This document shows positions 1 through 64,000 of a DNA stretch of 64,000 nt, piece by piece; the stretch's first letter is position 1; each line of letters opens with the position of its first letter. Source of the DNA: Synechococcus sp. PROS-9-1 (lineage in GTDB: Bacteria > Cyanobacteriota > Cyanobacteriia > PCC-6307 > Cyanobiaceae); NCBI RefSeq assembly GCF_014279775.1, contig NZ_CP047961.1:620001-684000 (forward strand), given 5' to 3'. The position numbers and the translations under genes were made by a program. The notes under the pieces are model-generated. The model was not told the DNA's origin. It saw only the letters and a list, made by a program, of their open reading frames with translations, and searched no databases.

Positions 1-185
1 TGCGAGCTGATTGGCTAGGCGAGATGCCCTCTGGGTTCATGGATGATGACATCTCACTGCTGACACTCTCCATATATCTGAGCTTGAACCGCTGTAATCG
101 GTTGCATTATGGAGCTGTGAGTGGGTTTTGCCGACAAAAGTGATACAGGAACTTGATTGTCACGATCGTTTGTGGCCTGAGAGCG

Positions 186-1055
186 TCAACGATCGCTAGC
201 TTTTTTTGCGTTTTTCGGCTTAGGTGCTGGGCGTAATTTCAGTTCAGGTTGGCTTGGATCACTGAGATCCAGGCCTTCATTTGAAGCGCCGCGCAGGTTG
301 GGAGGGAGGCTTTGATTCAGTTGCGCAATGGTCTTGAATTGCTGATCTAACAGGGCTTCATTGGCGCCGAGATAGACAAGACCAAGGGTTTGAATGCGCA
401 GACTGACGCCACCGGCGGGCTCCACCACAATGGTTTTCAGTGGTTGGCCCAGCAGGTCGCGTTGTTGAAGAATCTGGGCAATGACCTCGCGTCGATTGGA
501 AATCCAGCCGTCTACTTTCACCGCACTCGCTGGCTTCTCCCCCCGACTGGCCATGTCCATCGGCATCCACTGAGCCTCGCGGTCCACCATGCCCCGCTCG
601 ATTCCTTTGGGGCCCCTACGGGTGGCAGCCGCGATTGGTCGGCGTTCGACGAGTTGGATGTCTAGCCCTGGAGGGAATAGATGCCGCTGAACGGACACCT
701 CTTGCACAGGAAGCTCCCGCATCAATTGGGCCTCGATCTGACCAGGCTCAAGGCTTAAGAGTGATTGTGGAAAGGAGAGGCCTGCCGCCTTCACCACCAC
801 CTTTTCGTCCATCCGCTCGCTTCCGCTGATCTGGATTTGTGCTTCGGAGTGCAGGCTCCAGCCAAGGGTGAGCAGAAGCCAGCTCAATCCAGTGGCGGTG
901 AGGAGAAAAAAAACAAGTCGCCACAATTGAATCAAGCGCTCTTGCCTGCGCTCTTGGCGCAGTCTTCGACGCCGTTCCACACCAGGAGGCAGCGGCCCTT
1001 GGCTTTTGCGTTTGCCGAGCTTGAGGCCTTTCTTGCTGGAAGCGTCCGGGCTCAC
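186..1055 (-). CDS. ftsQ: Cell division protein FtsQ
   Basis: Bitopic membrane protein of the divisome; the FtsQ family links early and late division proteins at midcell. Seen: a basic cytoplasmic N-terminus (ERRRRLRQERRQERL), one membrane segment (WRLVFFLLTATGLSWLLL), then a POTRA-like domain starting at IQISGSERM and containing the typical LVERRPIA strand. I chose the GTG at 1055 because it overlaps the TGA of the preceding gene as GTGA, giving 289 residues; an ATG at 1094 would overlap that gene by 43 nt. It lies downstream of ddl and a small membrane-protein gene on the same strand, a cell-wall/division operon. ftsZ usually follows in cyanobacteria but would be outside the window. Confidence 0.9.
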   Translation of the reverse strand: MSPDASSKKGLKLGKRKSQGPLPPGVERRRRLRQERRQERLIQLWRLVFFLLTATGLSWLLLTLGWSLHSEAQIQISGSERMDEKVVVKAAGLSFPQSLLSLEPGQIEAQLMRELPVQEVSVQRHLFPPGLDIQLVERRPIAAATRRGPKGIERGMVDREAQWMPMDMASRGEKPASAVKVDGWISNRREVIAQILQQRDLLGQPLKTIVVEPAGGVSLRIQTLGLVYLGANEALLDQQFKTIAQLNQSLPPNLRGASNEGLDLSDPSQPELKLRPAPKPKNAKKASDR

Positions 1056-1462
1056 AAGTCGCAGCGTGCACGAGACATGAGCTGATCCATCCAACGTCGG
1101 GCACGGTCAGCATCAGCAAAGGGCACGTCGAGCTGACGGCCATCCCCAATCAACCTGATACGGCAGCGACCTTGAGATTCACTGGCCAGGGGTGCCTCCC
1201 CTGACGCCAAGGCCATCAATTCCACCAATTCCAGGCCCTTGATCACAAAGTGCCCCTCGTCTTGAAATGACCCAGCACTGAAGCTGCTCCAGCGCAGTTC
1301 TCCATCCTTGAGTAGTGCTGCGCCGCAGCCATCGAGTTTTGCTAACTCAGACCCTTCGCTCCAGGTTCGGAACAGATTTTGACGACGGCGCTCAAGCCAC
1401 CCAAGTGCTACGAGCAGCACAAAGGCGACAAGGAGTGGAAGCCAGAGCAGACCTTCAATCAT
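1052..1462 (-). CDS. Conserved cyanobacterial membrane-anchored hypothetical protein
   Basis: 136 residues of unknown function. Seen: an N-terminal hydrophobic segment (LLWLPLLVAFVLLVALGWL) followed by a soluble domain of about 110 residues rich in short beta-like stretches, with no catalytic motif I recognise. The soluble part (KDGELRWSSFSAG... RIRLIGDGRQL) has a PH-like or OB-like feel, but that is only an impression. It starts 19 nt after the ddl stop and its TGA overlaps the GTG of ftsQ by 4 nt, so it is probably co-transcribed and translationally coupled with ftsQ, which suggests a role near the cell envelope or divisome. Confidence 0.8.
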   Translation of the reverse strand: MIEGLLWLPLLVAFVLLVALGWLERRRQNLFRTWSEGSELAKLDGCGAALLKDGELRWSSFSAGSFQDEGHFVIKGLELVELMALASGEAPLASESQGRCRIRLIGDGRQLDVPFADADRARRWMDQLMSRARCDL

Positions 1463-1481
1463 CGCTTGTCTGGATGTTGAT

Positions 1482-2543
1482 TCATTCTCGCGCTGTGTGG
1501 ACCAGCTGGGCCACTAACTCTGGTAAAGCGATACCACTGGCCTCCCAAAGCATGGGATACATGCTTTGGGAGGTGAATCCAGGCAGGGTGTTGATCTCGT
1601 TGAGCCAGATCTCACCGCTGTGCTCATCGTAAAAAACATCCACTCGGGCCAAGCCATAGGCGTGAACAGCCGTGCAAGCCTGCAGGGCAATCGCTTGAAC
1701 CTGAGCGCTCACCTGGTCGGGAAGTGGGGCTGGAATCAGCGTTTGGCTGCAGCCTTCGGTGTATTTGGTGTTGTAGTCATACCAATCGGCATCAAAGCTG
1801 ATTTCACCCACCACGGACGCCTTGAGCTGTTGCCGTCCGAGTACGGCGCATTCCAACTCGCGTGCGGAGACCCCACGTTCCACAACGAGGCGGGTGTCAT
1901 GGCGTGCCGCTTCTTGCAGGCCCGCAAGCAGTTGGTCTCGGTTACGAGCTTTGCTGATCCCAACGGATGAGCCCATGTTTGCCGGTTTGACAAAGCACGG
2001 ATATCTCAATTCCGATTCGATCCTGGCGATCAGTTTGTTTTGGCGTTCAGGGTGATTGAGGTCCGCAGCGTTCATCCCCACATAGGGAACTTGAGGTAAG
2101 CCTGCGGAGGCAAAAGCAGCTTTCATGGCCAGCTTGTCCATCCCTACGGCTGAACCGAGCACGCCGGAGCCCACATAGGGCTGCCCCATCAGGGTGAACA
2201 ACCCTTGCACCGTGCCGTCTTCTCCGTTTGGACCGTGAAGCACGGGGAACCAAACATCCACGCGGTCGTTGTTGATCGGCAGGGAACGGAAGCCCGCTGG
2301 TGGTAGGGGCTGGGGAAGGCTGTCGTCTGCAGGAGGCTGTTTCTGCTCGAGCACGCCGTTTGCAATTTGCTCAGGCCACCAACGCCCCGCCTGATCGATG
2401 TAAATCGGAATCACCTCGAAGTGATCTCGATTTTTCCCCTCTTGAAGGGCGTTAATGACCGTGATCGCCGAGCGAATTGACACGGCATGCTCACCGGATG
2501 CTCCTCCGAACACAACGCTAATGCGAACGGGAGAAGAGGGCAT
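1482..2543 (-). CDS. ddl: D-alanine--D-alanine ligase
   Basis: ATP-grasp ligase that joins two D-alanines for the peptidoglycan pentapeptide, in the cytoplasm. Seen: N-terminal [17 protein letters not shown], the glycine-rich [13 protein letters not shown], the ATP-grasp loop ([12 protein letters not shown]), the [10 protein letters not shown] strand and the metal-binding [11 protein letters not shown] near the C-terminus. Length from the chosen ATG is 353 residues, normal for the family. An upstream in-frame ATG at 2558 would add five residues; I prefer the inner ATG (MPSSPVRIS) but no clear ribosome binding site decides it. It lies between miaB (23 nt upstream) and the ftsQ pair, all on the minus strand. 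Confidence 0.95.
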
Positions 2544-2581
2544 GGTGCGGCCGTTCATTCAAGAAGCGAACTTGAAAGGTA

Positions 2582-4060
2582 TCAGTTGATCACAGGTGTG
2601 CCAGTGAGCGAGAACGAGCGAACTTGATCGATTCGAACATCGACCAGATCTCCTGCACGATGTGTGATGCCGTTAGGGGATTCAGCTGAGAAGAAGGTCA
2701 GCCTGTTGGTGCGCGTCCGCCCCATGAGCTGGCTTGGATCTTTGGGATTGATCCCCTCTGCAAGCACTTGCTCGATCCGACCGGCATAGCGAGCATTCCG
2801 CTCTTTTGCCGTGGTTTCCACAAGAGCATTGATCTCTTGCAGGCGTGCCACTTTGACCTCTTCTGACAGCTGATTGTTCCAGTCCGCAGCGGGTGTGTTG
2901 GGTCTTGGTGAATAGGCAGCTGTGTTCACTTGGTCAAAGCCAATCTCTTCAATTAACGCCAGGGTGCGTCTGTATTGCGCATCGGTTTCGCCGGGGAACG
3001 CCACGATCACATCAGCACTGACGGCTGCATCGGGCATGCGATCGCGAATGCGATCAATGATGCGGCGATAGCGCTCAACGGTGTACCCGCGGGCCATGGC
3101 TTTTAGAAGTTCGTTATCACCGCTTTGAAAGGGGATATGAAAGTGTTCGCACACTTTGGGGAGGTCAGCGCAGGCATCAATCAGGCGCTCGGTGAAATAT
3201 CTCGGGTGACTCGTGGCAAAGCGCAGGCGTTCGATGCCTTCCACGTGATGCACCTCGTAAAGGAGATCCGTGAGGGTGTGTTGGCGTCGGCCCTCGGCGG
3301 TGATGCCTGGTAGATCGCGGCCATAGGCATCGATGTTTTGGCCGAGCAGGGTGATCTCTTTGAACCCACGCGCTGCCAATCCTTCCATCTCCAAAATGAT
3401 CGAGTCCGGCAGCCGGGATTGCTCCTTGCCACGGACCGAGGGCACGACGCAATAGGTGCAACGTTCGTTGCAGCCGTAGATCACATTCACCCAAGCGCAG
3501 GTGCTGCTATCGCGCCTGGCGGTGGTGAGGTCTTCGAGGATGTGATGGTCTTCAGTCGCGACCACCTGTTGTCCTGTTTGGACTTGTGTGAGCAGGGTCT
3601 CGAGGCGATTGGCGTGCTGGGGTCCCATGACCAAATCCAGCTCTGGCACTCGGCGCAGTAAGGACTCTCCCTCTTGTTGAGCGACGCAGCCAGCCACCAC
3701 CAAGGTGAGATTGGGATTGGTTCGCTTGCGGATGGCCTGGCGACCCAAATAGCTGTACACCTTTTGTTCGGCGTTGTCGCGAATGGTGCAGGTGTTGTAG
3801 AGAACGAGATCGGCGTCCAGTTCAGCATTGGCTTCCTGATAGCCCATGGTTTCCAGGATTCCTGCCATTCGCTCGGAATCGGCTTTGTTCATCTGGCAGC
3901 CAAACGTGGTGATCCAGTAGCTGCCGCGCTGCTGCTCATCTCGAGGGGAGGATGCAGGGTTGGTCTTGGTAAGACTGGGATTGGCGGGACTGGAGAGAGC
4001 CAAAGCGGGTGGCGATCCTGGAGACCGACGACGGTGAAATCTTCTTTTAGTTTGAGTCAC
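2582..4060 (-). CDS. miaB: tRNA-2-methylthio-N6-dimethylallyladenosine synthase MiaB
   Basis: Radical-SAM methylthiotransferase that adds the 2-methylthio group to i6A37 of tRNAs. Seen in order: the UPF0004 domain with its three cysteines ([34 protein letters not shown]), the radical-SAM CxxxCxxC cluster ([19 protein letters not shown]), SAM-binding strands ([12 protein letters not shown]) and a C-terminal TRAM domain ([12 protein letters not shown]). The open frame continues to an ATG at 4237, but the extra 59 residues are low-complexity and basic. I use the GTG at 4060 (VTQTKRRF), giving 492 residues, close to family length; even this start carries about 45 poorly conserved residues. Upstream lies tRNA-His on the same strand. 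Confidence 0.95.
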
Positions 4061-4345
4061 CGTCAGCTTGTGGCGGCTTGGGGATCGGCGTATCAGGACG
4101 ATGGGCTCGTTTCTTCGGCGCTTTTCTCTTACCAAAGCGGTGCCGCTGGCGATTGGCCGCGGAACCACGGCCCAGGTGGAACATCTCGAGCTCACCTTTG
4201 GTGCATCGGCCTGGTCACTCCACGATCGCGCGACCACGACGTACAGAGACCATTCACTCTTGTCAAGACGCCCTAAGTCTTCCCTGCGACGACCCCATCA
4301 TCGATCGAGCAGACGACCTACCAAAGGTCTTTCTTAATCGTTGAG

Positions 4346-4419
4346 GGCGGATGAGGGGATTCGAACCCCCGGATGGCGGCACCACAAGCCGCTGCCTTAA
4401 CCACTTGGCGACACCCGCC
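4346..4419 (-). tRNA. tRNA-His (anticodon GTG)
   Basis: Read on the minus strand, the sequence folds as a complete cloverleaf. The acceptor has eight pairs because the tRNA-His-specific extra G at -1 (4419) pairs with C73 (4346). The anticodon loop is CTTGTGGT with anticodon GTG, and the T-loop is TTCGAAT. No CCA is encoded directly after C73. The extra G-1:C73 pair is the known identity element for histidyl-tRNA synthetase. Confidence 0.97.
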
Positions 4420-4461
4420 GTGTCGGGTAAGAATCTACCAATTGGCCTACTTGTCCTGGAG

Positions 4462-4887
4462 ATGCTCATCGGTCTTTTCCGTAAGCCATCGGCCAACGCA
4501 GTGGCCGCCGTTCTCGCCTTGGCCGCCTCTGGTGTGGCACTCACCTTCACCAATCCCTCTTCTGAAGACTTCAAAAGCTATGCGGGCGGCCAACTCGTCT
4601 CCTTGATCAGCGACGAGTTGTGTGATGGTGGTTTGCCGATGGTGCTACAGCTTTGGGTGAAAGATTGCCCGCGCTTGATTCTTGATCAGGAGCCAGCGTT
4701 GGCGGAGCTGGCTGGTCAATTCAGCCGTCGTCTCAACTTTGGCTTCGCCAGCGTTTACACCACTGAGATTGGTGGACAGGACCTACTCCCCACCTTGCGA
4801 CTTCCGCAGTATTCGGTCACGACCCTCGGAATCGCCGGTCAATTTGTCATCCTTCACTCCAGCAGTGACGCCGGCAAGATCGAATGA
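4462..4887 (+). CDS. DUF4359 domain-containing secreted or membrane protein
   Basis: 141 residues, function unknown. Seen: a short N-terminus with a hydrophobic segment (ANAVAAVLALAASGVALTFT), then the DUF4359 pattern: TNPSSEDFKSYAGGQL, a central CDGG..WVKDCPRLI with two cysteines, and a C-terminal stretch ending in a beta-rich GIAGQFVIL. The frame is open upstream to 4351, but that part reads through tRNA-His on the other strand. ATG 4462 (MLIGLFRK) gives the normal family length. Its TGA overlaps the ATG of the following amidohydrolase by 4 nt, so the two are probably translated together although no functional link is known. Confidence 0.85.
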   Translation: MLIGLFRKPSANAVAAVLALAASGVALTFTNPSSEDFKSYAGGQLVSLISDELCDGGLPMVLQLWVKDCPRLILDQEPALAELAGQFSRRLNFGFASVYTTEIGGQDLLPTLRLPQYSVTTLGIAGQFVILHSSSDAGKIE

Positions 4888-6140
4888 TTCCTCGTGTTGG
4901 AGATGGCACGCTCAGTGCCTGGATTCCAAGGGGATTGGTCGAGCTGGGTCATGAACGCGTTGGAACGCCCGCGCCGATCACCCGCGCCGATGGCCTTTGT
5001 GCCCTGCAGGTGTTCTGGCGTGAGGGACGGATTGTGCAAGTGCAGCCGCTTGATGAGGGGGCAGCGGAACCGGATGGGATGTTGCTTCCCCGTCTGCTGG
5101 AGCCACATGCTCACCTTGATAAGGCGTTTAGTTGGAGCCGCTACCCCAACCTCAGTGGGACCTATGCCGGAGCGATGGCGGCCAACTTCAGGGAACATCA
5201 GAGTCGAACCCTGGAGGTGGTTCAAGAGCGCTTTGAGCGCGCCATGCAGTTGGCTTGGCGTCATGGTCTGCGTGCTGTGCGCACCCACATCGACAGCCTG
5301 GGGCCTGGTGCCCAGTGCAGCTGGGACGCCATTCTTGAAGGATCGTCCCGTTGGCAAGATCGGGTGAGGGTTCAGCCGGTTGCCTTGGTTCCGGTTGCGC
5401 ATTGGAGCAGCTCAGAAGGGGAACAGCTGGCGGCTCGGGTGGCCGCTTCCGGTGGCTTGCTTGGCGGTGTGATCACCCCCCCCTGCGCTGGGCGTTCAGA
5501 TCGCCAGGCGCTGCGGAACCTTTTGGCGCTGGCCGATCGGCATGGATGTGGGGTGGATTTGCACATCGACGAAGCCAGCTCTGATCCTGCTGCCGGGATG
5601 TTTCAGCTGATGCGCGTTCTCAAGCGGATGACCGTTTCAGTGCCGATCACCTGCAGCCATGCCAGCAGTCTGTCGCTGCTCAGAGCGTCTGCTTTGCAGC
5701 GGCTTGCTGAACGGATGGTGCGTCACAACGTTCAAGTGGTGGCGCTGCCCCTGACCAATGGCTGGCTGTTAGGTCGGCAGGATTTCAGGACGCCTTTGCA
5801 GCGACCTTTAGCTCCGATTCGTCAGTTGCAGAGGGCCGGGGTGTGTGTGGCCGTCGGCGGTGACAACGTGCAAGATCCATGGTTTCCGGCTGGCAACTTC
5901 GACCCCTTGGCTTTGATTGCCGCGAGCCTGGCTCAGGCTCAGCTGGCTCCCTGGGAACGCTTGGGTCTGTCGCCGTTCACAACCGCGGCAGCTCGATTGA
6001 TGGAGATGGAGTGGGACGGGGTGATCCGGGTGGGTGCACCCGCTGATGCGATGCAGCTTCCTGTTCAAAGCTGGGCGGAAGCCTTGGCGGCCCCTCCGCA
6101 GCGTCGGCTGTTGGTGCGTGGGGTGTGGGTGCAGGATTGA
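4884..6140 (+). CDS. Cytosine-deaminase-like metal-dependent amidohydrolase
   Basis: 418 residues of the amidohydrolase superfamily, closest in pattern to CodA-type deaminases. Seen: metal-binding HAHLDKAF (about residue 75), followed by the SGTYAGAM segment that in CodA relatives follows the HxHLDK motif, then RTHIDS, VDLHIDEASS, ITCSHAS and the metal/catalytic GGDNVQDPWFPAGN. Substrate cannot be read from the sequence; cytosine, isoguanine, creatinine-like or other N-heterocycles are possible. The start ATG overlaps the DUF4359 stop (ATGA). The next gene, 35 nt downstream, is a GlcD-like flavoprotein, which suggests a small catabolic or salvage operon. Confidence 0.85.
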   Translation: MIPRVGDGTLSAWIPRGLVELGHERVGTPAPITRADGLCALQVFWREGRIVQVQPLDEGAAEPDGMLLPRLLEPHAHLDKAFSWSRYPNLSGTYAGAMAANFREHQSRTLEVVQERFERAMQLAWRHGLRAVRTHIDSLGPGAQCSWDAILEGSSRWQDRVRVQPVALVPVAHWSSSEGEQLAARVAASGGLLGGVITPPCAGRSDRQALRNLLALADRHGCGVDLHIDEASSDPAAGMFQLMRVLKRMTVSVPITCSHASSLSLLRASALQRLAERMVRHNVQVVALPLTNGWLLGRQDFRTPLQRPLAPIRQLQRAGVCVAVGGDNVQDPWFPAGNFDPLALIAASLAQAQLAPWERLGLSPFTTAAARLMEMEWDGVIRVGAPADAMQLPVQSWAEALAAPPQRRLLVRGVWVQD

Positions 6141-6175
6141 AGCTGAGGATCACCTCAAGTCAGCCCTGAATCGCC

Positions 6176-7507
6176 ATGGTCTTCGATGCTTTGCACAACG
6201 AGCTGGCAGCCATTGCCGATCTCCGCTTGCTGACGAGTCCAGCGGATTTGGATCGCTATTCCCGCGATGCCTACGACTACTCACCAGTGCTGCGAGAACA
6301 GCTCAGCCAATGCCGCGCTGATCTTGTTGTCAGTGCGGTTTCAGTGCCGGCGGTACAAGCGGTGGCCGCGGCGTGTCATCGCCATGGCGTACCGCTGACC
6401 TTGCGTGGAGCGGGAACGGGTAATTACGGCCAGAGCGTCCCATTGAAAGGGGGCGTAGTGCTCTTGATGGATGCGTTGCGCGAGGTGCGTTCCATTGATT
6501 CGGTGTCTGGTGTGGTGACCGTGGAATGCGGTTGCTTGATGCGCGACCTGGACCGCGCCTTGGCTGTTCATGGCAGGCAATTAAGGCTGTTCCCAAGTAC
6601 ATGGCGCAGTGCCACGATCGGTGGCTTTATCAGCGGCGGATCAGGGGGGATCGGTTCGGTGCGTTGGGGATTTTTGCGCGATCCGGGCCACCTCCTCGGC
6701 CTGGAGGTGGTGACGATGGAGGCCTCACCGCGGCTGTTGCAACTCGAGGCTGCGGAGGCGGAAGCCCTGAATCACGCCTATGGCACCAATGGCATCATCA
6801 CGGCGCTCACGCTCTCCACGGCGGCGCGGGTGGCGTGGCAGGAAGTTGTTGTGGATTGTCCCGACTGGACGACGGCGGTGGGACTGGCCCAGCGCTGCGG
6901 TCAAGCAGCGGTTGAGTTGAACCTCTGTACCGTTTTGCAGTCGGCGATTGTGGATCGTCTCCCGTCGTGGAGTGGTCCCGCACGAGGGCAGCACCGACTG
7001 CTGTTGTTGGTGGCCCCCGATGGGGTGAGCACGATTGAACGCTTGGCGAGCTCTGTGAAGGCGGAAGTGCAGGTGCTCGGGCAAGAGGAGAACCATCAGG
7101 GCAATGGCCTCCGCGAGTTGAGCTGGAATCACACAACCCTGCATCTGCGTAATCACGATCCCAACTGGACCTATCTGCAGATGCTGCTGCCTCAGCCTGA
7201 ACTGGTCTGCATGGAGGCGCTCCAGCAGCGCTGGGGCGCTGATCTCGTGTGGCATCTCGAGGCCGTGCGTCAGCAGGGGGCCTTTCGCTTGGCGGCTCTG
7301 CCGGTGGTCTATTGGAGAGGAGCGAAGGCTCTCCAAGACTTAATCGACGACTGTCGAGCCCAGGGAGCCTTTGTGTTTAACCCCCATGTGCTCACCGTTG
7401 AGGGAGGCGGCCTGGGAGTGATCGATGGCGATCAAGTGGCAGCAAAGCATCGCCACGATCCTGACGGTTTGCTCAACCCAGGAAAGCTGGGGGGATTTTC
7501 CGCGTGA
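6176..7507 (+). CDS. FAD-binding oxidoreductase, GlcD-like
   Basis: 443 residues with a FAD_binding_4 (PCMH-type) domain. Seen: the flavin pyrophosphate-binding loop TLRGAGTGNYGQSVPLKGG around residue 80, VTVECGCLMRDLDRAL, the GFISGGSGGIGSVRWGFLRD loop, and a C-terminal region ending in the characteristic DPDGLLNPGKL. Relatives oxidise hydroxy acids such as glycolate or D-lactate; the substrate here is not determinable. It is co-directional with the amidohydrolase upstream. Its TGA (7505-7507) abuts the stop of the convergent pentapeptide gene with no gap. Confidence 0.88.
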   Translation: MVFDALHNELAAIADLRLLTSPADLDRYSRDAYDYSPVLREQLSQCRADLVVSAVSVPAVQAVAAACHRHGVPLTLRGAGTGNYGQSVPLKGGVVLLMDALREVRSIDSVSGVVTVECGCLMRDLDRALAVHGRQLRLFPSTWRSATIGGFISGGSGGIGSVRWGFLRDPGHLLGLEVVTMEASPRLLQLEAAEAEALNHAYGTNGIITALTLSTAARVAWQEVVVDCPDWTTAVGLAQRCGQAAVELNLCTVLQSAIVDRLPSWSGPARGQHRLLLLVAPDGVSTIERLASSVKAEVQVLGQEENHQGNGLRELSWNHTTLHLRNHDPNWTYLQMLLPQPELVCMEALQQRWGADLVWHLEAVRQQGAFRLAALPVVYWRGAKALQDLIDDCRAQGAFVFNPHVLTVEGGGLGVIDGDQVAAKHRHDPDGLLNPGKLGGFSA

Positions 7508-8041
7508 TCAGCAATCCAGGCTGTCGCGTGTTGCAATACCGCTTGTGGGATTCACGCCATCAGCGTCCTGACAAAGCCGGCGTTGATCTTCCCGATCCAA
7601 CAGGGCATCACTGAAATCAGCCCCTTCGATGTCTGCACCGGCAAAGCTGCTTCCGGAAGCGATCACGCCGATGAGCAAGGCATCGCGTAGATCCGTTTTG
7701 GAGAAATCAGCGCGATCCATCAAGGCATCACTGAGGTCGGCGCCATGGAAATTTGCCCCAGAGAATTCTGCTTGGGTAAAGATCGTTCCTTGCAGGTTGG
7801 CGTCGCTGAAATCTGCGCCTTTTCCGGTCGCTCCAGCGAAGGACGTGTTGAAGAGGTTCTGGCCATGAAAATCACCACCGCTTTGGTTGGTCAGGGTGTA
7901 ATCCACGCGCTCTTGGAACAAGGCTCGATCTTGGAGCCCCACACCGGTGGAGGTATCGAGAGCGATGACAGGGAATGACAGCGCTGTCATGACCGCCAGC
8001 AGAACCATCGCGAACAGGGAGCGCAGAATCTGGTTGCGCAT
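7508..8041 (-). CDS. Secreted pentapeptide-repeat protein
   Basis: 177 residues from ATG 8041 (an upstream ATG at 8068 would add nine). Seen: an N-terminal signal peptide (hydrophobic SLFAMVLLAVMTALSFPVIA, likely cleavage after ALA-type PVIALD), then pentapeptide repeats of the A(D/N)(L/F)xx type (GADFSDANLQGTIFTQAEF, HGADLSDALMDRADFSKTD) forming a right-handed quadrilateral beta-helix, and a C-terminal cap with two cysteines (RRLCQDADG, DSLDC). Likely exported to the thylakoid lumen or periplasm, like known lumenal pentapeptide proteins of cyanobacteria. Function unknown. Confidence 0.88.
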   Translation of the reverse strand: MRNQILRSLFAMVLLAVMTALSFPVIALDTSTGVGLQDRALFQERVDYTLTNQSGGDFHGQNLFNTSFAGATGKGADFSDANLQGTIFTQAEFSGANFHGADLSDALMDRADFSKTDLRDALLIGVIASGSSFAGADIEGADFSDALLDREDQRRLCQDADGVNPTSGIATRDSLDC

Positions 8042-8142
8042 GACGGATGCATTGAAAGCTGACCTCACTCTGCCGTTCGTGCACGCTGAATGGATCGTGG
8101 CTTAGCGACTGGCCATAGAGGATTGAGTGGAGCTCTTTATCC

Positions 8143-9399
8143 CTAGGGCTCTTTCAGAACTCCTTCTGCCAATAACGATCCAATCAAATACAAGGAGCCT
8201 GCAATCACAGGCGTTGGCTTCGGTTTGTCTGCATCGTTCTTGAACAGGCTGAGGAGAACGTCCTCAATGCTTGAGGCGCTCTTCAGTTGATGTGCATGCG
8301 TTGGGCAGATCTCGCTCAATTGATCGGCTGTCCAGCTCCCATGCCCTGGCACCGGAACGATCCAGGCTTCATCGTTTGGCTCCAACAAAATCCTGAGCAT
8401 TTCCGGGGCTTGCTTGTGGGCCTGAATGCCAAGAATCCAGATCTGTTGTTGCCCTGACTGGTTCCAGCAACGACGCTCGAGCGCGAGCTGCTCAGCCGCA
8501 TCAGGGTTGTGGGCTCCATCCACGCGCACAAACTGGTGGTTCCAGTGCAGTGTTTGAAGCCGTCCAGGCCAACGGGCCTGGGCCAGCCCTCGCTGGATCT
8601 GCTCCTCTGTGATCGAATTGCCAAGTGCATTCATCCGTCGTAACGCTGCACGGGCAACGGCTCCATTACGCCGTTGAAGATGTCCAGGTAGCCCTAGCTC
8701 CCATTCATCTGGGAGGGGCTCCACCCACTCCAACGTTGCGCCCATCTCTTGGCTGCGCGCTTCCAAGACCTTGGTCACCGCTTCGTGTTGAGGGGCACTG
8801 ATCACATGGGCTCCAGGGCCGATCACCGCTGCTTTTTCGCCGCTGATGGCGGTTAAGGAGTGCCCGAGATGCTCGCAGTGATCCATTCCGATCGAGCCAA
8901 TGGCGATGAGCGGTCGATAGGGATGGGCCGTTGTGGCATCCAGTCGCCCTCCAAGGCCTGCTTCTAGGACGAGCCAATCCAAGGCGTTGGCTTCAAAATG
9001 GACAAGGGCAGCGCTGATCAGCTGCTCGAACGGGGTCAGGTTGTGATCCCATGCCACCGGTTGGAGTTGTTTTAAACGTTGGCGCAGTTGAGCTAGCTCA
9101 ATCTGCTGCTGGTTAACGCAAATCCGTTCACACCAACTGGTGAGATGGGGAGACGTGGTGAGGCCAGAGCGCAGACCTGCTGCCGTCAGCCCGCTGTGAA
9201 TCATGCAAGCGATCGACCCTTTGCCATTGGTGCCGACCACCTGCACGGCGGGAACATCAGCACAGGGGTTGGCTAGATCGTTGAGAGCCGTCTGCATCCG
9301 TTCAAGCGATAGATCCATTCCCCGCTGCTCGAACGGCGAGAGCAAGTCCGCCAATTCATCGATGGGATCGGCTTTGGGATCGACCTTGGAGCGGGTCAC
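8143..9399 (-). CDS. folC: Bifunctional folylpolyglutamate synthase / dihydrofolate synthase
   Basis: Mur-ligase-type ATP-dependent enzyme that adds glutamate to dihydropteroate and folates in the cytoplasm. Seen: the P-loop VVGTNGKGSIACMI (about residue 55), LTTSPHLTSWCERI, the omega loop region LEAGLGGRLDATTAHP, IGMDHCEHLG, and the C-terminal VRVDGAHNPDAAEQL motif. 418 residues is normal. It starts with GTG at 9399, overlapping the TGA of argD by 4 nt, so it is coupled to that gene. Confidence 0.95.
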   Translation of the reverse strand: MTRSKVDPKADPIDELADLLSPFEQRGMDLSLERMQTALNDLANPCADVPAVQVVGTNGKGSIACMIHSGLTAAGLRSGLTTSPHLTSWCERICVNQQQIELAQLRQRLKQLQPVAWDHNLTPFEQLISAALVHFEANALDWLVLEAGLGGRLDATTAHPYRPLIAIGSIGMDHCEHLGHSLTAISGEKAAVIGPGAHVISAPQHEAVTKVLEARSQEMGATLEWVEPLPDEWELGLPGHLQRRNGAVARAALRRMNALGNSITEEQIQRGLAQARWPGRLQTLHWNHQFVRVDGAHNPDAAEQLALERRCWNQSGQQQIWILGIQAHKQAPEMLRILLEPNDEAWIVPVPGHGSWTADQLSEICPTHAHQLKSASSIEDVLLSLFKNDADKPKPTPVIAGSLYLIGSLLAEGVLKEP

Positions 9400-10637
9400 G
9401 CGTTCAGCAGTTCCAGCGTGCGTTCAAGGCGGGAGAGCAGCTCTTTTACCTCTCGGCGATCGATCACTAAGGGAGGAACCATCCGCACCACTTTGGATCC
9501 GGCAGGAACGAGCAAGAGTTTTTGAGCTAGAGCTGCTTTGACAACGGCAGCAGCATTGAGATCGCAGTCCTCTCGAATGACCAAACCCTGCAATAACCCC
9601 CAACCTCGGGCGTCCTCAAGTTGTCCAGGAAAGCGTTGAATGAGCTGGTGGAGTCCAGCTCTTAATTGCTCACCCCGTTCGGTCACGTTGCGGAGCAGCT
9701 GTCTCCGTTCCAATTCGCGCGCGACGGTAAGACCAGCGCGACAAGCAAATGGGTTGCCGCCAAACGTACTGGCGTGATCTCCGGGGGTGAATAGGTCGGC
9801 ATGTTGGGTTGTGAGAAGGGCACCGATCGCATGGCCACCACCGAGCCCTTTCGCCAGGGTGATCACATCCGGTTGGACATCCAGTTGCTCGTAGCCCCAG
9901 AGCCTGCCGCTGCGACCCATCCCCACTTGAACTTCGTCAAAGATCAACAGGATGTTGCGTTCATCGCAGTGGCGACGAATCGCACGGAACACATCGGGAT
10001 CTCCCGGATTTACACCACCTTCGCCTTGGAGTGGTTCGATCAGCACAGCGCAAACCCGTGGACCATCGGCCTCTAGGCGATCTAAAAGCTGTTCAAAGCT
10101 ATTGATGTCGTTGTAAGTGAAGGTCTCAAACCCCTCCACCATCGGCTCAAACCCCACGTGATAGCGAGGTTGTCCAGTGGCGCTCACCGCAGCAAGCGTG
10201 CGCCCATGGAAGCTTGCGGCTGCCGTCAAGATGACGGGCCGTTCGATCCCCCGCCGTTGATGGCCATGTTTGCGGGCCAATTTGATGGCCGCTTCATTGG
10301 CTTCCGCACCGGAATTGCAGAAGAACACACTGTCAGCGCAGCTGTTGGTTACGAGCCAACGGGCCAGCTCTTCCTGCTCAGGAATTTCATAGAGATTGGA
10401 GACATGCTGGAGGCGGCTGAGCTGATCCTTCAGGGCCCGCCGCAGTGCACGGTTGCTATGGCCGAGGGTGCAAGTGGCAATTCCAGCTACGGCATCGAGG
10501 TAGCGATGGCCTTTGTGGTCACGGACCCAGCAACCTTTCCCACGCACCAGGGTGAGCGGGTAGCGGTTGTAGGTCCCCATCACAGCAGTTGAGGACGACT
10601 CCTTGATACCAGTGGTTTTGGGGGATGTGTTTACCAT
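9396..10637 (-). CDS. argD: Acetylornithine aminotransferase
   Basis: PLP-dependent class III aminotransferase of arginine biosynthesis (N-acetylornithine to N-acetylglutamate semialdehyde). Seen: FCNSGAEANEAAIKLARKHG, SFHGRTLAAVSATGQ, the PLP aspartate strand LLIFDEVQVGMGRSG, and the Schiff-base lysine in TLAKGLGGGHAIGALL. ATG 10637 (MVNTSPK) gives 413 residues; an in-frame ATG at 10700 exists but adds an unlikely basic stretch. Followed at 4 nt overlap by folC. Confidence 0.93.
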   Translation of the reverse strand: MVNTSPKTTGIKESSSTAVMGTYNRYPLTLVRGKGCWVRDHKGHRYLDAVAGIATCTLGHSNRALRRALKDQLSRLQHVSNLYEIPEQEELARWLVTNSCADSVFFCNSGAEANEAAIKLARKHGHQRRGIERPVILTAAASFHGRTLAAVSATGQPRYHVGFEPMVEGFETFTYNDINSFEQLLDRLEADGPRVCAVLIEPLQGEGGVNPGDPDVFRAIRRHCDERNILLIFDEVQVGMGRSGRLWGYEQLDVQPDVITLAKGLGGGHAIGALLTTQHADLFTPGDHASTFGGNPFACRAGLTVARELERRQLLRNVTERGEQLRAGLHQLIQRFPGQLEDARGWGLLQGLVIREDCDLNAAAVVKAALAQKLLLVPAGSKVVRMVPPLVIDRREVKELLSRLERTLELLNA

Positions 10638-10756
10638 TTCGCCCGACTGTTGACCAGTGGCCTTCGTTCTTCTATTGAAGCTGACCGCCCTTGATGGCAT
10701 GGGTCACGGATCAGCAAATTGCCCATTTAATGGGTGGGATCATCCCGGTTAGGTCA

Positions 10757-10838
10757 TACAGGTGGTCGGACTTGAACCGACAAGGGTTTCCCCGCCGCAT
10801 TTTGAGTGCGGTGCGTCTACCAATTCCGCCACACCTGC
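10757..10838 (-). tRNA. tRNA-Leu (anticodon CAA)
   Basis: Minus-strand cloverleaf of 82 nt with the long variable arm of a leucine tRNA. The D-arm carries the usual GGCGGAATTGGTAGACGC. The anticodon loop is CTCAAAA with anticodon CAA reading UUG. The discriminator base is A73 (10757), a leucine identity element. The first acceptor pair is a G-U wobble. CCA is not encoded. Confidence 0.96.
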
Positions 10839-10922
10839 TCGTTCGCGTCTCCAGACGCTCAAGGGCCTTCAATGGATTGAGGACTCTCCAAATACCCTAC
10901 ACGTTTTGGACCTGAGGCTCAC

Positions 10923-12260
10923 TCAGGGTGTGCGCCTGGTCAATTTGGCTCCAGCACGGCCAAGCTTCGCTTCGATATCGGCGTAGCCACGGTCGAGGTG
11001 GTCGAGGCCGCTCACGTGCGACTTCCCTTGCGCCACCAGTGCTGCCAACACCATGGCGGCGGAGGCTCTGAGATCGGTGCCATTCACTGGAGCCCCGCTG
11101 AGTGCGGACACACCTTCCACAACAGCAGTGTTGCTTTGAACCCTGATCGAGGCACCCATGCGCTGTAGCTCTGCGACGTGCTGCATCCGGTTTTCGTAGA
11201 TTTTTTCCGTGATCACACTGGTTCCCTGAGCCGTGGCCAGTAAGGCCATGAACGGTGCTTGAAGATCGGTGGGAAAACCAGGGAACGGTTGGGTGGTGAT
11301 GTCGATCCCCCGGATCTCCCCGGGAGTGATCGTGATCCCTTCCTGATCAATGTCAAGTTTGCAGCCACAGTCGCGCAGCTTTTGCAGAACGGCAGTGAGA
11401 TGTTCAGGGATCACGGGAGCCACTCTGAGCTTGGAGCGGGTGATGGCAGCAGCAAGCAGGAAGGTGCCGGCTTCAATCCTGTCGGGGATCACCGTGTAAT
11501 CACAACCGCTGAGTTGACCCACACCTTCAACAGTGATGGTGGGTCCACCGGCACCGCTGATTTTTGCGCCCATGGCAATCAGCAAGTTGGCGAGATCTTG
11601 TACTTCAGGCTCCTGAGCTGCATTGGAGATCACGCTTGTGCCTTGAGCCAAAGCTGCAGCCATCAGAACGGTTTCTGTGGCGCCAACACTGGGACAATCA
11701 AAGACGATGGATGCTCCTTTCAGGCGATGTTGACTGCCTGGAATGGAGGCTGAAATGATGCCGTGCTCAACATTGACAACGGCGCCTAACGCTTTCAATC
11801 CGCGGATATGTTCGACCACAGGCCTCGCACCGATTTGGCATCCACCTGGGAGAGGCACCCGTGCAAATCCCATTCGAGCAAGTAGAGGGCCAATCGCAAA
11901 AAAACTGGCTCGCAGGCCATTCACCAATTCATAGGGAGGTGCGGCTCCTGTCATCCGATCGGCACGAAGTTGCACCACTTCGCCGTTGCGTTGAACATCC
12001 ACGCCCAGGGAGGTGAGGATCTCGGACATTCCATCGATATCGGTGAGCGGTGGAACGTTGTGCAGGGTTAGGGGGGCTTCGGTCAGAAGGGAGGCCGTCA
12101 TCAGCACGAGGGCTGAGTTTTTAGCCCCGCTCACACGCAGCTCTCCACTCAGGATTGTTCCTCCATCAATCTCTAGGTGCGGCTTGAGAATGTCTTGAGA
12201 CGCAAGAGCCGCTGCCTTCATGCCCGTGTTGCCTAAATTCTCGACCATCTTCACCAACAA
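10923..12260 (-). CDS. murA: UDP-N-acetylglucosamine 1-carboxyvinyltransferase
   Basis: First committed step of peptidoglycan synthesis: transfer of enolpyruvate from PEP to UDP-GlcNAc. Seen: LRVSGAKNSALVLMTASLLT (substrate-binding lysine-asparagine pair), the catalytic loop PLPGGCQIGARPVVEHI with the fosfomycin-target cysteine present, and PTDLQAPFMALLATAQG in the C-terminal half. 445 residues as drawn; in-frame ATGs at 12248 and 12221 (MKAAALAS) are also possible and the conserved part begins only about 28 residues in. Confidence 0.95.
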   Translation of the reverse strand: MLVKMVENLGNTGMKAAALASQDILKPHLEIDGGTILSGELRVSGAKNSALVLMTASLLTEAPLTLHNVPPLTDIDGMSEILTSLGVDVQRNGEVVQLRADRMTGAAPPYELVNGLRASFFAIGPLLARMGFARVPLPGGCQIGARPVVEHIRGLKALGAVVNVEHGIISASIPGSQHRLKGASIVFDCPSVGATETVLMAAALAQGTSVISNAAQEPEVQDLANLLIAMGAKISGAGGPTITVEGVGQLSGCDYTVIPDRIEAGTFLLAAAITRSKLRVAPVIPEHLTAVLQKLRDCGCKLDIDQEGITITPGEIRGIDITTQPFPGFPTDLQAPFMALLATAQGTSVITEKIYENRMQHVAELQRMGASIRVQSNTAVVEGVSALSGAPVNGTDLRASAAMVLAALVAQGKSHVSGLDHLDRGYADIEAKLGRAGAKLTRRTP

Positions 12261-12374
12261 GGATGAGACCGTCTAGACGGCCGGCGCTCAAACTGGTTTC
12301 GTTGAGCCCCAGATCGTGTCCACGACTTCAAAAGGATGATGTCGTATGTTCTCTAGGTCACCTTTGTGACACTG

Positions 12375-12456
12375 GCGGTTGTGGCGGAATTGGTAGACGC
12401 GCATGTTTCAGGTACATGTGTCTTCGGACGTGGGAGTTCAAGTCTCCCTAACCGCA
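12375..12456 (+). tRNA. tRNA-Leu (anticodon CAG)
   Basis: Plus-strand 82-nt leucine tRNA: acceptor GCGGTTG, D-arm GGCGGAATTGGTAGACGC, anticodon stem CATGT/ACATG around loop TTCAGGT (anticodon CAG), long variable arm, and A73 at 12456. The last bases of the tRNA plus the following ATATT are repeated 20 bp downstream (see the direct repeat entry). Confidence 0.96.
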
Positions 12457-12480
12457 TATTTTTTCCCTTAACCGCATATT
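12449..12480 (+). repeat. Short duplication of the tRNA-Leu 3' end
   Basis: The 12-mer TAACCGCATATT occurs at 12449-12460, spanning the tRNA 3' end, and again at 12469-12480. Similarity extends leftwards as CCCTAACC against CCCTTAACC. A repeated tRNA 3' end is the usual footprint of an attachment site, but only about 20 bp lies between the copies, so at most this is a scar. Confidence 0.5.
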
Positions 12481-12509
12481 CTGTTTGAGTTAGAGCTCTC
12501 AACTCGTTC

Positions 12510-12758
12510 ATGATTGTGCTCAAGATTTCCAATTCATCGGAGGTAGTGGCTTCCAAAGTTGGTAAGTTTCTCGAATTTTTAACTCCGGATTCCGTTGATC
12601 AAGCCACAGTCGAAGATCAGGTTATTAAAAAATTAGTTGAAAACTTGGCAGCGGAAGGCATCAAGGGTGAGATCGCCGCAGTACAAGGTTTAGATATCAG
12701 TGGCCAGGAGCTCAATCTTCAAGAAGGTTTAAAGGTGCGTAAGCACACAAGTTTCTGA
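12510..12758 (+). CDS. Small conserved hypothetical protein
   Basis: 82 residues, no recognised domain. Seen: an amphipathic, largely charged sequence starting MIVLKISNSSEVVASKVGKF, with alternating helix-like stretches (TVEDQVIKKLVENLAAEG) and a GLDISGQELNLQEGL tail. It sits 53 nt after tRNA-Leu and 4 nt before the GTG of the TrmH methyltransferase on the same strand, so it is probably the first gene of that unit. Sequence character and coupling make it likely to be real; its job is unknown. Confidence 0.7.
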   Translation: MIVLKISNSSEVVASKVGKFLEFLTPDSVDQATVEDQVIKKLVENLAAEGIKGEIAAVQGLDISGQELNLQEGLKVRKHTSF

Positions 12759-12762
12759 GATC

Positions 12763-13635
12763 GTGTCCTTTGAAGGTCACTCAGAAGAGCTGATCACAAG
12801 CCGACGCAATCCTTTGGTGCGACGACTTCGTTCGCTGTCAACTCGTTCAGGGCGAGAAAAACATGGTGTTGTCTTACTAGAAGGAACTCACCAACTTCAA
12901 GAACTTCAGAACCATGTTTTGCGTGATTCTGTTCCACTTGATGTTGTTGCAACTCCCGCTTGGTTGGAGATGCATGCTGGCTTGATTCGCACTTTGCCAG
13001 GGTTAGTGCGTGTGCACAGGATGAGCGGCGAAGCGTTGCAAGCCGGTTTAAGCACGGTTCAACCCGATGGTGTTGCCTGCTTGCTGCCGCTCACTTGTTT
13101 GCCTTCCACGGTTGAGGCTCCCGAATTTGTTCTGGCGCTTGATCGCATCCAGGATCCAGGCAATCTCGGAACCTTGCTTCGCACCGCGCGGGCCGCAGAC
13201 ATCCAGCAGGTTTGGTGCGCCTCCGGTGCTGATCCGTTGGCGCCGAAGGTGGTGCGATCGTCGGCTGGTGCGATCTTGAGCCTGCCGGTGGAGCGCTTTG
13301 GCCCTGATCCAGCTGGAGGGGTCGTTCAACTCGCGGAACGACTCACGCAAGCCCGCGATGCTGGGCTTCAAATTGTGGCCACTTTGGTGCCAGACGCAGC
13401 AGCAGATCGAAACATTCAGCCCTACTGGGAGTTGGACTGGACCCTGCCCACGGTGCTCCTGCTCGGCAACGAAGGGGCGGGCTTGGATCCGCTGTTGCAG
13501 GCCCGTTGCTCCCATGGGGTGACCTTGCCGCACAGCTCAGCTGTTGAATCTCTGAATGTGGCTGTTGCTGCGGTCCCTCTCCTTTTGGAGAGGCGACGGG
13601 CGAGAATGACGTCTTCAACGCAGAAGATTGGGTGA
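12763..13635 (+). CDS. TrmH/SpoU-family RNA 2'-O-methyltransferase
   Basis: SPOUT-fold methyltransferase for tRNA or rRNA ribose. Seen: an N-terminal substrate-binding domain (LITSRRNPLVRRLRSLSTRSG), then the three SpoU motifs: ALDRIQDPGNLGTLLRTARA, VLLLGNEGAGLDP and LPHSSAVESLNVAVAA, which build the knotted SAM site. It starts with GTG at 12763. 290 residues fits 23S rRNA methyltransferases of the RlmB/TsnR type, but the exact target nucleotide cannot be assigned. Its TGA overlaps the GTG of lpdA by 4 nt. Confidence 0.9.
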   Translation: MSFEGHSEELITSRRNPLVRRLRSLSTRSGREKHGVVLLEGTHQLQELQNHVLRDSVPLDVVATPAWLEMHAGLIRTLPGLVRVHRMSGEALQAGLSTVQPDGVACLLPLTCLPSTVEAPEFVLALDRIQDPGNLGTLLRTARAADIQQVWCASGADPLAPKVVRSSAGAILSLPVERFGPDPAGGVVQLAERLTQARDAGLQIVATLVPDAAADRNIQPYWELDWTLPTVLLLGNEGAGLDPLLQARCSHGVTLPHSSAVESLNVAVAAVPLLLERRRARMTSSTQKIG

Positions 13636-15074
13636 GCGACGCCAGTTTCGACTTCGATGTGATCGTTATCGGTGCCGGTTATGGCGGCTTCGACGCAGCC
13701 AAACATGCAGCCGATCATGGTCTCAAGGTGGCCGTCCTTGAATCCCGCGATATGGGTGGCACCTGCGTGAACCGTGGCTGTGTTCCCTCAAAAGCCCTGT
13801 TGGCTGCCAGTGGTCGTGTGCGTGAGCTGGCTGATGCGGAGCATCTCGCAGGGTTTGGGATTCATGCGGCTCCAGTGCGTTTTGAGCGCAAGAAGATTGC
13901 TGATCACGCCAACCAGCTGGTGGCCACAATTCGGGCCAATCTCACCAAAACCTTGGAGCGGGCAGGGGTCACGATCCTTCGCGGTCAAGGCCGGCTTGAA
14001 GGACCACAACGCGTTGGGGTGCGTGAGCTCAGCGGCGTGGACCGGGTGTTAACGGCACGGGATGTGATCCTGGCCACCGGCTCTGATCCCTTTGTGCCCC
14101 CAGGTATTGAAACGGATGGACGCAGTGTTTTCACCAGTGATGAGGCGGTCAATCTGGAATGGTTGCCCCGTTGGATTGCGATTATTGGCAGTGGTTATAT
14201 CGGACTGGAATTTGCCGACGTCTACACAGCTTTGGGCTGTGAAGTGACGATGATCGAGGCCTTGGATCGGGTGATGCCCACCTTCGATCCCGATATCGCC
14301 AAGCTCGCAGCCCGCAAATTGATCGAGGGCCGTGATATTGATGCGCGCTCTGGAGTTTTGGCTAAATCGATTCAACCCGGATCACCGGTGCAAATTGAGC
14401 TGGTTGACATGCAAACCAGAGAGCCCGTCGAGACGTTGGAAGTGGATGCCGTGCTCGTGGCGACCGGGCGTGTTCCCAGCAGCAAGCATCTCAATCTGGA
14501 CTCTGTGGGAGTGGAGACCAATCGCGGATTCATTCCAGTTGACGACAACATGCGCGTGTTGGTGAATGGTGCTCCTCAGCCCAATCTCTGGGCTGTTGGT
14601 GACGTCACCGGCAAGTTGATGCTTGCTCACACGGCCGCGGCTCAGGGTTCGGTTGCTGTCGACAATATTCTTGGTCACCCTCGGCAAATCGATTACCGCA
14701 GCATTCCTGCAGCTACCTTTACGCATCCTGAGATCAGTTCTGTGGGCTTATCGGAAGCCGATGCCAAGCAGCTCGCAGGAGAAGAGGGTTTTGAGCTGGG
14801 TACGGTGCGGAGCTATTTCAAAGCCAATTCCAAAGCACTCGCCGAATTGGAAAGTGATGGCGTGATGAAGTTGTTGTTCAACAAAACCAGTGGGGAGGTC
14901 CTTGGGGCACACATCTTCGGTTTGCATGCCGCTGATCTGATTCAAGAGATTGCTAATGCTGTTGCTCGCCGGCAAAGCGTTACGCAACTTGCCAATGAGG
15001 TGCACACGCACCCAACGCTGAGCGAAGTGGTGGAAGTGGCCTACAAGCAGGCGGCTTCAGCGGTGGGGGCTTGA
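13632..15074 (+). CDS. lpdA: Dihydrolipoamide dehydrogenase (E3)
   Basis: FAD- and NAD-dependent E3 subunit that reoxidises lipoamide in the pyruvate dehydrogenase and related complexes. Seen: FAD-binding VIVIGAGYGGFDAAKHAAD, the redox-active disulfide GGTCVNRGCVPSKALL, NAD-binding AIIGSGYIGLEFADVY, the second FAD motif LWAVGDVTGKLMLAHTA and the C-terminal catalytic HTHPTLSEVVEVA. 480 residues. GTG start overlaps the methyltransferase stop. The E1 alpha gene pdhA is elsewhere in the window (35794-36900). Confidence 0.95.
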   Translation: MSDASFDFDVIVIGAGYGGFDAAKHAADHGLKVAVLESRDMGGTCVNRGCVPSKALLAASGRVRELADAEHLAGFGIHAAPVRFERKKIADHANQLVATIRANLTKTLERAGVTILRGQGRLEGPQRVGVRELSGVDRVLTARDVILATGSDPFVPPGIETDGRSVFTSDEAVNLEWLPRWIAIIGSGYIGLEFADVYTALGCEVTMIEALDRVMPTFDPDIAKLAARKLIEGRDIDARSGVLAKSIQPGSPVQIELVDMQTREPVETLEVDAVLVATGRVPSSKHLNLDSVGVETNRGFIPVDDNMRVLVNGAPQPNLWAVGDVTGKLMLAHTAAAQGSVAVDNILGHPRQIDYRSIPAATFTHPEISSVGLSEADAKQLAGEEGFELGTVRSYFKANSKALAELESDGVMKLLFNKTSGEVLGAHIFGLHAADLIQEIANAVARRQSVTQLANEVHTHPTLSEVVEVAYKQAASAVGA

Positions 15075-15077
15075 GTC

Positions 15078-15962
15078 ATGGAGATCCGTCGCCGTCCACC
15101 CAACCGCAAAGTACAAGTTGCCCATCTCGAGTACGCCGTTCCCCATCAGGACAACGAACCAAGGAACATCCTCGAAAAAATTGTCTGGGAGAAGGATCGC
15201 GAAGTTGAAAATGCCCGCCACAAAGTTCCGCTGGACCAGCTGCAACGTCAGATCAATAAGCTCCCGCCCACGCGTGATTTCGTTGCCGCACTTCGCTCTG
15301 CTGCAGTGAAGCCAGCGGTGATTGCTGAAGTGAAAAAAGCCAGCCCTAGTAAGGGGGTGATCCGTGAACATTTCGATCCCGCTGCCATCGCTGCGGCCTA
15401 TGCGGCAGGGGGTGCGAGCTGCTTATCGGTGCTTACCGATAAAACTTTTTTTCAGGGTGGATTTGAGGTTTTGGTGGAGGTGCGTCAGGCCGTTGATCTC
15501 CCCTTGCTGTGCAAAGAATTTGTGTTGAGCCCTTATCAGTTGTGCCAGGCCCGGGCCGCTGGGGCTGATGCCGTGCTTCTTATTGCAGCAATCCTCACCG
15601 ATCAAGATCTTCGTTATCTCCGTAAGGCAGCGGAGGCCCTTGGGCTGGATGTGCTGGTGGAAGTGCACGATTCCACAGAGATGGAGCGCGTTCTTGCTAT
15701 CGGTGGATTTCCATTGATCGGCATCAACAACCGCGACCTCAGCACGTTTGAAACGGATCTGGCCACGACGGAGCATTTGGTTCAGCAATTCCGTGAGCAG
15801 CTGAATCAGCAAGGGGCTGTCTTGGTAAGTGAATCAGGCCTGTTCCAGCGTTCCGACCTCGATCGGGTGCAACAGGCTGGTGCAGCGGCGGTGCTCATAG
15901 GCGAAGCCTTGATGCGACAAGAGGATGTTGAGGCAGGCCTTAGAGCGCTGATTTCTGGCTGA
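15078..15962 (+). CDS. trpC: Indole-3-glycerol-phosphate synthase
   Basis: TIM-barrel enzyme of tryptophan biosynthesis. Seen: the phosphate/catalytic strand [20 protein letters not shown] (catalytic lysine), [27 protein letters not shown], the [15 protein letters not shown] strand with the catalytic asparagine, and [15 protein letters not shown] plus [12 protein letters not shown] for phosphate binding. 294 residues, with a cyanobacteria-type N-terminal extension of about 30 residues before the barrel. It starts 3 nt after lpdA. Confidence 0.95.
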
Positions 15963-16435
15963 ATAGCTGCAGCATCAGGGCGATGGGGCTATTTCAACAC
16001 CCTGTTTCTATGAATTATTGGGGCAGGAGGTGTGATGGTTGTTCCTGAGGCGTGACACCCATGGTTCAGCCGTAAAAAGGGGCGAAATGGCCAAAAAGGA
16101 CCAATTGATAAATGATTGTGATCGATAAGATGCAATTGATTGGATTGAGCCTCCCGTTACCCAGTTGTTGGTGTATGTGATCGCGTTTCTTGTATGTCTT
16201 GAAGGCCTTTGCTTTCTCAAGTGCCTCTACAGCTGAATTTATTTTTTTGGATTGGCATCGTTCTGTATAGACATAAATTCTGGCTAAGCGATTGGGTGTA
16301 TTTGCATGCTGTGAAAGAGTTTCTGAGCCATACGGTCCATACAAGAAAAAACTCACTCAGCTATACAAAATGCTGTTGCCGCAAGGGGTTTGCTGGTCTT
16401 ATGGTCAGATCACGAAGCAAATTCCCTGCTCAGTC
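15963..16435. other. Intergenic region upstream of the DUF4347-PA14 gene
   Basis: 473 nt, clearly more AT-rich than the preceding genes. It holds CTGTATAGAC (16263-16272) and CCATACAAG (16337-16345), both also present upstream of the second DUF4347 gene. The reading frame of the surface protein is open back to about 16292, so translation could start earlier than 16436. I see no strong terminator after trpC. Confidence 0.5.
16263..16345 (+). promoter_or_regulatory. Motifs shared with the downstream DUF4347 gene
   Basis: CTGTATAGAC at 16263-16272 and CGGTCCATACAAG at 16333-16345. The upstream region of the 21241 gene has CTGTATAGAC at 21068-21077, its reverse complement at 21129-21138, and CGGCCATACAAG at 21161-21172. 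Role as regulator or promoter elements is inferred from the sharing only. Confidence 0.35.
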
Positions 16436-19400
16436 ATGTCGATTTCAACCTTGAACTCAACTTTATTGGCTCAGCGGGGAACACAATCCGCTCTTTTGCA
16501 ATTGGGGACTTCAGTTCCTGATCAGCCGCCAAATCAGAGCAGTCGATTGACTGTGGTGGATGGCTCGCTTGAACTGCTTGATGGTCTTGAGACTGCCCTG
16601 ACGGGCGAACGCTTACTCAAAATTGAGCCAAGCCAGAATCCAATAGCTTCGATCACTGAATGGTTGCAGAATAATGAGGTTCAAGAACTTCATCTAATTG
16701 CACACGGTGCTGCTGGGGTTATTCAAATTGGTACTGGCATTGCATCAGATGATTTAATTGCCAAAAGAGATGAACTTGCCGAATGGGGATTAGATCGAAT
16801 TGTTATTTGGTCATGTGAAGTTGGTAGCAATGAGAATTTCATTGCTCTTTTTGAAGAGTTGACTGGTTCTGAAGTAATCACTTCAAAGAGTCGTTTGGGT
16901 TTAGGGGCAACTATTGATAATTCTGGTTTTACGCTGCTAGAAGAAATAATTTTCATGCTTCCCTATTCTCTGTCAGATGACTATTCTGTTGCAGAAGATA
17001 AGCTATCAGCAAATTCTCTTCAGAATTATGTGGATCTGTACGGTGCTGTTGATGCTTCTTCAGTTATGGAGATTAGTGGCAGTATGGATGAGCTCCATTC
17101 TATTTATGAGCCTCAAAGTGGTTCCGTAACAGTCTCTGAGGAAGTAACCACGACACATAGTTATAATGTGCCGGGGTTAATTAGTAATTGGTACAGCGAA
17201 GATTCGGGACGTCTCCTAAAAGCCAATGTCAATTTAAATGATGTAAGCAATGGTGATGCTGTTAGGATTGACGATCGGGATTTGTTTAACACTGTTGGGC
17301 GATGGGATAATGTGCTGATAAAAGCTGAAGGATTTATTAATTTAGGGTCAGCTAGATTCGCTCGCCTACGTACAAAATCAGATGACGGCATTGATGTAGA
17401 TATTAATAATCAACATTACATAAGGAATTGGGATGATCATGCGCCCGAGTATGATTATGGGAGATTTATGAGTGGTGATATTAATGATTTGCCTATAAAA
17501 ATTGATTGGTATGAGAATAGAGGCGGAGCTATTCTTGAATTAAGTAAACAGACGAGTAGACGTGGACGTATACGCACCGATTATGTCGATCATGATGAAG
17601 TTTATCATAAGGTTGAATCTACACATACGGAGACTACTTACAAAGATGTTGACAAATCACTGTCAGGTCTCGGCGATTCGGATGAAACAGCAACAACAAC
17701 AGATGGCACAACAACAGCGGCTGCACTGAACACGCTTGATGGCCAAACGGGCTCTGCAACGGTTGATGCTGAAAGCATCAGTGGAGTGACGGGATCGATC
17801 CTTGATTTAGGAACTGCTTATACATCTAGTGATATTGATAATCTCGGCGATTCGACTGAAACAGCAACAACAACAGATGGCACAACAACAGCGGCTGCAC
17901 TGAACACGCTTGATGGCCAAACGGGCTCTGCAACGGTTGATGCTGAAAGCATCAGTGGAGTGACGGGATCGATCCTTGATTTAGGAACTGCTTATACATC
18001 TAGTGATATTGATAATCTCGGCGATTCGACTGAAACAGCAACAACAACAGATGGCACAACAACAGCGGCTGCACTGAACACGCTTGATGGCCAAACGGGC
18101 TCTGCAACGGTTGATGCTGAAAGCATCAGTGGAGTGACGGGATCGATCCTTGATTTAGGAACTGCTTATACATCTAGTGATATTGATAATCTCGGCGATT
18201 CGACTGAAACAGCAACAACAACAGATGGCACAACAACAGCGGCTGCACTGAACACGCTTGATGGCCAAACGGGCTCTGCAACGGTTGATGCTGAAAGCAT
18301 CAGTGGAGTGACGGGATCGATCCTTGATTTAGGAACTGCTTATACATCTAGTGATATTGATAATCTCGGCGATTCGACTGAAACAGCAACAACAACAGAT
18401 GGCACAACAACAGCGGCTGCACTGAACACGCTTGATGGCCAAACGGGCTCTGCAACGGTTGATGCTGAAAGCATCAGTGGAGTGACGGGATCGATCCTTG
18501 ATTTAGGAACTGCTTATACATCTAGTGATATTGATAATCTCGGCGATTCGACTGAAACAGCAACAACAACAGATGGCACAACAACAGCGGCTGCACTGAA
18601 CACGCTTGATGGCCAAACGGGCTCTGCAACGGTTGATGCTGAAAGCATCAGTGGAGTGACGGGATCGATCCTTGATTTAGGAACTGCTTATACATCTAGT
18701 GATATTGATAATCTCGGCGATTCGACTGAAACAGCAACAACAACAGATGGCACAACAACAGCGGCTGCACTGAACACGCTTGATGGCCAAACGGGCTCTG
18801 CAACGGTTGATGCTGAAAGCATCAGTGGAGTGACGGGATCGATCCTTGATTTAGGAACTGCTTATACATCTAGTGATATTGATAATCTCGGCGATTCGAC
18901 TGAAACAGCAACAACAACAGATGGCACAACAACAGCGGCTGCACTGAACACGCTTGATGGCCAAACGGGCTCTGCAACGGTTGATGCTGAAAGCATCAGT
19001 GGAGTGACGGGATCGATCCTTGATTTAGGAACTGCTTATACATCTAGTGATATTGATAATCTCGGCGATTCGACTGAAACAGCAACAACAACAGATGGCA
19101 CAACAACAGCGGCTGCACTGAACACGCTTGATGGCCAAACGGGCTTTGCAACGGTTGATGCGGGTTCAGTCGAAAGAATCAGTGGCGCTGTCAATGAATT
19201 AAATATTGCTCATGAATCCAGCGATATCAGTAATCTTGGTGACAGTGATATTGAAGTAGCTATCACGTCAGATACAACCGTTGCTGCATCTCAACTAAAC
19301 CGTTTAGACGAAAATACGCTTGGAACGGTAGATGCGACAAGTGTTCAATCTGTTTATGGCGCTGTCGATACTCTCAATTCTTCCTTTGAGGCGGTTGGCA

Positions 19401-20857
19401 TAGAGGGCATTGATACCGATGCTCCTTATAAGACGGTCGATTCTCGAACAACTAATTCAACAACAACTGCCGCTGAATTAGTTCGATTGGATGAAAATAC
19501 TTCTGGCACTGCTAATGTTGACTCAATAGATTATCTCAGCGGCAGCACAACGGAGCTTAATGCTCTATTCAATTCCTCTGATATCGATAATATTGATCTA
19601 GATCAGCTAACACTTACATCTTTTGGTTTGGAAGATACGAAAGATCTTGCTGAAAATGGAGAGCTGGGTGAGTTCGCTAATTATGCTTCTAACTCTGAAG
19701 GTGAGTCTTTCGATAGTGAAGTCTATGCCTTCACTTTCCGTTCAACAGACTCTTTAGTTTGGGATCAAACTTCACAGGACTCAAATGCAGTATCAGATTC
19801 ACGCCTTGTTGGCGTGAGTGCAACAACGGTTGATGTTGATGATGACCTGACAGTTGACTATGACGTAAATGGCAACAGCCAGGCCGATGCAACAGGTGTT
19901 TCGATTGGAGCTTCTGCCTACAGCGAATTGATCTCGATTGGAGTGGAGGATTCCGATTTTGATGCTGCAGATGGTGTGAGCTTTGATCTTGATTTTGGTG
20001 GAGTGAGTTCCGCGTCGAGTAGCAGCACATCAGCAGGATCTGATGCCGTCGCGGTTGGTTTTGGTCTTGGCTTTGATGGCATCGATGGAATTGCTGATAC
20101 TGACGCCAATCTCAGTGGAAGTGAGTTAGATCTTGCGATCTCCAATGTGTCAGGTGTGATGGCAGATGCAGAGTCGATTGTTGGTGATGTAATGGCAGTG
20201 AGCAGCAACGACATTGTTGATGCCACAGAGCTGATGGTTGTGGCTGATGCGTCTGTACAGGCTGCGCTGAGCGCTGATGTTCAAACCATTTCGATTGCTA
20301 CGACTACTGCTGGCAGTAGTGAAGCTCTGGGTTGGCAGGACGTCTCAGTGCTTGAGGACAGCAGCGTCACCAGTGGTGGTCTGGGCTTGATTGATGTGGA
20401 TGCTCAAGCGATGAATAGTGTTTCAGCCGAATCTGTTGGCGTTGATGGAGTCGGAGGCATCGTTACAGCTGATGCCATCTCCCATACAACTGGTATTAGT
20501 GAGACGGACTTCAGCTTTGCTGATACTGAAAGCAGCATCAGCGCAGACCTGAGCGACAGCACATCGGCATCGGCCACATCAGTGTTTGGCAATGTCGTCT
20601 CGAGTTTGACGTCCAGCATTAAGGGCATCTTTGGTGGAGACAGCCCGAACACGATTGAGAATGCAGAGTCGATCAGCGCGATCGTGAACGAGCAAGGCTT
20701 TGCAGAGGCGTCATCGGTTGGTGGCACTGCGGTCTCGACGGCTGATCAGTCTGCAGAAGCGATCTCCAGCTACGACATCACGACCTCAGAAGATCTTCTG
20801 CTGCAGGGTCAGTCGAACCTGTTATCGACAACGAGCAGCAGCGTTACGGAGGCTTGA
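16436..20857 (+). CDS. Large surface protein: DUF4347, PA14 and 58-residue tandem repeats
   Basis: 1473 residues from ATG 16436 (frame open to 16292, extra start possible). Seen in order: DUF4347 domain, about residues 38-175 (ELHLIAHGAAGVIQIGTG, RIVIWSCEVGSNENF, TGSEVITSKS); a PA14 domain, about 243-375 (LRTKSDDGIDVDINNQHYI then IKIDWYENRGGAILEL); eight complete 58-residue repeats plus a partial ninth, about 412-908; two or three diverged repeats; and a long Ser/Asp/Ala-rich, very acidic C-terminus. DUF4347 is typical of N-termini of giant exported cyanobacterial proteins and PA14 often binds glycans, so I infer an extracellular adhesin or surface-layer role. The last third uses GC-richer codons than the first. 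Its only likely partner is the DUF4347-only gene downstream. Confidence 0.85.
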   Translation: MSISTLNSTLLAQRGTQSALLQLGTSVPDQPPNQSSRLTVVDGSLELLDGLETALTGERLLKIEPSQNPIASITEWLQNNEVQELHLIAHGAAGVIQIGTGIASDDLIAKRDELAEWGLDRIVIWSCEVGSNENFIALFEELTGSEVITSKSRLGLGATIDNSGFTLLEEIIFMLPYSLSDDYSVAEDKLSANSLQNYVDLYGAVDASSVMEISGSMDELHSIYEPQSGSVTVSEEVTTTHSYNVPGLISNWYSEDSGRLLKANVNLNDVSNGDAVRIDDRDLFNTVGRWDNVLIKAEGFINLGSARFARLRTKSDDGIDVDINNQHYIRNWDDHAPEYDYGRFMSGDINDLPIKIDWYENRGGAILELSKQTSRRGRIRTDYVDHDEVYHKVESTHTETTYKDVDKSLSGLGDSDETATTTDGTTTAAALNTLDGQTGSATVDAESISGVTGSILDLGTAYTSSDIDNLGDSTETATTTDGTTTAAALNTLDGQTGSATVDAESISGVTGSILDLGTAYTSSDIDNLGDSTETATTTDGTTTAAALNTLDGQTGSATVDAESISGVTGSILDLGTAYTSSDIDNLGDSTETATTTDGTTTAAALNTLDGQTGSATVDAESISGVTGSILDLGTAYTSSDIDNLGDSTETATTTDGTTTAAALNTLDGQTGSATVDAESISGVTGSILDLGTAYTSSDIDNLGDSTETATTTDGTTTAAALNTLDGQTGSATVDAESISGVTGSILDLGTAYTSSDIDNLGDSTETATTTDGTTTAAALNTLDGQTGSATVDAESISGVTGSILDLGTAYTSSDIDNLGDSTETATTTDGTTTAAALNTLDGQTGSATVDAESISGVTGSILDLGTAYTSSDIDNLGDSTETATTTDGTTTAAALNTLDGQTGFATVDAGSVERISGAVNELNIAHESSDISNLGDSDIEVAITSDTTVAASQLNRLDENTLGTVDATSVQSVYGAVDTLNSSFEAVGIEGIDTDAPYKTVDSRTTNSTTTAAELVRLDENTSGTANVDSIDYLSGSTTELNALFNSSDIDNIDLDQLTLTSFGLEDTKDLAENGELGEFANYASNSEGESFDSEVYAFTFRSTDSLVWDQTSQDSNAVSDSRLVGVSATTVDVDDDLTVDYDVNGNSQADATGVSIGASAYSELISIGVEDSDFDAADGVSFDLDFGGVSSASSSSTSAGSDAVAVGFGLGFDGIDGIADTDANLSGSELDLAISNVSGVMADAESIVGDVMAVSSNDIVDATELMVVADASVQAALSADVQTISIATTTAGSSEALGWQDVSVLEDSSVTSGGLGLIDVDAQAMNSVSAESVGVDGVGGIVTADAISHTTGISETDFSFADTESSISADLSDSTSASATSVFGNVVSSLTSSIKGIFGGDSPNTIENAESISAIVNEQGFAEASSVGGTAVSTADQSAEAISSYDITTSEDLLLQGQSNLLSTTSSSVTEA
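17671..19160 (+). repeat. Tandem 174-bp coding repeats (8 complete plus a partial copy)
   Basis: Units begin at 17671, 17845, 18019, 18193, 18367, 18541, 18715 and 18889, each exactly 174 bp (58 codons); a ninth begins at 19063 and diverges after about 19160. I see no difference between complete units except two bases at the start of the first (GAT in place of ACT). There are no spacers, so this is not a CRISPR array. Each repeat unit encodes a Thr-rich stretch (TETATTTDGTTTAAALN), then LDGQTGSATVDAESISG and SSDIDNLGDS. Confidence 0.97.
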
Positions 20858-21240
20858 GCACTTTGGTCTCAGACGTGAATACCAGGCCCATCAGTGATCC
20901 TCATCTTAGTTTTAAGTTCCCGTCTTTCTTGAGTACCAACCACCGGTTGTCTGTTTTGTTTTCACGGTGTGCGTGTATCTGCAAGGCAAGTCTGAGCATG
21001 GACGCGCAGTTTTCTAAGATTTAGTGCTGTTGCTGCAATGGATTCTGTCGATGATTGATCTCAAGCACTGTATAGACGTTGTATTGGTATTCTGATGATA
21101 GATGTTTATTGATGATGTGTGATTCTAGGTCTATACAGACCAATACAAAATTCATTCTTTCGGCCATACAAGTTACCCCTTGTGCTTTTGCTCTTAATGC
21201 TTTTATGGTTGAGATATGAATGCAGTTAAGAGGCTAGATC
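20858..21240. other. Intergenic region between the two DUF4347 genes
   Basis: 383 nt without a credible gene. It carries CTGTATAGAC (21068-21077), TTGTATTGGT (21079-21088), and the reverse complements of both in the segment 21129-21148, followed by CCATACAAG (21164-21172). These look like paired binding sites or a promoter for the downstream gene. No clear intrinsic terminator is visible after the large gene. Confidence 0.5.
21068..21172 (+). promoter_or_regulatory. Inverted copies of CTGTATAGAC and TGTATTGGT plus CCATACAAG
   Basis: CTGTATAGAC at 21068 followed at 21079 by TTGTATTGGT; then GTCTATACAG at 21129 followed by ACCAATACAA at 21139, which are their reverse complements. CCATACAAG lies at 21164, about 70 nt before the start codon. 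The same elements occur upstream of the large DUF4347 gene, suggesting shared control. Confidence 0.35.
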
Positions 21241-21786
21241 ATGACTTCTACGTGTTGTGCTCAGACATCAGACTCTTGTTTTGGTCGTTCTGGATTAAAG
21301 GCATCTGCTCTTGTTTCGCCTCAGAATATTCACGATGCTTGTCTTGAGCGGCTGACTGTTTTTGATCGCTGTCTTGATGGGATTGATGGGATGCAGGTAG
21401 CACTGCAAGGTGAGTCGATACTGAAGATAGGTCGGGATCAGGAGCCAATCGCCGCCATTGCTTCTTCGTTAAGAAGCAATCCACGCAAGGAGCTGCATTT
21501 GGTTGCGCATGGGCTGCCTGGAATCATCAAATTAGGTCATTCGATTGATCGCGCAGGTTTGTTCAACAAAGTGACCGATCTTCGTGAATGGTGTGTTGAT
21601 CGTATTTATTTGTGGAGTTGTAATGTTGGGCAGGATATCTTATTTGTCTCAACACTTCAATCTCTTACAGGTGCTCGCGTGTTTTCAAGTGAGCACAAGC
21701 TAGGTTGCGGACAATCCTTGATGGGCGCATCTTTCTCTGCCTTGTCTGATGAGATTAGGCGCCTTAAATTTACAATTAATTCCTAA
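21241..21786 (+). CDS. DUF4347-only protein
   Basis: 181 residues consisting almost entirely of a DUF4347 domain. Seen: LDGIDGMQVALQGESILKI, the conserved KELHLVAHGLPGIIKLGHS, VDRIYLWSCNVGQDILF and TGARVFSSEHKLG, each aligning with the N-terminus of the large protein at 16436. It has a Cys-containing N-terminus and no repeats or other domain. The shared upstream motifs and adjacency suggest it is a partner or a truncated paralogue of the large surface protein. Normally DUF4347 is only the N-terminal part of much longer proteins, so the stand-alone form is unusual. Confidence 0.8.
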   Translation: MTSTCCAQTSDSCFGRSGLKASALVSPQNIHDACLERLTVFDRCLDGIDGMQVALQGESILKIGRDQEPIAAIASSLRSNPRKELHLVAHGLPGIIKLGHSIDRAGLFNKVTDLREWCVDRIYLWSCNVGQDILFVSTLQSLTGARVFSSEHKLGCGQSLMGASFSALSDEIRRLKFTINS

Positions 21787-22010
21787 TTCTTGATGCTGCT
21801 GATGGCTTGCTTTCCCGGCTTTATTGGGAGTGAATTATTTTTTGCATAATTAGCTGTTCTGGCTTTTGTCGTTTTCAAGCCTGGGATCTGAGCCTCAACG
21901 TATTGATTTTGATCCATGTCATGGTTTCGTGATCAAAGCTTCAGCGCTTTTGGCTGGTAGCTCATAGATGCGGCCAGTCCGGCAGAATTGCTGAATCTTG
22001 GGATCGCGAC

Positions 22011-22679
22011 TTGCTGATCAGTGTTCTGACGGGCTTCGCGGCAGGTGCTGTCCATGTTGTTGGGGGTGCTGATCATCTGGTGGCGATGGCCCCCTTTTCC
22101 CTGAGGCGTCCGATGCAGGCCGTGAAGTCAGGAATGGCTTGGGGTGGTGGCCACTCGCTTGGGGTGGTGTTGCTTGGCGTTGTTGCGATTTTTTTTAAAG
22201 ATCTGATCCATGTCGAAAGCATGTCGGCATGGGCTGAATTTCTAGTGGGGGTGTCGTTGCTGGTGATTGGTGCTCTTGCTATTCGAACCGCGTTTGGTTT
22301 GGAGTTGCATACCCATGACCATCACCACGATGGATCTTCATTGCATCGCCATCTTCATCTGCATCTTCGTGGTCAGAACAACCATCGCCGCCATGCTCAT
22401 GCGGCATCGGGTCTTGGCTTGCTTCACGGTTTGGCGGGTGCCGGCCATCTGTTGGCTGTGATTCCAGCTCTTGCCTTGCCAGCGCATGGTGCTGTGATGT
22501 ATTTAATCGCTTATTTGTGTGGATCGATGGGCGCCATGCTTGCCGTGGTGAGCACACTCTCCCTTCTCACGATGCGCAGCAGCGCTCGTTTCCTGCCGCT
22601 TCTAGTGGGCTGCACCGGTGGATTGTCGATCGTGACAGGAGCGATTTGGCTCCAGAAAACATCAACGGCCTTGTTTTAA
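22011..22679 (+). CDS. sodT: Putative nickel transporter of the nickel-SOD locus
   Basis: 222-residue membrane protein with about six hydrophobic segments. Seen: the N-terminal metal-site signature GGADHLVAMAPFSL, GGGHSLGVVLLG, a histidine-rich cytoplasmic loop (HTHDHHHDGSSLHRHLHLH, about residues 100-120), and the repeated HGLAGAGHLLAVIPALAL motif. These His motifs match the nickel/cobalt transporter (NicO/HupE-like) group. Its gene converges with sodX and sodN, so nickel supply to NiSOD is the natural inference; the name sodT is given on that basis. The start appears to be TTG at 22011, which is uncertain. The 3' end overlaps sodX by 18 nt. Confidence 0.75.
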   Translation: MLISVLTGFAAGAVHVVGGADHLVAMAPFSLRRPMQAVKSGMAWGGGHSLGVVLLGVVAIFFKDLIHVESMSAWAEFLVGVSLLVIGALAIRTAFGLELHTHDHHHDGSSLHRHLHLHLRGQNNHRRHAHAASGLGLLHGLAGAGHLLAVIPALALPAHGAVMYLIAYLCGSMGAMLAVVSTLSLLTMRSSARFLPLLVGCTGGLSIVTGAIWLQKTSTALF

Positions 22680-23012
22680 CGGCGTTGCGACGAGGGCCAC
22701 AACTTCACCGATCAGGCATCCTCTCGGAACGCTTCCCCATTGCCGGCTGTCCGTACTGGCATCTGGGAAGTCACCGAGGATGGTGAGTTGATTGTCCGCT
22801 ACAGCGCTCAGCCTTTTGATCACCCTCCGTGAAGGCTGTTGGGGATGGATGCAAACGATGATTGCACCGATAGAGGGAAGGTCTGAGTGTTGATTGAGGG
22901 GCCGCATGATCACGCGGTCCTGGGGTTTCAGCGTTGGCCACATCGAATACCCCTCCACTTGCATCACGCGTCGACGGCCACAAAAAAACAGCAGTAGGTC
23001 GACAAGACCCAC
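22662..23012 (-). CDS. sodX: Nickel-type superoxide dismutase maturation protease
   Basis: Small S26 (signal-peptidase-like) protease that removes the NiSOD leader so that the new N-terminal histidine can bind nickel. Seen: the catalytic serine motif VEGYSMWPTLKPQDRV and the lysine in SRRVIKRLSAV, with the conserved ILGDFPDASTDSRQWG segment of S26 enzymes. 116 residues from a GTG start at 23012; an internal ATG just before VEGYS is a possible alternative. 47 nt downstream of sodN on the same strand. Confidence 0.92.
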   Translation of the reverse strand: MGLVDLLLFFCGRRRVMQVEGYSMWPTLKPQDRVIMRPLNQHSDLPSIGAIIVCIHPQQPSRRVIKRLSAVADNQLTILGDFPDASTDSRQWGSVPRGCLIGEVVALVATPLKQGR

Positions 23013-23059
23013 TGCTGCAAGCGATGGTTGAGATCCTGATGAAGAGCTCAGAACCAGAC

Positions 23060-23533
23060 TCAGGAGGCGGTCACCCAGGCGTCAGAGCGGCCTTTGGACT
23101 GCCAGAACATGCCGTGGATTTTCTCAACAGCGGCGAGAAGCTCTTCCGCTTTGCCTTGGTCGATGTGCACCTTGCAGGCGCTGCAAAGTTTCGCCGCTTT
23201 CCAGAAGGTGTCGTGGAGATCGGGGAACGTTGCCAGGTGCTCGGGCTTGAAGTAGTCGGTCCAAAGGATCAAGAGTTCCTTCTTGGTCTTTTGGGCTTCG
23301 TCTTCCTTGACCGCAACGAAGCGGGAGAAGGTGTTGTTGTAGGTGGCAAGAGCTGCAGCATTTCCGGCTGCAGGTGCTTCCAAAGCCTTGAGCTTTTTAG
23401 TCATCGCGAGCACTGCTTCAGCGTGAACACGAGCTGAAGCAGGGTCATAGACACCGCAGGGTCCGTCGCAGTGGGCTTCAACGGTGGAAGCGGGCAAGGA
23501 CCGAACAATCGCTGATAGGGCCGAGCGAAGCAT
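23060..23533 (-). CDS. sodN: Nickel superoxide dismutase
   Basis: Cytoplasmic superoxide dismutase, the usual form in marine picocyanobacteria and sparing of iron. Seen: a 20-residue leader ending in STVEA, followed by the nickel hook HCDGPCGVYDP, in which mature His1, Cys2 and Cys6 bind nickel. The rest is a four-helix bundle (DYFKPEHLATFPDLHDTFW). 157 residues, typical. sodX follows directly, and a nickel transporter gene converges on the pair. Confidence 0.97.
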   Translation of the reverse strand: MLRSALSAIVRSLPASTVEAHCDGPCGVYDPASARVHAEAVLAMTKKLKALEAPAAGNAAALATYNNTFSRFVAVKEDEAQKTKKELLILWTDYFKPEHLATFPDLHDTFWKAAKLCSACKVHIDQGKAEELLAAVEKIHGMFWQSKGRSDAWVTAS

Positions 23534-23592
23534 CGGGTTTGAAACAGAATTTTCGGTGCGACAAGCCTACCTACGGATCACCTTCCGATGGA

Positions 23593-24207
23593 TCATTTTT
23601 TGATCTCTAGTAGTTCGACTTCAAAAATCAGGGTGGCGTTCGGAGGGATCACGCGTCCCGCACCACGGCTTCCATAGCCGAGGTCTGGTGGAATCACCAG
23701 CTTGCGCTGTCCGCCCACTTTCATGCCTTGGACGCCTTCGTCCCATCCTTTGATCACCCGGCCTGCCCCAAGCGGAAATTCAAACGGTGTGCCGCGGTCA
23801 TAGCTGGCATCAAATTGAGTGCCATCTTCAAGGGTGCCGCGGTAGTGCACCGCAACGGTTTGCCCTGAGCTCGCAACATCGCCTGTGCCTACAACGAGAT
23901 CGATGATTTTCAGGCCACTCGCTGTGACTTGAGGCTTCTCGGCTTCCATCGGTCCGCCGAGCGCTGAGGCATCAGCCATGTTGGTATCGGGAGCCATGGC
24001 AAACAAGGTGGGGTTGGGGTTGTCGGGGTCGAGTTCCATGGGATTGGCCACGGCCTGAACGACAGCCGCTTGGACCTTCATGGCATTGCTGCTGGCCGTC
24101 GTGGATGGCGTTGCAGCGATCACCGTGGATGGCGATACAAGCTGACTGATGAACGCCACCATCAGGCAGGACACAAACACAGCGGTGCTGATCAAGATCT
24201 CGCGCAC
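23593..24207 (-). CDS. FKBP-type peptidyl-prolyl cis-trans isomerase, exported
   Basis: 204 residues from GTG 24207. Seen: an N-terminal hydrophobic segment ([20 protein letters not shown]) that looks like a signal or anchor, a low-complexity linker, then a complete FKBP domain: [56 protein letters not shown] and [15 protein letters not shown]. Likely a lumenal or periplasmic folding catalyst. The open frame extends to 24447, but this would overlap the upstream phasin-like gene on the same strand; the GTG lies 34 nt after that gene's stop. Confidence 0.9.
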
Positions 24208-24241
24208 GGAATTTTGCTCGATTTGAGCTAAGTCTTGCAGT

Positions 24242-24571
24242 TCACTCCTCGCGCTCTTTTTGGCGTAATTGCTGTTCAAGGCGATCGATCCTTCCTCGCA
24301 GCTCATCGAGTTCTCGCTGACTGGCGAGGCCGAGATCCTGAATGATGTTGTCGCGGTTGCGTTCGAGGTTGCGGCCCATCTGCTGCTCGAGTTCCGGGGT
24401 CTCACCGCGCAGAGCCTTGAGCACATCATCCACAAGGGCAGAGGCATGATTTGAATCGAGCCGCCCGCTACTCACCCATTCCTGGGTGACGTAACGCAGC
24501 CGATCGGCAACAAGCGTGGTGGTGCCGAGTCCGCGAAGCAGCAGCTGTTGCAGGGGATTAGCAGTATCCAT
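24242..24571 (-). CDS. Phasin-like coiled-coil protein
   Basis: 109 residues from ATG 24571 ([10 protein letters not shown]). Seen: a helical N-terminal part ([19 protein letters not shown]), a middle helix [18 protein letters not shown] and a C-terminal coiled coil ([19 protein letters not shown]). This layout resembles phasin/PhaF-type proteins conserved in cyanobacteria, but no polyhydroxyalkanoate genes are in the window, so the function is open. It lies upstream of the FKBP gene on the same strand and diverges from lnt. Confidence 0.75.
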
Positions 24572-24623
24572 AGTCGTACGGGCGCGTCTCGATTCAGGAT
24601 GGCTTGATCTCCCGCCACTGACC

Positions 24624-26141
24624 ATGGGAAATGACCGATCCCTGGTTCTCCTACAGGGCCTGCTAGGGGGACTGCTTGCAGGCGTTGCCCTGACTGTGTC
24701 GGGCCCTTGGTGGATGGTGCCTGCCCTGGCGCTGCTCTGGGCCGCGTCGCGCAGCTCTCTGGCCTCCGCGATCTGGGGTGCAGTGGCCGTCTTGGTGAGC
24801 CACCGCTGGTTGCTGGCGCTGCATCCCCTGATGTGGATCGGTGTCCCGGCTGGGCTCAGCCTGCCGATTGCGATTGGGATCTGGTTGGCCTGTGCCCTGC
24901 TGGCAGCCCTGCTGCTTGCTTGCTGGAGTTACTTGCTGAATCGCCTGCCCTTGCAGGGGAGCTTCGCCAATGCAGCGCTGGCAGCGGCTGTGTGGGGTTT
25001 GCTGGAAGTGGCCCTATCCAAAAGCCCTTCGTTTTGGATAGGTGTGGGTGGAAGCTTGCTTCCGGCCGATCCACCTCTAGCTGCGTTGAGTCGCTGGATC
25101 GGTGAGGGTGGCCTTGCCGCCCTGCAATTGCTGCTCGGCTGGTGGCTGTGGCGCTTGCTCACGATGTCTCGGCGTGAGTCGGGTTGGCCTGCACTGCTGG
25201 CCGGCGGCCTGCTGAGCCTCGTTGTGTTGCACGGGGTGGGGGCCCGGCTGCTGCAGAACCCAGAAACGATTGGGGGGCAAGCCGAGCTGGCGGAATACAG
25301 CGTGGCCCTCTGGCAACCCGCGATTCCCACCCGCGAAAAATTTTCTGCGCAACGTCAACGCGACTTACCCGTACGGCTACAAGCTGCGCTTCAAGAGGCT
25401 GATGCCGCTAATGCGAACTGGTTGCTGGCACCGGAAGGCACGTTGCCGCTCAACGATTCGCTTAGCGCACCGACTCCGATTCCATTAATGAGCGGGGGGT
25501 TTCGCTGGTCGCGGGGACGTCAGCGCAGCGCCATGTTGTTGGTGGACGCTGGCGGCACCACTCCGCTGGCCTCGATTGATAAGCATCGATTGGTGCCATT
25601 GGGAGAGTGGGTTCCCTCCTGGCCTGGCATCAGTGGTCTCTCTGCCATCGGTGGCCTGGAGGCTGGAGAGCCATCCCGGCTTTGGCGCTGGGGTGGTCCA
25701 CCCGCTGCCGTTGCTATCTGCTACGAGATCAGCAACGGGGCGGCGTTGGCTCGCGCAGTGGCTGATGGGGCGGAGTGGATTCTTGCTGCGGCCAACCTTG
25801 ATCCCTACCCCCGCCTGCTTCAGCAGCAGTATTTGGCTTTGGCCCAGCTGCGCAGTTTGGAAACGGCCAGACCGTTGTTATCAACGGCGAATACTGGTCC
25901 AACCGCCATGATCCGAGCCGATGGGCAGATCGCAGCGCGTTTGGCGTCGTTTGACCCAGGGGTGTTGATGGTGCCACTTCAACCCCGCAAGGGTTTGACG
26001 GGGTATGTGCGCTGGGGCGAGACGCCCCTGCTGTTGATGATCGGAGCCTCGTCATTGGTGCTGATCAGATCGGCGAGTCGATCAGGCCCCCGCCCAGCAC
26101 GACCTCGCCGTCGTAAAACACCGCCCCTTGACCAGGAGTGA
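24624..26141 (+). CDS. lnt: Apolipoprotein N-acyltransferase
   Basis: Integral membrane enzyme that acylates the N-terminal cysteine of lipoproteins. Seen: six to seven N-terminal membrane segments (to about residue 210), then a nitrilase-fold domain with the catalytic triad: glutamate in [12 protein letters not shown], lysine in [15 protein letters not shown] and cysteine in [14 protein letters not shown] 24624 gives 505 residues; the longer open frame to 24516 overlaps the divergent gene. The 3' end overlaps the convergent mnmA by 77 nt, so both C-termini share coding DNA on opposite strands. Confidence 0.93.
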
Positions 26142-27222
26142 TCGAAAACTGCGGCTCTTGGAAACTGAGCTTGCAGCGATGAGGGCGCTCTCCGGCTCGA
26201 TCGTCAGCATTGGCTTCGATGCAGGTGAGATGGGCATGCACGGGTTCGCTGCGGTAACGCACTTGCACCTCCACCTCCATGGCGGAACCAATGGGGGGTG
26301 GGGCGATCGAGACCCAGTTCACAGCGCCAACATCGCAGCCTGTGCGACCAGCTTCTGCCCTTGTGGCGACCACCACTTGGTTCATGGCGGCATCGAGTTT
26401 CACCACATGTAGCGGTTCACTCCAGGCAATTCCTAAGCCTTTGCGCTGACCGATGGTGAAGTGTTCAATGCCGTCGTGCTGTCCAACCACCGTTCCGTCT
26501 TGCAGCACGATTTCACCGTCCCGTGGCGGAAGGTAGGCATCGAGGAATGCGCGCATCGAGCCGTGGTGATCGGCTAGGCAAAGGTCTTGGCTTTCTGGCT
26601 TGTCTGCAGTGCGCAATCCGTGGCGCCCGGCCTCAAGACGGGTGTCGGCCTTGGTGAGTTCACCGAGTGGGAAGACCACGCGCGCCAAGACCTCCTGGGG
26701 AAGGTCATAGAGGAAATAACTCTGGTCTTTGCGGCTGTCCAGACCTCGCAACAGTTTCCAGCGGTCGTCTTCCGTGTCCAGACGGATGCGGGCGTAATGG
26801 CCTGTGGCGATCCTGGGAAGATTGCGTTCCCGTTCGGCCCAGGCGAGCATCGGCCCGAATTTCACCGACCGGTTGCACTTCGAACAGGGCAGGGGTGTGA
26901 TGCCAGCCTTGTAGCCATCCACCAAGCCTTGAACGATTTCGCGAACGAAGGTCTCCCTTGAATCCACCACGTGGTGGGGCACCCCGAGCTGTTCACAGAT
27001 TCCGGCAGCATCCACCAGGCCTTCGGCGCAGCAGGCTCCTTTGCCGCTCATCAGCCAGAGCGTGAGGCCCTCCACCTCCCAGCCGGCTTCCACCATCAAG
27101 GCTGCGGTGAGTGAGCTGTCTACCCCGCCGGAAAGGCCGACGGCCACACGATGTTCACCTGGCCATTGGCGCAATCGCTCCAGGGCCTCGGCACCGGCTG
27201 GGGTTGCTGTGAGGGTGCTCAT
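26065..27222 (-). CDS. mnmA: tRNA-specific 2-thiouridylase MnmA
   Basis: ATP-dependent thiolation of U34 in tRNA-Lys, Glu and Gln. Seen: the PP-loop [18 protein letters not shown], the [15 protein letters not shown] motif with the first catalytic cysteine, [20 protein letters not shown], the second catalytic cysteine in [17 protein letters not shown], and a C-terminal beta-barrel domain ending [17 protein letters not shown]. 385 residues from ATG 27222; ATG 27240 is also in frame. Confidence 0.94.
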
Positions 27223-27290
27223 CTTGGCCTCGGCCGACATGGGCGGGCATCGCTGTATGACTCCATAGTGAGGGCCCGGGTGTTTTTGGC

Positions 27291-28844
27291 TTGATCTGGC
27301 CTTCCCTTGATGCGGAGCACTGGCTTGTCAGTGCAGAACAAATGCTGGCCTTGGAGCAGGAATGGCTGGGGAGTGGTTTGCCCGTTGCCGCCTTGATGGA
27401 GGCCGTTGGCCAGGCGATGGCTGAGTGGTGTCTTCAGCGGCGGAAGCGTTTGGAGCAGGGCGTGTTGGTGCTGGTGGGACCTGGCCACAACGGTGGTGAT
27501 GGCTTGGTGGTGGCGAGGCTGCTGCTGCATGCCGGAGTGGAGGTAAGGCTGTGGGCCCCGCTGCCGCTCCGGCAAGCACTCACCCAAGCGCATTGGCGTC
27601 ATCTCGAGTGGCTTGGCGCAACTGTTTTGGAGACGGAGCCGGATCCGAGGGATTCAGCTCTCTGGGTGGAGGCGTTGTTTGGGTTGGGACAACATCGTCC
27701 TCTCCCCGAAGGATTGGCGCTGTTGCTTTGCGAACGCGAGCGTGTTCAGTCGGGCCGGCTGATCAGCTTGGATGTGCCTGCGGGGATGCATTCCAATCAC
27801 GGCCGGATGGAGGCCGGAGGTGGGGCGGTGGCCTCCGACACGTTGTGCGTGGGCCTGGTGAAACGGGGGTTGGTTCAGGACGCAGCTCTGGCCAACGTGG
27901 GCCGGCTGCATCGCTTGGATCCTGGTGTTCCCCCCAAGTTGATCAATCAACTTGGGGCACCTGCTGTATTGCGGGTGATGGCAAAGGATCTGGAAACCCT
28001 GCCGCTTCCCCAAGACGCGCCAACGGCGATGAAATATCAGCGTGGCCGTGTGCTGTTGATGGCAGGAAGTGAGAGCTATCGCGGCGCAGCACTGCTGGCG
28101 GCCCATGGGGCCATGGCGAGTGGGGTGGGAAGCCTGAAAGCCGCGTTGCCTGATGCCGTGGCTGATGCCATCTGGCAATGGATTCCTGAGTTGGTGCTGT
28201 CGGCTGGATTGCCAGCCACTGCATCGGGAGGATTGGCTTGGGGGCCATGGCTGGCTGATGCCGATCTCTCCCGCTTGGATGCGCTGTTGCTGGGGCCCGG
28301 TATTGGAGCGCTAGACGGGCAGTGGGATGACTGGGCAGAGCCCTTGGTGGCGTTCGAAGGGTTGCTCGTGCTGGATGCGGATGGGCTCAACGCCTTGGCC
28401 GACTCGAAGCAAGGCTGGCGCTGGCTTTGCCGGCGGGAGTTCCCAACCTGGATCACCCCGCATCGCAGTGAATTTGCAAGGCTTTTTCCTGATTCGAGTG
28501 GGCGGGAACCGCTGGATAGCGCGCAATGGGCAGCGGCAGAAAGCGGAACCGTTGTGTTGCACAAGGGGGCTCACTCTGTGATTGCCGATCCGAATGGTGT
28601 GGTGCATCAACTCGTTGACACCTCGGTGCAGGTGGCTCGTACGGGCCTGGGAGATCTGTTGGCTGGATTTGCCGTTGGCTGGGGGGCGCGCTGCTGGGCT
28701 TGCGGAGAGGAGCCGCGGGGAACAGCCCTTGCCGCCGCCGCTTTGCTTCATGCCGAGGCGTCACGAACCAGTGAAAATGCCAGTAGTGCCAGTGAGATTG
28801 CGAAAACCCTTGCTGAGCTCACCCGACGGATTTGCGCGAATTAA
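27291..28844 (+). CDS. nnr: Bifunctional NAD(P)H-hydrate epimerase / dehydratase
   Basis: Repairs hydrated NAD(P)H. The N-terminal YjeF_N domain (epimerase) shows [21 protein letters not shown] and [13 protein letters not shown]. The C-terminal ADP-dependent dehydratase domain (carbohydrate-kinase-like) shows [43 protein letters not shown] and the nucleotide-binding [15 protein letters not shown]. 517 residues, normal for the fused protein. Diverges from mnmA with about 50-70 nt between starts. The start is taken at 27291 and is not well supported by a ribosome binding site. Confidence 0.92.
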
Positions 28845-28884
28845 TGATTAAAAAATTGAAGAAGTTTGAAAATACACACAATTC

Positions 28885-28907
28885 AAAACGAGCAAATGTG
28901 TCGTTTT
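28885..28907 (+). terminator. Possible weak terminator after nnr
   Basis: Stem AAAACGA / TCGTTTT with a 9-nt loop, ending in a T-rich run. It lies 40 nt after nnr and 90 nt before the sigma factor start. The AT-rich stem makes this a weak candidate. Confidence 0.3.
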
Positions 28908-28996
28908 CCTTTCACGAATCTGAAGGGTTGCTGAAAACTTTTGGGTTTATCGTTTTTTCATAGGAAAGTCTCTCCACGCCAAAGAGACGAGTTGAC

Positions 28997-29938
28997 ATGG
29001 TTTCCTCAACAGCTCGGACCTCCGAGACCCAGAGACGCAGAAGCAGTGATCCGATTAGTTGGTACCTGTCGACGATTGGCCGAATACCTCTTCTGACTGC
29101 TGCTGAAGAAATTGAGCTGGGAAATCAGGTTCAGAAGTTTATGGAGCTGACGCAAGACGGCTCTGTCTCTCCTGACAGCGAAGAGTTCAGCTCCAAAGAT
29201 CGACGCATGATTCGCGTTGGTCAGCGCGCTAAGCAGCGGATGATGAAGGCCAACCTTCGTTTGGTGGTGAGTGTTGCCAAGAAATACCAAGGCAAGGGCC
29301 TTGAGCTTCTTGATCTCATCCAAGAAGGATCGCTTGGCTTGGAACGGGCGGTAGAGAAATTTGACCCAACCCGCGGATATAAGTTTTCGACCTATGCCTT
29401 TTGGTGGATTCGCCAGAGCATGACGCGAGCGATTGCTTGTCAGTCACGCACCATTCGTCTCCCGGTGCATTTGAGCGAGCGTCTTACCACCATCCGCAAG
29501 GTGAGTTTGGATTTAGCTCACAAGCTCGGAGCGATGCCGAGCCGCCTTGAGATTTCAGAAGCGCTGGATATGCCCGTAGAGGAGCTTGACTCCTTGCTGC
29601 GCCAAGCGCTCACCACCAGCAGTCTTGATGCACCTGTGAATGGAGAGGATGGCCGCAGTTTCCTTGGCGATTTGATTGCCGACTCTTCTGCGGAAGAGCC
29701 GCTCGACAAGGTTGAACAGCGTATCCACCATGAACAACTTGGCCGCTGGTTGAGTCATCTCAGTGAGCAGGAGCAACATGTGCTCACCCTGCGTTTTGGT
29801 TTAAACGGCAACGAACGCCACACCTTGGCTCAAATTGGTCGTTTGCTCGATGTGTCGCGTGAACGCGTACGCCAGGTGGAATTGAAGTCGCTGCGCAAGC
29901 TGCGTAATCTCACCCGTCGTATTGCTCCTACCTTTTGA
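28997..29938 (+). CDS. RNA polymerase sigma factor, RpoD-related group 2 type
   Basis: 313 residues with all sigma-70 regions: 1.2 (DPISWYLSTIGRIPLLTAAEE), 2 (KANLRLVVSVAKKYQGKG, LLDLIQEGSLGLERAVEKFD, YKFSTYAFWWIRQSMTRAI), 3 (RLPVHLSERLTTIRKV) and 4 (VLTLRFGLNGNERHTLAQIG with the helix-turn-helix SRERVRQVELKSLRKL). It lacks the long N-terminal region of the primary sigma factor, so it is an alternative, nonessential-type sigma as found in several copies in cyanobacteria. A displaced 5' fragment of the deacetylase gene begins 38 nt after its stop, suggesting that the two were originally neighbours. Confidence 0.93.
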   Translation: MVSSTARTSETQRRRSSDPISWYLSTIGRIPLLTAAEEIELGNQVQKFMELTQDGSVSPDSEEFSSKDRRMIRVGQRAKQRMMKANLRLVVSVAKKYQGKGLELLDLIQEGSLGLERAVEKFDPTRGYKFSTYAFWWIRQSMTRAIACQSRTIRLPVHLSERLTTIRKVSLDLAHKLGAMPSRLEISEALDMPVEELDSLLRQALTTSSLDAPVNGEDGRSFLGDLIADSSAEEPLDKVEQRIHHEQLGRWLSHLSEQEQHVLTLRFGLNGNERHTLAQIGRLLDVSRERVRQVELKSLRKLRNLTRRIAPTF

Positions 29939-29975
29939 TTGATTGCGTCTGCGGCTGGCTGCGTTCAAGCCAGTC

Positions 29976-30050
29976 GTGGCACTCTTTCTTGTTTGCCAGA
30001 AGGTTTTAAGAGCTTCTTTTCTCTCTAGCCATCGCTTTTCGATGGGGTGA
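29976..30050 (+). pseudogene. Older displaced 5' end of the deacetylase gene (copy A)
   Basis: A 75-nt open frame starting GTGGCA and ending ATGGGGTGA that aligns without gaps to copy B (31960-32034): by my hand count 53 of 75 bases match, with 25 of the last 27 identical (TCTAGCCATCGCTT then CGATGGGGTGA). It keeps an uninterrupted reading frame encoding SSHRF-S-MG before the stop. It lies 38 nt after the sigma factor stop. I infer it is the oldest remnant of the start of the gene now intact at 34868. Confidence 0.65.
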
Positions 30051-30204
30051 ATGGAATCAATCAATTGTTGATTGATCTCTAGAACCTTTCATTGCTCCCG
30101 TTATGAGCGCCAAAGAACGGCTTCAGACAACCAAAACCAACAGACCGGAAGGCTTTGGTAACGACTAGGTGAGACATTTCTGCCTTCATCCTTGAGACGA
30201 ACCC

Positions 30205-30411
30205 TTGACCGAACCTAATCAGCCCAAAAAGCCCAGAGCGCTCACCTATACGGAAATGATGAATGGTGGACAGCAACAAATGGATGATGTAACCCATCAG
30301 CAAGAGGTGAACCTGCAGCGCCGAAAGGATGTACTTGAACGCTCTGTCGAGCATCTGGAGCAGTCCTTCAAGTCTGAAGCTGATCGAATCGGTGGTGTCA
30401 GTGGGATCTGA
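30205..30411 (+). CDS. Small charged hypothetical protein (first of three overlapping genes)
   Basis: 68 residues, no known domain. Seen: a hydrophilic Gln-rich sequence with a probable helix QQEVNLQRRKDVLERSVEHL. The start would be TTG at 30205 (MTEPNQPKKP); an ATG within MMNGGQQQM is an alternative. Its TGA overlaps the next ATG by one base (TGATG), and the third gene begins in the same way, so the three form a coupled set. Cargo of the first island module. Confidence 0.5.
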   Translation: MTEPNQPKKPRALTYTEMMNGGQQQMDDVTHQQEVNLQRRKDVLERSVEHLEQSFKSEADRIGGVSGI

Positions 30412-30776
30412 TGAGTGCGCTTGCTTGCCTTGTTATCTCGGCGTTTTTTGCCTATCTGATCGCTCAGTTCCGAAAGAGACGTGCCGCTAGCAAGAGCACC
30501 ACGGCTTGGCGTGAAGCTTCAGAGCTTGTCTTTGACAGGGACCTGCGGTTCCAGATTAAACAGGAATACGAGACCGGAATGGAAGCCAACAATGCTGATG
30601 GGTATGCCGAATCAAGAGACTCTCTCGTTAGCCATTTGGCTTCCAATCTGTTGATGTTGGCGAATAGGCGGCTGGAGATAGAGCCGACTAGGAGTGAGGC
30701 TGAGGAGTTTGTGCGTCAGCACTGTGATCTCGATGATGACCTGATCGAAGGAATGTGGATTTCAAAGTTCAGTTAA
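30411..30776 (+). CDS. Membrane-anchored hypothetical protein
   Basis: 121 residues. Seen: an N-terminal hydrophobic segment (LACLVISAFFAYLIAQF) followed by basic residues (RKRRAASK), indicating an inner-membrane anchor with a cytoplasmic helical domain rich in acidic residues (REASELVFDRDLRFQIKQEY). No family recognised. Starts by TGATG overlap and ends by TAATG overlap with its neighbours. Confidence 0.6.
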   Translation: MSALACLVISAFFAYLIAQFRKRRAASKSTTAWREASELVFDRDLRFQIKQEYETGMEANNADGYAESRDSLVSHLASNLLMLANRRLEIEPTRSEAEEFVRQHCDLDDDLIEGMWISKFS

Positions 30777-30961
30777 TGGAAACCCCCCCTGCAATGAGAG
30801 ACCATCTCCCTTGCCGGATTTGCGCAACACCAGTTCCCATCCCTCCGCGGTTCAAACGTGTAAAAACGGCTGTCTGTCCGAGTTGTGCCCATGAAGGGCT
30901 AGACCAAATCGTGACCATCCGGCTCTTCCAAGAGCAGATCCTTGATTCGCGCACCTCATAG
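30776..30961 (+). CDS. Small zinc-ribbon-like protein
   Basis: 61 residues from ATG 30776, which overlaps the preceding TAA by one base. Seen: two CxxC knuckles, LPCRICATPV and AVCPSCAHEG, spaced about 20 residues apart around a basic segment (PPRFKRVKTA), a typical small zinc ribbon. It could bind nucleic acid or protein; nothing in the sequence says which. Confidence 0.6.
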   Translation: METPPAMRDHLPCRICATPVPIPPRFKRVKTAVCPSCAHEGLDQIVTIRLFQEQILDSRTS

Positions 30962-31040
30962 TTTTTATAGGTATTCATCAATGACGTACGCGTGTTGCCT
31001 GGACACCAGTTTTATTGGTTTTGCCAACTACTTTTGGTAT

Positions 31041-31856
31041 TTAAAATGTTGAGTAGGGAAAGCCTAAATCCGGCTTGTATGGTCTTTTCTCTTTTCCTTT
31101 GCATTCATCTTTGACCAATTGAATCCACTGCACATCATTGATCTTTGCCATCACTCTTGCCTCGCTTTCCAACCGTCGTTGCTTTGGGCGATAGTTGTGT
31201 ACGTTGATTGCATCACGTTGTGGAAGGCGTGCTGCGATTTGCTGATCATTTAGATAAGGTACTCCATTGCGACAACGGTGTTGAACTGCATGCCATCCCT
31301 CATGCTTCAGGGTGTCAATTAATTCAACAAGGTCACCATTGTGAAACCCCTGGCACATCACGACTAATTCGTTTTTGATTCGGTAATAGCCATATAAATT
31401 TCTACCTTTACATCCCCAGGTTTTAGAATTATTTGACCAAAGAATAGACCTTTGTCCAAGGACTTGTTTGATTGCTTCCCCTAATTTCTCTAGCCTCGGG
31501 CTGTCGAGATGGTGAGGAGTGGTAGACATCGTTTTGATTTCACGTCCATGTTCCCTAGCTGCTTGTTTAATCCTTGTTGTGTCTGTGCTGTGTCCTTTGA
31601 TGCATGAGAAGAAATTTGCTTCTTGCTTGCATTTTTGGATGCTTGGTGCAGCGAGCTTAAAAGCATTATTCCCTAACTTAATTAATCCAGAGATACAGCG
31701 CTTCTTTGCCGAAGGTTCTTCGGGATTTCCTGTTTTCAGATTGGTCCCGCAAACCATCTCTGCGTAGCTTTGAACTTGTGCTTGCATCGAAGCATCCGCA
31801 GTCATCGTTGAGGCGAGCGAGGATAGGCCCAGTGCTACGAACAGAAGAGTGCGCAT
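31041..31856 (-). CDS. Secreted Cys-rich protein with HExxH zincin motif
   Basis: 271 residues from ATG 31856. Seen: a signal peptide (MRTLLFVALGLSSLASTMTADA), several cysteines, a putative zinc site in LKHEGWHAVQHRC (HEGWH fits HExxH, in a helix), and a downstream acidic segment RRLESEARVMAKI whose glutamates could give the third ligand. It may be a small extracellular metalloprotease. No prosequence is recognised. It stands alone on the minus strand in island module 1. Protease activity is inferred from the motif only. Confidence 0.65.
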   Translation of the reverse strand: MRTLLFVALGLSSLASTMTADASMQAQVQSYAEMVCGTNLKTGNPEEPSAKKRCISGLIKLGNNAFKLAAPSIQKCKQEANFFSCIKGHSTDTTRIKQAAREHGREIKTMSTTPHHLDSPRLEKLGEAIKQVLGQRSILWSNNSKTWGCKGRNLYGYYRIKNELVVMCQGFHNGDLVELIDTLKHEGWHAVQHRCRNGVPYLNDQQIAARLPQRDAINVHNYRPKQRRLESEARVMAKINDVQWIQLVKDECKGKEKRPYKPDLGFPYSTF

Positions 31857-31959
31857 CAGACAACCAATCAAGCTATCTCCATCCACTATTAGTCACTACG
31901 CAGCTGGTTGATGCGGTTGTTTGATTTCAATCAAAAATATTGAAGAGCTTTGAAAGCTA

Positions 31960-32034
31960 GTGGCCGTACCTCTCGTTTATCACCAGGCCTACAGCGCGCC
32001 TCTTCCGTCTAGCCATCGCTTCCCGATGGGGTGA
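31960..32034 (+). pseudogene. Displaced 5' end of the deacetylase gene (copy B)
   Basis: A 75-nt frame GTGGCCGTACC...GATGGGGTGA that encodes the same first 23 residues as the intact gene at 34868 (MAVPLVYHQ...SSHRFPM), then Gly and stop. Against copy C it differs at six positions up to GATGG, all synonymous third bases. Similarity also extends about 15-20 nt upstream of the GTG (GAGCT...AAG/ACTAG). It ends exactly where copy A ends, at ATGGGGTGA. Confidence 0.85.
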
Positions 32035-32768
32035 GGGCATTTAGATCCAGTGATAGCAATGGGTTTGAAGGTGTGTTGTGATCCTGAATCACAACGCGGT
32101 TAACAACGCAAGATCAACTTCAAAGTGCGACCGCTAGCCAAGAAGAGATGCCTGAAGTGCTCTTGGATAGCTCTAGAAGCAGTAAGCCATAGACCTGATA
32201 GACAAAGTCTTTAAAGACCTCAGAGGCTATAGAGCACGACACCCTCAGCTATTGGCTGGAGAGGTAGGGGGCTATGGGGGTATCGGGGTAATTAATGAGA
32301 GAGGTACATATGTAATTCACCTCATAAATTTTTATACTTTTTCGGTCCAAGAACCAAGTCACAACTATCCGGCACTCACATTCATCCTTGAAGCCTGAAC
32401 TTTTTCGAAGACCGGAAGGTAGCTTAAGAAACGAAATAAGTTCTTTCTGATTTTATTGCTTAGCTTTAATGATTAAGAATAGATTTGCTGAGATAAATCC
32501 TTGGGTGAGGTGCCAACTATTTTTCTGCAGTATTTTGACAGATTGATGCCCCAGCGTTTATTTAAGTCCTGATACTGACCTGGCCATAAAAGCCCCTTTC
32601 TGTCTCACAGCTCGACAACCAAAGACTGCAGTTGTCGATGAATTGGGATCGACCTCTCTGAAACGTCTGTTTTCAAGGGGCTTGACTTGTTGGGCCAAAT
32701 GAGAATCTGGTCTTCATCCAAGCCTTCTGCTCGAAAGCAAGCTAAATTGAATAATATTATTTTATCAA
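32035..32768. other. Gene-free left part of island module 2
   Basis: 734 nt, AT-rich, no credible gene on either strand. It contains the 12-bp palindrome GTCTTTAAAGAC (32207-32218), a hairpin CGACAAC/GTTGTCG (32613-32637) and, just before the next gene, the palindrome AATAATATTATT (32750-32761), which may contribute a -10-like element. It could hold a promoter or small RNA, but nothing is decisive. Confidence 0.4.
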
Positions 32769-33935
32769 ATGAAAAAAAGATACTTACTTCTGGTATTTAT
32801 GATGGGTAATGTATTGTGCATGCCCGCGCTTGCGAATGGATGGGGAAAAAATAAAAGAATCGACAAGATCGAGCCAATAAATATTTCATCGACGCGAGAC
32901 TTTCACGATCCAAGTAAATCACTATGCACCCAATACTCCTTCGAAACCTTTCTAGAACCCACAACCTGCCACCAATCAAACAGATCACTAAGCACAATTG
33001 AATCAATACATTTAAGATTGTTTAGAGAAGCCATTGCTTTGGTCGATGGGAATAAAGATATTGGATCATTTCTTTCAAGTAAGTTCATCGGCCTCGTTGC
33101 GGAGAATACCAATCAGTTCATTAACGACACCATTCAGGATATACCGTTTTTTGCGCAAACTAATGTCAACTTAGACTTTTCAAGCGAATCATCTTCTTCG
33201 CTGAGCCTGGATTCGTTCTTGAATTTAAGGTCAGAATCAGACGAAAGCGGTTATCTAAATAATATCCTTTTCTCACAGGCTAGAGTCGCAGCTTATACTG
33301 GTAGCGATACAACTACAAATCTAGGAATAGGTTACAGAAAAATAGTCGATAGCGACAAACTTGTGGGCCTTAACGGTTTTTGGGACTACAGGATCGTTGG
33401 CTATGGGCCTTCGTACTCGCGATGGGGAATTGGTGCAGAATTTGGATGGAAGGATCTTTCTATTACTAATAACTGGTACATAGCAGGCACTGGGGTGCAT
33501 TCAGTTACTGTTGACGATTCACAATATCAAGAAAGAGTTGTCCCAGGCTGGGACGTTGAAGTGGCTTACAGGATACCGTCAAATCCAAATATTTCTCTGG
33601 CATTAAAAGCCTATAGATGGGATTATCAGAAAACGAATGATGTCGATGGAGTAGAAGGCTCAGTTTCATGGCAAGCAACGCCTCATTTAGCTATGAAAAC
33701 GTGGGCATCGACAAACGTAGCGGCATATCCGACAACTGAGAATGCTTACCTTGATGATGACAATTTACGCATCGGGATAGGCTTTACTTGGTCTCATAGA
33801 CCGGTTGTTTTCAAAAAACAAGACTACCGAAGAAATCTGTCAACACAAATGACGCAGCCAGTTAGAAGAACATACGAAGTTCTACTTGAAAGATATAGTT
33901 CTGGATCAGGGTTTATCAACAGAGCTTCTGGCTAA
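32769..33935 (+). CDS. Inverse-autotransporter (intimin/invasin-type) beta-barrel protein without passenger
   Basis: 388 residues. Seen: a signal peptide (KKRYLLLVFMMGNVLCMPALA), an N-terminal region with two cysteines, then from about residue 127 the inverse-autotransporter barrel pattern: PFFAQTNVNLDFSSES, SLSLDSFLNLRSE, ILFSQARVAAYTG, TTTNLGIGYRKIV, LVGLNGFWDYRIVG, SRWGIGAEFGWKDLSI and VPGWDVEVAYRIP. After the barrel only about 40 residues follow, with a linker-like PVRRTYEVLLERYSS, and no Ig-like passenger. In intimin/invasin the barrel holds a C-terminal extracellular passenger, so this is a bare or truncated form. The next gene, 38 nt on, encodes a secreted protein. Low GC sets it apart from the flanks. 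Confidence 0.82.
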   Translation: MKKRYLLLVFMMGNVLCMPALANGWGKNKRIDKIEPINISSTRDFHDPSKSLCTQYSFETFLEPTTCHQSNRSLSTIESIHLRLFREAIALVDGNKDIGSFLSSKFIGLVAENTNQFINDTIQDIPFFAQTNVNLDFSSESSSSLSLDSFLNLRSESDESGYLNNILFSQARVAAYTGSDTTTNLGIGYRKIVDSDKLVGLNGFWDYRIVGYGPSYSRWGIGAEFGWKDLSITNNWYIAGTGVHSVTVDDSQYQERVVPGWDVEVAYRIPSNPNISLALKAYRWDYQKTNDVDGVEGSVSWQATPHLAMKTWASTNVAAYPTTENAYLDDDNLRIGIGFTWSHRPVVFKKQDYRRNLSTQMTQPVRRTYEVLLERYSSGSGFINRASG

Positions 33936-33973
33936 ATATTCTAATTGTTAAAATCATTTTTTCTAATAAGATC

Positions 33974-34810
33974 ATGTCTTTCTTCTCCACCAAAAAATTT
34001 GCCGCACCCGCATCAATCCTTCTTCTCTCTCTAGGCATGATGAGTGGTGCGCCGTCAAGAGCGCAAACTTCATGTGTAGAGGGAAGTGCACCACCTGATG
34101 ATGGATGCCTTAAAGGAGCAGAAAAATATGAATTGATTATTTACGAGATGGGACTGTGTACTTCTGATCCCTTAATCCTAAGTTCAGGAAACAGAGTATT
34201 CAATAAATCCGGGGCTTCTTGTGTGGCTTCATTTGCTAGTGATAATGGTAAGATTGCAAATATTGCAGGCTCGCAGACCGTTGATCTTGGCCAGGGTTCT
34301 AAACCACCCAGTAACACTTACTCACATGCCTATATCGTACTAAGTAAAAATATCACTATCAAAGGCACACATATTATTGAAGGAATAACGCATTACTCAA
34401 TCGAGTATGTCAACGAAGACGGAACGATAGGATTCTCGTCCACAAATTCATCCTCCTACGAAGAATTCATAGAGAGTGTTGACGATGTGTCTTCATCAGA
34501 GTCCTGGGGAGCCTACATGCCGGCTGAAAATCATCCTGACGGAGGCAGTGTTACTGCGTTGTTGATTGGCACAGGATATTCTGTTGACGACAATGGTGCT
34601 AATGCGGCGAGTAGCAAATCTGCTGTCGAAAAACTTATCGGTGTTTTTACACCCAGCGAAGGAGGTGTAACTATCGATGAGAATGATAGAGGATTAAACG
34701 TAACTTTAGATTCAAGTAATGGAATGTCAGTCTGGCAAGAAGGTTCACCTTCTGCAGGTCTAGGTTTCGGTTCTGCGCCATTCAGACCCTCTTTTACTGT
34801 AATAAAATAA
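33974..34810 (+). CDS. Secreted hypothetical protein
   Basis: 278 residues of unknown function. Seen: a signal peptide (FAAPASILLLSLGMMSGAPSRA), Cys-containing N-terminal part (SCVEGSAPPDDGCLKG, MGLCTSDPL, GASCVASF) and a beta-rich remainder with Ser- and Asn-rich stretches. The pattern YELIIYEMGLCTSDPL resembles a group of unnamed secreted proteins in marine bacteria, by memory only. Position directly after the inverse-autotransporter barrel suggests it is exported with it or acts at the cell surface. Low GC like its neighbour. Confidence 0.6.
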   Translation: MSFFSTKKFAAPASILLLSLGMMSGAPSRAQTSCVEGSAPPDDGCLKGAEKYELIIYEMGLCTSDPLILSSGNRVFNKSGASCVASFASDNGKIANIAGSQTVDLGQGSKPPSNTYSHAYIVLSKNITIKGTHIIEGITHYSIEYVNEDGTIGFSSTNSSSYEEFIESVDDVSSSESWGAYMPAENHPDGGSVTALLIGTGYSVDDNGANAASSKSAVEKLIGVFTPSEGGVTIDENDRGLNVTLDSSNGMSVWQEGSPSAGLGFGSAPFRPSFTVIK

Positions 34811-34867
34811 GTACTGCAAACACTTATTCGAACGTAATTAAAATCTATTGCAAGAGCTAGAAAACTA

Positions 34868-35782
34868 GTGGCAGTACCGCTTGTTTATCACCAGGCCTAC
34901 AGCGCGCCTCTGCCGTCGAGTCATCGCTTCCCGATGGCGAAGTTCAGGATGTTGTTTGAGGCCCTAAAGACGTCGGGTCTAGCCGAATCCGCTCAGGTTC
35001 ATACTCCTCTTCCCGTTCCTCGCCGTTTGCTGGAAACAGTGCATCAGCGGCGCTATCACGAGGCGTTTGCTCGGGGCACGCTCGATCGGCAAGCGCAACG
35101 CAGGATTGGTCTTCCGGCCACCACACCCTTGGTGCAACGCACCTGGTTATCCGTGGGGGGGACACTTCTCACCGCCAGGTTGGCTCTTGCGCACGGTGTG
35201 GCTTGCCATCTCGCTGGTGGCACGCACCATGCCTTTCCAGATTATGGAAGCGGCTTCTGCATCTTCAATGACATTGCAGTGTCAGCCAGGGTTCTTCTGG
35301 ATGAGGGTTGCCTTGAGCGCCTGATGATTGTGGATCTTGATGTGCATCAAGGCGATGCCACTGCGCTGATCTTTGCTGACGACCCGCGGGTGTTCACCTT
35401 TTCTGCTCATGCTGCCTCCAACTTTCCGTCTCGGAAGCAGAGCAGCGATTGCGATTTGCCATTTGAAGATGGCGTTGAGGATCAGGCCTACGTGGCTGCG
35501 GTTGGTGAGGCGCTTCCTTCCCTCCTTGATCGCTTCAAGCCCGAACTGGTGCTCTACAACGCTGGAGTTGATCCGCATCAAGACGATCGCCTGGGCCGGC
35601 TTTGCTTGTCCGATATGGGACTTTTGCAACGCGATCATTTCGTGTTTGATGCCTGTCTGCGTCGTCAGATCCCAGTCGCCAGCGTGATTGGCGGTGGTTA
35701 CGACGCTCTTGATCCTCTGGTGAGGCGTCATGCCCTGGTGTTTCGTGCTGCGGCAGACCAGGCGAGATTGCATGGCCTTTAG
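34868..35782 (+). CDS. Histone-deacetylase-family amidohydrolase
   Basis: 304 residues, arginase/deacetylase fold. Seen: GGTHHAFPDYGSGFCIFND with the tandem catalytic histidines, LMIVDLDVHQGDATA (zinc ligands D and H), YNAGVDPHQDD (third ligand region) and SVIGGGYDALDPLV. Bacterial members deacetylate polyamines, acetoin-related or other small acetyl-amides; the substrate here is unknown. The GTG start at 34868 lies in the third copy of a repeated 5' end (others at 29976 and 31960), so the current promoter and first ~23 codons probably came with the inserted module. Converges with pdhA, 11 nt gap. Confidence 0.93.
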   Translation: MAVPLVYHQAYSAPLPSSHRFPMAKFRMLFEALKTSGLAESAQVHTPLPVPRRLLETVHQRRYHEAFARGTLDRQAQRRIGLPATTPLVQRTWLSVGGTLLTARLALAHGVACHLAGGTHHAFPDYGSGFCIFNDIAVSARVLLDEGCLERLMIVDLDVHQGDATALIFADDPRVFTFSAHAASNFPSRKQSSDCDLPFEDGVEDQAYVAAVGEALPSLLDRFKPELVLYNAGVDPHQDDRLGRLCLSDMGLLQRDHFVFDACLRRQIPVASVIGGGYDALDPLVRRHALVFRAAADQARLHGL

Positions 35783-35793
35783 AGCCGCAAGCC

Positions 35794-36900
35794 TCAGTCT
35801 TCTGCCCAGATGTACCGCGTTAGTTCTGAGCCATCGGGTTCGGGTGCATTGAGGGCAAACTCCACGCAGTCCTGAACCTCAACATCGATCTCTTTCTCGA
35901 TCGCGCGGAGCTCATCAGCACTGACCAAACCATCGGAAACCAGATCGCGCTCAAAGGCTTTGAGGGGATCGCGCTTGGCCCAGAATTGCTTTTCTTCCTC
36001 GGCGCGAAGCTCATCAGGGTCGGCGAGTGAGTGGCCCCTGAAGCGATAGGTGAGGCATTCAAGAACCGTTGGACCTTCTCCAGCCCGCGCCCGCTCGATG
36101 GCCCGCTCAGCAGCTGCCCGAACGGCGAGCACATCCATGCCATCGACTTCTTCGCCAGCCATGCCAAAGGCAGCCGCTTTGCGCCAGATTTCCGGATCGC
36201 TGGTGGCGCGGTCATGGGCCATGCCGATCGCCCATTTGTTGTTCTCCACCACGAACAGAATCGGTAATTTCCAAAGTTGGGCCATGTTCAGGCATTCAAA
36301 GAATTGCCCGTTGTTGCAAGTTCCATCTCCGAAAAAGGCTGCAGTGACAGAGTCGCTACTGGAATCACCCATGGCATCACGCTTGTAGCGACTCGTGAAG
36401 GCAGCGCCTAGGGCAACAGGGATTCCCTCGCCAATAAACGCGAACCCGCCCAGCATGTGATGGGGCTTCGAGAACAGGTGCATTGAGCCGCCACGACCCT
36501 TGCTGCAGCCGGTTTCCTTGCCGAAGAGCTCACTCATCACTTCACGGGCTGGGACGCCTGCGCTCAAGGCATGCACGTGATCGCGGTAGGTGCTGCAAAA
36601 CCAGTCGTGCTGACGCTTCATGGCGCCGATCACGCCCGTACTCACCGCCTCTTGGCCGTTGTAAAGGTGAACGAACCCAAACATCTTGCCGCGGTAGTAC
36701 ATCTCCGCGCACTTGTCTTCAAAACGCCGCCCCAGGGTCATGTCCCTGTAGAGCCTCAGACCGGTCTCGCGGTCCACGCTGGCTCTTTTGGTCGTCACCA
36801 AAGACGACAAGCGCTCGGCGTGAGCTCCCACCGGGGAGGCCCCATTCGCAAGCTTGTGATCGGTGCCTGCCGCTGCGCCTACTGCGATGTCCTGACTCAT
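35794..36900 (-). CDS. pdhA: Pyruvate dehydrogenase E1 component, alpha subunit
   Basis: Thiamine-diphosphate-dependent decarboxylation of pyruvate for acetyl-CoA. Seen: [20 protein letters not shown], the TPP motif [17 protein letters not shown] then [16 protein letters not shown], and the phosphorylation-loop-like [15 protein letters not shown]. 368 residues, of which the first 35 are a poorly conserved lead. Divergent from ftn2, with starts 85 nt apart. Confidence 0.95.
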
Positions 36901-36985
36901 GGCACCACCTCTTTGAAACGAACTTTAAGGGGCCGTGTTGAGCGAATGGGCAAAACCCCTTTCACTGCCTAAAATCTGCCTGCTA

Positions 36986-39142
36986 ATGAGCGCAACGCTG
37001 GTGGAATTGCCCATCGATCATTTCCGCCTCTTGGGTGTCAGCCCTTCAGCTGAAACCGAGTCGGTGTTGCGGACGCTGCAGTTGCGTCTCGATCGCTGCC
37101 CCGATCAGGGTTTCACCCATGAGGTCCTGATGCAGAGGGCTGAATTGTTGAGGCTTTCTGCCGACCTCTTAAGCGATGCGGCGCGACGGCAGGACTACGA
37201 GAGCACCCTGCTCGATTTGGGTCGTGATCATCCGGAAGAGACTGCGGGTCTGGAAATGCCGTCCAGTCGGGAGGTTGCTGGTCTGATGTTGCTGTGGGAG
37301 GCCCACGCTCCGCACGAGAGCTTTCAGCTTGCCCGCCAGGTTCTGCAACCTCCTCAGGCGCCCGCCCTGGGTAGCGGTCGTGAGTCGGACCTTGCCCTGT
37401 TGGCGGCGCTGTCTTGCAGGGATGCGGCCCGCCAAGATCATGACCAGCGTCGCTATGAATCCGCTGCCGGGCTGCTGACGGAGGGACTGCAGTTGCTTCA
37501 GCGCATGGGCAAGCTTCCCGATCATCGGCAGCAGCTGCAAACGGACTTAGAGCAGCTCACTCCCTACCGAATTCTGGATCTACTTAGCCGTGATCTTGCC
37601 GAGCAATCTGCTCGGCAAGAAGGACTGGTGATGTTGGAAACCTTTGTTCAGAATCGCGGCGGCCTGGAGGGGGGTGCTGCTGCTGAATTGCCGGCGGCGG
37701 GCATGGACCAGGGCAGTTTTGAGTTGTTTTTCCAGCAGATTCGGCGGTTTCTCACCGTTCAAGAACAAGTCGATCTTTATGGGCGTTGGGAGCGGTTTGG
37801 CTCGTCTGATGCCAGCTTCCTCTCCGTGATGGCCTTGGCAGCTGCTGGATTTTCCCAACGCAAGCCTGAGCGTATTCAGGATGCACGCGGCAAACTTCAA
37901 TCCCTGGTTCTCGTTGGTTTAGATCTCAATCCATTTCTGGGATGCATGGATCTCTTGCTTGGTGACGTGGACCGGGCGTTGGAACACGTCCATGCCAGTC
38001 CGGATGCGGATCTGCAGGAATGGCTGGCAAACCACCCCAGTGACGATCTCGCAGCCCTATTTGATTACTGCCGCAGCTGGTTGGCACGGGATGTTCTCCC
38101 CGGTTATCGCGATGTGGATGCCCAGGTTGTTGACCTGGAGGCTTGGTTCGCTGATCGCGATGTGCAGGCGTATGTGGAGCGCCTTGAGCGCCAGGAGGGG
38201 CGAAGCGTTGTACCGCCGGATCCGTCTGCAGCATCTGTTTCCGATAAGGATTGGAGCTTCGGCAATCTCCCTCCAATAGGCCTTGATCCAGAGGGCAGCA
38301 TGCCCCTGTCTTTCGGCGACGGGGAACCCTTCCCTGAGGACAGCTCAGATGCTGGGGAGGAGGGGGCCAGAGAACGTGGGCTGCGACGGATCATTCCATT
38401 GGGCTGGACGAATCTGAAGTTCCGCCGCCCATCCCTTACGCGGCTTTCCCTGCCCCAACTTTCATTCTCTCGGCTGTCAGTGAATCGGCTGTCGGTGAAT
38501 CGGCTGTTGGTGAATCGGCCCTCATGGCCGCAGCCCAGGCGTTCTGTCTTGATCGGCTCAGGGGTGGTTGTGGTGCTGGTGCTGGTGGGATTCAGCCTTG
38601 TGGGGCTGAGGCGTGAGGCGAAGCAGGACATAGCAACCACTTCAACAACGAATCCCACCGAGGATGCCCTGCCCGCCGAGGATGCCCTGTCGTCTCAGCC
38701 GCAGGCCACCCTCAAGCAGGAGCGCCCCAAGCTCAACGAGCGCATTACGCCCCTAGCTGTTGATCAGCCCAGTGAGGTGCAGCTCCAAGCCCTGCTCCAG
38801 ACATGGCTTGACCTGAAGGCAACGGCGTTGTTCCAAAACGGTGACACCGAATCCTTGGCCCAGGTGGCCCGTCCTGTTCTTGTCGGTCGCGTGCGTGATC
38901 AGCAAGCCGACTTGTTGCGAGATGGTCTCGTCCAAAAGGTTCAAGCTTCGATCACCTCGATTCAGACGGTGAGCTCAACCCCGTCTCGTATTGAAGTGAG
39001 GGCCCAACTCACCTACCGCGATCAGACCCTGAATGATCAGGGTGAGGTGGTGGATGAAACACCCGCTGGCAACTTGCCGGTGACCTACATCCTTGGCCGA
39101 GATCCTGATGGTTGGCGCTTGCAGGCCTTCATCCCTGGCTAA
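36986..39142 (+). CDS. ftn2: ARC6/Ftn2-type division protein (DnaJ-like N-terminus, IMS C-terminus)
   Basis: Membrane tether of the cyanobacterial Z-ring (called Ftn2 or ZipN; chloroplast homologue ARC6). Seen: a degenerate J-like domain at the N-terminus (DHFRLLGVSPSAETESVLRT), a long helical middle part, a membrane segment around residue 540 (VLIGSGVVVVLVLVGFSLVG) and a C-terminal IMS domain (LQTWLDLKATALFQNGDTE to DGWRLQAF). Before the membrane segment there is a short imperfect repeat (RLSVNRLSVNRLLVNR), from a 15-bp DNA repeat at about 38477-38518. 718 residues from ATG 36986. Confidence 0.88.
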   Translation: MSATLVELPIDHFRLLGVSPSAETESVLRTLQLRLDRCPDQGFTHEVLMQRAELLRLSADLLSDAARRQDYESTLLDLGRDHPEETAGLEMPSSREVAGLMLLWEAHAPHESFQLARQVLQPPQAPALGSGRESDLALLAALSCRDAARQDHDQRRYESAAGLLTEGLQLLQRMGKLPDHRQQLQTDLEQLTPYRILDLLSRDLAEQSARQEGLVMLETFVQNRGGLEGGAAAELPAAGMDQGSFELFFQQIRRFLTVQEQVDLYGRWERFGSSDASFLSVMALAAAGFSQRKPERIQDARGKLQSLVLVGLDLNPFLGCMDLLLGDVDRALEHVHASPDADLQEWLANHPSDDLAALFDYCRSWLARDVLPGYRDVDAQVVDLEAWFADRDVQAYVERLERQEGRSVVPPDPSAASVSDKDWSFGNLPPIGLDPEGSMPLSFGDGEPFPEDSSDAGEEGARERGLRRIIPLGWTNLKFRRPSLTRLSLPQLSFSRLSVNRLSVNRLLVNRPSWPQPRRSVLIGSGVVVVLVLVGFSLVGLRREAKQDIATTSTTNPTEDALPAEDALSSQPQATLKQERPKLNERITPLAVDQPSEVQLQALLQTWLDLKATALFQNGDTESLAQVARPVLVGRVRDQQADLLRDGLVQKVQASITSIQTVSSTPSRIEVRAQLTYRDQTLNDQGEVVDETPAGNLPVTYILGRDPDGWRLQAFIPG

Positions 39143-39239
39143 GCAACTCGGCTCAGGTCCTGTCGCTGGATGAACCCACCAGGTTCAACAAAAGGGCAGG
39201 ACTTTTAGAGTTGGCTGAATTGCTGCGCGGACCTCCTCC

Positions 39240-40721
39240 ATGTTTGACGAGCTTTCAGCCCGTTTTGAAGATGCCGTCAAAGGGCTGAGAGGCCAGGACA
39301 CAATCTCCGAAACGAATGTGGAGGGGGCGCTCAAGGAGGTCCGGCGAGCGCTTCTCGATGCGGACGTGAGTCTGCCGGTGGTCAAGGATTTTGTCTCCGA
39401 AATTCGCGAGAAAGCTGTCGGTGCTGAGGTTGTTCGTGGTGTAACACCCGACCAGAAGTTCATTCAGGTTGTGCATGAGCAACTGGTCGACGTGATGGGT
39501 GGCGGTAATGCCCCGCTCGCGCAGGCCGATCAAGCGCCCACGGTGGTGTTGATGGCTGGCTTGCAAGGAGCAGGCAAAACCACGGCGACGGCCAAGTTGG
39601 GGCTCCATCTCAAGGATCAGGGACGCAAGGCCTTGATGGTTGGGGCCGATGTGTACCGCCCTGCTGCGATTGAGCAGTTGAAGACCCTCGGCGGTCAGAT
39701 CGGTGTGGATGTGTTCAGTCTTGGGATCGAGGCCAAGCCTGAGGACATCGCAGCAGCCGGTTTAGCGAAGGCCAAAGAGGAGGGCTACGACACCCTGTTG
39801 GTCGATACCGCGGGCCGTCTGCAAATCGACTCCGAGATGATGGAGGAGATGGTGCGGATTCGCAGCGCCGTGCAGCCCGATGAGGTGCTGTTGGTGGTGG
39901 ATTCGATGATTGGCCAGGAGGCGGCCGAGCTCACCCGTGCCTTCCACGATCAAGTAGGGATCACCGGAGCTGTGCTCACCAAGCTCGATGGCGATTCCCG
40001 CGGTGGAGCGGCGCTGTCGATTCGCAAGGTGAGCGGTCAGCCGATCAAATTCATCGGTACGGGCGAAAAAGTTGAGGCTCTCCAGCCTTTCCATCCCGAG
40101 CGGATGGCGAGTCGCATCCTCGGGATGGGGGATGTGCTCACGCTGGTGGAGAAGGCGCAGAAAGAGGTTGAACTCGCTGACGTTGAAAAAATGCAGAAAA
40201 AGCTGCAGGAGGCGTCGTTTGATTTTTCCGACTTCTTGCAGCAAATGCGCTTGATCAAACGCATGGGCTCCCTGGGGGGGCTGATGAAAATGATCCCGGG
40301 GATGAACAAAATCGACGACGGCATGCTCAAGCAGGGAGAGCAGCAATTAAAAAAAATCGAAGCGATGATCGGTTCGATGACAGCGGTGGAGCGCACGCAG
40401 CCCGAGTTGTTGGCGGCTCAACCTTCGAGGCGCAGGCGGATTGCTTCCGGGTGTGGCTACCAAGCGGCAGATGTTGACAAGGTGCTTGCGGATTTTCAAA
40501 AGATGCGCGGGGTGATGCAGCAGATGACCAAAGGGGGCGGGATGCCCGGAATGCCAGGGATGCCCGGAATGCCTGGGATGGGTGGAGGTGGTTTTCCCGG
40601 AATGGGTGGAGGGATGCCTGGAATGCCTGGAATGGGGGGTGGCATGCCTGCTGGGCAGCCTGGAGCAGCTCCCCGCAGACAACGTCCCTACAAAAAGAAG
40701 AAGGGTTTTGGTCAGCTTTGA
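39240..40721 (+). CDS. ffh: Signal recognition particle protein Ffh
   Basis: SRP54 GTPase, co-translational targeting to the membrane. Seen: N domain (FDELSARFEDAVKGLRGQ, VEGALKEVRRALLDADVSL), G domain with GLQGAGKTTATAKLG, VDTAGRLQ and TKLDGDSRGGAALS, then the methionine-rich M domain (MRLIKRMGSLGGLMKMIPG). The C-terminus ends in a Gly-Met-Pro-rich tail of repeated GMPGMP, longer than in many bacteria, and a basic end (RRQRPYKKKKGF). Followed by rpsP at 75 nt, a conserved pairing. Confidence 0.97.
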   Translation: MFDELSARFEDAVKGLRGQDTISETNVEGALKEVRRALLDADVSLPVVKDFVSEIREKAVGAEVVRGVTPDQKFIQVVHEQLVDVMGGGNAPLAQADQAPTVVLMAGLQGAGKTTATAKLGLHLKDQGRKALMVGADVYRPAAIEQLKTLGGQIGVDVFSLGIEAKPEDIAAAGLAKAKEEGYDTLLVDTAGRLQIDSEMMEEMVRIRSAVQPDEVLLVVDSMIGQEAAELTRAFHDQVGITGAVLTKLDGDSRGGAALSIRKVSGQPIKFIGTGEKVEALQPFHPERMASRILGMGDVLTLVEKAQKEVELADVEKMQKKLQEASFDFSDFLQQMRLIKRMGSLGGLMKMIPGMNKIDDGMLKQGEQQLKKIEAMIGSMTAVERTQPELLAAQPSRRRRIASGCGYQAADVDKVLADFQKMRGVMQQMTKGGGMPGMPGMPGMPGMGGGGFPGMGGGMPGMPGMGGGMPAGQPGAAPRRQRPYKKKKGFGQL

Positions 40722-40796
40722 GTCGGTGGCACGGTAAGTTGGATGCTTAGCGCAACTTTTTGCTGCGCTGAATCCAACCTTTAAGCAAGCGCCACG

Positions 40797-41192
40797 ATGA
40801 TCAAGCTCCGCCTGAAGCGGTTCGGTAAGAAGCGGGAAGCGAGTTTCCGCCTCGTGGCCTGCAACAGCACGTCACGCCGAGATGGCCGCCCCCTTCAGGA
40901 GCTGGGTTTCTACAACCCACGCACCAAGGAGACCCGTCTCGACGCGGAAGCTCTGCGTGTGCGCCTCAGCCAGGGTGCCCAGCCCACCGATGCCGTTCGT
41001 TTCCTGCTCGAGAAGGGCGGACTGCTCGAAAAGTCTGTGCGTCCTGCTGAGACCATCGGCAAGCTGAAGCAGGCTGCTGCCCGTGAAGCTGCGGTGAAGC
41101 AGGCTGCAAAAGATGCGAAAGAAGCTAAGGCTGCAGAAGCAGCAGCGGCCAGTGAATCTGACGATTCAGCCACTGAATCCACCGAAAGCTGA
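40797..41192 (+). CDS. rpsP: Small ribosomal subunit protein bS16
   Basis: 30S subunit protein. Seen: the bS16 start [20 protein letters not shown], then [16 protein letters not shown] and [16 protein letters not shown]. 131 residues, with an Ala/Lys/Glu-rich C-terminal extension of about 45 residues ([18 protein letters not shown]) beyond the ordinary 80-90 residue core; such tails are common in picocyanobacteria. Confidence 0.97.
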
Positions 41193-41200
41193 TCAAATCC

Positions 41201-42220
41201 ATGCCCGAAGCTGCCGCAACAGGTCGCTTCGTCCTTGATCTCCCCCATTCCGAAGCCGCTCTTGCCTTAGCAGGATCGGCTGAACAGACCCTGCATCAAT
41301 TGGAGGCCCTCACTGGTGCATCCCTTGTGATGCGGGGTCTTCAGCTTGAAATGTCTGGCAGTCTTGTCCAGATCGAACGTGCCGCAGCGGTGGTTGAGTT
41401 GGTCCGGCCGATTTGGAAGGACGGCCAAGCGGTGTCTCAGGTTGATCTGCAATCAGCGCTCGGCGCTTTAAACACCGGCCAAGCCGAGGATCATGTCGCC
41501 ATGGGCGATCAGGTGCTCGCCCGCAGCCAAAAGGGCAACCTTCTGCGTCCGCGCACTTTGCGTCAGAAGAAGTACGTGGATGCGATGGAGCGTCATGACC
41601 TCACGTTTGCGCTCGGGCCCGCCGGTACCGGAAAAACATTTCTCGCGGCCGTATTGGCGGTGCGCATGCTCACGGAGCGAAAGGTTGAGCGCCTGATCCT
41701 GACGCGGCCAGCTGTTGAGGCTGGTGAACGTCTTGGCTTCCTTCCAGGCGATTTGCAGCAAAAAATTGATCCCTATCTAAGGCCCCTGTACGACTCCCTT
41801 CATGCCCTGCTTGGACCTGAGAAAACCACATCTCTGCTCGAGAGAGGTGTGATTGAAGTGGCTCCCTTGGCTTATATGCGCGGTCGCACCCTGGCCGGCG
41901 CGTTTGTGATTCTCGATGAGGCTCAAAACACCACTCCAGCCCAGATGCGCATGGTGCTCACGCGTTTAGGGGAGCGCTCACGCATGGTGGTGACCGGTGA
42001 TGTCACGCAGCAGGATCTACCACCTGGGCAGTTGAGTGGTTTGGTGGAAGCGGCAGAGGTGATGGACGGGGTGGCCGGAGTAGCTGTTTGTCATCTCACC
42101 GCGGCTGATGTGGTGCGCCACCCCCTGGTGCAACGCGTTGTGGAGGCCTATGCCAGCTTTGATGAACCACCTCCTCCACACAAAGGCGCTGGTATCAGCC
42201 TGGTTAAGGGCTATGAGTAG
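41201..42220 (+). CDS. PhoH-like ATPase
   Basis: 339 residues. Seen: an N-terminal KH-like or PIN-less lead (FVLDLPHSEAALALAG), the Walker A FALGPAGTGKTFLAAVLAV, RPAVEAGERLGFLPGDLQ, Walker B FVILDEAQNTTPAQMRMVL and MVVTGDVTQQDLPPG. Family members are ATPases linked to RNA metabolism and ribosome quality; phosphate regulation is not implied. 8 nt after rpsP, hence the same transcript as ffh-rpsP. Confidence 0.92.
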   Translation: MPEAAATGRFVLDLPHSEAALALAGSAEQTLHQLEALTGASLVMRGLQLEMSGSLVQIERAAAVVELVRPIWKDGQAVSQVDLQSALGALNTGQAEDHVAMGDQVLARSQKGNLLRPRTLRQKKYVDAMERHDLTFALGPAGTGKTFLAAVLAVRMLTERKVERLILTRPAVEAGERLGFLPGDLQQKIDPYLRPLYDSLHALLGPEKTTSLLERGVIEVAPLAYMRGRTLAGAFVILDEAQNTTPAQMRMVLTRLGERSRMVVTGDVTQQDLPPGQLSGLVEAAEVMDGVAGVAVCHLTAADVVRHPLVQRVVEAYASFDEPPPPHKGAGISLVKGYE

Positions 42221-42350
42221 GAATGGCCCTGAGTAGGCCTCATCACGGCAGTTTTGCCTCCTGCTCGCAATCGATAGGGGGATCCACACTCCTGCAGCAG
42301 GCCATTCCCTTTCACCGCTGGCAAGATATAGAGAGTCTTCAGTGAAAGGC

Positions 42351-43082
42351 ATGCCAGCCAGCAGTAATTTTCAAGAGGCCATCCGCGAGGCACAATCCAG
42401 TGCTCTTGTTGGCCCCAATGTTGTCAATAAAGCCCTGCCTTATGTAGGCGGTGGCATGGTGCTCACCGCCGCAGGTGTCCTTGGTGGCATGTCCACCATG
42501 GTCGCCATGGGTCCAGCCTTCAATGGGCTGTCGATGGTTGCGATTATTCCTTGGTTCATTCTGTTCTTCGTTGCACAGAATGCTGCCAAAAAAGGCAATA
42601 ACGGCACCGCCTTGCCGTTGATGGCTGCCTTTAGTTTGCTTACGGGCTTCACGCTCACCGGTCTGGTGGTGCAAGCCGTAGCGGTTGCCGGTGTGGCTTC
42701 GATTGGCATCGCTGCCCTGGCGACGGGCCTCACTTTTGCGATTGCTTCCGTCGTTGGTCGGCGCATGAGCGACAGCGTGGGTCAAGCGCTCACGGCAGTG
42801 GTGGGTTTTGGCTTGATTGGTCTGTTGATCGCCATGGTCGGCATCTTCGTTGCCGGTTTCTTCATCCCTGGGATCTTTGCAGCCACCAATCTTGCGATTG
42901 CAGGATTTGGAACCGTGTTGTTTGTGGGAATGGCATTCGTGGACTTCTACACGATGCCTCGCACCTATCGCGATGATCAATACCTCGCAGGTGCGTTGGG
43001 AATGTATCTCACCTATATCAATCTGTTCATCTTCATCTTGCGCTTGATCATTGCCCTTCAGGGTGGTGGTCGTCGCGATTGA
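42351..43082 (+). CDS. Bax inhibitor-1-like (YccA/UPF0005) membrane protein
   Basis: 243 residues with seven hydrophobic segments. Seen: a short hydrophilic N-terminus (SSNFQEAIREAQSSALVG), then successive membrane helices, and the family-typical C-terminal part FVDFYTMPRTYRDDQYLAGA followed by YLTYINLFIFILRLI. BI-1-like proteins are pH-sensitive calcium leak channels or protease modulators in other bacteria. A GTG at 42342 is also in frame; ATG 42351 (MPASSNF) is preferred. An intrinsic terminator follows at 43123. Confidence 0.88.
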   Translation: MPASSNFQEAIREAQSSALVGPNVVNKALPYVGGGMVLTAAGVLGGMSTMVAMGPAFNGLSMVAIIPWFILFFVAQNAAKKGNNGTALPLMAAFSLLTGFTLTGLVVQAVAVAGVASIGIAALATGLTFAIASVVGRRMSDSVGQALTAVVGFGLIGLLIAMVGIFVAGFFIPGIFAATNLAIAGFGTVLFVGMAFVDFYTMPRTYRDDQYLAGALGMYLTYINLFIFILRLIIALQGGGRRD

Positions 43083-43122
43083 TGTGCTTTAGCTGGAAAC
43101 GCTTAGTTTCAACTTGTTTTTG

Positions 43123-43147
43123 ATCCCGGCTGATGCCGGGATTTTTT
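43123..43147 (+). terminator. Intrinsic terminator after the BI-1-like gene
   Basis: Perfect 8-bp stem ATCCCGGC / GCCGGGAT with loop TGAT, followed by a run of six T. It lies 40 nt after the stop. Confidence 0.9.
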
Positions 43148-43303
43148 ATGGACAGTTTGTGTCGACCTTTGAGCAATCAACGGCTCCGATTCATTTCAGT
43201 CCAACATTGAAGAAGTGTTCAATCCTTCAGCTACAGGCTCGGTGCCAGATGCTTTGGTTTTGGGGATGCAAATGTCTCTTGTGTTCTGAGTTGAAAATGA
43301 GAA

Positions 43304-43873
43304 CTAGTCCGCTACAGCTTCAATCGCTCGTGCAATCGCTGTTTTCTGGTTTGCGTCGTATCCCCAGCGATCCAGAAAGGCCACATCGCTGCCTTGATTG
43401 TTGCTTGCTGCTGCCAATAAGGTTTCTAAACGTGCTTTAACGCTATGGGGTTCGAGTTGGCGCAGCAACTCGGTGCAGCGCAGGTTCACCCGCTCTGAAC
43501 CTGCAGCTTGCATGTCATCCGATTGCTGGCGGTGGTGCACCACCATCGCTGCGCTCATTGCCAGATTGCGAGCGGTGAGGTCCACAACTCCTTCACCGCA
43601 GGAACGCAGTTTGCCCACAAGGGCTTCAGGCAATCGATCCATCAGGGCACTGTCGCCAGCCAGGCTGATCACAAAAAAGCCTCGCGCTCCATCGCGACTT
43701 GCCACAAGCTCCCCGACGCGATCAGCAATCACTTCGTCACTGATTTCTTCTTGATCCCATTGCTGGAGCCAGACAGCGGCGATCTCCATCGCCTGTTGGA
43801 AACTGGGCGCTTGCACGGAATCAGAACTTGGCGGTTCGGTTTCTGACGGAACAGTGGTGTCCTGATCTGCCAT
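43304..43873 (-). CDS. Conserved cyanobacterial hypothetical protein
   Basis: 189 residues, soluble, mostly helical, function unknown. Seen: an acidic, Pro/Ser-rich N-terminal tail (TTVPSETEPPSSDSVQAP), then a helical core (FQQAMEIAAVWLQQWDQEEI, RDGARGFFVISLAGDSAL, ARNLAMSAAMVVHHRQQSD) and a C-terminal helical part ending DRWGYDANQKTAIARAIEAV. No catalytic motif. It is alone on the minus strand between the BI-1-like gene and era. Confidence 0.75.
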   Translation of the reverse strand: MADQDTTVPSETEPPSSDSVQAPSFQQAMEIAAVWLQQWDQEEISDEVIADRVGELVASRDGARGFFVISLAGDSALMDRLPEALVGKLRSCGEGVVDLTARNLAMSAAMVVHHRQQSDDMQAAGSERVNLRCTELLRQLEPHSVKARLETLLAAASNNQGSDVAFLDRWGYDANQKTAIARAIEAVAD

Positions 43874-44120
43874 GGCGCGGGGGGTGTAGGAATGCCAGCA
43901 GATTAGGAAGACAAGGCTTGATTGGGCTTCCTTTGGGCATCCACGATGTCATCGTTATTGGCCTCCCTTTATCGACGGTCATGTCCTGGATGGCAAAGCC
44001 GATTCTTTGAAGATTGAACTGGACTTCTCATGGCTGATCTTTCCAATGACATCAGCGAGCAACTCCACAGGGCGGAAACCAAAGCCCAGGACTGAGTCGG
44101 CGACAGCGCACACTTAAAGG

Positions 44121-45074
44121 ATGGTTGAGTCTTCGTTTCGTTCGTTCACAAGCAATACGCCTGAGGGATTTCGCTCTGGTTTTGTGGCGCTGATTGGTCG
44201 CCCCAACGTGGGCAAGTCCACGTTGGTGAATCAGCTCATCGGCGACAAGATTGCTATCACGTCGCCCGTGGCCCAAACCACTCGCAATCGGCTGCGCGCA
44301 ATCCTCACCACCGACGAGGCCCAGCTGATTCTGGTGGATACGCCCGGCATCCATAAGCCCCATCACCTATTAGGGGAGCGGCTGGTTCGTAGTGCCCGAT
44401 CAGCGATTGGGGAGGTGGATCAGGTGCTGCTGTTGCTTGAGGGATGCGAAGCCCCAGGACGGGGTGATGCCTTCATCGTGCAATTGCTGCGTCAGCAACC
44501 TTTGCCAGTGCAGGTGCTGCTCAATAAGTGGGATCTGGTGCCTATGGAGAAGAAGGATGCAGCCGCTGCGGCCTACCGAGAGCTTCTGGGTGAGACCGAT
44601 TGGCCAGTGCATCGCTGTAGTGCCCTGAGCGGTGATGGCTGCCCCGAATTAGTGAAAGCGATTAGTGCGTTGATGCCCGAGGGACCGCAGCTCTATCCAT
44701 CGGACATGGTGAGCGATCAACCCGAACGCTTGCTGATGGGAGAACTGATCCGCGAACAGGTGTTGCTCAATACGCGCGAAGAGGTACCCCACAGCGTTGC
44801 GGTGAGCATCGATCGCATTGAGGAGATGCCCGCGAAGGGCAAGAGCAATGGGCGCACGGCGGTGTTGGCAACGGTGCTGGTGGAGCGCAAAAGCCAGAAG
44901 GGAATCTTGATTGGCAAAGGGGGGGCCATGCTCAAAACGATCGGCCAGGGCGCACGTCTGCAGATGCAGACCTTGATCGATGGTCCGGTGTATCTCGAGC
45001 TGTTCGTGAAGGTGGTTCCCGATTGGCGCAGCAAGCCGGCCCGACTCGCGGAGTTGGGCTATGTGGGCGATTGA
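44121..45074 (+). CDS. era: GTPase Era
   Basis: Ribosome-assembly GTPase that binds 16S rRNA. Seen: G1 IGRPNVGKSTLVNQLIG, G2 region ITSPVAQTTRNRL, G3 LVDTPGIHKP, G4 LLNKWDLVP, G5 CSALSGD, and the C-terminal KH domain with LIGKGGAMLKTIGQGAR. 317 residues. Followed at 3 nt by the possible GTG of the lyase gene. Confidence 0.97.
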   Translation: MVESSFRSFTSNTPEGFRSGFVALIGRPNVGKSTLVNQLIGDKIAITSPVAQTTRNRLRAILTTDEAQLILVDTPGIHKPHHLLGERLVRSARSAIGEVDQVLLLLEGCEAPGRGDAFIVQLLRQQPLPVQVLLNKWDLVPMEKKDAAAAAYRELLGETDWPVHRCSALSGDGCPELVKAISALMPEGPQLYPSDMVSDQPERLLMGELIREQVLLNTREEVPHSVAVSIDRIEEMPAKGKSNGRTAVLATVLVERKSQKGILIGKGGAMLKTIGQGARLQMQTLIDGPVYLELFVKVVPDWRSKPARLAELGYVGD

Positions 45075-45107
45075 AGAGTGGATACCGCGCCTGCGAAGAT
45101 GCAAGAC

Positions 45108-45575
45108 ATGAGCGATCAAACTGCGTTCCCTCCGTCTGATCTCGACGGTTTTCTTGCCCTTTGCGTGGGCCGTTGGATGAGCTTGCGTAGCCGCTTCCTG
45201 ATCAATGCATCGGAGCAGGAGTGGCATAGCAGTGAACGGGGCGAGGTGGAGGTGTCGGCTTCCGTTGCCGCTGGGGTGCCCTGTTTGGACGTCACTCCCG
45301 CGGAGGGGGACAAGAGCACCCTGGCGTTTCAAGCCGATGGATCTCTTGCGATTCACGCAGGCGGCACTGAGCAGACCGGGCGTTGGCAGTTGCTTGCTGA
45401 TTCCAGCCTCGAGCTTTCTTTGCAAGCCGGAAATGGTGACCAGGTGCTGGAGCGTATTTGGTTCACCAAACCCAACCTGCGCTTGCGCAGTACCACGGCG
45501 GTTGGTGAGGATGGACAGCCCAGGCAGGGCAGTTTCTGCTCGGAAATCAGGCGCGTTAGTCGTCCGCAGAGCTGA
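45108..45575 (+). CDS. CpcS/CpeS-family phycobiliprotein lyase
   Basis: Lipocalin-fold lyase that attaches bilins to phycobiliprotein cysteines. Seen: FLALCVGRWMSLRSRFL near the N-terminus, then the family signature at the end: ERIWFTKPNLRLRSTTAV, GSFCSEIRRVSRP. 155 residues from ATG 45108; a GTG at 45078, 3 nt after era, would add ten residues. Which bilin site it serves (CpcS, CpeS or CpcU type) cannot be decided. It supports a phycobilisome-bearing organism. Confidence 0.85.
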   Translation: MSDQTAFPPSDLDGFLALCVGRWMSLRSRFLINASEQEWHSSERGEVEVSASVAAGVPCLDVTPAEGDKSTLAFQADGSLAIHAGGTEQTGRWQLLADSSLELSLQAGNGDQVLERIWFTKPNLRLRSTTAVGEDGQPRQGSFCSEIRRVSRPQS

Positions 45576-45581
45576 GATCTG

Positions 45582-46310
45582 ATGGCTGCCTATCGCCTCG
45601 ATGTGATCAGCCTGGCGCCGCAGGCCTTTGCGCCATTGCTTGAACTTGGGGTGATTGGTCGTGCCTTTGGAGCTGGGATTGCGGCACTGCACCTCCACAA
45701 TCCTCGCGATCACGCCATCGACCGTCATCGCAAGGTGGACGATGTGCCTTATGGAGGTGGGGCCGGCATGGTGCTGAAGCCGGAACCGGTGTTTGCGGCT
45801 TTTGAGTCGCTACCGGTTTGCTCACGACGGCGTGTGCTGTTGATGTCGCCCCAGGGACAACCCCTGCGGCAGGTTGATTTCCAGCGCTGGTCCAAGGAGT
45901 ACGACCAGTTGGTATTTCTGTGCGGTCACTATGAGGGTTTTGATGAACGCATCCGTTCACTGGCCGATGAGGAAGTGTCCATGGGGGACTTCGTGCTCAC
46001 TGGCGGTGAACTTCCGGCAATGACAATCATCAATGGGGTGGTGCGCTTGCTGCCAGGCACGGTGGGCACACCGGAATCCTTAGTGGAAGAAAGTCATAGC
46101 GATCTTTTGCTGGAGCATTCGCACTACACGCGCCCGGCGGATTTCCGCGGCATGGCCGTGCCCGATGTGCTGCGCAGTGGGGACCATGGTGCTGTGGCTC
46201 TTTGGCGGCAGCAGCAGCGTGAGCAGCGCACCTTGGAACGCCGGCCAGATCTATGGAATCGTTGGCAGCAGATGCATCATCCAACAAACAATCCACCTCA
46301 AGCGGACTGA
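45582..46310 (+). CDS. trmD: tRNA (guanine-N1)-methyltransferase
   Basis: SPOUT methyltransferase for m1G37. Seen: DVISLAPQAFAPLLELGVIG, DDVPYGGGAGMVLKPEPVF, the SAM-knot VFLCGHYEGFDERI and FVLTGGELPAMTIINGVVR, and HYTRPADFRGMAVPDVL. 242 residues. Unusually, it is downstream of era and the lyase and not with rpsP. Confidence 0.96.
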   Translation: MAAYRLDVISLAPQAFAPLLELGVIGRAFGAGIAALHLHNPRDHAIDRHRKVDDVPYGGGAGMVLKPEPVFAAFESLPVCSRRRVLLMSPQGQPLRQVDFQRWSKEYDQLVFLCGHYEGFDERIRSLADEEVSMGDFVLTGGELPAMTIINGVVRLLPGTVGTPESLVEESHSDLLLEHSHYTRPADFRGMAVPDVLRSGDHGAVALWRQQQREQRTLERRPDLWNRWQQMHHPTNNPPQAD

Positions 46311-46321
46311 TCCTGGTGACA

Positions 46322-46801
46322 TCAGTCTTCCCGGTCAAGATCATCTGACCATTCCTGTGTTGGTGGAGCCACGAGAAGAATGTCGGCATCCTTGTTGTTC
46401 ATTTGAATCACAAGTATTTTTTTGGGATTGGTGTTGAATCCCTTTCTTGCTGTGTTGATGGCATCAACCAGATCGTCGACGGTTGCATAGCAATCACGTG
46501 CAATATCATTTTTTGCTTCGTTGTATAGGGCGAGGAACTCCTCTGCCTCCTGATCTATGGCTTCAAGCATTGCCTGCATGGCTTTTTCTGGACCAACTTT
46601 TTTAGCAAGACTCATGTAGCGCTTCATTTGTGGTGTTGCTAATGCCGTGGATACTCTTAGGTGGTTTGTGAGGTTGGATAATGTTGTTTCCATTAACTCA
46701 CCCCTTTGGTCGATCACGATGCATGGAGCGGTGAGATCAAAGGCGATCATGCCTTGTAGCTTTTGCCAGTGGCGCTCAATCTCACTCCAGTTTTTTTTCA
46801 T
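46322..46801 (-). CDS. Hypothetical protein
   Basis: 159 residues, no known family. Seen: helical, mixed charge, starting KKNWSEIERHWQKLQGMIAF, a possible strand APCIVIDQRGEL, a long helical part (EAIDQEAEEFLALYNEAKND) and a C-terminal strand KKILVIQMNNKDADILLVA. Converges with trmD, 11 nt gap. A perfect 14-bp inverted repeat lies 21 nt upstream of its ATG (46823-46855), which may control it. Confidence 0.6.
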   Translation of the reverse strand: MKKNWSEIERHWQKLQGMIAFDLTAPCIVIDQRGELMETTLSNLTNHLRVSTALATPQMKRYMSLAKKVGPEKAMQAMLEAIDQEAEEFLALYNEAKNDIARDCYATVDDLVDAINTARKGFNTNPKKILVIQMNNKDADILLVAPPTQEWSDDLDRED

Positions 46802-46822
46802 GTTTATAGTTGATTTAGCTTT

Positions 46823-46855
46823 TTACATTTGGCATCTGACTGATGCCAAATGTAA
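46823..46855. promoter_or_regulatory. Perfect 14-bp inverted repeat
   Basis: TTACATTTGGCATC, 5-nt spacer, GATGCCAAATGTAA. It lies 21 nt upstream of the minus-strand ATG at 46801. No T-run follows on either strand in the right place for a terminator, so an operator or leader-RNA hairpin is more likely. Confidence 0.55.
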
Positions 46856-47486
46856 CCGCGATTCACTTGGGGATAGTGAACTCACTGGTTGAAAACGTGT
46901 CGCCAGTATCGAAAGCTAATGTGAATGATTCGTCGATGGCGGTGTGGAGAATTCATTCCTCCATGGGCTGAGCCCAATGACCCTGGGCACACCGATCAAG
47001 ACCTGCTCCTACCGATCATCGCTTTGGGATGGAGATCAACCGACGCCTTAGCGCTGAGGCACGCCATTCCTAATTTCGGTGGTTTTTGCTGTGATGGCAA
47101 TGCGCCTTTACACCGATGGCAAGTGTGCGCTGTTGGCACAAACTATGGACATCGAGATCGGAGGCGCTTTGACAGACGACACTCCACCTGAGTCATCAGC
47201 AGAAGCAAGCTGACTTCAGGTCCCTGCTCCAACAGTCTCAACAAGACGTGGGTTGTTCCTTTGGTAGGCAATGCCTTGCGCGCCATGCCAATCGATGCTC
47301 CATCTGCACCGTCTTAGGTGCCCTACGGAGAACACGACCCCACACCTAGAGCCCCGGCCCCAGGTGATCCTGCAGACAGTCGCTTCGCACCACCCCTTTC
47401 AGTTCACTGTGTTCGATACGAGGTTCAGGCTTCCGCGATACAGGTTCACTGATTAATGGTTTGCGATATGCATAAACGAGCGAGTT

Positions 47487-47518
47487 AGGCCGTCTCTTCC
47501 ATCCGGGAGGGGCGGCCT
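47487..47518 (+). promoter_or_regulatory. GC-rich hairpin upstream of the TerB-like gene
   Basis: AGGCCGTCTCTTCC and GGGAGGGGCGGCCT pair over 14 positions (several G-T pairs) around ATCC. Followed by CTCTTC, not a clean T-run. It could be a terminator remnant or leader structure. Confidence 0.4.
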
Positions 47519-47591
47519 CTCTTCATGGAGGCATGCGCTGAATGGGGCTCATGCTATTTGTTATTGAAGGAAGAACTTTCGGATTTAAGTG

Positions 47592-48146
47592 ATGGCAGAC
47601 AACAAGATGACGAAGAAAACGATGGATACGTTGCTCGAGATTGCTAAATTAATTGCCTTGAGTGATGGAAATATTTCAAAGGAAGAGGCGCAATTGATCC
47701 GCGATCTTCCCCAACAGTTGTCTGTTGATACGGTTGAGGCTGATCTTGTTCATCCAGCAGAAGGTTCAACGCTCAGTCTCAAAGAGCTGGTAGGGGCCTT
47801 AACAACCCATGAAGATCGTTGTCTTGCTGCTCGAGTGGCCTATCTCGTGGCCGCTGTTTCAAGACAGCCCCGTGATTGCCTCAAGATCAATCCCGATGAA
47901 CGACGCGTGTATCAAGAACTCCTTAAGGAGCTCAATCTGTCAAAGGATGAGCTTGAGGGAATCGAGTCCTCAGCCAAGCAACAGCTAAATCAAAACCGCT
48001 CACCGATCAGGCTTGTTTTAGATGTGATATTTGGAGATGAAAAATTGCCTGATCTTCTTATCGAAAAGCTTTATTATGCTGAAGGCCGGCAACATCCAGG
48101 CCATCCGCTTCATGGGTCCTATGTAGGGCTGAATGCTGATGCTTAA
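47592..48146 (+). CDS. TerB-like domain protein
   Basis: 184 residues. Seen: an N-terminal segment matching the TerB/DjlA-N helical domain (IAKLIALSDGNISKEEAQLI, with acidic residues as in metal-binding TerB), a second repeat-like helical part (RVAYLVAAVSRQ, INPDERRVYQELLKELNLS), and a C-terminal tail with GDEKLPDLLIEKLYY. The role of such domains in cyanobacteria is not known. ATG 47592 is chosen over GTG 47589. Confidence 0.65.
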   Translation: MADNKMTKKTMDTLLEIAKLIALSDGNISKEEAQLIRDLPQQLSVDTVEADLVHPAEGSTLSLKELVGALTTHEDRCLAARVAYLVAAVSRQPRDCLKINPDERRVYQELLKELNLSKDELEGIESSAKQQLNQNRSPIRLVLDVIFGDEKLPDLLIEKLYYAEGRQHPGHPLHGSYVGLNADA

Positions 48147-48380
48147 GGATAGGTTGATTGGATTTGATCTGGTCTGTTTGCTTGATTCTTTAAAACGATA
48201 TTGGTGGTGATTGTGTTGGTCCTGGTCGCTCTTTGTAAAAGGTGCTCTGAGTTGCGCTCTTCAAAACAGCGTCATTGCTCGTGGTGTTGGTGCTGCCCTT
48301 AAAATCGAGCATTGAATATGCATTCATCGGTCGTTGTGGCAGGTGAATGAGATCGTTTCGGCCCGTTTCAAACCCTCTTG

Positions 48381-48881
48381 ATGACCTCTTCGGTTCCGTC
48401 CCTTCGAATCGGCAACGGCTATGACATCCACCGTTTGGTGCCGGGCCGGCCTCTGATTCTTGGTGGTCAGCAGCTTGAGCATCCAGCAGGGCTAGGCCTC
48501 GATGGTCACAGCGATGCTGATGTGTTGGTGCACGCGATCATGGACGCCCTTTTGGGGGCGCTCTCTTTGGGTGACATCGGCAAATATTTTCCTCCCGACG
48601 ATCCTCAATGGAAAGGAGCCGACAGTCTCTTGCTCCTGGAGCAGGTTGTGGCTTTGGTGAAGGGGCGTGGCTGGGGCGTGGTCAATGTGGATGCGGTGTT
48701 GATCGCCGAGCGGCCCAAACTCAAGCCCCACATTGAGGCGATGCGATCGGCCATCGCTCTCAGGATTGGGGTTGCTCCAGATCAGGTGGGCGTGAAAGCC
48801 ACCACCAATGAAAAACTCGGCCCTGAAGGTCGGGAAGAGGGAATCTCTTGTCAGGCCGTGGCCCTGTTGCAGGCGCTTTGA
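48381..48881 (+). CDS. ispF: 2-C-methyl-D-erythritol 2,4-cyclodiphosphate synthase
   Basis: Isoprenoid (MEP pathway) enzyme, trimeric zinc enzyme. Seen: [20 protein letters not shown] (zinc ligands D and H), [32 protein letters not shown] and the C-terminal [17 protein letters not shown]. 166 residues. Its TGA overlaps the ATG of the next gene by one base (TGATG). Confidence 0.97.
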
Positions 48882-49339
48882 TGCAAAGCCTTTTGCAGCG
48901 ATTCCAGCCATTGATGATTAGGGTCGCCACTCTGCTTTGTGTGGCTTTCGTGCTGATGGGTCAATCGGCTGATGTCCGTTTCGCTGCTTTTGCTGATCCT
49001 GAGGGCGGATATGACGTTGCTGTGATTGAGCATCTGCGCATCTCAGTGCCAAAGCAAGGGCGTCAGGCCTGGCTGGAAGCGGAGCGAGGCAGCTGGGAGC
49101 CTTGGTTGGAGCAACAAACGGGTTTTCTTGGTCGTGATCTGCTTTGGGACCCTGAAACGGAAGAGGGCACCCTCTTGATTCGCTGGTCGAGTCGTCAGGC
49201 TTGGAAAGCGATCCCCAGCGAGCAGGTGGAAGAGGTTCAAAACCGCTTTGAGCAGCTTGCTCGCGAAGCGATGGAGCTTGCTCAAGACATGGACAATCCT
49301 TTCCCCTTGGTGTTTGAAGGAGAGCTGTTACCCCCATGA
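48881..49339 (+). CDS. TIGR03792-family protein
   Basis: 152 residues, from the ATG overlapping the ispF stop. Seen: an N-terminal hydrophobic segment (LMIRVATLLCVAFVLMG), then a ferredoxin-like/monooxygenase-like domain (VAVIEHLRISVPKQGRQAWL, WEPWLEQQTGFLGRDLLWD, EEGTLLIRWSSRQAWKAIP). The family is restricted to cyanobacteria and has no known role. Its 3' end overlaps larB by 4 nt (ATGA). Confidence 0.75.
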   Translation: MQSLLQRFQPLMIRVATLLCVAFVLMGQSADVRFAAFADPEGGYDVAVIEHLRISVPKQGRQAWLEAERGSWEPWLEQQTGFLGRDLLWDPETEEGTLLIRWSSRQAWKAIPSEQVEEVQNRFEQLAREAMELAQDMDNPFPLVFEGELLPP

Positions 49340-50001
49340 GCAGCGAAGACGTCCGTCTCGACTGGCAACGGAGCGATCGTCTCGGCATCAGCGAAGCGAT
49401 CTGGGGGTTGCACAAAACGGTGGATCAGATCGTGGCCATCCTGGAAGCCTTCGCGGCCAGGGAGCAGCCAGCGTTGGTCACGCGTGTGGATGAGGCCAAG
49501 GCCAAGGCCGTTCTTCAGCGTTGCGACAGGGAGCTTGTGCGTTTTGAGGCCCGGGCTCGATGTTTGACCTCGGGAACCCCTCCTCCGTTGCGACCGGAGC
49601 TTGGGACCGTCACGGTGCTTAGCGGCGGTACCAGTGATCTCCCTATCGCCGCAGAAGCGCAACTGGCTTTGCATTGGCACGGCATTGATGCAGATCTGTT
49701 GCTGGATGTGGGGGTTGCCGGGTTGCATCGTTTGTTGGATCAACTGCCGAAGCTTCAGCAGTCGTCGGTGCTGATTGCTTGCGCTGGTATGGAAGGTGCC
49801 CTGCCAACTGTTCTTGCTGGGCTCTTGCCCCAACCGGTGATCGGCGTGCCTGTGTCTGTTGGCTATGGCGTGAGTGCTGGTGGTCGAGCCGCTCTCGATG
49901 GAATGCTGGCGAGCTGTGCTCCAGGCCTAGTGGTGGTCAATATCGACAACGGCTATGGAGCAGCGATGGCTGCCTTGCGGATTCTGCAAAGACGCACCTA
50001 A
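49336..50001 (+). CDS. larB: Nickel pincer cofactor biosynthesis protein LarB
   Basis: 221 residues with a PurE/AIRC-like domain. LarB carboxylates and hydrolyses nicotinic acid adenine dinucleotide in making the nickel-pincer cofactor. Seen: TVTVLSGGTSDLPIAAEA, LLLDVGVAGLHRLLDQLP, LIACAGMEGALPTVLAGLL, PVIGVPVSVGYGVSAGG and the C-terminal VVNIDNGYGAAMAA. LarC and LarE and any lactate racemase are not in the window, so the use of the cofactor is unknown. Translationally coupled to the upstream gene. Confidence 0.9.
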   Translation: MSSEDVRLDWQRSDRLGISEAIWGLHKTVDQIVAILEAFAAREQPALVTRVDEAKAKAVLQRCDRELVRFEARARCLTSGTPPPLRPELGTVTVLSGGTSDLPIAAEAQLALHWHGIDADLLLDVGVAGLHRLLDQLPKLQQSSVLIACAGMEGALPTVLAGLLPQPVIGVPVSVGYGVSAGGRAALDGMLASCAPGLVVVNIDNGYGAAMAALRILQRRT

Positions 50002-50002
50002 T

Positions 50003-50206
50003 TCAGGCGGGCTGCTTTTGCATGGTCATGCTGGTTTTGGAGTTTTCCGTGTGCCTTTGGCCTAAGCGCGAAAGCTCATCACTGTGCTGGCCGCATTCCG
50101 CTTTGCGCAGATGGCAAACCAGCGCGATGAGGTCGCCTTGATGGAGTTCGCCATTGGTCTGCCACTGCATGGATCTGGGGTCTATGCGTGGTGCAGTGGA
50201 GGCCAA
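50003..50206 (-). CDS. Possible small hypothetical protein
   Basis: 67 residues; 53 if started at the second methionine (MQWQTNGELHQ). Seen: LHQGDLIALVCHLRKAECG, two cysteines, hydrophilic tail. It converges with larB with one base between stops, which suits a real gene, but no family is recognised and the tail is of random character. Confidence 0.35.
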   Translation of the reverse strand: MASTAPRIDPRSMQWQTNGELHQGDLIALVCHLRKAECGQHSDELSRLGQRHTENSKTSMTMQKQPA

Positions 50207-50303
50207 GGCTCCAACAAGGAGTAGTGATTTAAACCTATTGCGTTGAATCCCTGACCGCTAGTTTGATGTCGCGAATTTGGCGGAAGATTTTCTTAAATCG
50301 AAG

Positions 50304-51281
50304 TCAAAGGTGCTGGAGGTTTGGATAGGCCATCACCAGCTCATCGGCACTGAGAACATCGCCACTTCCATCGGGTTGCCAGATCACCTCAAGGGCCATC
50401 AGGTCAGAGGAGGATGTGGAGCCAAGAATGCGCAGCGTTTCGCGTAGGGCTTCTCCACTGTCGGCTTGCTTGAGCTTCACGCTTTGGCGGCTGGCCACGA
50501 GCACGGTGACCACGATGAATTCGTTTGTGGCATCGGCATCGCCGCTGCTGCTCAACTCCGCTGTGTTGCCGTTGCGTACGCCGCCCACATTGGTGGTGAT
50601 TTCAGCGCGCAGCTTGCTGCGTTCGGTCATCGACAGGCGGTTGAACGTCGACTCTGAAGCGTTGAAGGGAACGCTGCCTGATTCCACGTTGGCGTACACC
50701 CAAAGTTCGGGCTGTCGCAGCAGGGCGAGGGTTGTTTCCTGCAGCACCCGTTGCAGGCCGGATGATGTGCTGGTGTCAGCGGATGCGGCGAGCTGACGCA
50801 GGTCTGTTTGCAGCGACTTGGCACTCGCAAGCAGTCCGATCTGCATTTGCAGCAAAGACACGGGTCCGGTGGAGAGCTCACGGGGGGCTCGATAACCACC
50901 TCCAATCGCAGGGGAACCGCCACCGCCGCCATTGCGCACGGCGTTGACCACAACACCCACGATCGCCGCGAGCACTAAGAAGCCAAACAGGCCGCCTCCA
51001 CCAAATCCAAAGATCGGGATGATGAATGGAAAGCCCATTCCGCGTCCATATCCGCGGCCGTATCCGCCGCCGTATCCACCGCCTCCATAGCTGCGGTTGT
51101 AACCCCCGCCTCTGGGCATGGACGGGGCGCGGAAGCTCCCGCCTCCGATTCGACCGCCTCGGGCGGCTTCGCTGGGTTGGGGGCTGATCAGCAGCAGGCC
51201 AACTACGAACACTGGCACCAGCAATCCCGAGAGCCAGCGTCTGATTTGACCAGCCTGGGGGCGGAGTTTGGAGGAGGCCAA
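50304..51281 (-). CDS. DUF1517 family membrane protein
   Basis: 325 residues. Seen: a signal or anchor segment (WLSGLLVPVFVVGLLLISP), a Gly/Tyr/Arg-rich stretch (GGGGYGGGYGRGYGRG), a second hydrophobic segment (GGLFGFLVLAAIVGVVVNAV), and a soluble C-terminal domain with VSLLQMQIGLLASAKSLQ and TNEFIVVTVLVASRQ. DUF1517 proteins are found in cyanobacteria and plastids; the function is unknown. Last gene of the ribF-thiE-thiS-DUF1517 series, 25 nt after thiS. Confidence 0.88.
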   Translation of the reverse strand: MASSKLRPQAGQIRRWLSGLLVPVFVVGLLLISPQPSEAARGGRIGGGSFRAPSMPRGGGYNRSYGGGGYGGGYGRGYGRGMGFPFIIPIFGFGGGGLFGFLVLAAIVGVVVNAVRNGGGGGSPAIGGGYRAPRELSTGPVSLLQMQIGLLASAKSLQTDLRQLAASADTSTSSGLQRVLQETTLALLRQPELWVYANVESGSVPFNASESTFNRLSMTERSKLRAEITTNVGGVRNGNTAELSSSGDADATNEFIVVTVLVASRQSVKLKQADSGEALRETLRILGSTSSSDLMALEVIWQPDGSGDVLSADELVMAYPNLQHL

Positions 51282-51306
51282 GACGGCATATCACACTCCG
51301 ATAACT

Positions 51307-51513
51307 CTAGGAACCACCGCCCACGATGGTGACGATCTCGAGGTTGTCACCATCTTTGACTTGCTGGGCTTCCCAGCGTTCCGGGGTGAGGATCAGTCCG
51401 TTGTATTCGACGACGACCAGTCGAGGGTGGTGCCCAAGCTGCTGGATCACTTGATCCAGAGTTGTGGCTGAGGGATCAAGGCGGCGAAGTTCGCCGTTCA
51501 CCGTGAGTTGCAT
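51307..51513 (-). CDS. thiS: Sulfur carrier protein ThiS
   Basis: Ubiquitin-fold sulfur carrier for the thiazole of thiamine. Seen: 68 residues, MQLTVNGELRRLDPSATTL, LVVVEYNGLILTPERW and the C-terminal LEIVTIVGGGS. The active form ends in Gly-Gly, so the final serine would need removal or be tolerated; many cyanobacterial ThiS end this way. 30 nt downstream of thiE. Confidence 0.93.
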   Translation of the reverse strand: MQLTVNGELRRLDPSATTLDQVIQQLGHHPRLVVVEYNGLILTPERWEAQQVKDGDNLEIVTIVGGGS

Positions 51514-51543
51514 GGAACCGAAATAAGACCGAAGTAAGGGCTG

Positions 51544-52605
51544 TTAAGAAAGAGCTTGGAGCAGGGTCCGGCTCGCTTCTTCCGGATGATTGGATCCCAT
51601 GATCGCGCTCACCACGGCAACGCGCTGAGCACCTGCAGCACGAACCGAGGGGATTGTCTCAACATCGATGCCACCGATCGCAAACCAGGGCACGGCGGCA
51701 TGAAGACTGGCTTCCGTCACCCAGCTCAGGCCGGCTGGTCTGCGATCACGTTTGGTAGCGGTGGCGAAGACGGGGCCAACGCCCAGATAATCGGCGCCCT
51801 CTTTCTGGGCGGCGAGCAGGTGCTCGAGGCAGTGGGTGCTGCGTCCAAGCAAGCGCTCTGGGCCGAGCAGCTGTCTCGCCTCTGAGAGGGGGAGGTCGTC
51901 CTGGCCGAGATGCACGCCATCGGCATCCACCAAGAGCGCGAGATCAATGCGGTCGTTGATGATGAACAGGGCCTCAAAGCGACTGCACAGTGTTTTCAGG
52001 GCTTGCGCTTCAAGCAGGCGTTGTTGGTCATTGCCCTGTTTGCGCCGGTACTGAACCAGGCTGACGCCGGCCACCAGAGCGGCTTCAACCCCCTGAAGCA
52101 ATCGCTCCAGGTTGTTGTCTCGATCGGGATCCGTAATCAGGCAAAGCTTGGCGGCCTCGAGGCGTTCCTGCCTGTGCTGACGCCCGCAGGCTTCGAGAAT
52201 GCGTACCTCAAGGTCATAGAGCCCGTAGCGGATCTCAGCTGAAGTGCTGGCTAGGGCTGGATCGAGATTGCGCCCGAATTCCTCCAAGACGCGCAGGGCT
52301 TCCTGCACACGGCTGGCATTGGCTTTAACAATCGCTTGGGCGGTGCCACGATTCGCTTGAGCGGGATGGCCCAGGCCGGCGGCAACGTCTGTTGCCGTGG
52401 AACGGGCGCGGCGGTAGCGATCGTGATGCTGTTGCCCCAGTCGCTGCCGCCAGTCTTTTAGCGGCACGACGAGATCGTCTCGATCCAGACCAAACCGACA
52501 CCAGTCTTCAATGACACGCAGCCCTTCTCGTGCTCGATCCAGGTTGGCGTCGATCAGCCGTGCCACTCGCAGGTTGGCGTCTGCTTCGACAACCATCGGC
52601 TCCAT
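51544..52605 (-). CDS. thiE: Thiamine-phosphate synthase with N-terminal ThiD2-like domain
   Basis: 353 residues from ATG 52605 (MEPMVVEADANLR). The N-terminal ~150 residues match the domain fused to ThiE in cyanobacteria (ANLDRAREGLRVIEDWCRFG, RVQEALRVLEEFGRNLDP), called ThiD2 and linked to HMP-phosphate kinase activity. The C-terminal half is ThiE: CLITDPDRD, LVQYRRKQGNDQQRL, FIINDRIDLALLVDADGVHL, GRSTHCLEHLL, YLGVGPVFATATKRD and FAIGGIDVETIP. Joins HMP-PP and thiazole phosphate. Confidence 0.93.
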   Translation of the reverse strand: MEPMVVEADANLRVARLIDANLDRAREGLRVIEDWCRFGLDRDDLVVPLKDWRQRLGQQHHDRYRRARSTATDVAAGLGHPAQANRGTAQAIVKANASRVQEALRVLEEFGRNLDPALASTSAEIRYGLYDLEVRILEACGRQHRQERLEAAKLCLITDPDRDNNLERLLQGVEAALVAGVSLVQYRRKQGNDQQRLLEAQALKTLCSRFEALFIINDRIDLALLVDADGVHLGQDDLPLSEARQLLGPERLLGRSTHCLEHLLAAQKEGADYLGVGPVFATATKRDRRPAGLSWVTEASLHAAVPWFAIGGIDVETIPSVRAAGAQRVAVVSAIMGSNHPEEASRTLLQALS

Positions 52606-52641
52606 GGCAGTCTGAGAAGGATCGCATGCTCCACGGCGGCC

Positions 52642-52761
52642 ATGGACAACAGCGGATCCGAGAGCTCCATGCACGTGCTGGTTTGGGGGATCATTCTCCT
52701 AGGCGGTGTTGGTGTGTTCATCGTCTGGGGACTGTCGAACGCTTACCCAGCTGGGGCTTGA
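52642..52761 (+). CDS. Small single-pass membrane protein
   Basis: 39 residues: a short polar N-terminus (DNSGSESSM), a membrane segment (VLVWGIILLGGVGVFIVWGL) and a tail SNAYPAGA. It lies in the thiE-ribF gap on the opposite strand, starting 37 nt from the thiE start and overlapping the 3' end of ribF by 19 nt. Size and layout resemble small thylakoid subunits, but I recognise no named one. Confidence 0.5.
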   Translation: MDNSGSESSMHVLVWGIILLGGVGVFIVWGLSNAYPAGA

Positions 52762-53735
52762 AGCCGTTGACGTGCTGCTTCGGCGTCCTTTCCGATTTGT
52801 GCACTGAGCTCATCGAGGCCCGAAAAGCGTTGTTGTCCGCGTAGCCGTTCCACCGGTTCCACGACAAGCTCCTGGCCGACCAGTTCAATGCGCCTGTCGA
52901 GCAGATGCACCTCAACGGCTGAAGGAGCGTTGGGATCCACGGTGGGCTGGGGGCCGAGATTCATCACGGCCGGCAGTGCTTCGCTATCACTTCCTTCGCC
53001 AACGCACCCTTTGCCATCGCGTTGCGTCCAGGCGCGGGCGGCATAGACACCAAGCCCTGGCAAAAACTTGCGCCCATCCACTTGCAGATTGGCGGTGGGC
53101 CAGCCCAAATCACGCCCTAGGCCGCGACCGCGCACCACCGTTCCCCGGAAGCGGTAGGGGCGGCCGAGCAGCGCGCTAGCGGTTTGTAGGTCGCCATTTG
53201 CGAGTGCTTCGCGAATGCGGCTGCTGCTCATCCGTCCTCCGGCATCCTCCAGAATCGCCAACACCGACACCTGAACCCCAGCGGCTTCCGCTAAGGCCCG
53301 CAGCGTGTTGGTATCGCCTTCCCGGCCCCGACCGAATCGGAAATTGGCCCCTACGGCGATTTGTTGCGCCTTGAGGCAACCGAGCAGCACCTGCTCTACA
53401 AATTCGGCGGCACTGAGCTGCGCTAGTTGGCGGTTGAAAGGCACCAAGACCAGCTGCTGGATGCCAAGCGGCTCAAGGAGCTCGAGCTTCTCTTCTGGGA
53501 GATCGAGGCGCAGACGTGGTTCACCGTGGAGCACTTCGCGTGGGTGCGGCCAGAAGCTCACCACCGTGGGAATGGCATTGAGGTGATCCGTTTTGGTCAC
53601 AGACGCGATCACCCGCCGATGACCCGCATGGAGGCCGTCGAAGCTGCCCAACGCCAGGGTGGTGGGGGTTTTGGCCTGCTGTGGAGAGCAGAGAGAAATC
53701 AACGGCGTTGTGCACGGATCTGTGGTTGATGGCAA
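52743..53735 (-). CDS. ribF: Bifunctional riboflavin kinase / FAD synthetase
   Basis: Makes FMN and FAD. Seen: nucleotidyl-transferase motif TLALGSFDGLHAGHRRVIA, ISGSRIRE-type MSSSRIREALANGD, then the kinase domain YRFRGTVVRGRGLGRDLGWPTANLQVDG, MNLGPQPTV and VEVHLLDRRIELVGQELVVE. 330 residues. First gene of the ribF-thiE-thiS-DUF1517 set. Confidence 0.95.
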   Translation of the reverse strand: MPSTTDPCTTPLISLCSPQQAKTPTTLALGSFDGLHAGHRRVIASVTKTDHLNAIPTVVSFWPHPREVLHGEPRLRLDLPEEKLELLEPLGIQQLVLVPFNRQLAQLSAAEFVEQVLLGCLKAQQIAVGANFRFGRGREGDTNTLRALAEAAGVQVSVLAILEDAGGRMSSSRIREALANGDLQTASALLGRPYRFRGTVVRGRGLGRDLGWPTANLQVDGRKFLPGLGVYAARAWTQRDGKGCVGEGSDSEALPAVMNLGPQPTVDPNAPSAVEVHLLDRRIELVGQELVVEPVERLRGQQRFSGLDELSAQIGKDAEAARQRLQAPAG

Positions 53736-53762
53736 GTTTGGACGACAGACCTCCTACATCGC

Positions 53763-54323
53763 ATGGCCGATCGGCTCGATCTCCAACTGCTCGCTCTTGG
53801 CTTGCGCCGCACCGCTTGGATTCGCTTTTGGACGCAAACCGGCCTGGGAATTGTGATTTTGGGGGTGTTGATGTTCAACAACATCGGCGGCAGTTTGAGC
53901 AGAAATGCCGATAAAGCCTTGGGATTAGGGCCGGGCCTTTCGTTGACCACCCTTGCGTTTTTAGTGTTGTTATTCAGTCTTTGGCAGAGCTGGTTGGTGG
54001 TCCGGCTGGGACGGGCGTTGGCGAGTGGTGCGCGACCCAGTCGAGGCGAGGCCAGTCGCACGATCAAGCGCAGTTTGTTCGCTGATCTGTTGGGCCTGGT
54101 GTTTGCCGCTGTGGGCTATCAATCCTTGGCTGGTGCCCTGTTTGTGCAGGCCTCGATGCAGACGCCAGGCATTGCCATTGGAGCAAGGGGAGCGGGAGAA
54201 AATATGGCGATCACCTCCCTGGAGATGCTTTCGGTGCTGAGCAACACGCAGGTGTTGTTTGCTCATCTCATTGGTTTGCTGTTCTCGCTTTGGATGCTGC
54301 AGCGGATTTATCGCACGAGCTGA
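53763..54323 (+). CDS. DUF3611 family membrane protein
   Basis: 186 residues, four membrane segments. Seen: LGLRRTAWIRFWTQTGLGIV, LTTLAFLVLLFSLWQSWLV, a conserved SRGEASRTIKRSLFADLLGLV, and a C-terminal LFAHLIGLLFSLWMLQRIY. Found in cyanobacteria and plastids; role unknown. Divergent from ribF by 27 nt and convergent with surE with one base between. Confidence 0.85.
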   Translation: MADRLDLQLLALGLRRTAWIRFWTQTGLGIVILGVLMFNNIGGSLSRNADKALGLGPGLSLTTLAFLVLLFSLWQSWLVVRLGRALASGARPSRGEASRTIKRSLFADLLGLVFAAVGYQSLAGALFVQASMQTPGIAIGARGAGENMAITSLEMLSVLSNTQVLFAHLIGLLFSLWMLQRIYRTS

Positions 54324-54324
54324 G

Positions 54325-55122
54325 CTACTGATTGATGTTTAGTTGGGGTAAAGAGGAGAGTCCTCCGCGCCAGAACAGCTCAGGTTGAATCGGTGTGAGC
54401 GACGGTGCATTCGCTTGGATTTGGGCCACGTCAGTGGGCCAGTCGCGGGGGCCATCACCGCCCGACTCGAAATCTTCGACGGCTTCACCGGCCAACCAGT
54501 AATAGGTGCGGCCACGGGGGTCGACCCGAGGACTGAACTGTTCGTCGTAGCGGCGGATGGAAAGACGGGTCCAGCGCAGTTCCCCCATGGCCTCCTGCTT
54601 GCAGGGCGGCACGTTGAGATTGAGCAGTAGGTTTTCCGGCCATCGATCAGCAAGGGCGGCTTCTGCCACCTGCACGGCTAAATTTGCGGCGGCTTGGAAT
54701 TCTCTCCACTGAAAACAAGCACTGCTCACGGCCATTGCCGGCAAACCCTCCAGGGTGCCTTCCATCGCGGCTGCCACGGTTCCTGAACAGAACACATCGG
54801 TGCCGAGGTTGGGGCCGTGGTTGATCCCTGAAAGCACCAGGTCTGGCTTCTCGGATAGAAGTTCAAACAGGGCTAATTTCATGCAATCGGCGGGGGTGCC
54901 GCTGCAGGCCCAGGCTTTGATTCCAGGTTCAAACAGCTCATCAGCCCGTTCGGCACGAATGGGGGTCTGAAGCGTTAATCCATGCCCGGTGGCAGAGCGC
55001 TCCTGATCGGGGCACACCACCGTGACCTCATGGCCTGCTGCGGCTGCCGCTGCCGCCAGGGTGCGGATGCCGTCGGCGAACACGCCATCGTCGTTGCTGA
55101 TCAGGATCCGCAGGGGCTTCAT
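54325..55122 (-). CDS. surE: 5'/3'-nucleotidase SurE
   Basis: Metal-dependent phosphatase for nucleoside monophosphates. Seen: [19 protein letters not shown] (metal site DD), [59 protein letters not shown]. 265 residues. Divergent from pheS with 38 nt between starts. Confidence 0.95.
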
Positions 55123-55160
55123 CAGGAGTGGGTGTATGCGTTGGATGGAACCTAGTCGTG

Positions 55161-56204
55161 ATGGCTGCCTACAGTCATTGCCGCGATACCGATGCCTTGA
55201 GCGCCACGATCTCCCTGCAGCAGCTCACTGATCAGCTGGACGCCCTAGAGGCGGAAGCGGCCGTTGAGATTCAGGCAGCAACCGATGCCGCTGCTCTTGA
55301 GCAGCTTCGCGTTGGACTGCTCGGTAAAAAGGGGCGGCTTTCAGCCGTTCTGGGGGCGATGGGCAAGCTGCCAGGGGATGAACGCCCGGTGGTTGGCCAG
55401 CGCGCCAATGTCTTGAAGACTCAGGTGCAGCAGCTGCTCTCTGAGCGGCTGCAATCCGTGAAGAGCGCTGCCATGGAGGCGCGGATCGCTGCCGAAACGC
55501 TCGATGTTACGGCGGCTCCGCTGGGGGTGCCGATGGGGCATCGGCACCCGTTGATCACCACCACAGAGGAGATTGTTGATCTGTTCTGCGGTCTCGGCTA
55601 TCAGGTGGAAGAAGGCCCAGAAGTGGAGACGGATCACCACAATTTCACGGCGCTGAACATTCCGCCTGAGCACCCTGCGCGAGACATGCAGGACACTTTT
55701 TATCTGCAAGACAACCTGTTGTTGCGCACCCACACCTCGCCGGTACAGATCCGCCACCTCGAAACGAATCCACCACCGGTGCGGATCGTGGCTCCAGGCC
55801 GGGTGTATCGGCGGGATGCGGTCGATGCCACCCATTCGCCTGTGTTTCATCAAGTGGAGGTGTTGGCGATCGATGAGGGCTTGGATTTCAGCCACCTCCG
55901 CGGCACGGTGATGCAGTTCCTCAAGGCGTTCTTTGGCGACCTGCCAGTACGCTTTCGCGCCAGTTACTTCCCGTTTACGGAACCCTCTGCTGAGGTGGAT
56001 GTCCAATGGCGAGGGCGCTGGCTTGAGGTGATGGGTTGCGGAATGGTGGATCCGGCAGTGCTGGAGGGGTTAGGCCTTGATCCCGATCGTTGGAGTGGTT
56101 TTGCTGCTGGTTTAGGAGTGGAACGGTTTTGTATGGTGCGTCATGGCATCGACGACATCCGCCGGTTGTACACCAGTGATCTGCGCTTCTTGGATCAATT
56201 CTGA
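55161..56204 (+). CDS. pheS: Phenylalanine--tRNA ligase alpha subunit
   Basis: Class II synthetase. Seen: coiled N-terminus ([38 protein letters not shown]), motif 1-2 region [50 protein letters not shown], and motif 3 [18 protein letters not shown] followed by [18 protein letters not shown]. 347 residues from ATG 55161; the frame is open to 55128. pheT is not in the window. Confidence 0.96.
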
Positions 56205-57585
56205 TTCGAACCGATCACGGTTGAACGAAGCCTCTTGCCTTGATTCCTAATCCATGGGTAAGGATCAAGATGCACACTCACAGCCCTTGAGGCGATCCTG
56301 GGAAGCAGACATCTTTTTTTATTTGCTGCCTCTTCATCAGCACTAGAAACATTTAGAAAGACTTTCTCAGCGTTCTGTCATGTTTTCCGCGTTCAAGCAG
56401 GGCATAGTCAACAAGCGAAAGCAAGTGACTTGGTGGGAGGGGTAAGCAGCCTCCCATTTTTATGCTCGTCGCGAACGAAGCACATGTCTCTCCGAACAGC
56501 CGCTTGCTTTACAGCCAAGTGAGTGGAAAAGCGAATCATCCCCCTTGCTTCTTCCGGCCATCGTTGAAGGGCAAAAGCTAGACACAGTATGGAGTGTAAC
56601 GAGCTCCTGTGTTTTATGGTTCAAAATTTATTGGATAGCGTATTTCGTTAGATCACTGAATTAAATGATATAAAATCCTTGCGAATAATCGAGCCTTAAG
56701 ATGTCTTATTGTTCGCAAATGCGTCTTTAAGCATATGCTACTTACAAGGTGATTTGGCGATAATCTGATATTATTGTGAGTCTACATTTAAGCCTTATCT
56801 TTTTTCTTATGCCTTGCGTGTGTGTGCTTGGATGATAGATGCAGAAGGTTGGATGCTTTCGATGCATCCTCGGCTTTAGTTAGCTTTGTTACTAAATTCC
56901 AGATGTCTTGGGGTGAGAGCTCACCTTCTTCGTTCCACTTAAGGCTCGATAGGTTGTTGGTTGGCATGTTGAGTTCAACGAGTGACGAGACCCTAAGGGG
57001 AGTAACGACGCTGGCGTTAGTATTTGCACACCTATTAACGGGAGAAATTATTAAAGAGGTTTGATTTGATACAGGTGTTCCGCTAACGCCTCGTTTCTGA
57101 ATTTTAGGGTGAAGAATGTATCGGCTAATACCATTAGGCAGTAAATCTTGGGATTAGTGAGATTTAGTCATGCGTATTGAATACAGCAAAACCCCACTCT
57201 TGGTTGGGGTGAATATTAATGACTGCCATCTAATATTAGGCATGATTGAATTCATTTTAGCGGGAATTGGAATCATGGGGTCGTTTATGGGCTCAAGAGC
57301 ACACCAGACTGTATTCACTTTCTCCCTCACTCCAGTCATGTCTAGGTTGAAATTGGATGTGCTGCTCTATGCAGTATCCATCATTCATTGCCTTACTGGC
57401 CGAGTCAGTGCACCGCATCCTCTGTCAATCTTCAATGAGCTAACAGCAGCTTGATCGTGCGCCAGAACATCCCCCTGAGCTGTCGCGCTTTGCCCGCCTT
57501 TGTTTCTTAATCAACCTTGCTCCATATCTCAAGGGAAAGCCTTTAAGAGATTGATGCTTTACTCATTGTCCATAGCGATAGGGCG
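56205..57585. other. Long AT-rich interval after pheS
   Basis: 1381 nt without a confident gene. It contains a clear intrinsic terminator at 56434-56461, 230 nt after pheS. Two ORFs (56822-57064, 80 codons; 57170-57454, 94 codons) have no recognisable features and I do not call them. Base composition falls sharply relative to pheS. Confidence 0.5.
56434..56461 (+). terminator. Orphan intrinsic terminator
   Basis: Perfect 7-bp stem TGGGAGG / CCTCCCA around a 9-nt loop, then TTTTT. Either a distal pheS terminator or the 3' end of a small RNA transcribed from 56205-56433. Confidence 0.8.
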
Positions 57586-57879
57586 ATGGCGTCTATCAAT
57601 CTGTTGATCTTGAGCTTCGTCCTGTCTGTTGTTGCCCTCCCAGCGAGTCAAGCCAAAGAGCCAGAACCACTCAAATTTGGGAAGTGCGACCCTATCGGCG
57701 CAGTAAAAACTCTTGATGCAGGATTGAAGAAAGGGAAAAGCCTGAATGATTCGATGCTAATGGTCATCAAAAACAAGCAATTTGATGGATCAAACGCCTG
57801 CATTACTTTCATTCGGGAGACGTCCATGGAACAGCGTGAAGCAGCTCCCTATGCATTCAAAAAACTTTGGATGGAGTAA
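57586..57879 (+). CDS. Small secreted hypothetical protein
   Basis: 97 residues. Seen: a signal peptide (MASINLLILSFVLSVVALPASQA), then a small hydrophilic domain with two cysteines (KFGKCDPIGAV, GSNACITFI) that could form one disulfide. The YAFKKLW end is typical of small periplasmic proteins, but no family is recognised. Confidence 0.6.
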   Translation: MASINLLILSFVLSVVALPASQAKEPEPLKFGKCDPIGAVKTLDAGLKKGKSLNDSMLMVIKNKQFDGSNACITFIRETSMEQREAAPYAFKKLWME

Positions 57880-57946
57880 TCATCATTCTTGTCTGCACTC
57901 TCTTATTAACAAGCTGGACCTTAGCTCAGCGAGGCGGTGCTCGTAT

Positions 57947-58162
57947 CTAAACCTCTACCGCATCAGCCTTCAGCGACTCCATCAAGAGATCAAATCGAAC
58001 CGTGTCTGCCAAGCAACACATCGTCATTAGGAAGTGTGACATGAGGTAGCCAGTGAAATGAGCCTCTCGACTGACATCAATTCGATCTCTATAGGCGTGA
58101 ACCGTTTCATTTAGCTCGAGGCTTGCCTGTAAGCAAATGTTCTCGATTCTTAAGGATGTCAT
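57947..58162 (-). CDS. Small hypothetical protein
   Basis: 71 residues from the second methionine (MTSLRIENIC); an upstream ATG at 58192 adds ten. Seen: an even, helix-like sequence (LQASLELNETVHAYRDRI, HFTGYLMSHFLMTMCCLADT, FDLLMESLKADAVEV) unlike the basic, Arg/Ser-rich look of chance frames. Alone in a gene-poor region; function unknown. Confidence 0.5.
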   Translation of the reverse strand: MTSLRIENICLQASLELNETVHAYRDRIDVSREAHFTGYLMSHFLMTMCCLADTVRFDLLMESLKADAVEV

Positions 58163-58720
58163 AGCTGCTCCCGATATCACTACTCTGAACACACATCACA
58201 AGCTCGGCATCAGTGGGTATACCTACCGGCTTGATCACTCCTGTCGCTTTTCAGGGGGTTTCGTTTATGTGCATCTTGTTGAGTGCCGCTCAATGACAAC
58301 ACTGACGGCTCACCTCCTTGAGCCTTCGTCTCTTGATCACGGCGAGAGCTCTTGCTCGCCTCTGGCTTTGGTGGATCTGATGGCTATCAAACGGTCATCT
58401 TGGCTAAAGACCAGTGAAGAACTCCTCCCCCTTTGCAGGAGGGAGGGGTTCGGTTTTGTATTGGTAAGGCACAAATTGACAGCTTGAGTCAGGATTGTGT
58501 AGCATTTTGAACATTAGTTGTGCTACTTCTCGTTCTGTTCTGTATTGATAGGGCACAGAAGTAAGCTCGCTTTGTAGCAGCATGAACGTGATATGGCTTG
58601 ACGCTGAGGGTATAAAAGAGACGTAGCTTGTCTACGAACAACGTTCACCTCGCATCCCCATCTGTGAGGCGCAGTCACTCAGGTCACGGAACGGGGGCCT
58701 GTATTTCTGAGGAACTTCTC
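58163..58720. other. Interval upstream of the DUF4278 gene
   Basis: 558 nt. It holds a hairpin at 58419-58451 (GAACTCCTCCC / GGGAGGGGTTC, one G-T pair) and two copies of a motif, TGTATTGGTAAGGCACA (58457) and TGTATTGATAGGGCACA (58541), 84 bp apart. The plus-strand ORF 58137-58487 has no features and is not called. Confidence 0.45.
58457..58557 (+). promoter_or_regulatory. Two direct copies of TGTATTGRTARGGCACA
   Basis: Copies at 58457-58473 and 58541-58557 differ at two bases. They lie about 165-265 nt upstream of the DUF4278 gene. TGTATTGGTA also occurs at 21080 upstream of the DUF4347-only gene. Confidence 0.35.
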
Positions 58721-58828
58721 ATGACTCTGACTTACCGTGGCAAGCAGTATGCACAAACCAACAGTGCAACTACATCTGCTTCAAATAAAATCCGTCTGAC
58801 TTACAGAGGTGTTGTTTACGCCAAGTGA
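58721..58828 (+). CDS. DUF4278 mini-protein
   Basis: 35 residues. Seen: two copies of the DUF4278 signature, LTYRGKQYAQ at the N-terminus and LTYRGVVYAK at the C-terminus. AGGA lies 10 nt before ATG 58721, a good ribosome binding site, and an intrinsic terminator follows, so this looks like a single-gene transcript. The family consists of very small cyanobacterial proteins of unknown function. Confidence 0.8.
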   Translation: MTLTYRGKQYAQTNSATTSASNKIRLTYRGVVYAK

Positions 58829-58849
58829 TTGAACAAGTTCACATCAAAA

Positions 58850-58880
58850 GCCCTCACCTGATTGGCGAGGGCTTTTTTTT
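58850..58880 (+). terminator. Intrinsic terminator after the DUF4278 gene
   Basis: Stem GCCCTCACC / GGCGAGGGC with one mismatch, loop TGATT, followed by eight T. 21 nt after the stop. Confidence 0.9.
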
Positions 58881-59076
58881 GTCCCTGCTGGATAAGTAGG
58901 TCTATATTAAAATCAATCCCTAGATTGTGTGTAGATTTTTGTGTGTTGATGGTGCCTTCTAGTCACCATTGAGTGGGGTAAAAAACCAGCATTTAATTGT
59001 ATAGGAGGTATTTTGGCGGTATTTCTGATTAAGGAAGCTCCTGGATGATGAGTATTTGATTGCTACCTACTACCTG

Positions 59077-60696
59077 CTACTTGCGAAGCCAAGGGTGTTT
59101 CAGTCCAAAGAGATCCAGTGAATCCATCACAACTTTGTTGATGGCGCGACCGAGCACCACCTGTGGCTCATCTGCGCGAATCGGGATCACAGGGTGTTGA
59201 AGGCTTTGAGACTGCGTTGCTCCCGAGATGATTTTGCGTGTGAGCAATGAGTTTCCTGCTTCTAAACCGCACACATAGGCTCGCTCCTGGCATAGCCCTT
59301 TGGCGCCGTGTTCTTGCGTGCCCATCCGCACCCAGTCGCCAGCGCAGACGATCGAGGCTACGGAGGTTTCCAAAGGTGGCCGTTGCTTGAAACTTCCCGG
59401 GGAAAAGAGCGACACCCCATTGGGATAGCGCTGCACCTCAAACTCGAGCACCGTTGCCTCCTTGAAGCGAGAATCGCTGATCGGTAGTAACTGTTGGGTG
59501 AGCAATTCGATGATCGCTTGATCCTCCATGAGTGCGATTTTGGAAGCGTTGTAAAAGTCGCTGGCAATCACTGAACCCTGAGGCTCATTGCCACCCCAGA
59601 GGGCCGGCTCGGCCTTGCTTTGTAGTTGGTCGAGCATGAAGAAGGTGCCGCCTGCTCCTTGTAAGGATTCGAAGCGAGAGAACACATTGGCCGGGTAGGG
59701 AATCGGGACATAGCGATCGAGCCATAGCCGCACTGACACCACATCAATCGCGCCAAGGGATCCTGCCGCAACCAGCTCTGGTGCAGCGTCTCGGCACTCT
59801 GGAGATTGGGACATGATCGAGCGTATGCCCTTGGAGCCCACGGCTAAAACCACTGCATTCACATCGCCAATGCGATCGGTTTTTCCCGTTGCAACGGATT
59901 GAATGCCAACAGCGTTGATCTGGTTTGTTCCTGGTGCGAAGTGCAAGCTGGTGGCCAGGGTCCCGCCCAACACGCGCAGATCATGCTCTGCGATCAGCCG
60001 TTGACTAAGGGGTTCAAAGAGTTTCTTGGCGATGCTTTCTGAGTTAATCCAGCGCACATCAAACGAATCTTGATGGGCGAGGGCGTAGTAATAAAGCAAC
60101 TCCATCGTTACGGCGGCTGACAACTCTTCCGGTGGCTTGAAAAGGCCCACGAGTAAAATGGGTCTCAGGAAATCATCAATCAAACGTTTGCTAATTCCTA
60201 GCTTGGTGAACAGTTCTTGGGCGCTCAGTTTGTCGTATTCGTTGAAAATATCTTCGCTTCGATTCAGGTCTAAAATGGTATAAAGAAGTCCGCTAATGCT
60301 GAGGCGATCTTGTAAGGGAAGCCGTTTGAAGTTTGAGAATGTGGCCAGCATCTGTCCGAAGGGGCTGGGCCAGGCTGGTGCGTCGCCAAACACCGGAGCT
60401 GTGGCTTCCAGGCCATTGGGAGACCAGAAGGCGCTGGTGGTGAACGCGGTGAAAATATCACCGAGCTTGAGTTCTTCCGTCAGCGCATTGATGTTGGGGT
60501 AATCCTTCCAAAACCCCCGCGTGCCGGCCTCGAATGGTTTGCCGCTTTGGGTGGTGAGCGGTGTGCTGCCGGTTGGATCGGTGATCCCGTCGATCAGGGT
60601 CACGCGAACGCCCGCTTCGCAGAGAGATTTGGCGGCGCCCCAACCAGCCCACCCCGCTCCGATCACGACCACATGGGACGGGGTGATGTTTGGCAT
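59077..60696 (-). CDS. FAD-dependent oxidoreductase, carotenoid-desaturase-like
   Basis: 539 residues. Seen: the N-terminal dinucleotide fold VVVIGAGWAGWGAAKSLCEAG, EAGTRGFWKDYPNINALTEEL, GLFKPPEELSAAVTMELLYY, and a C-terminal flavin motif IVCAGDWVRMGTQEHGAKGLCQERAYVCG. This matches the amine-oxidase/phytoene and zeta-carotene desaturase group. It lacks the typical substrate-pocket signature of named CrtQ/CrtP, so I leave the substrate open. Stands alone on the minus strand, divergent from nadK by 139 nt. Confidence 0.83.
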   Translation of the reverse strand: MPNITPSHVVVIGAGWAGWGAAKSLCEAGVRVTLIDGITDPTGSTPLTTQSGKPFEAGTRGFWKDYPNINALTEELKLGDIFTAFTTSAFWSPNGLEATAPVFGDAPAWPSPFGQMLATFSNFKRLPLQDRLSISGLLYTILDLNRSEDIFNEYDKLSAQELFTKLGISKRLIDDFLRPILLVGLFKPPEELSAAVTMELLYYYALAHQDSFDVRWINSESIAKKLFEPLSQRLIAEHDLRVLGGTLATSLHFAPGTNQINAVGIQSVATGKTDRIGDVNAVVLAVGSKGIRSIMSQSPECRDAAPELVAAGSLGAIDVVSVRLWLDRYVPIPYPANVFSRFESLQGAGGTFFMLDQLQSKAEPALWGGNEPQGSVIASDFYNASKIALMEDQAIIELLTQQLLPISDSRFKEATVLEFEVQRYPNGVSLFSPGSFKQRPPLETSVASIVCAGDWVRMGTQEHGAKGLCQERAYVCGLEAGNSLLTRKIISGATQSQSLQHPVIPIRADEPQVVLGRAINKVVMDSLDLFGLKHPWLRK

Positions 60697-60835
60697 CGCT
60701 CGGGCTCGCCTCTGGGTGTTGTCTGAACGCTACGCAGGGCTGATGGTGGGGCGGCGCTGGCTTCAAAAAACAACCTGAGGCGGCTGTCAGCGGATTTGTC
60801 TCATAAAATGGGCGCGTTCTTTTGAGACGCGATCG

Positions 60836-61744
60836 GTGCCCAGGGTCGGACTGATCGTGAATGACGGAAAGTCACTCGCCGTTGACACTGCTCAAACGAT
60901 TCAGGAGCGGCTCGAGCTCGCCGGCCATGAGGTGGTTCGAGTGAGCAGTTCTGGAGGCATGGTGGGTTTTGCAAACCCAGACCAGCACTTGCGGATGCTT
61001 GGGTACAACGCCTGCGTGCCAGAGGGTTTCGATGGCTCCATGGCTCTGGCCATTGTGTTGGGAGGGGATGGCACGGTGCTGTCAGCAGCCCGTCAAACAG
61101 CACCGATTGGGGTGCCGATTTTGACGATCAACACCGGCCATCTCGGCTTTCTTGCAGAGGCCTATCTCGGTGATCTCGATAAGGCCCTCGAGCAGATCCT
61201 CACCGATCGCTGGACGATCGAGGAGCGCGCCAACATGGTTGTGACTGTGATGCGCGGAGACCAACGGCGTTGGGAAGCCTTGTCTCTTAATGAGATGGCG
61301 TTGCACCGTGAGCCTCTCACCAGCATGTGCCACTTCGAAATTGCGATTGGCCGGCATGCACCTGTTGATATCTCCGCTGATGGAGTGATCCTGTCGACAC
61401 CGACAGGGTCGACGGCCTATGCCCTCAGCGCAGGCGGACCTGTGATCACCCCCGAATGTCCGGTGTTGCAGCTCACGCCGATTGCGGCCCATTCCTTGGC
61501 TTCGCGTGCACTTGTCTTCAGTGATCAGGAACCCGTCACCGTCTTTCCAGCCACTCCCGAGCGCCTGATGATGGTGGTGGATGGAAGCGCAGGTTGTTAT
61601 GTGTGGCCTGAGGACCGGGTCTTGATTCGGCGTAGTGACCACCCCGTGCGCTTTGTGCGCCTTTCGGATCATGAGTTTTTCCAGGTGTTGCGCAACAAGC
61701 TGGGTTGGGGCTTGCCCCATGTGGCGAAGCCGGATCGTCCATGA
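60836..61744 (+). CDS. nadK: NAD kinase
   Basis: ATP-dependent phosphorylation of NAD to NADP. Seen: [19 protein letters not shown], the glycine-rich ATP/NAD site [49 protein letters not shown] and [12 protein letters not shown]. 302 residues, GTG start at 60836. Its TGA overlaps a 41-codon ORF by 4 nt. Confidence 0.95.
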
Positions 61745-61866
61745 ACGAGCAGGGCGTGGTGGTGTTGGTTGGTGCTGAGGCCCTGCAGCTCAAAGGTCGT
61801 CTCGAGGCCTTGGGCTACTCAGCCTTGGAGTGGGGGCCAGCTGCCTCAGCTGGGTTTGCTCCGTGA
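61741..61866 (+). CDS. Possible 41-residue protein between nadK and the DUF192 gene
   Basis: 41 residues: [21 protein letters not shown] followed by [16 protein letters not shown]. It starts by ATGA overlap with the nadK stop and is followed after 21 nt by the DUF192 ATG. The first part looks like the first strand-helix of a Rossmann-like or receiver fold, so it could be a truncated remnant. Confidence 0.4.
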
Positions 61867-61887
61867 TTGAGGTGGGTGATTTGCAGC

Positions 61888-62424
61888 ATGAAACTGCTTG
61901 GTGTGTCGTGGCCGTGGCTATTGCCTCAACAATGGCGTTCCTTTCCTGAAGAGCTTCTGATGGACGTCTCTCCCCCCCAGCAGTTGCCCCTTGAGGCGCA
62001 ATGGTGCGTTCGCGACCACACCTGTGTGCTTTTGGAAGTGGCAGATCAGCCCCAAGAACAACGGCTTGGACTCATGCAACGCCCAGCCTTGCCCCCTCTG
62101 AGGGGAATGTGGTTTCCGTTTAAGCCGGCACGGCCGTTGCGTTTCTGGATGCTGAATACGATTGCACCACTCGACATGGTGTTCGTGCACCAGGGCGAAG
62201 TGATTGCGATCGAGGCTGAGGTTCCGATCTGTCTCGCCTTGCCTTGCCAGAGCTTTGGGCCGATGGCTGATGCGGACGGCGTGATTGAGCTAGGGACTGG
62301 GGAGGCCAAGCGCCTGGGGCTTGGCGTTGGAGACGCGGTAGTGATTGAACCGATCACCCTGAAGAGCCCAAAGCAAAAAGTCGATGAGATACGTCGTAGC
62401 GTCACTGGCGATACGCTGTGGTGA
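61888..62424 (+). CDS. DUF192 family protein
   Basis: 178 residues from ATG 61888. Seen: the DUF192 pattern LGLMQRPALPPLRGMWFPF, PLRFWMLNTIAPLDMVFVH, GEVIAIEAEVPIC and IELGTGEAKRLGLGVGDAV. The N-terminus (LLGVSWPWLLPQQW) is not a clear signal peptide. DUF192 proteins are widespread, mostly exported small beta-barrels of unknown role. Confidence 0.88.
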   Translation: MKLLGVSWPWLLPQQWRSFPEELLMDVSPPQQLPLEAQWCVRDHTCVLLEVADQPQEQRLGLMQRPALPPLRGMWFPFKPARPLRFWMLNTIAPLDMVFVHQGEVIAIEAEVPICLALPCQSFGPMADADGVIELGTGEAKRLGLGVGDAVVIEPITLKSPKQKVDEIRRSVTGDTLW

Positions 62425-62435
62425 CGCTGGCGTGC

Positions 62436-62561
62436 CTAGCTGAAGAATCCTTTGGATTGAAGCCACAGCCCAACGGCAAGCAACGGGCCAACACCTGCAA
62501 TGAAAAGAGTGATCTTGAGGCGCAGGGGTGACACCTGGGGTTTGCGTTCTCGGATGGCCAT
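62436..62561 (-). CDS. Small membrane protein of 41 residues
   Basis: Minus-strand ORF with a basic N-terminus (AIRERKPQVSPLRLK) and one membrane helix (ITLFIAGVGPLLAVGLWLQ) ending SKGFFS. GCAGG lies just before its ATG. It converges with the DUF192 gene (11 nt gap) and lies 54 nt downstream of cobL on the same strand, so it may share that transcript. Such positively charged single-helix proteins are a frequent class of conserved cyanobacterial small proteins. Confidence 0.65.
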   Translation of the reverse strand: MAIRERKPQVSPLRLKITLFIAGVGPLLAVGLWLQSKGFFS

Positions 62562-62615
62562 CCTGCGAGCTTCAAAGTGCTTGATTCTGCCCTTTTCTGT
62601 TGAATCGCGTCAGGC

Positions 62616-63881
62616 TCAGTTTTGTGGGGGAGCGCTTCCCTTGAGGATCAACACCGGATTCATCGGAGCAAGCCGCGTGCCATCGGCAAGCGGTTGTCCG
62701 CGCCAGGCCTGCTGCTGACTCACCTTCACTGAGTAATCGGTGGCCTCAAGCACCGGCTTCAGCTCCGCTAAGGCCTCCAAGGTGGCGAGTGGAATCACCA
62801 CTTCACCCTTGGGGGCCATGCGTTGGATCACTTGCTCCAGCAGGGCCCTGCGTTTGCGGCCACCGCCACCAATCAGCACCCGGTCAGGGGCGGCTAAGGC
62901 TGCAGGGAGGTTGGGGAGTTCTTCCATGGCATCCCCCTCCAGTACAGCTGCTGGTTGAACACCCAGGCGTGCGGCATTGGCGGCGATCAGGGACGATCCA
63001 CCGCTGCGCTGTTCAATGCAAAGCAACTGCAACTGCGGCCGCAGCCGCAGCGCTTCGAGGCCAACGCTGCCGGTGCCCGCACCCAGATCCCAAAGCACGC
63101 CGCGTGCTGGAAGGTTGAGCTCAGCGAGCAATTGGATCCGCACCTCCCGTTTGGTCATCAAGCCGGGGCGGTCGCTGTGTTGGAGAAACACACCATCCTC
63201 CAGGCCAAACAGTGGAAGTTGATCGGCGGGTGGAGCCGCTTGAGCTTCCGCAAGCAACACCACCAAATGCAGGGGGTGCAAATCGCTAGGCGTGGCTTGG
63301 CAGGGGGCCAGCCGTTGCACGCGCTCACTTCTGTGACCAAGCGATTCGCAGAGCCAGAGGGCATAGGCCGATTCCAGGCCGCTGCTGCGCAAGCTTTGGC
63401 GCACCTCGTCTACACCACCTCGACTGGGATCGGTGAGCACGGCCAAGGCGCTGGGGCGTTGTTGCAAGCGCAGAGAGAGTGGGGCAGGGTCACGGCCATG
63501 CAAGCTGAGCCATTGCGCGTCCTGCCAGGGCCTGCCCAGTCGGGCAAATGCCAGTTGCAAGGACGAGGGGCTTGGATGAAAGCGCAGACGTTCGCGTCCC
63601 AGGCGCTCGATCAAGATCCGGCCGATCCCGAACCACAACGGATCACCGCTGGCCAGCACTACCGCGCGCTGATCACTCCCGAGGGCCAGCAACTCCTCGC
63701 TTAGAGAGATTGGATTGTCACTGGCGATGCAACGCTGGTTTGGTTCAGAGGTGCGCCATTGCTGCAGGGCAGGCAGCATCCGTTTTGGGGCTGCCAGCAG
63801 GTGGGCCTGATCCACCAGGAGCTGAGCTCCGGGTGGGAGCGAGCCGGGAGCACCGGCGTCGGTGCCGATCACATCGATCAT
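62616..63881 (-). CDS. cobL: Precorrin-6Y C5,15-methyltransferase (decarboxylating), CbiET fusion
   Basis: Cobalamin corrin-ring enzyme. Seen: an N-terminal CbiE tetrapyrrole-methylase domain (MIDVIGTDAGAPGSLPPGA, AVVLASGDPLWFGIGRIL) and a C-terminal CbiT Rossmann methyltransferase (LLAELNLPARGVLWDLGAG, TGSVGLEALRL, PDRVLIGGGGRKRRALLEQV). 421 residues from ATG 63881; the frame is open to 63923 but the conserved part starts at MIDVIG. Confidence 0.93.
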   Translation of the reverse strand: MIDVIGTDAGAPGSLPPGAQLLVDQAHLLAAPKRMLPALQQWRTSEPNQRCIASDNPISLSEELLALGSDQRAVVLASGDPLWFGIGRILIERLGRERLRFHPSPSSLQLAFARLGRPWQDAQWLSLHGRDPAPLSLRLQQRPSALAVLTDPSRGGVDEVRQSLRSSGLESAYALWLCESLGHRSERVQRLAPCQATPSDLHPLHLVVLLAEAQAAPPADQLPLFGLEDGVFLQHSDRPGLMTKREVRIQLLAELNLPARGVLWDLGAGTGSVGLEALRLRPQLQLLCIEQRSGGSSLIAANAARLGVQPAAVLEGDAMEELPNLPAALAAPDRVLIGGGGRKRRALLEQVIQRMAPKGEVVIPLATLEALAELKPVLEATDYSVKVSQQQAWRGQPLADGTRLAPMNPVLILKGSAPPQN

Positions 63882-64000
63882 CACGCCATTGTGCTGCGTG
63901 CTTATTACGAGTTCGCTGATCACAATCGTGCGTTATCTGGCCAGAAGAGCTGTCAGCACCTTGCTTCGTTTGGAAACAAGCATTGAAAGGGTGGGTGCGC

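Follow-up and report, generated by a model that had tools for sequence, protein, structure and literature searches.

Serial insertions at the start of a histone-deacetylase-family gene in Synechococcus suggest site-specific elements that rebuild their target

We propose that a group of integrative elements found in Synechococcus and its relatives attaches at the 5' end of a histone-deacetylase-family gene. The window, i.e., the whole stretch of DNA that was analysed, comprises 64 kb (G000:C1:620001-684000) of a 2.27-Mb single-contig genome (G000). It is highly probable that elements integrated site-specifically at a core in the 5' end of this gene, that a start borne by the element rebuilt the gene, and that this happened twice in the window. 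In the proposed mechanism, a tyrosine recombinase encoded beside the right end of the element would act on a core that the element and the gene have in common (SHRFPM codons) and recombine the two. The element would carry a complete gene start to the left of its core, comprising an upstream flank, a start codon and the first ~22 codons. Integration would detach the old start as a stub, which in copies A and B would end in an element-derived stop, ATGGGGTGA, and the element's own start would be fused to the remaining gene, leaving the gene whole. The rebuilt gene would hold a new core, into which the next element could enter, displacing the previous start leftward. The rebuilt genes have open frames with conserved first codons behind element-type flanks. 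As read from the sequences, the proposal draws on stubs, similarity limited by the core, empty sites, genomes with the first element only and a recombinase beside the site in relatives. An excised circular form presumably existed, the elements presumably moved between cells, and the new flanks may drive transcription of the deacetylase gene.

The sigma gene, the three copies and the intact gene of the window locus lie on the plus strand. The fixed left neighbour of the site is a gene for a sigma-70 family factor (28997-29938; Pfam Sigma70_r2, 5.8e-23). Copy A (29976-30050) is, by alignment and synteny, what is left of the original deacetylase gene start, a stub that runs into the left end of element 1. 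Copy B (31960-32034), aligned with A and C, would be a gene start delivered by element 1 and severed by element 2. Copy C (34868-34942), assigned by alignment, would be the start delivered by element 2 and the present working start of the intact deacetylase gene (34868-35782; Pfam Hist_deacetyl, 1.1e-57), the putative rebuilt integration target. Copy A begins with GTGGCA, and its frame is open as far as ATGGGGTGA. A preliminary description of this DNA had reported that the 75-nt frame at 29976 resembles copy B without gaps, and recomputation gave the same figures: 53 of 75 bases were identical in register, with 28 of 48 upstream and 25 of 27 at the end. This unevenness (Fisher p 0.0015) is what integration predicts, since two different gene starts would be compared to the left of the core, and the same core and element end from there onward. 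Copies B and C shared 65 of 75 bases. When all positions of both strands were scanned with copy B, the best unrelated place in the window reached 37 of 75.

For the part of copy A outside its last 27 bases, the preliminary description would have given up its claim had the similarity to relatives been no better than chance. The first 48 bases of A are just 58% identical to those of B, and in a scan of the whole window with the first 48 bases of B, copy A scored 28 and the best unrelated place 26. Compared with 21 deacetylase starts of relatives, which are mutually related and therefore do not amount to 21 independent tests, the first 48 bases of A matched on average 25.9 of 48, and none of 20,000 shuffles of A scored as high. 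In the same comparison, A ranked third among 63,953 plus-strand positions of the window, after only B and C. These alignments confirm copy A, at the level of sequence, as a real observation, the decayed start of a deacetylase (Hist_deacetyl) gene. That A is a chance resemblance and that the sole recorded insertion lies between B and C is hardly conceivable; in addition to the rank and the shuffles, the native position of A and the empty-site and element-1-only genomes described below speak against it.

We compared the locus in 31 genomes of the genus, 29 of which gave a deacetylase match. The site was empty in 14 genomes and occupied in 8, the window included; 6 had no sigma gene in the fetched stretch, 1 was cut by a contig end and 2 had no deacetylase match. 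In the 14 empty genomes, the uninterrupted target gene lies 30-40 nt past the sigma stop, and copy A thus sits where the original gene was expected, as had been proposed. The preliminary description was right that A adjoins the sigma gene; the spacer, which it gave as 38 nt, is 37 nt, with A starting at the 38th base past the stop. In the occupied genomes, 2-12 kb separate the sigma gene from the deacetylase gene or, as in G027, the locus is spread over two contigs. The closest empty site was that of genome G015. In the window, in G027 and in G001, none of 2000 shuffles resembled the spacer and gene start of G015 as closely as did the 130 nt past the sigma stop, and in G007 and G021 only 3 and 2 of 2000 shuffles, respectively, did; this likewise argues against a chance resemblance. 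The similarity was indistinct from shuffles in G014, G006 and G024 (96, 215 and 265 of 2000), i.e., the original stub appears to have decayed past recognition in three of the eight occupied genomes. The position of the gene at the empty sites and the match to the G015 spacer and gene start together identify A as the start that the original gene left behind. An intact gene directly after the sigma factor had also been anticipated, with a 5' end closest to copy A. The first part agrees with the 14 empty genomes; the second does not, as A was 60% identical to G015 (nt 4-63) within a range of 60-67% for ten deacetylase starts. The case for A as the original stub is made by position and synteny rather than by the nearest sequence.

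Just past the sigma stop in G001 (L137), we observed a decayed stub core, CCCTATC-tgagc-GATAGGG, which forms an inverted repeat placed about as in copy A. Its bases differ from those of copy A on both sides. In this single case, the repeat possibly reflects selection on the core or on a hairpin. In the window, a terminator-like stem of 12 pairs (29949-29979) spans the spacer and the first bases of A; it may end the sigma-factor transcript. No consensus promoter stood out just upstream of B or C, as 11 were found and 7.9 expected between 29900 and 35000.

The relatives also preserve states that bear on the order of events. Parts of element 1 aligned in all eight occupied genomes of the genus (blastn blocks). 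The left insertion stands by itself in G006, G024 and contig C9 of G027, where the gene start occupies the place of copy B behind the same kind of preceding sequence and no element 2 was seen. These genomes with element 1 only and a B-like upstream sequence show that copy B was once the working gene start and that element 2 came later. A second stub with a second insert was found in the window, in G014 (0.96 kb) and in G021 (11.0 kb), and a right end that matches occurs on contig C10 of G027. The suggestion that at least two successive insertions are recorded with the oldest on the left is thus borne out by the element-1-only states, and the order A (original), element 1, B, element 2, C with the gene holds as read from these alignments. 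G001 and G007 share a different right end, which is possibly a further event; no second stub reached the threshold of 45 of 75 bases in either genome. Trees of the sigma gene and of the deacetylase gene to the right of the core failed to group the four carriers of element 2. Support at the relevant nodes was 15-77 with IQ-TREE and 0.34-0.99 (local) with FastTree, and the two single-gene trees disagreed with each other. Element 2 may represent one insertion with losses or several independent insertions in the clade.

The candidate attachment core, CCATCGCTTYYCGATGG, codes for HRFPM. On the plus strand of the window, it lies at 30029-30045 in copy A (CCATCGCTTTTCGATGG, an inverted repeat), at 32013-32029 in copy B (CCATCGCTTCCCGATGG) and at 34921-34937 in the intact gene (TCATCGCTTCCCGATGG, the HRFPM codons). 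The preliminary description had singled out the sequence shared at the junction, CGATGGGGTGA, as a candidate element end or recombination core, and it consists of the last part of the core followed by the opening bases of the element's left end. Similarity between stub and gene stopped in or just past CATCGCTTYYCGATGG in all eight pairs compared, from three genera (A-C and B-C of the window, G021, G014, G160, G189, G157 and G197); these were the pairs at hand and not a blind sample. Two of these genomes have direct repeats that end at gene nt 70-71: the repeat of G197 is perfect over 296 nt, and that of G157 is 178 nt long (94%). The two contigs of G027, C9 without element 2 and C10 with it, were identical over 77 nt from gene nt 64 and 82% alike leftward. 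As this length resembles an assembler k-mer, the contigs probably stem from two strains that were assembled together; even with such a mixture, the switch point remains informative. HRFPM was present in every intact gene start that we translated, and such conservation would offer the element a dependable target.

In copies A and B, the core forms a perfect 6-bp inverted repeat with a 5-nt loop. This would fit the core of a tyrosine recombinase but alone is weak evidence, because 6-5-6 inverted repeats occur at 41 places in the window. The same repeat could be read as the mark of a hairpin-recognising IS200/IS605-type (Y1) element that inserted at it, and the G021 element does encode a Y1_Tnp protein (5e-14). 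We consider this very improbable: the Y1 gene lies inside the G021 element and not at its end, the 41 repeats in the window make the hairpin unspecific, and no match was obtained among the window element ORFs that were scanned. IS200/IS605-type elements are not known to bring a replacement gene start.

Site-specific integration, the preferred reading, is also consistent with loci outside the genus, as the same pattern was found in two other genera. In G160, which belongs to another genus, the sigma gene is followed by 10 nt, a stub, 15.3 kb, a recombinase and the rebuilt gene. In G189, the stub lies ~0.7 kb past the sigma gene, and both ends of the element resemble those of the G160 element (left, 87% over 132 nt; right, 74% over 475 nt). 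We surveyed 40 further deacetylase loci of the family and examined the genomes with a recombinase hit separately. The sigma gene was in reach at 13 of the 40 loci, with a gap of at most 32 nt in 6 and of 475-1817 nt in 7. At the latter seven (L177, L178, L180, L181, L182, L186 and L210), no gene-start stub was recognised, and they represent either older, decayed insertions or simply longer spacers. Extra gene-start copies occurred at two of the 40 loci (G157 and G197), and a recombinase was found at none of the 40, G157 and G197 included. Because these long repeats come without a matching recombinase and the G197 insert has a G+C content like that of its flank (0.517 and 0.521, respectively), the repeats of G157 and G197 may arise otherwise. 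The island of G197 (L198, 328-6259) extends over 5.9 kb from stub to gene, has few long ORFs and perfect end repeats, and contains a Cyano-2 RNA (RF01702, 177 bits).

As an alternative, ordinary segmental duplication or recombination of the RecA type might have produced the repeated starts, and unrelated genes would then have gathered between them. The long perfect repeat of G197 around an insert of flank-like composition is what a recent duplication could leave, and the recombinase described below has no relative in the window genome. Nevertheless, in three genera the repeat ends on its right at the same core, whereas the left edge and the enclosed DNA vary. Moreover, a recombinase adjoins the rebuilt start in several genomes, and the G+C content of element 2 departs from that of the window. 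We therefore consider duplication improbable and retain site-specific integration as the explanation of the three copies.

Element 1, the older insertion, extends over 30046-31959 in the window. It contains plus-strand ORFs of 68 aa (30205-30411), 121 aa (30411-30776) and 68 aa (30755-30961, with CxxC pairs read from the sequence), for none of which a family was found. Of 151 sampled genomes of the family, 4 gave a match to the 121-aa ORF, and all four belong to the occupied clade. A minus-strand ORF of 281 aa (31041-31886) has an HEGWH motif, read from the sequence, a weak match to the DUF6782 metallopeptidase (0.02, below the cut-off) and a match to phrog_16003 (9.5e-11). A phage origin of this protein was considered and set aside, as tblastn of phage records at 1e-5 gave no match despite the phrog_16003 match. 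The right-end flank of element 1 (31915-31959, plus strand) was alignable with the pre-gene flank of the genomes with element 1 only; its alignment with the right end of element 2 was weaker.

Element 2, the younger insertion (32030-34867), has a left end alignable with that of the recombinase-bearing G021 element (71% over 331 nt, core included); the contents of the two differ. Its cargo, on the plus strand, consists of an inverse-autotransporter beta-barrel protein (32769-33935; IAT_beta, 3.4e-54) and a 278-aa protein (33974-34810), for which no family was found and to which 17 of 151 sampled genomes of the family gave a match. Both cargo proteins have relatives in the G027 element, and the same pair, a barrel gene followed by a gene for a ~275-aa protein, was observed in two elements (window 32769-34810 and L133 1881-4043). 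The G027 element also has a 435-nt direct repeat of 80% (L133 1261-1692 and 7691-8123). The G+C content was 0.467 in element 1 and 0.417 in element 2 (32035-34811), against 0.55 in the window.

A candidate for the enzyme was found in relatives. The G021 element encodes the Y1 transposase and, next to the recombinase, a T7-type RNA polymerase spread over two ORFs, besides other genes. It ends with the recombinase, a 531-aa protein that is divergent from the deacetylase gene and lies 141 nt before its start. This protein matched Phage_integrase at 9.2e-06 (26.0 bits, below the Pfam cut-off of 27.1) and the phrog_1 integrase at 2.8e-16; a second Phage_integrase match (2.7e-05, 24.5 bits) was also below 27.1. 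The recombinase on contig C10 of G027 is 87% identical to it. Residues R367, K395, H459, R462, H484 and Y492 were invariant in all four aligned recombinases, and we take them to be the catalytic set R-K-HxxR-H-Y of tyrosine recombinases. The recombinase gene lies ~140 nt from the rebuilt start in G021 and G027 and, in the other genus, in G160. The recombinase was matched in 9 of 350 family genomes; it or a remnant stands directly before the deacetylase start in five (G021, G027, G160, a fragment in G189 and a broken copy in G294) and was not seen beside the deacetylase gene in the other four. Taken together, a recombinase of the G021/G160 type likely acts on the core.

The window genome gave no match to this recombinase, and it has four Phage_integrase matches elsewhere. 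Since G000 lacks a recombinase relative, neither window element appears to be self-sufficient now. In element 1 of any genome, no recombinase match was obtained either, the matches being confined to the 9 of 350 genomes; the mobility of element 1 is therefore argued solely from its ends. Two genomes carry the recombinase past a MinE-like ORF, named by eye, at a distance of 0.6 kb (G088) and 2.1 kb (G110), from which the enzyme family probably has more than one target. In these two genomes, which represent two genera, the related recombinases are downstream of a MinE-like ORF and a LuxR-type HTH ORF, both named by eye (L163 of G110, ~9842-13845; L164 of G088, ~2031-4570), and this setting is perhaps a second target region.

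We also considered where such elements come from, a matter of origin that is compatible with the integration model. In G021 (L135 11557-13992, minus strand), the recombinase gene overlaps a gene for a T7-type RNA polymerase, which comes immediately after it and is divided into two ORFs (RPOL_N 1.8e-7, RNA_pol 8.6e-40, phrog_414 for both ORFs). This arrangement speaks for the elements being remnants of T7-like cyanophage prophages proper, and excerpts of PMC8776855 state that T7-like cyanophages carry integrases. However, the attP sites reported for these phages match tRNA-Leu (excerpts of PMC8776855). The G021 polymerase was less than 60% identical to every matching phage record and 29% identical to that of Synechococcus phage P60, and no polymerase match was found in the G160 element, the G027 contig or the window locus. 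No relatives of the recombinase were found in 50,697 phage records or in 72,556 plasmid records, and pattern scans of viral contigs with the single sequence and the four-sequence alignment yielded no confirmed relatives. An origin from prophages proper is accordingly rather unlikely. A free viral form was also sought in the viral contigs with a pattern of the core plus left end and was dropped after 0 hits. A further reading, plausible but less likely than not, is a new element lineage, perhaps derived from the early module of a T7-like podovirus (recombinase plus single-subunit RNA polymerase) and specialised on one deacetylase start across at least three picocyanobacterial genera, in which case parasites would serially reset the expression of the gene.

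The SXT integrase is reportedly a tyrosine recombinase, and SXT is said to supply a new prfC start. As described in excerpts of PMC2786100, SXT/R391 elements are conjugative and about 100 kb long, have a conserved integrase with a site in the 5' end of the protein-coding gene prfC, and can stack as two elements in tandem. The elements of the window type likewise use the 5' end of a protein gene and stack at one site, whereas they are ~1-15 kb long, have another target gene and reside in cyanobacterial hosts. No conjugation gene was matched among the selected element ORFs that were scanned. What is new relative to the SXT/R391 mode is the target gene, the hosts and the legible serial record.

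In the T7-like cyanophages P-SSP7 and S-TIP37, an integrase is used at a site that is conserved in their Synechococcus and Prochlorococcus hosts. The attP of these phages matches tRNA-Leu, and they formed no stable lysogens (excerpts of PMC8776855). They resemble the G021 element in that a T7-type RNA polymerase gene adjoins the recombinase there, but the target here is the deacetylase gene, and the insertions were stable enough to decay in place. The window has tRNA-Leu genes at 10757 and 12375, and the attachment target is the deacetylase gene, not tRNA-Leu. The same excerpts report that intact prophages are absent from marine Synechococcus and Prochlorococcus isolates. Tycheposons, first described in Prochlorococcus, are cargo-carrying elements with a tyrosine recombinase that are bordered by tRNA genes (excerpts of PMC10872708). 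The present elements share the cargo and, in G021, G027 and G160, a tyrosine recombinase but not the tRNA border, as the window has its three tRNA genes at 4345-12456, the nearest ending 17.5 kb left of the site. A full-text search of one collection with one wording returned no paper on a histone deacetylase gene as the target of an integrase or genomic island in Synechococcus.

Beyond the preliminary description, the analysis adds three points: a likely recombinase, a gene rebuilt with a start that the element brings, and the same pattern in two other genera. If the mechanism is true, each arrival would give the deacetylase gene a new upstream region and start, i.e., this would be a conserved gene whose upstream region and first codons come from mobile DNA. 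Since empty, single and double occupancy all survive, the order of arrivals can be placed on the host tree, and further sites can be revealed by scanning for stubs of gene starts that break off at a fixed core. Apart from these features, matches to the Glutamine-II riboswitch were observed in the window at 58639-58703 (46 bits) and inside the G021 element (L135 7451-7510, 58 bits).
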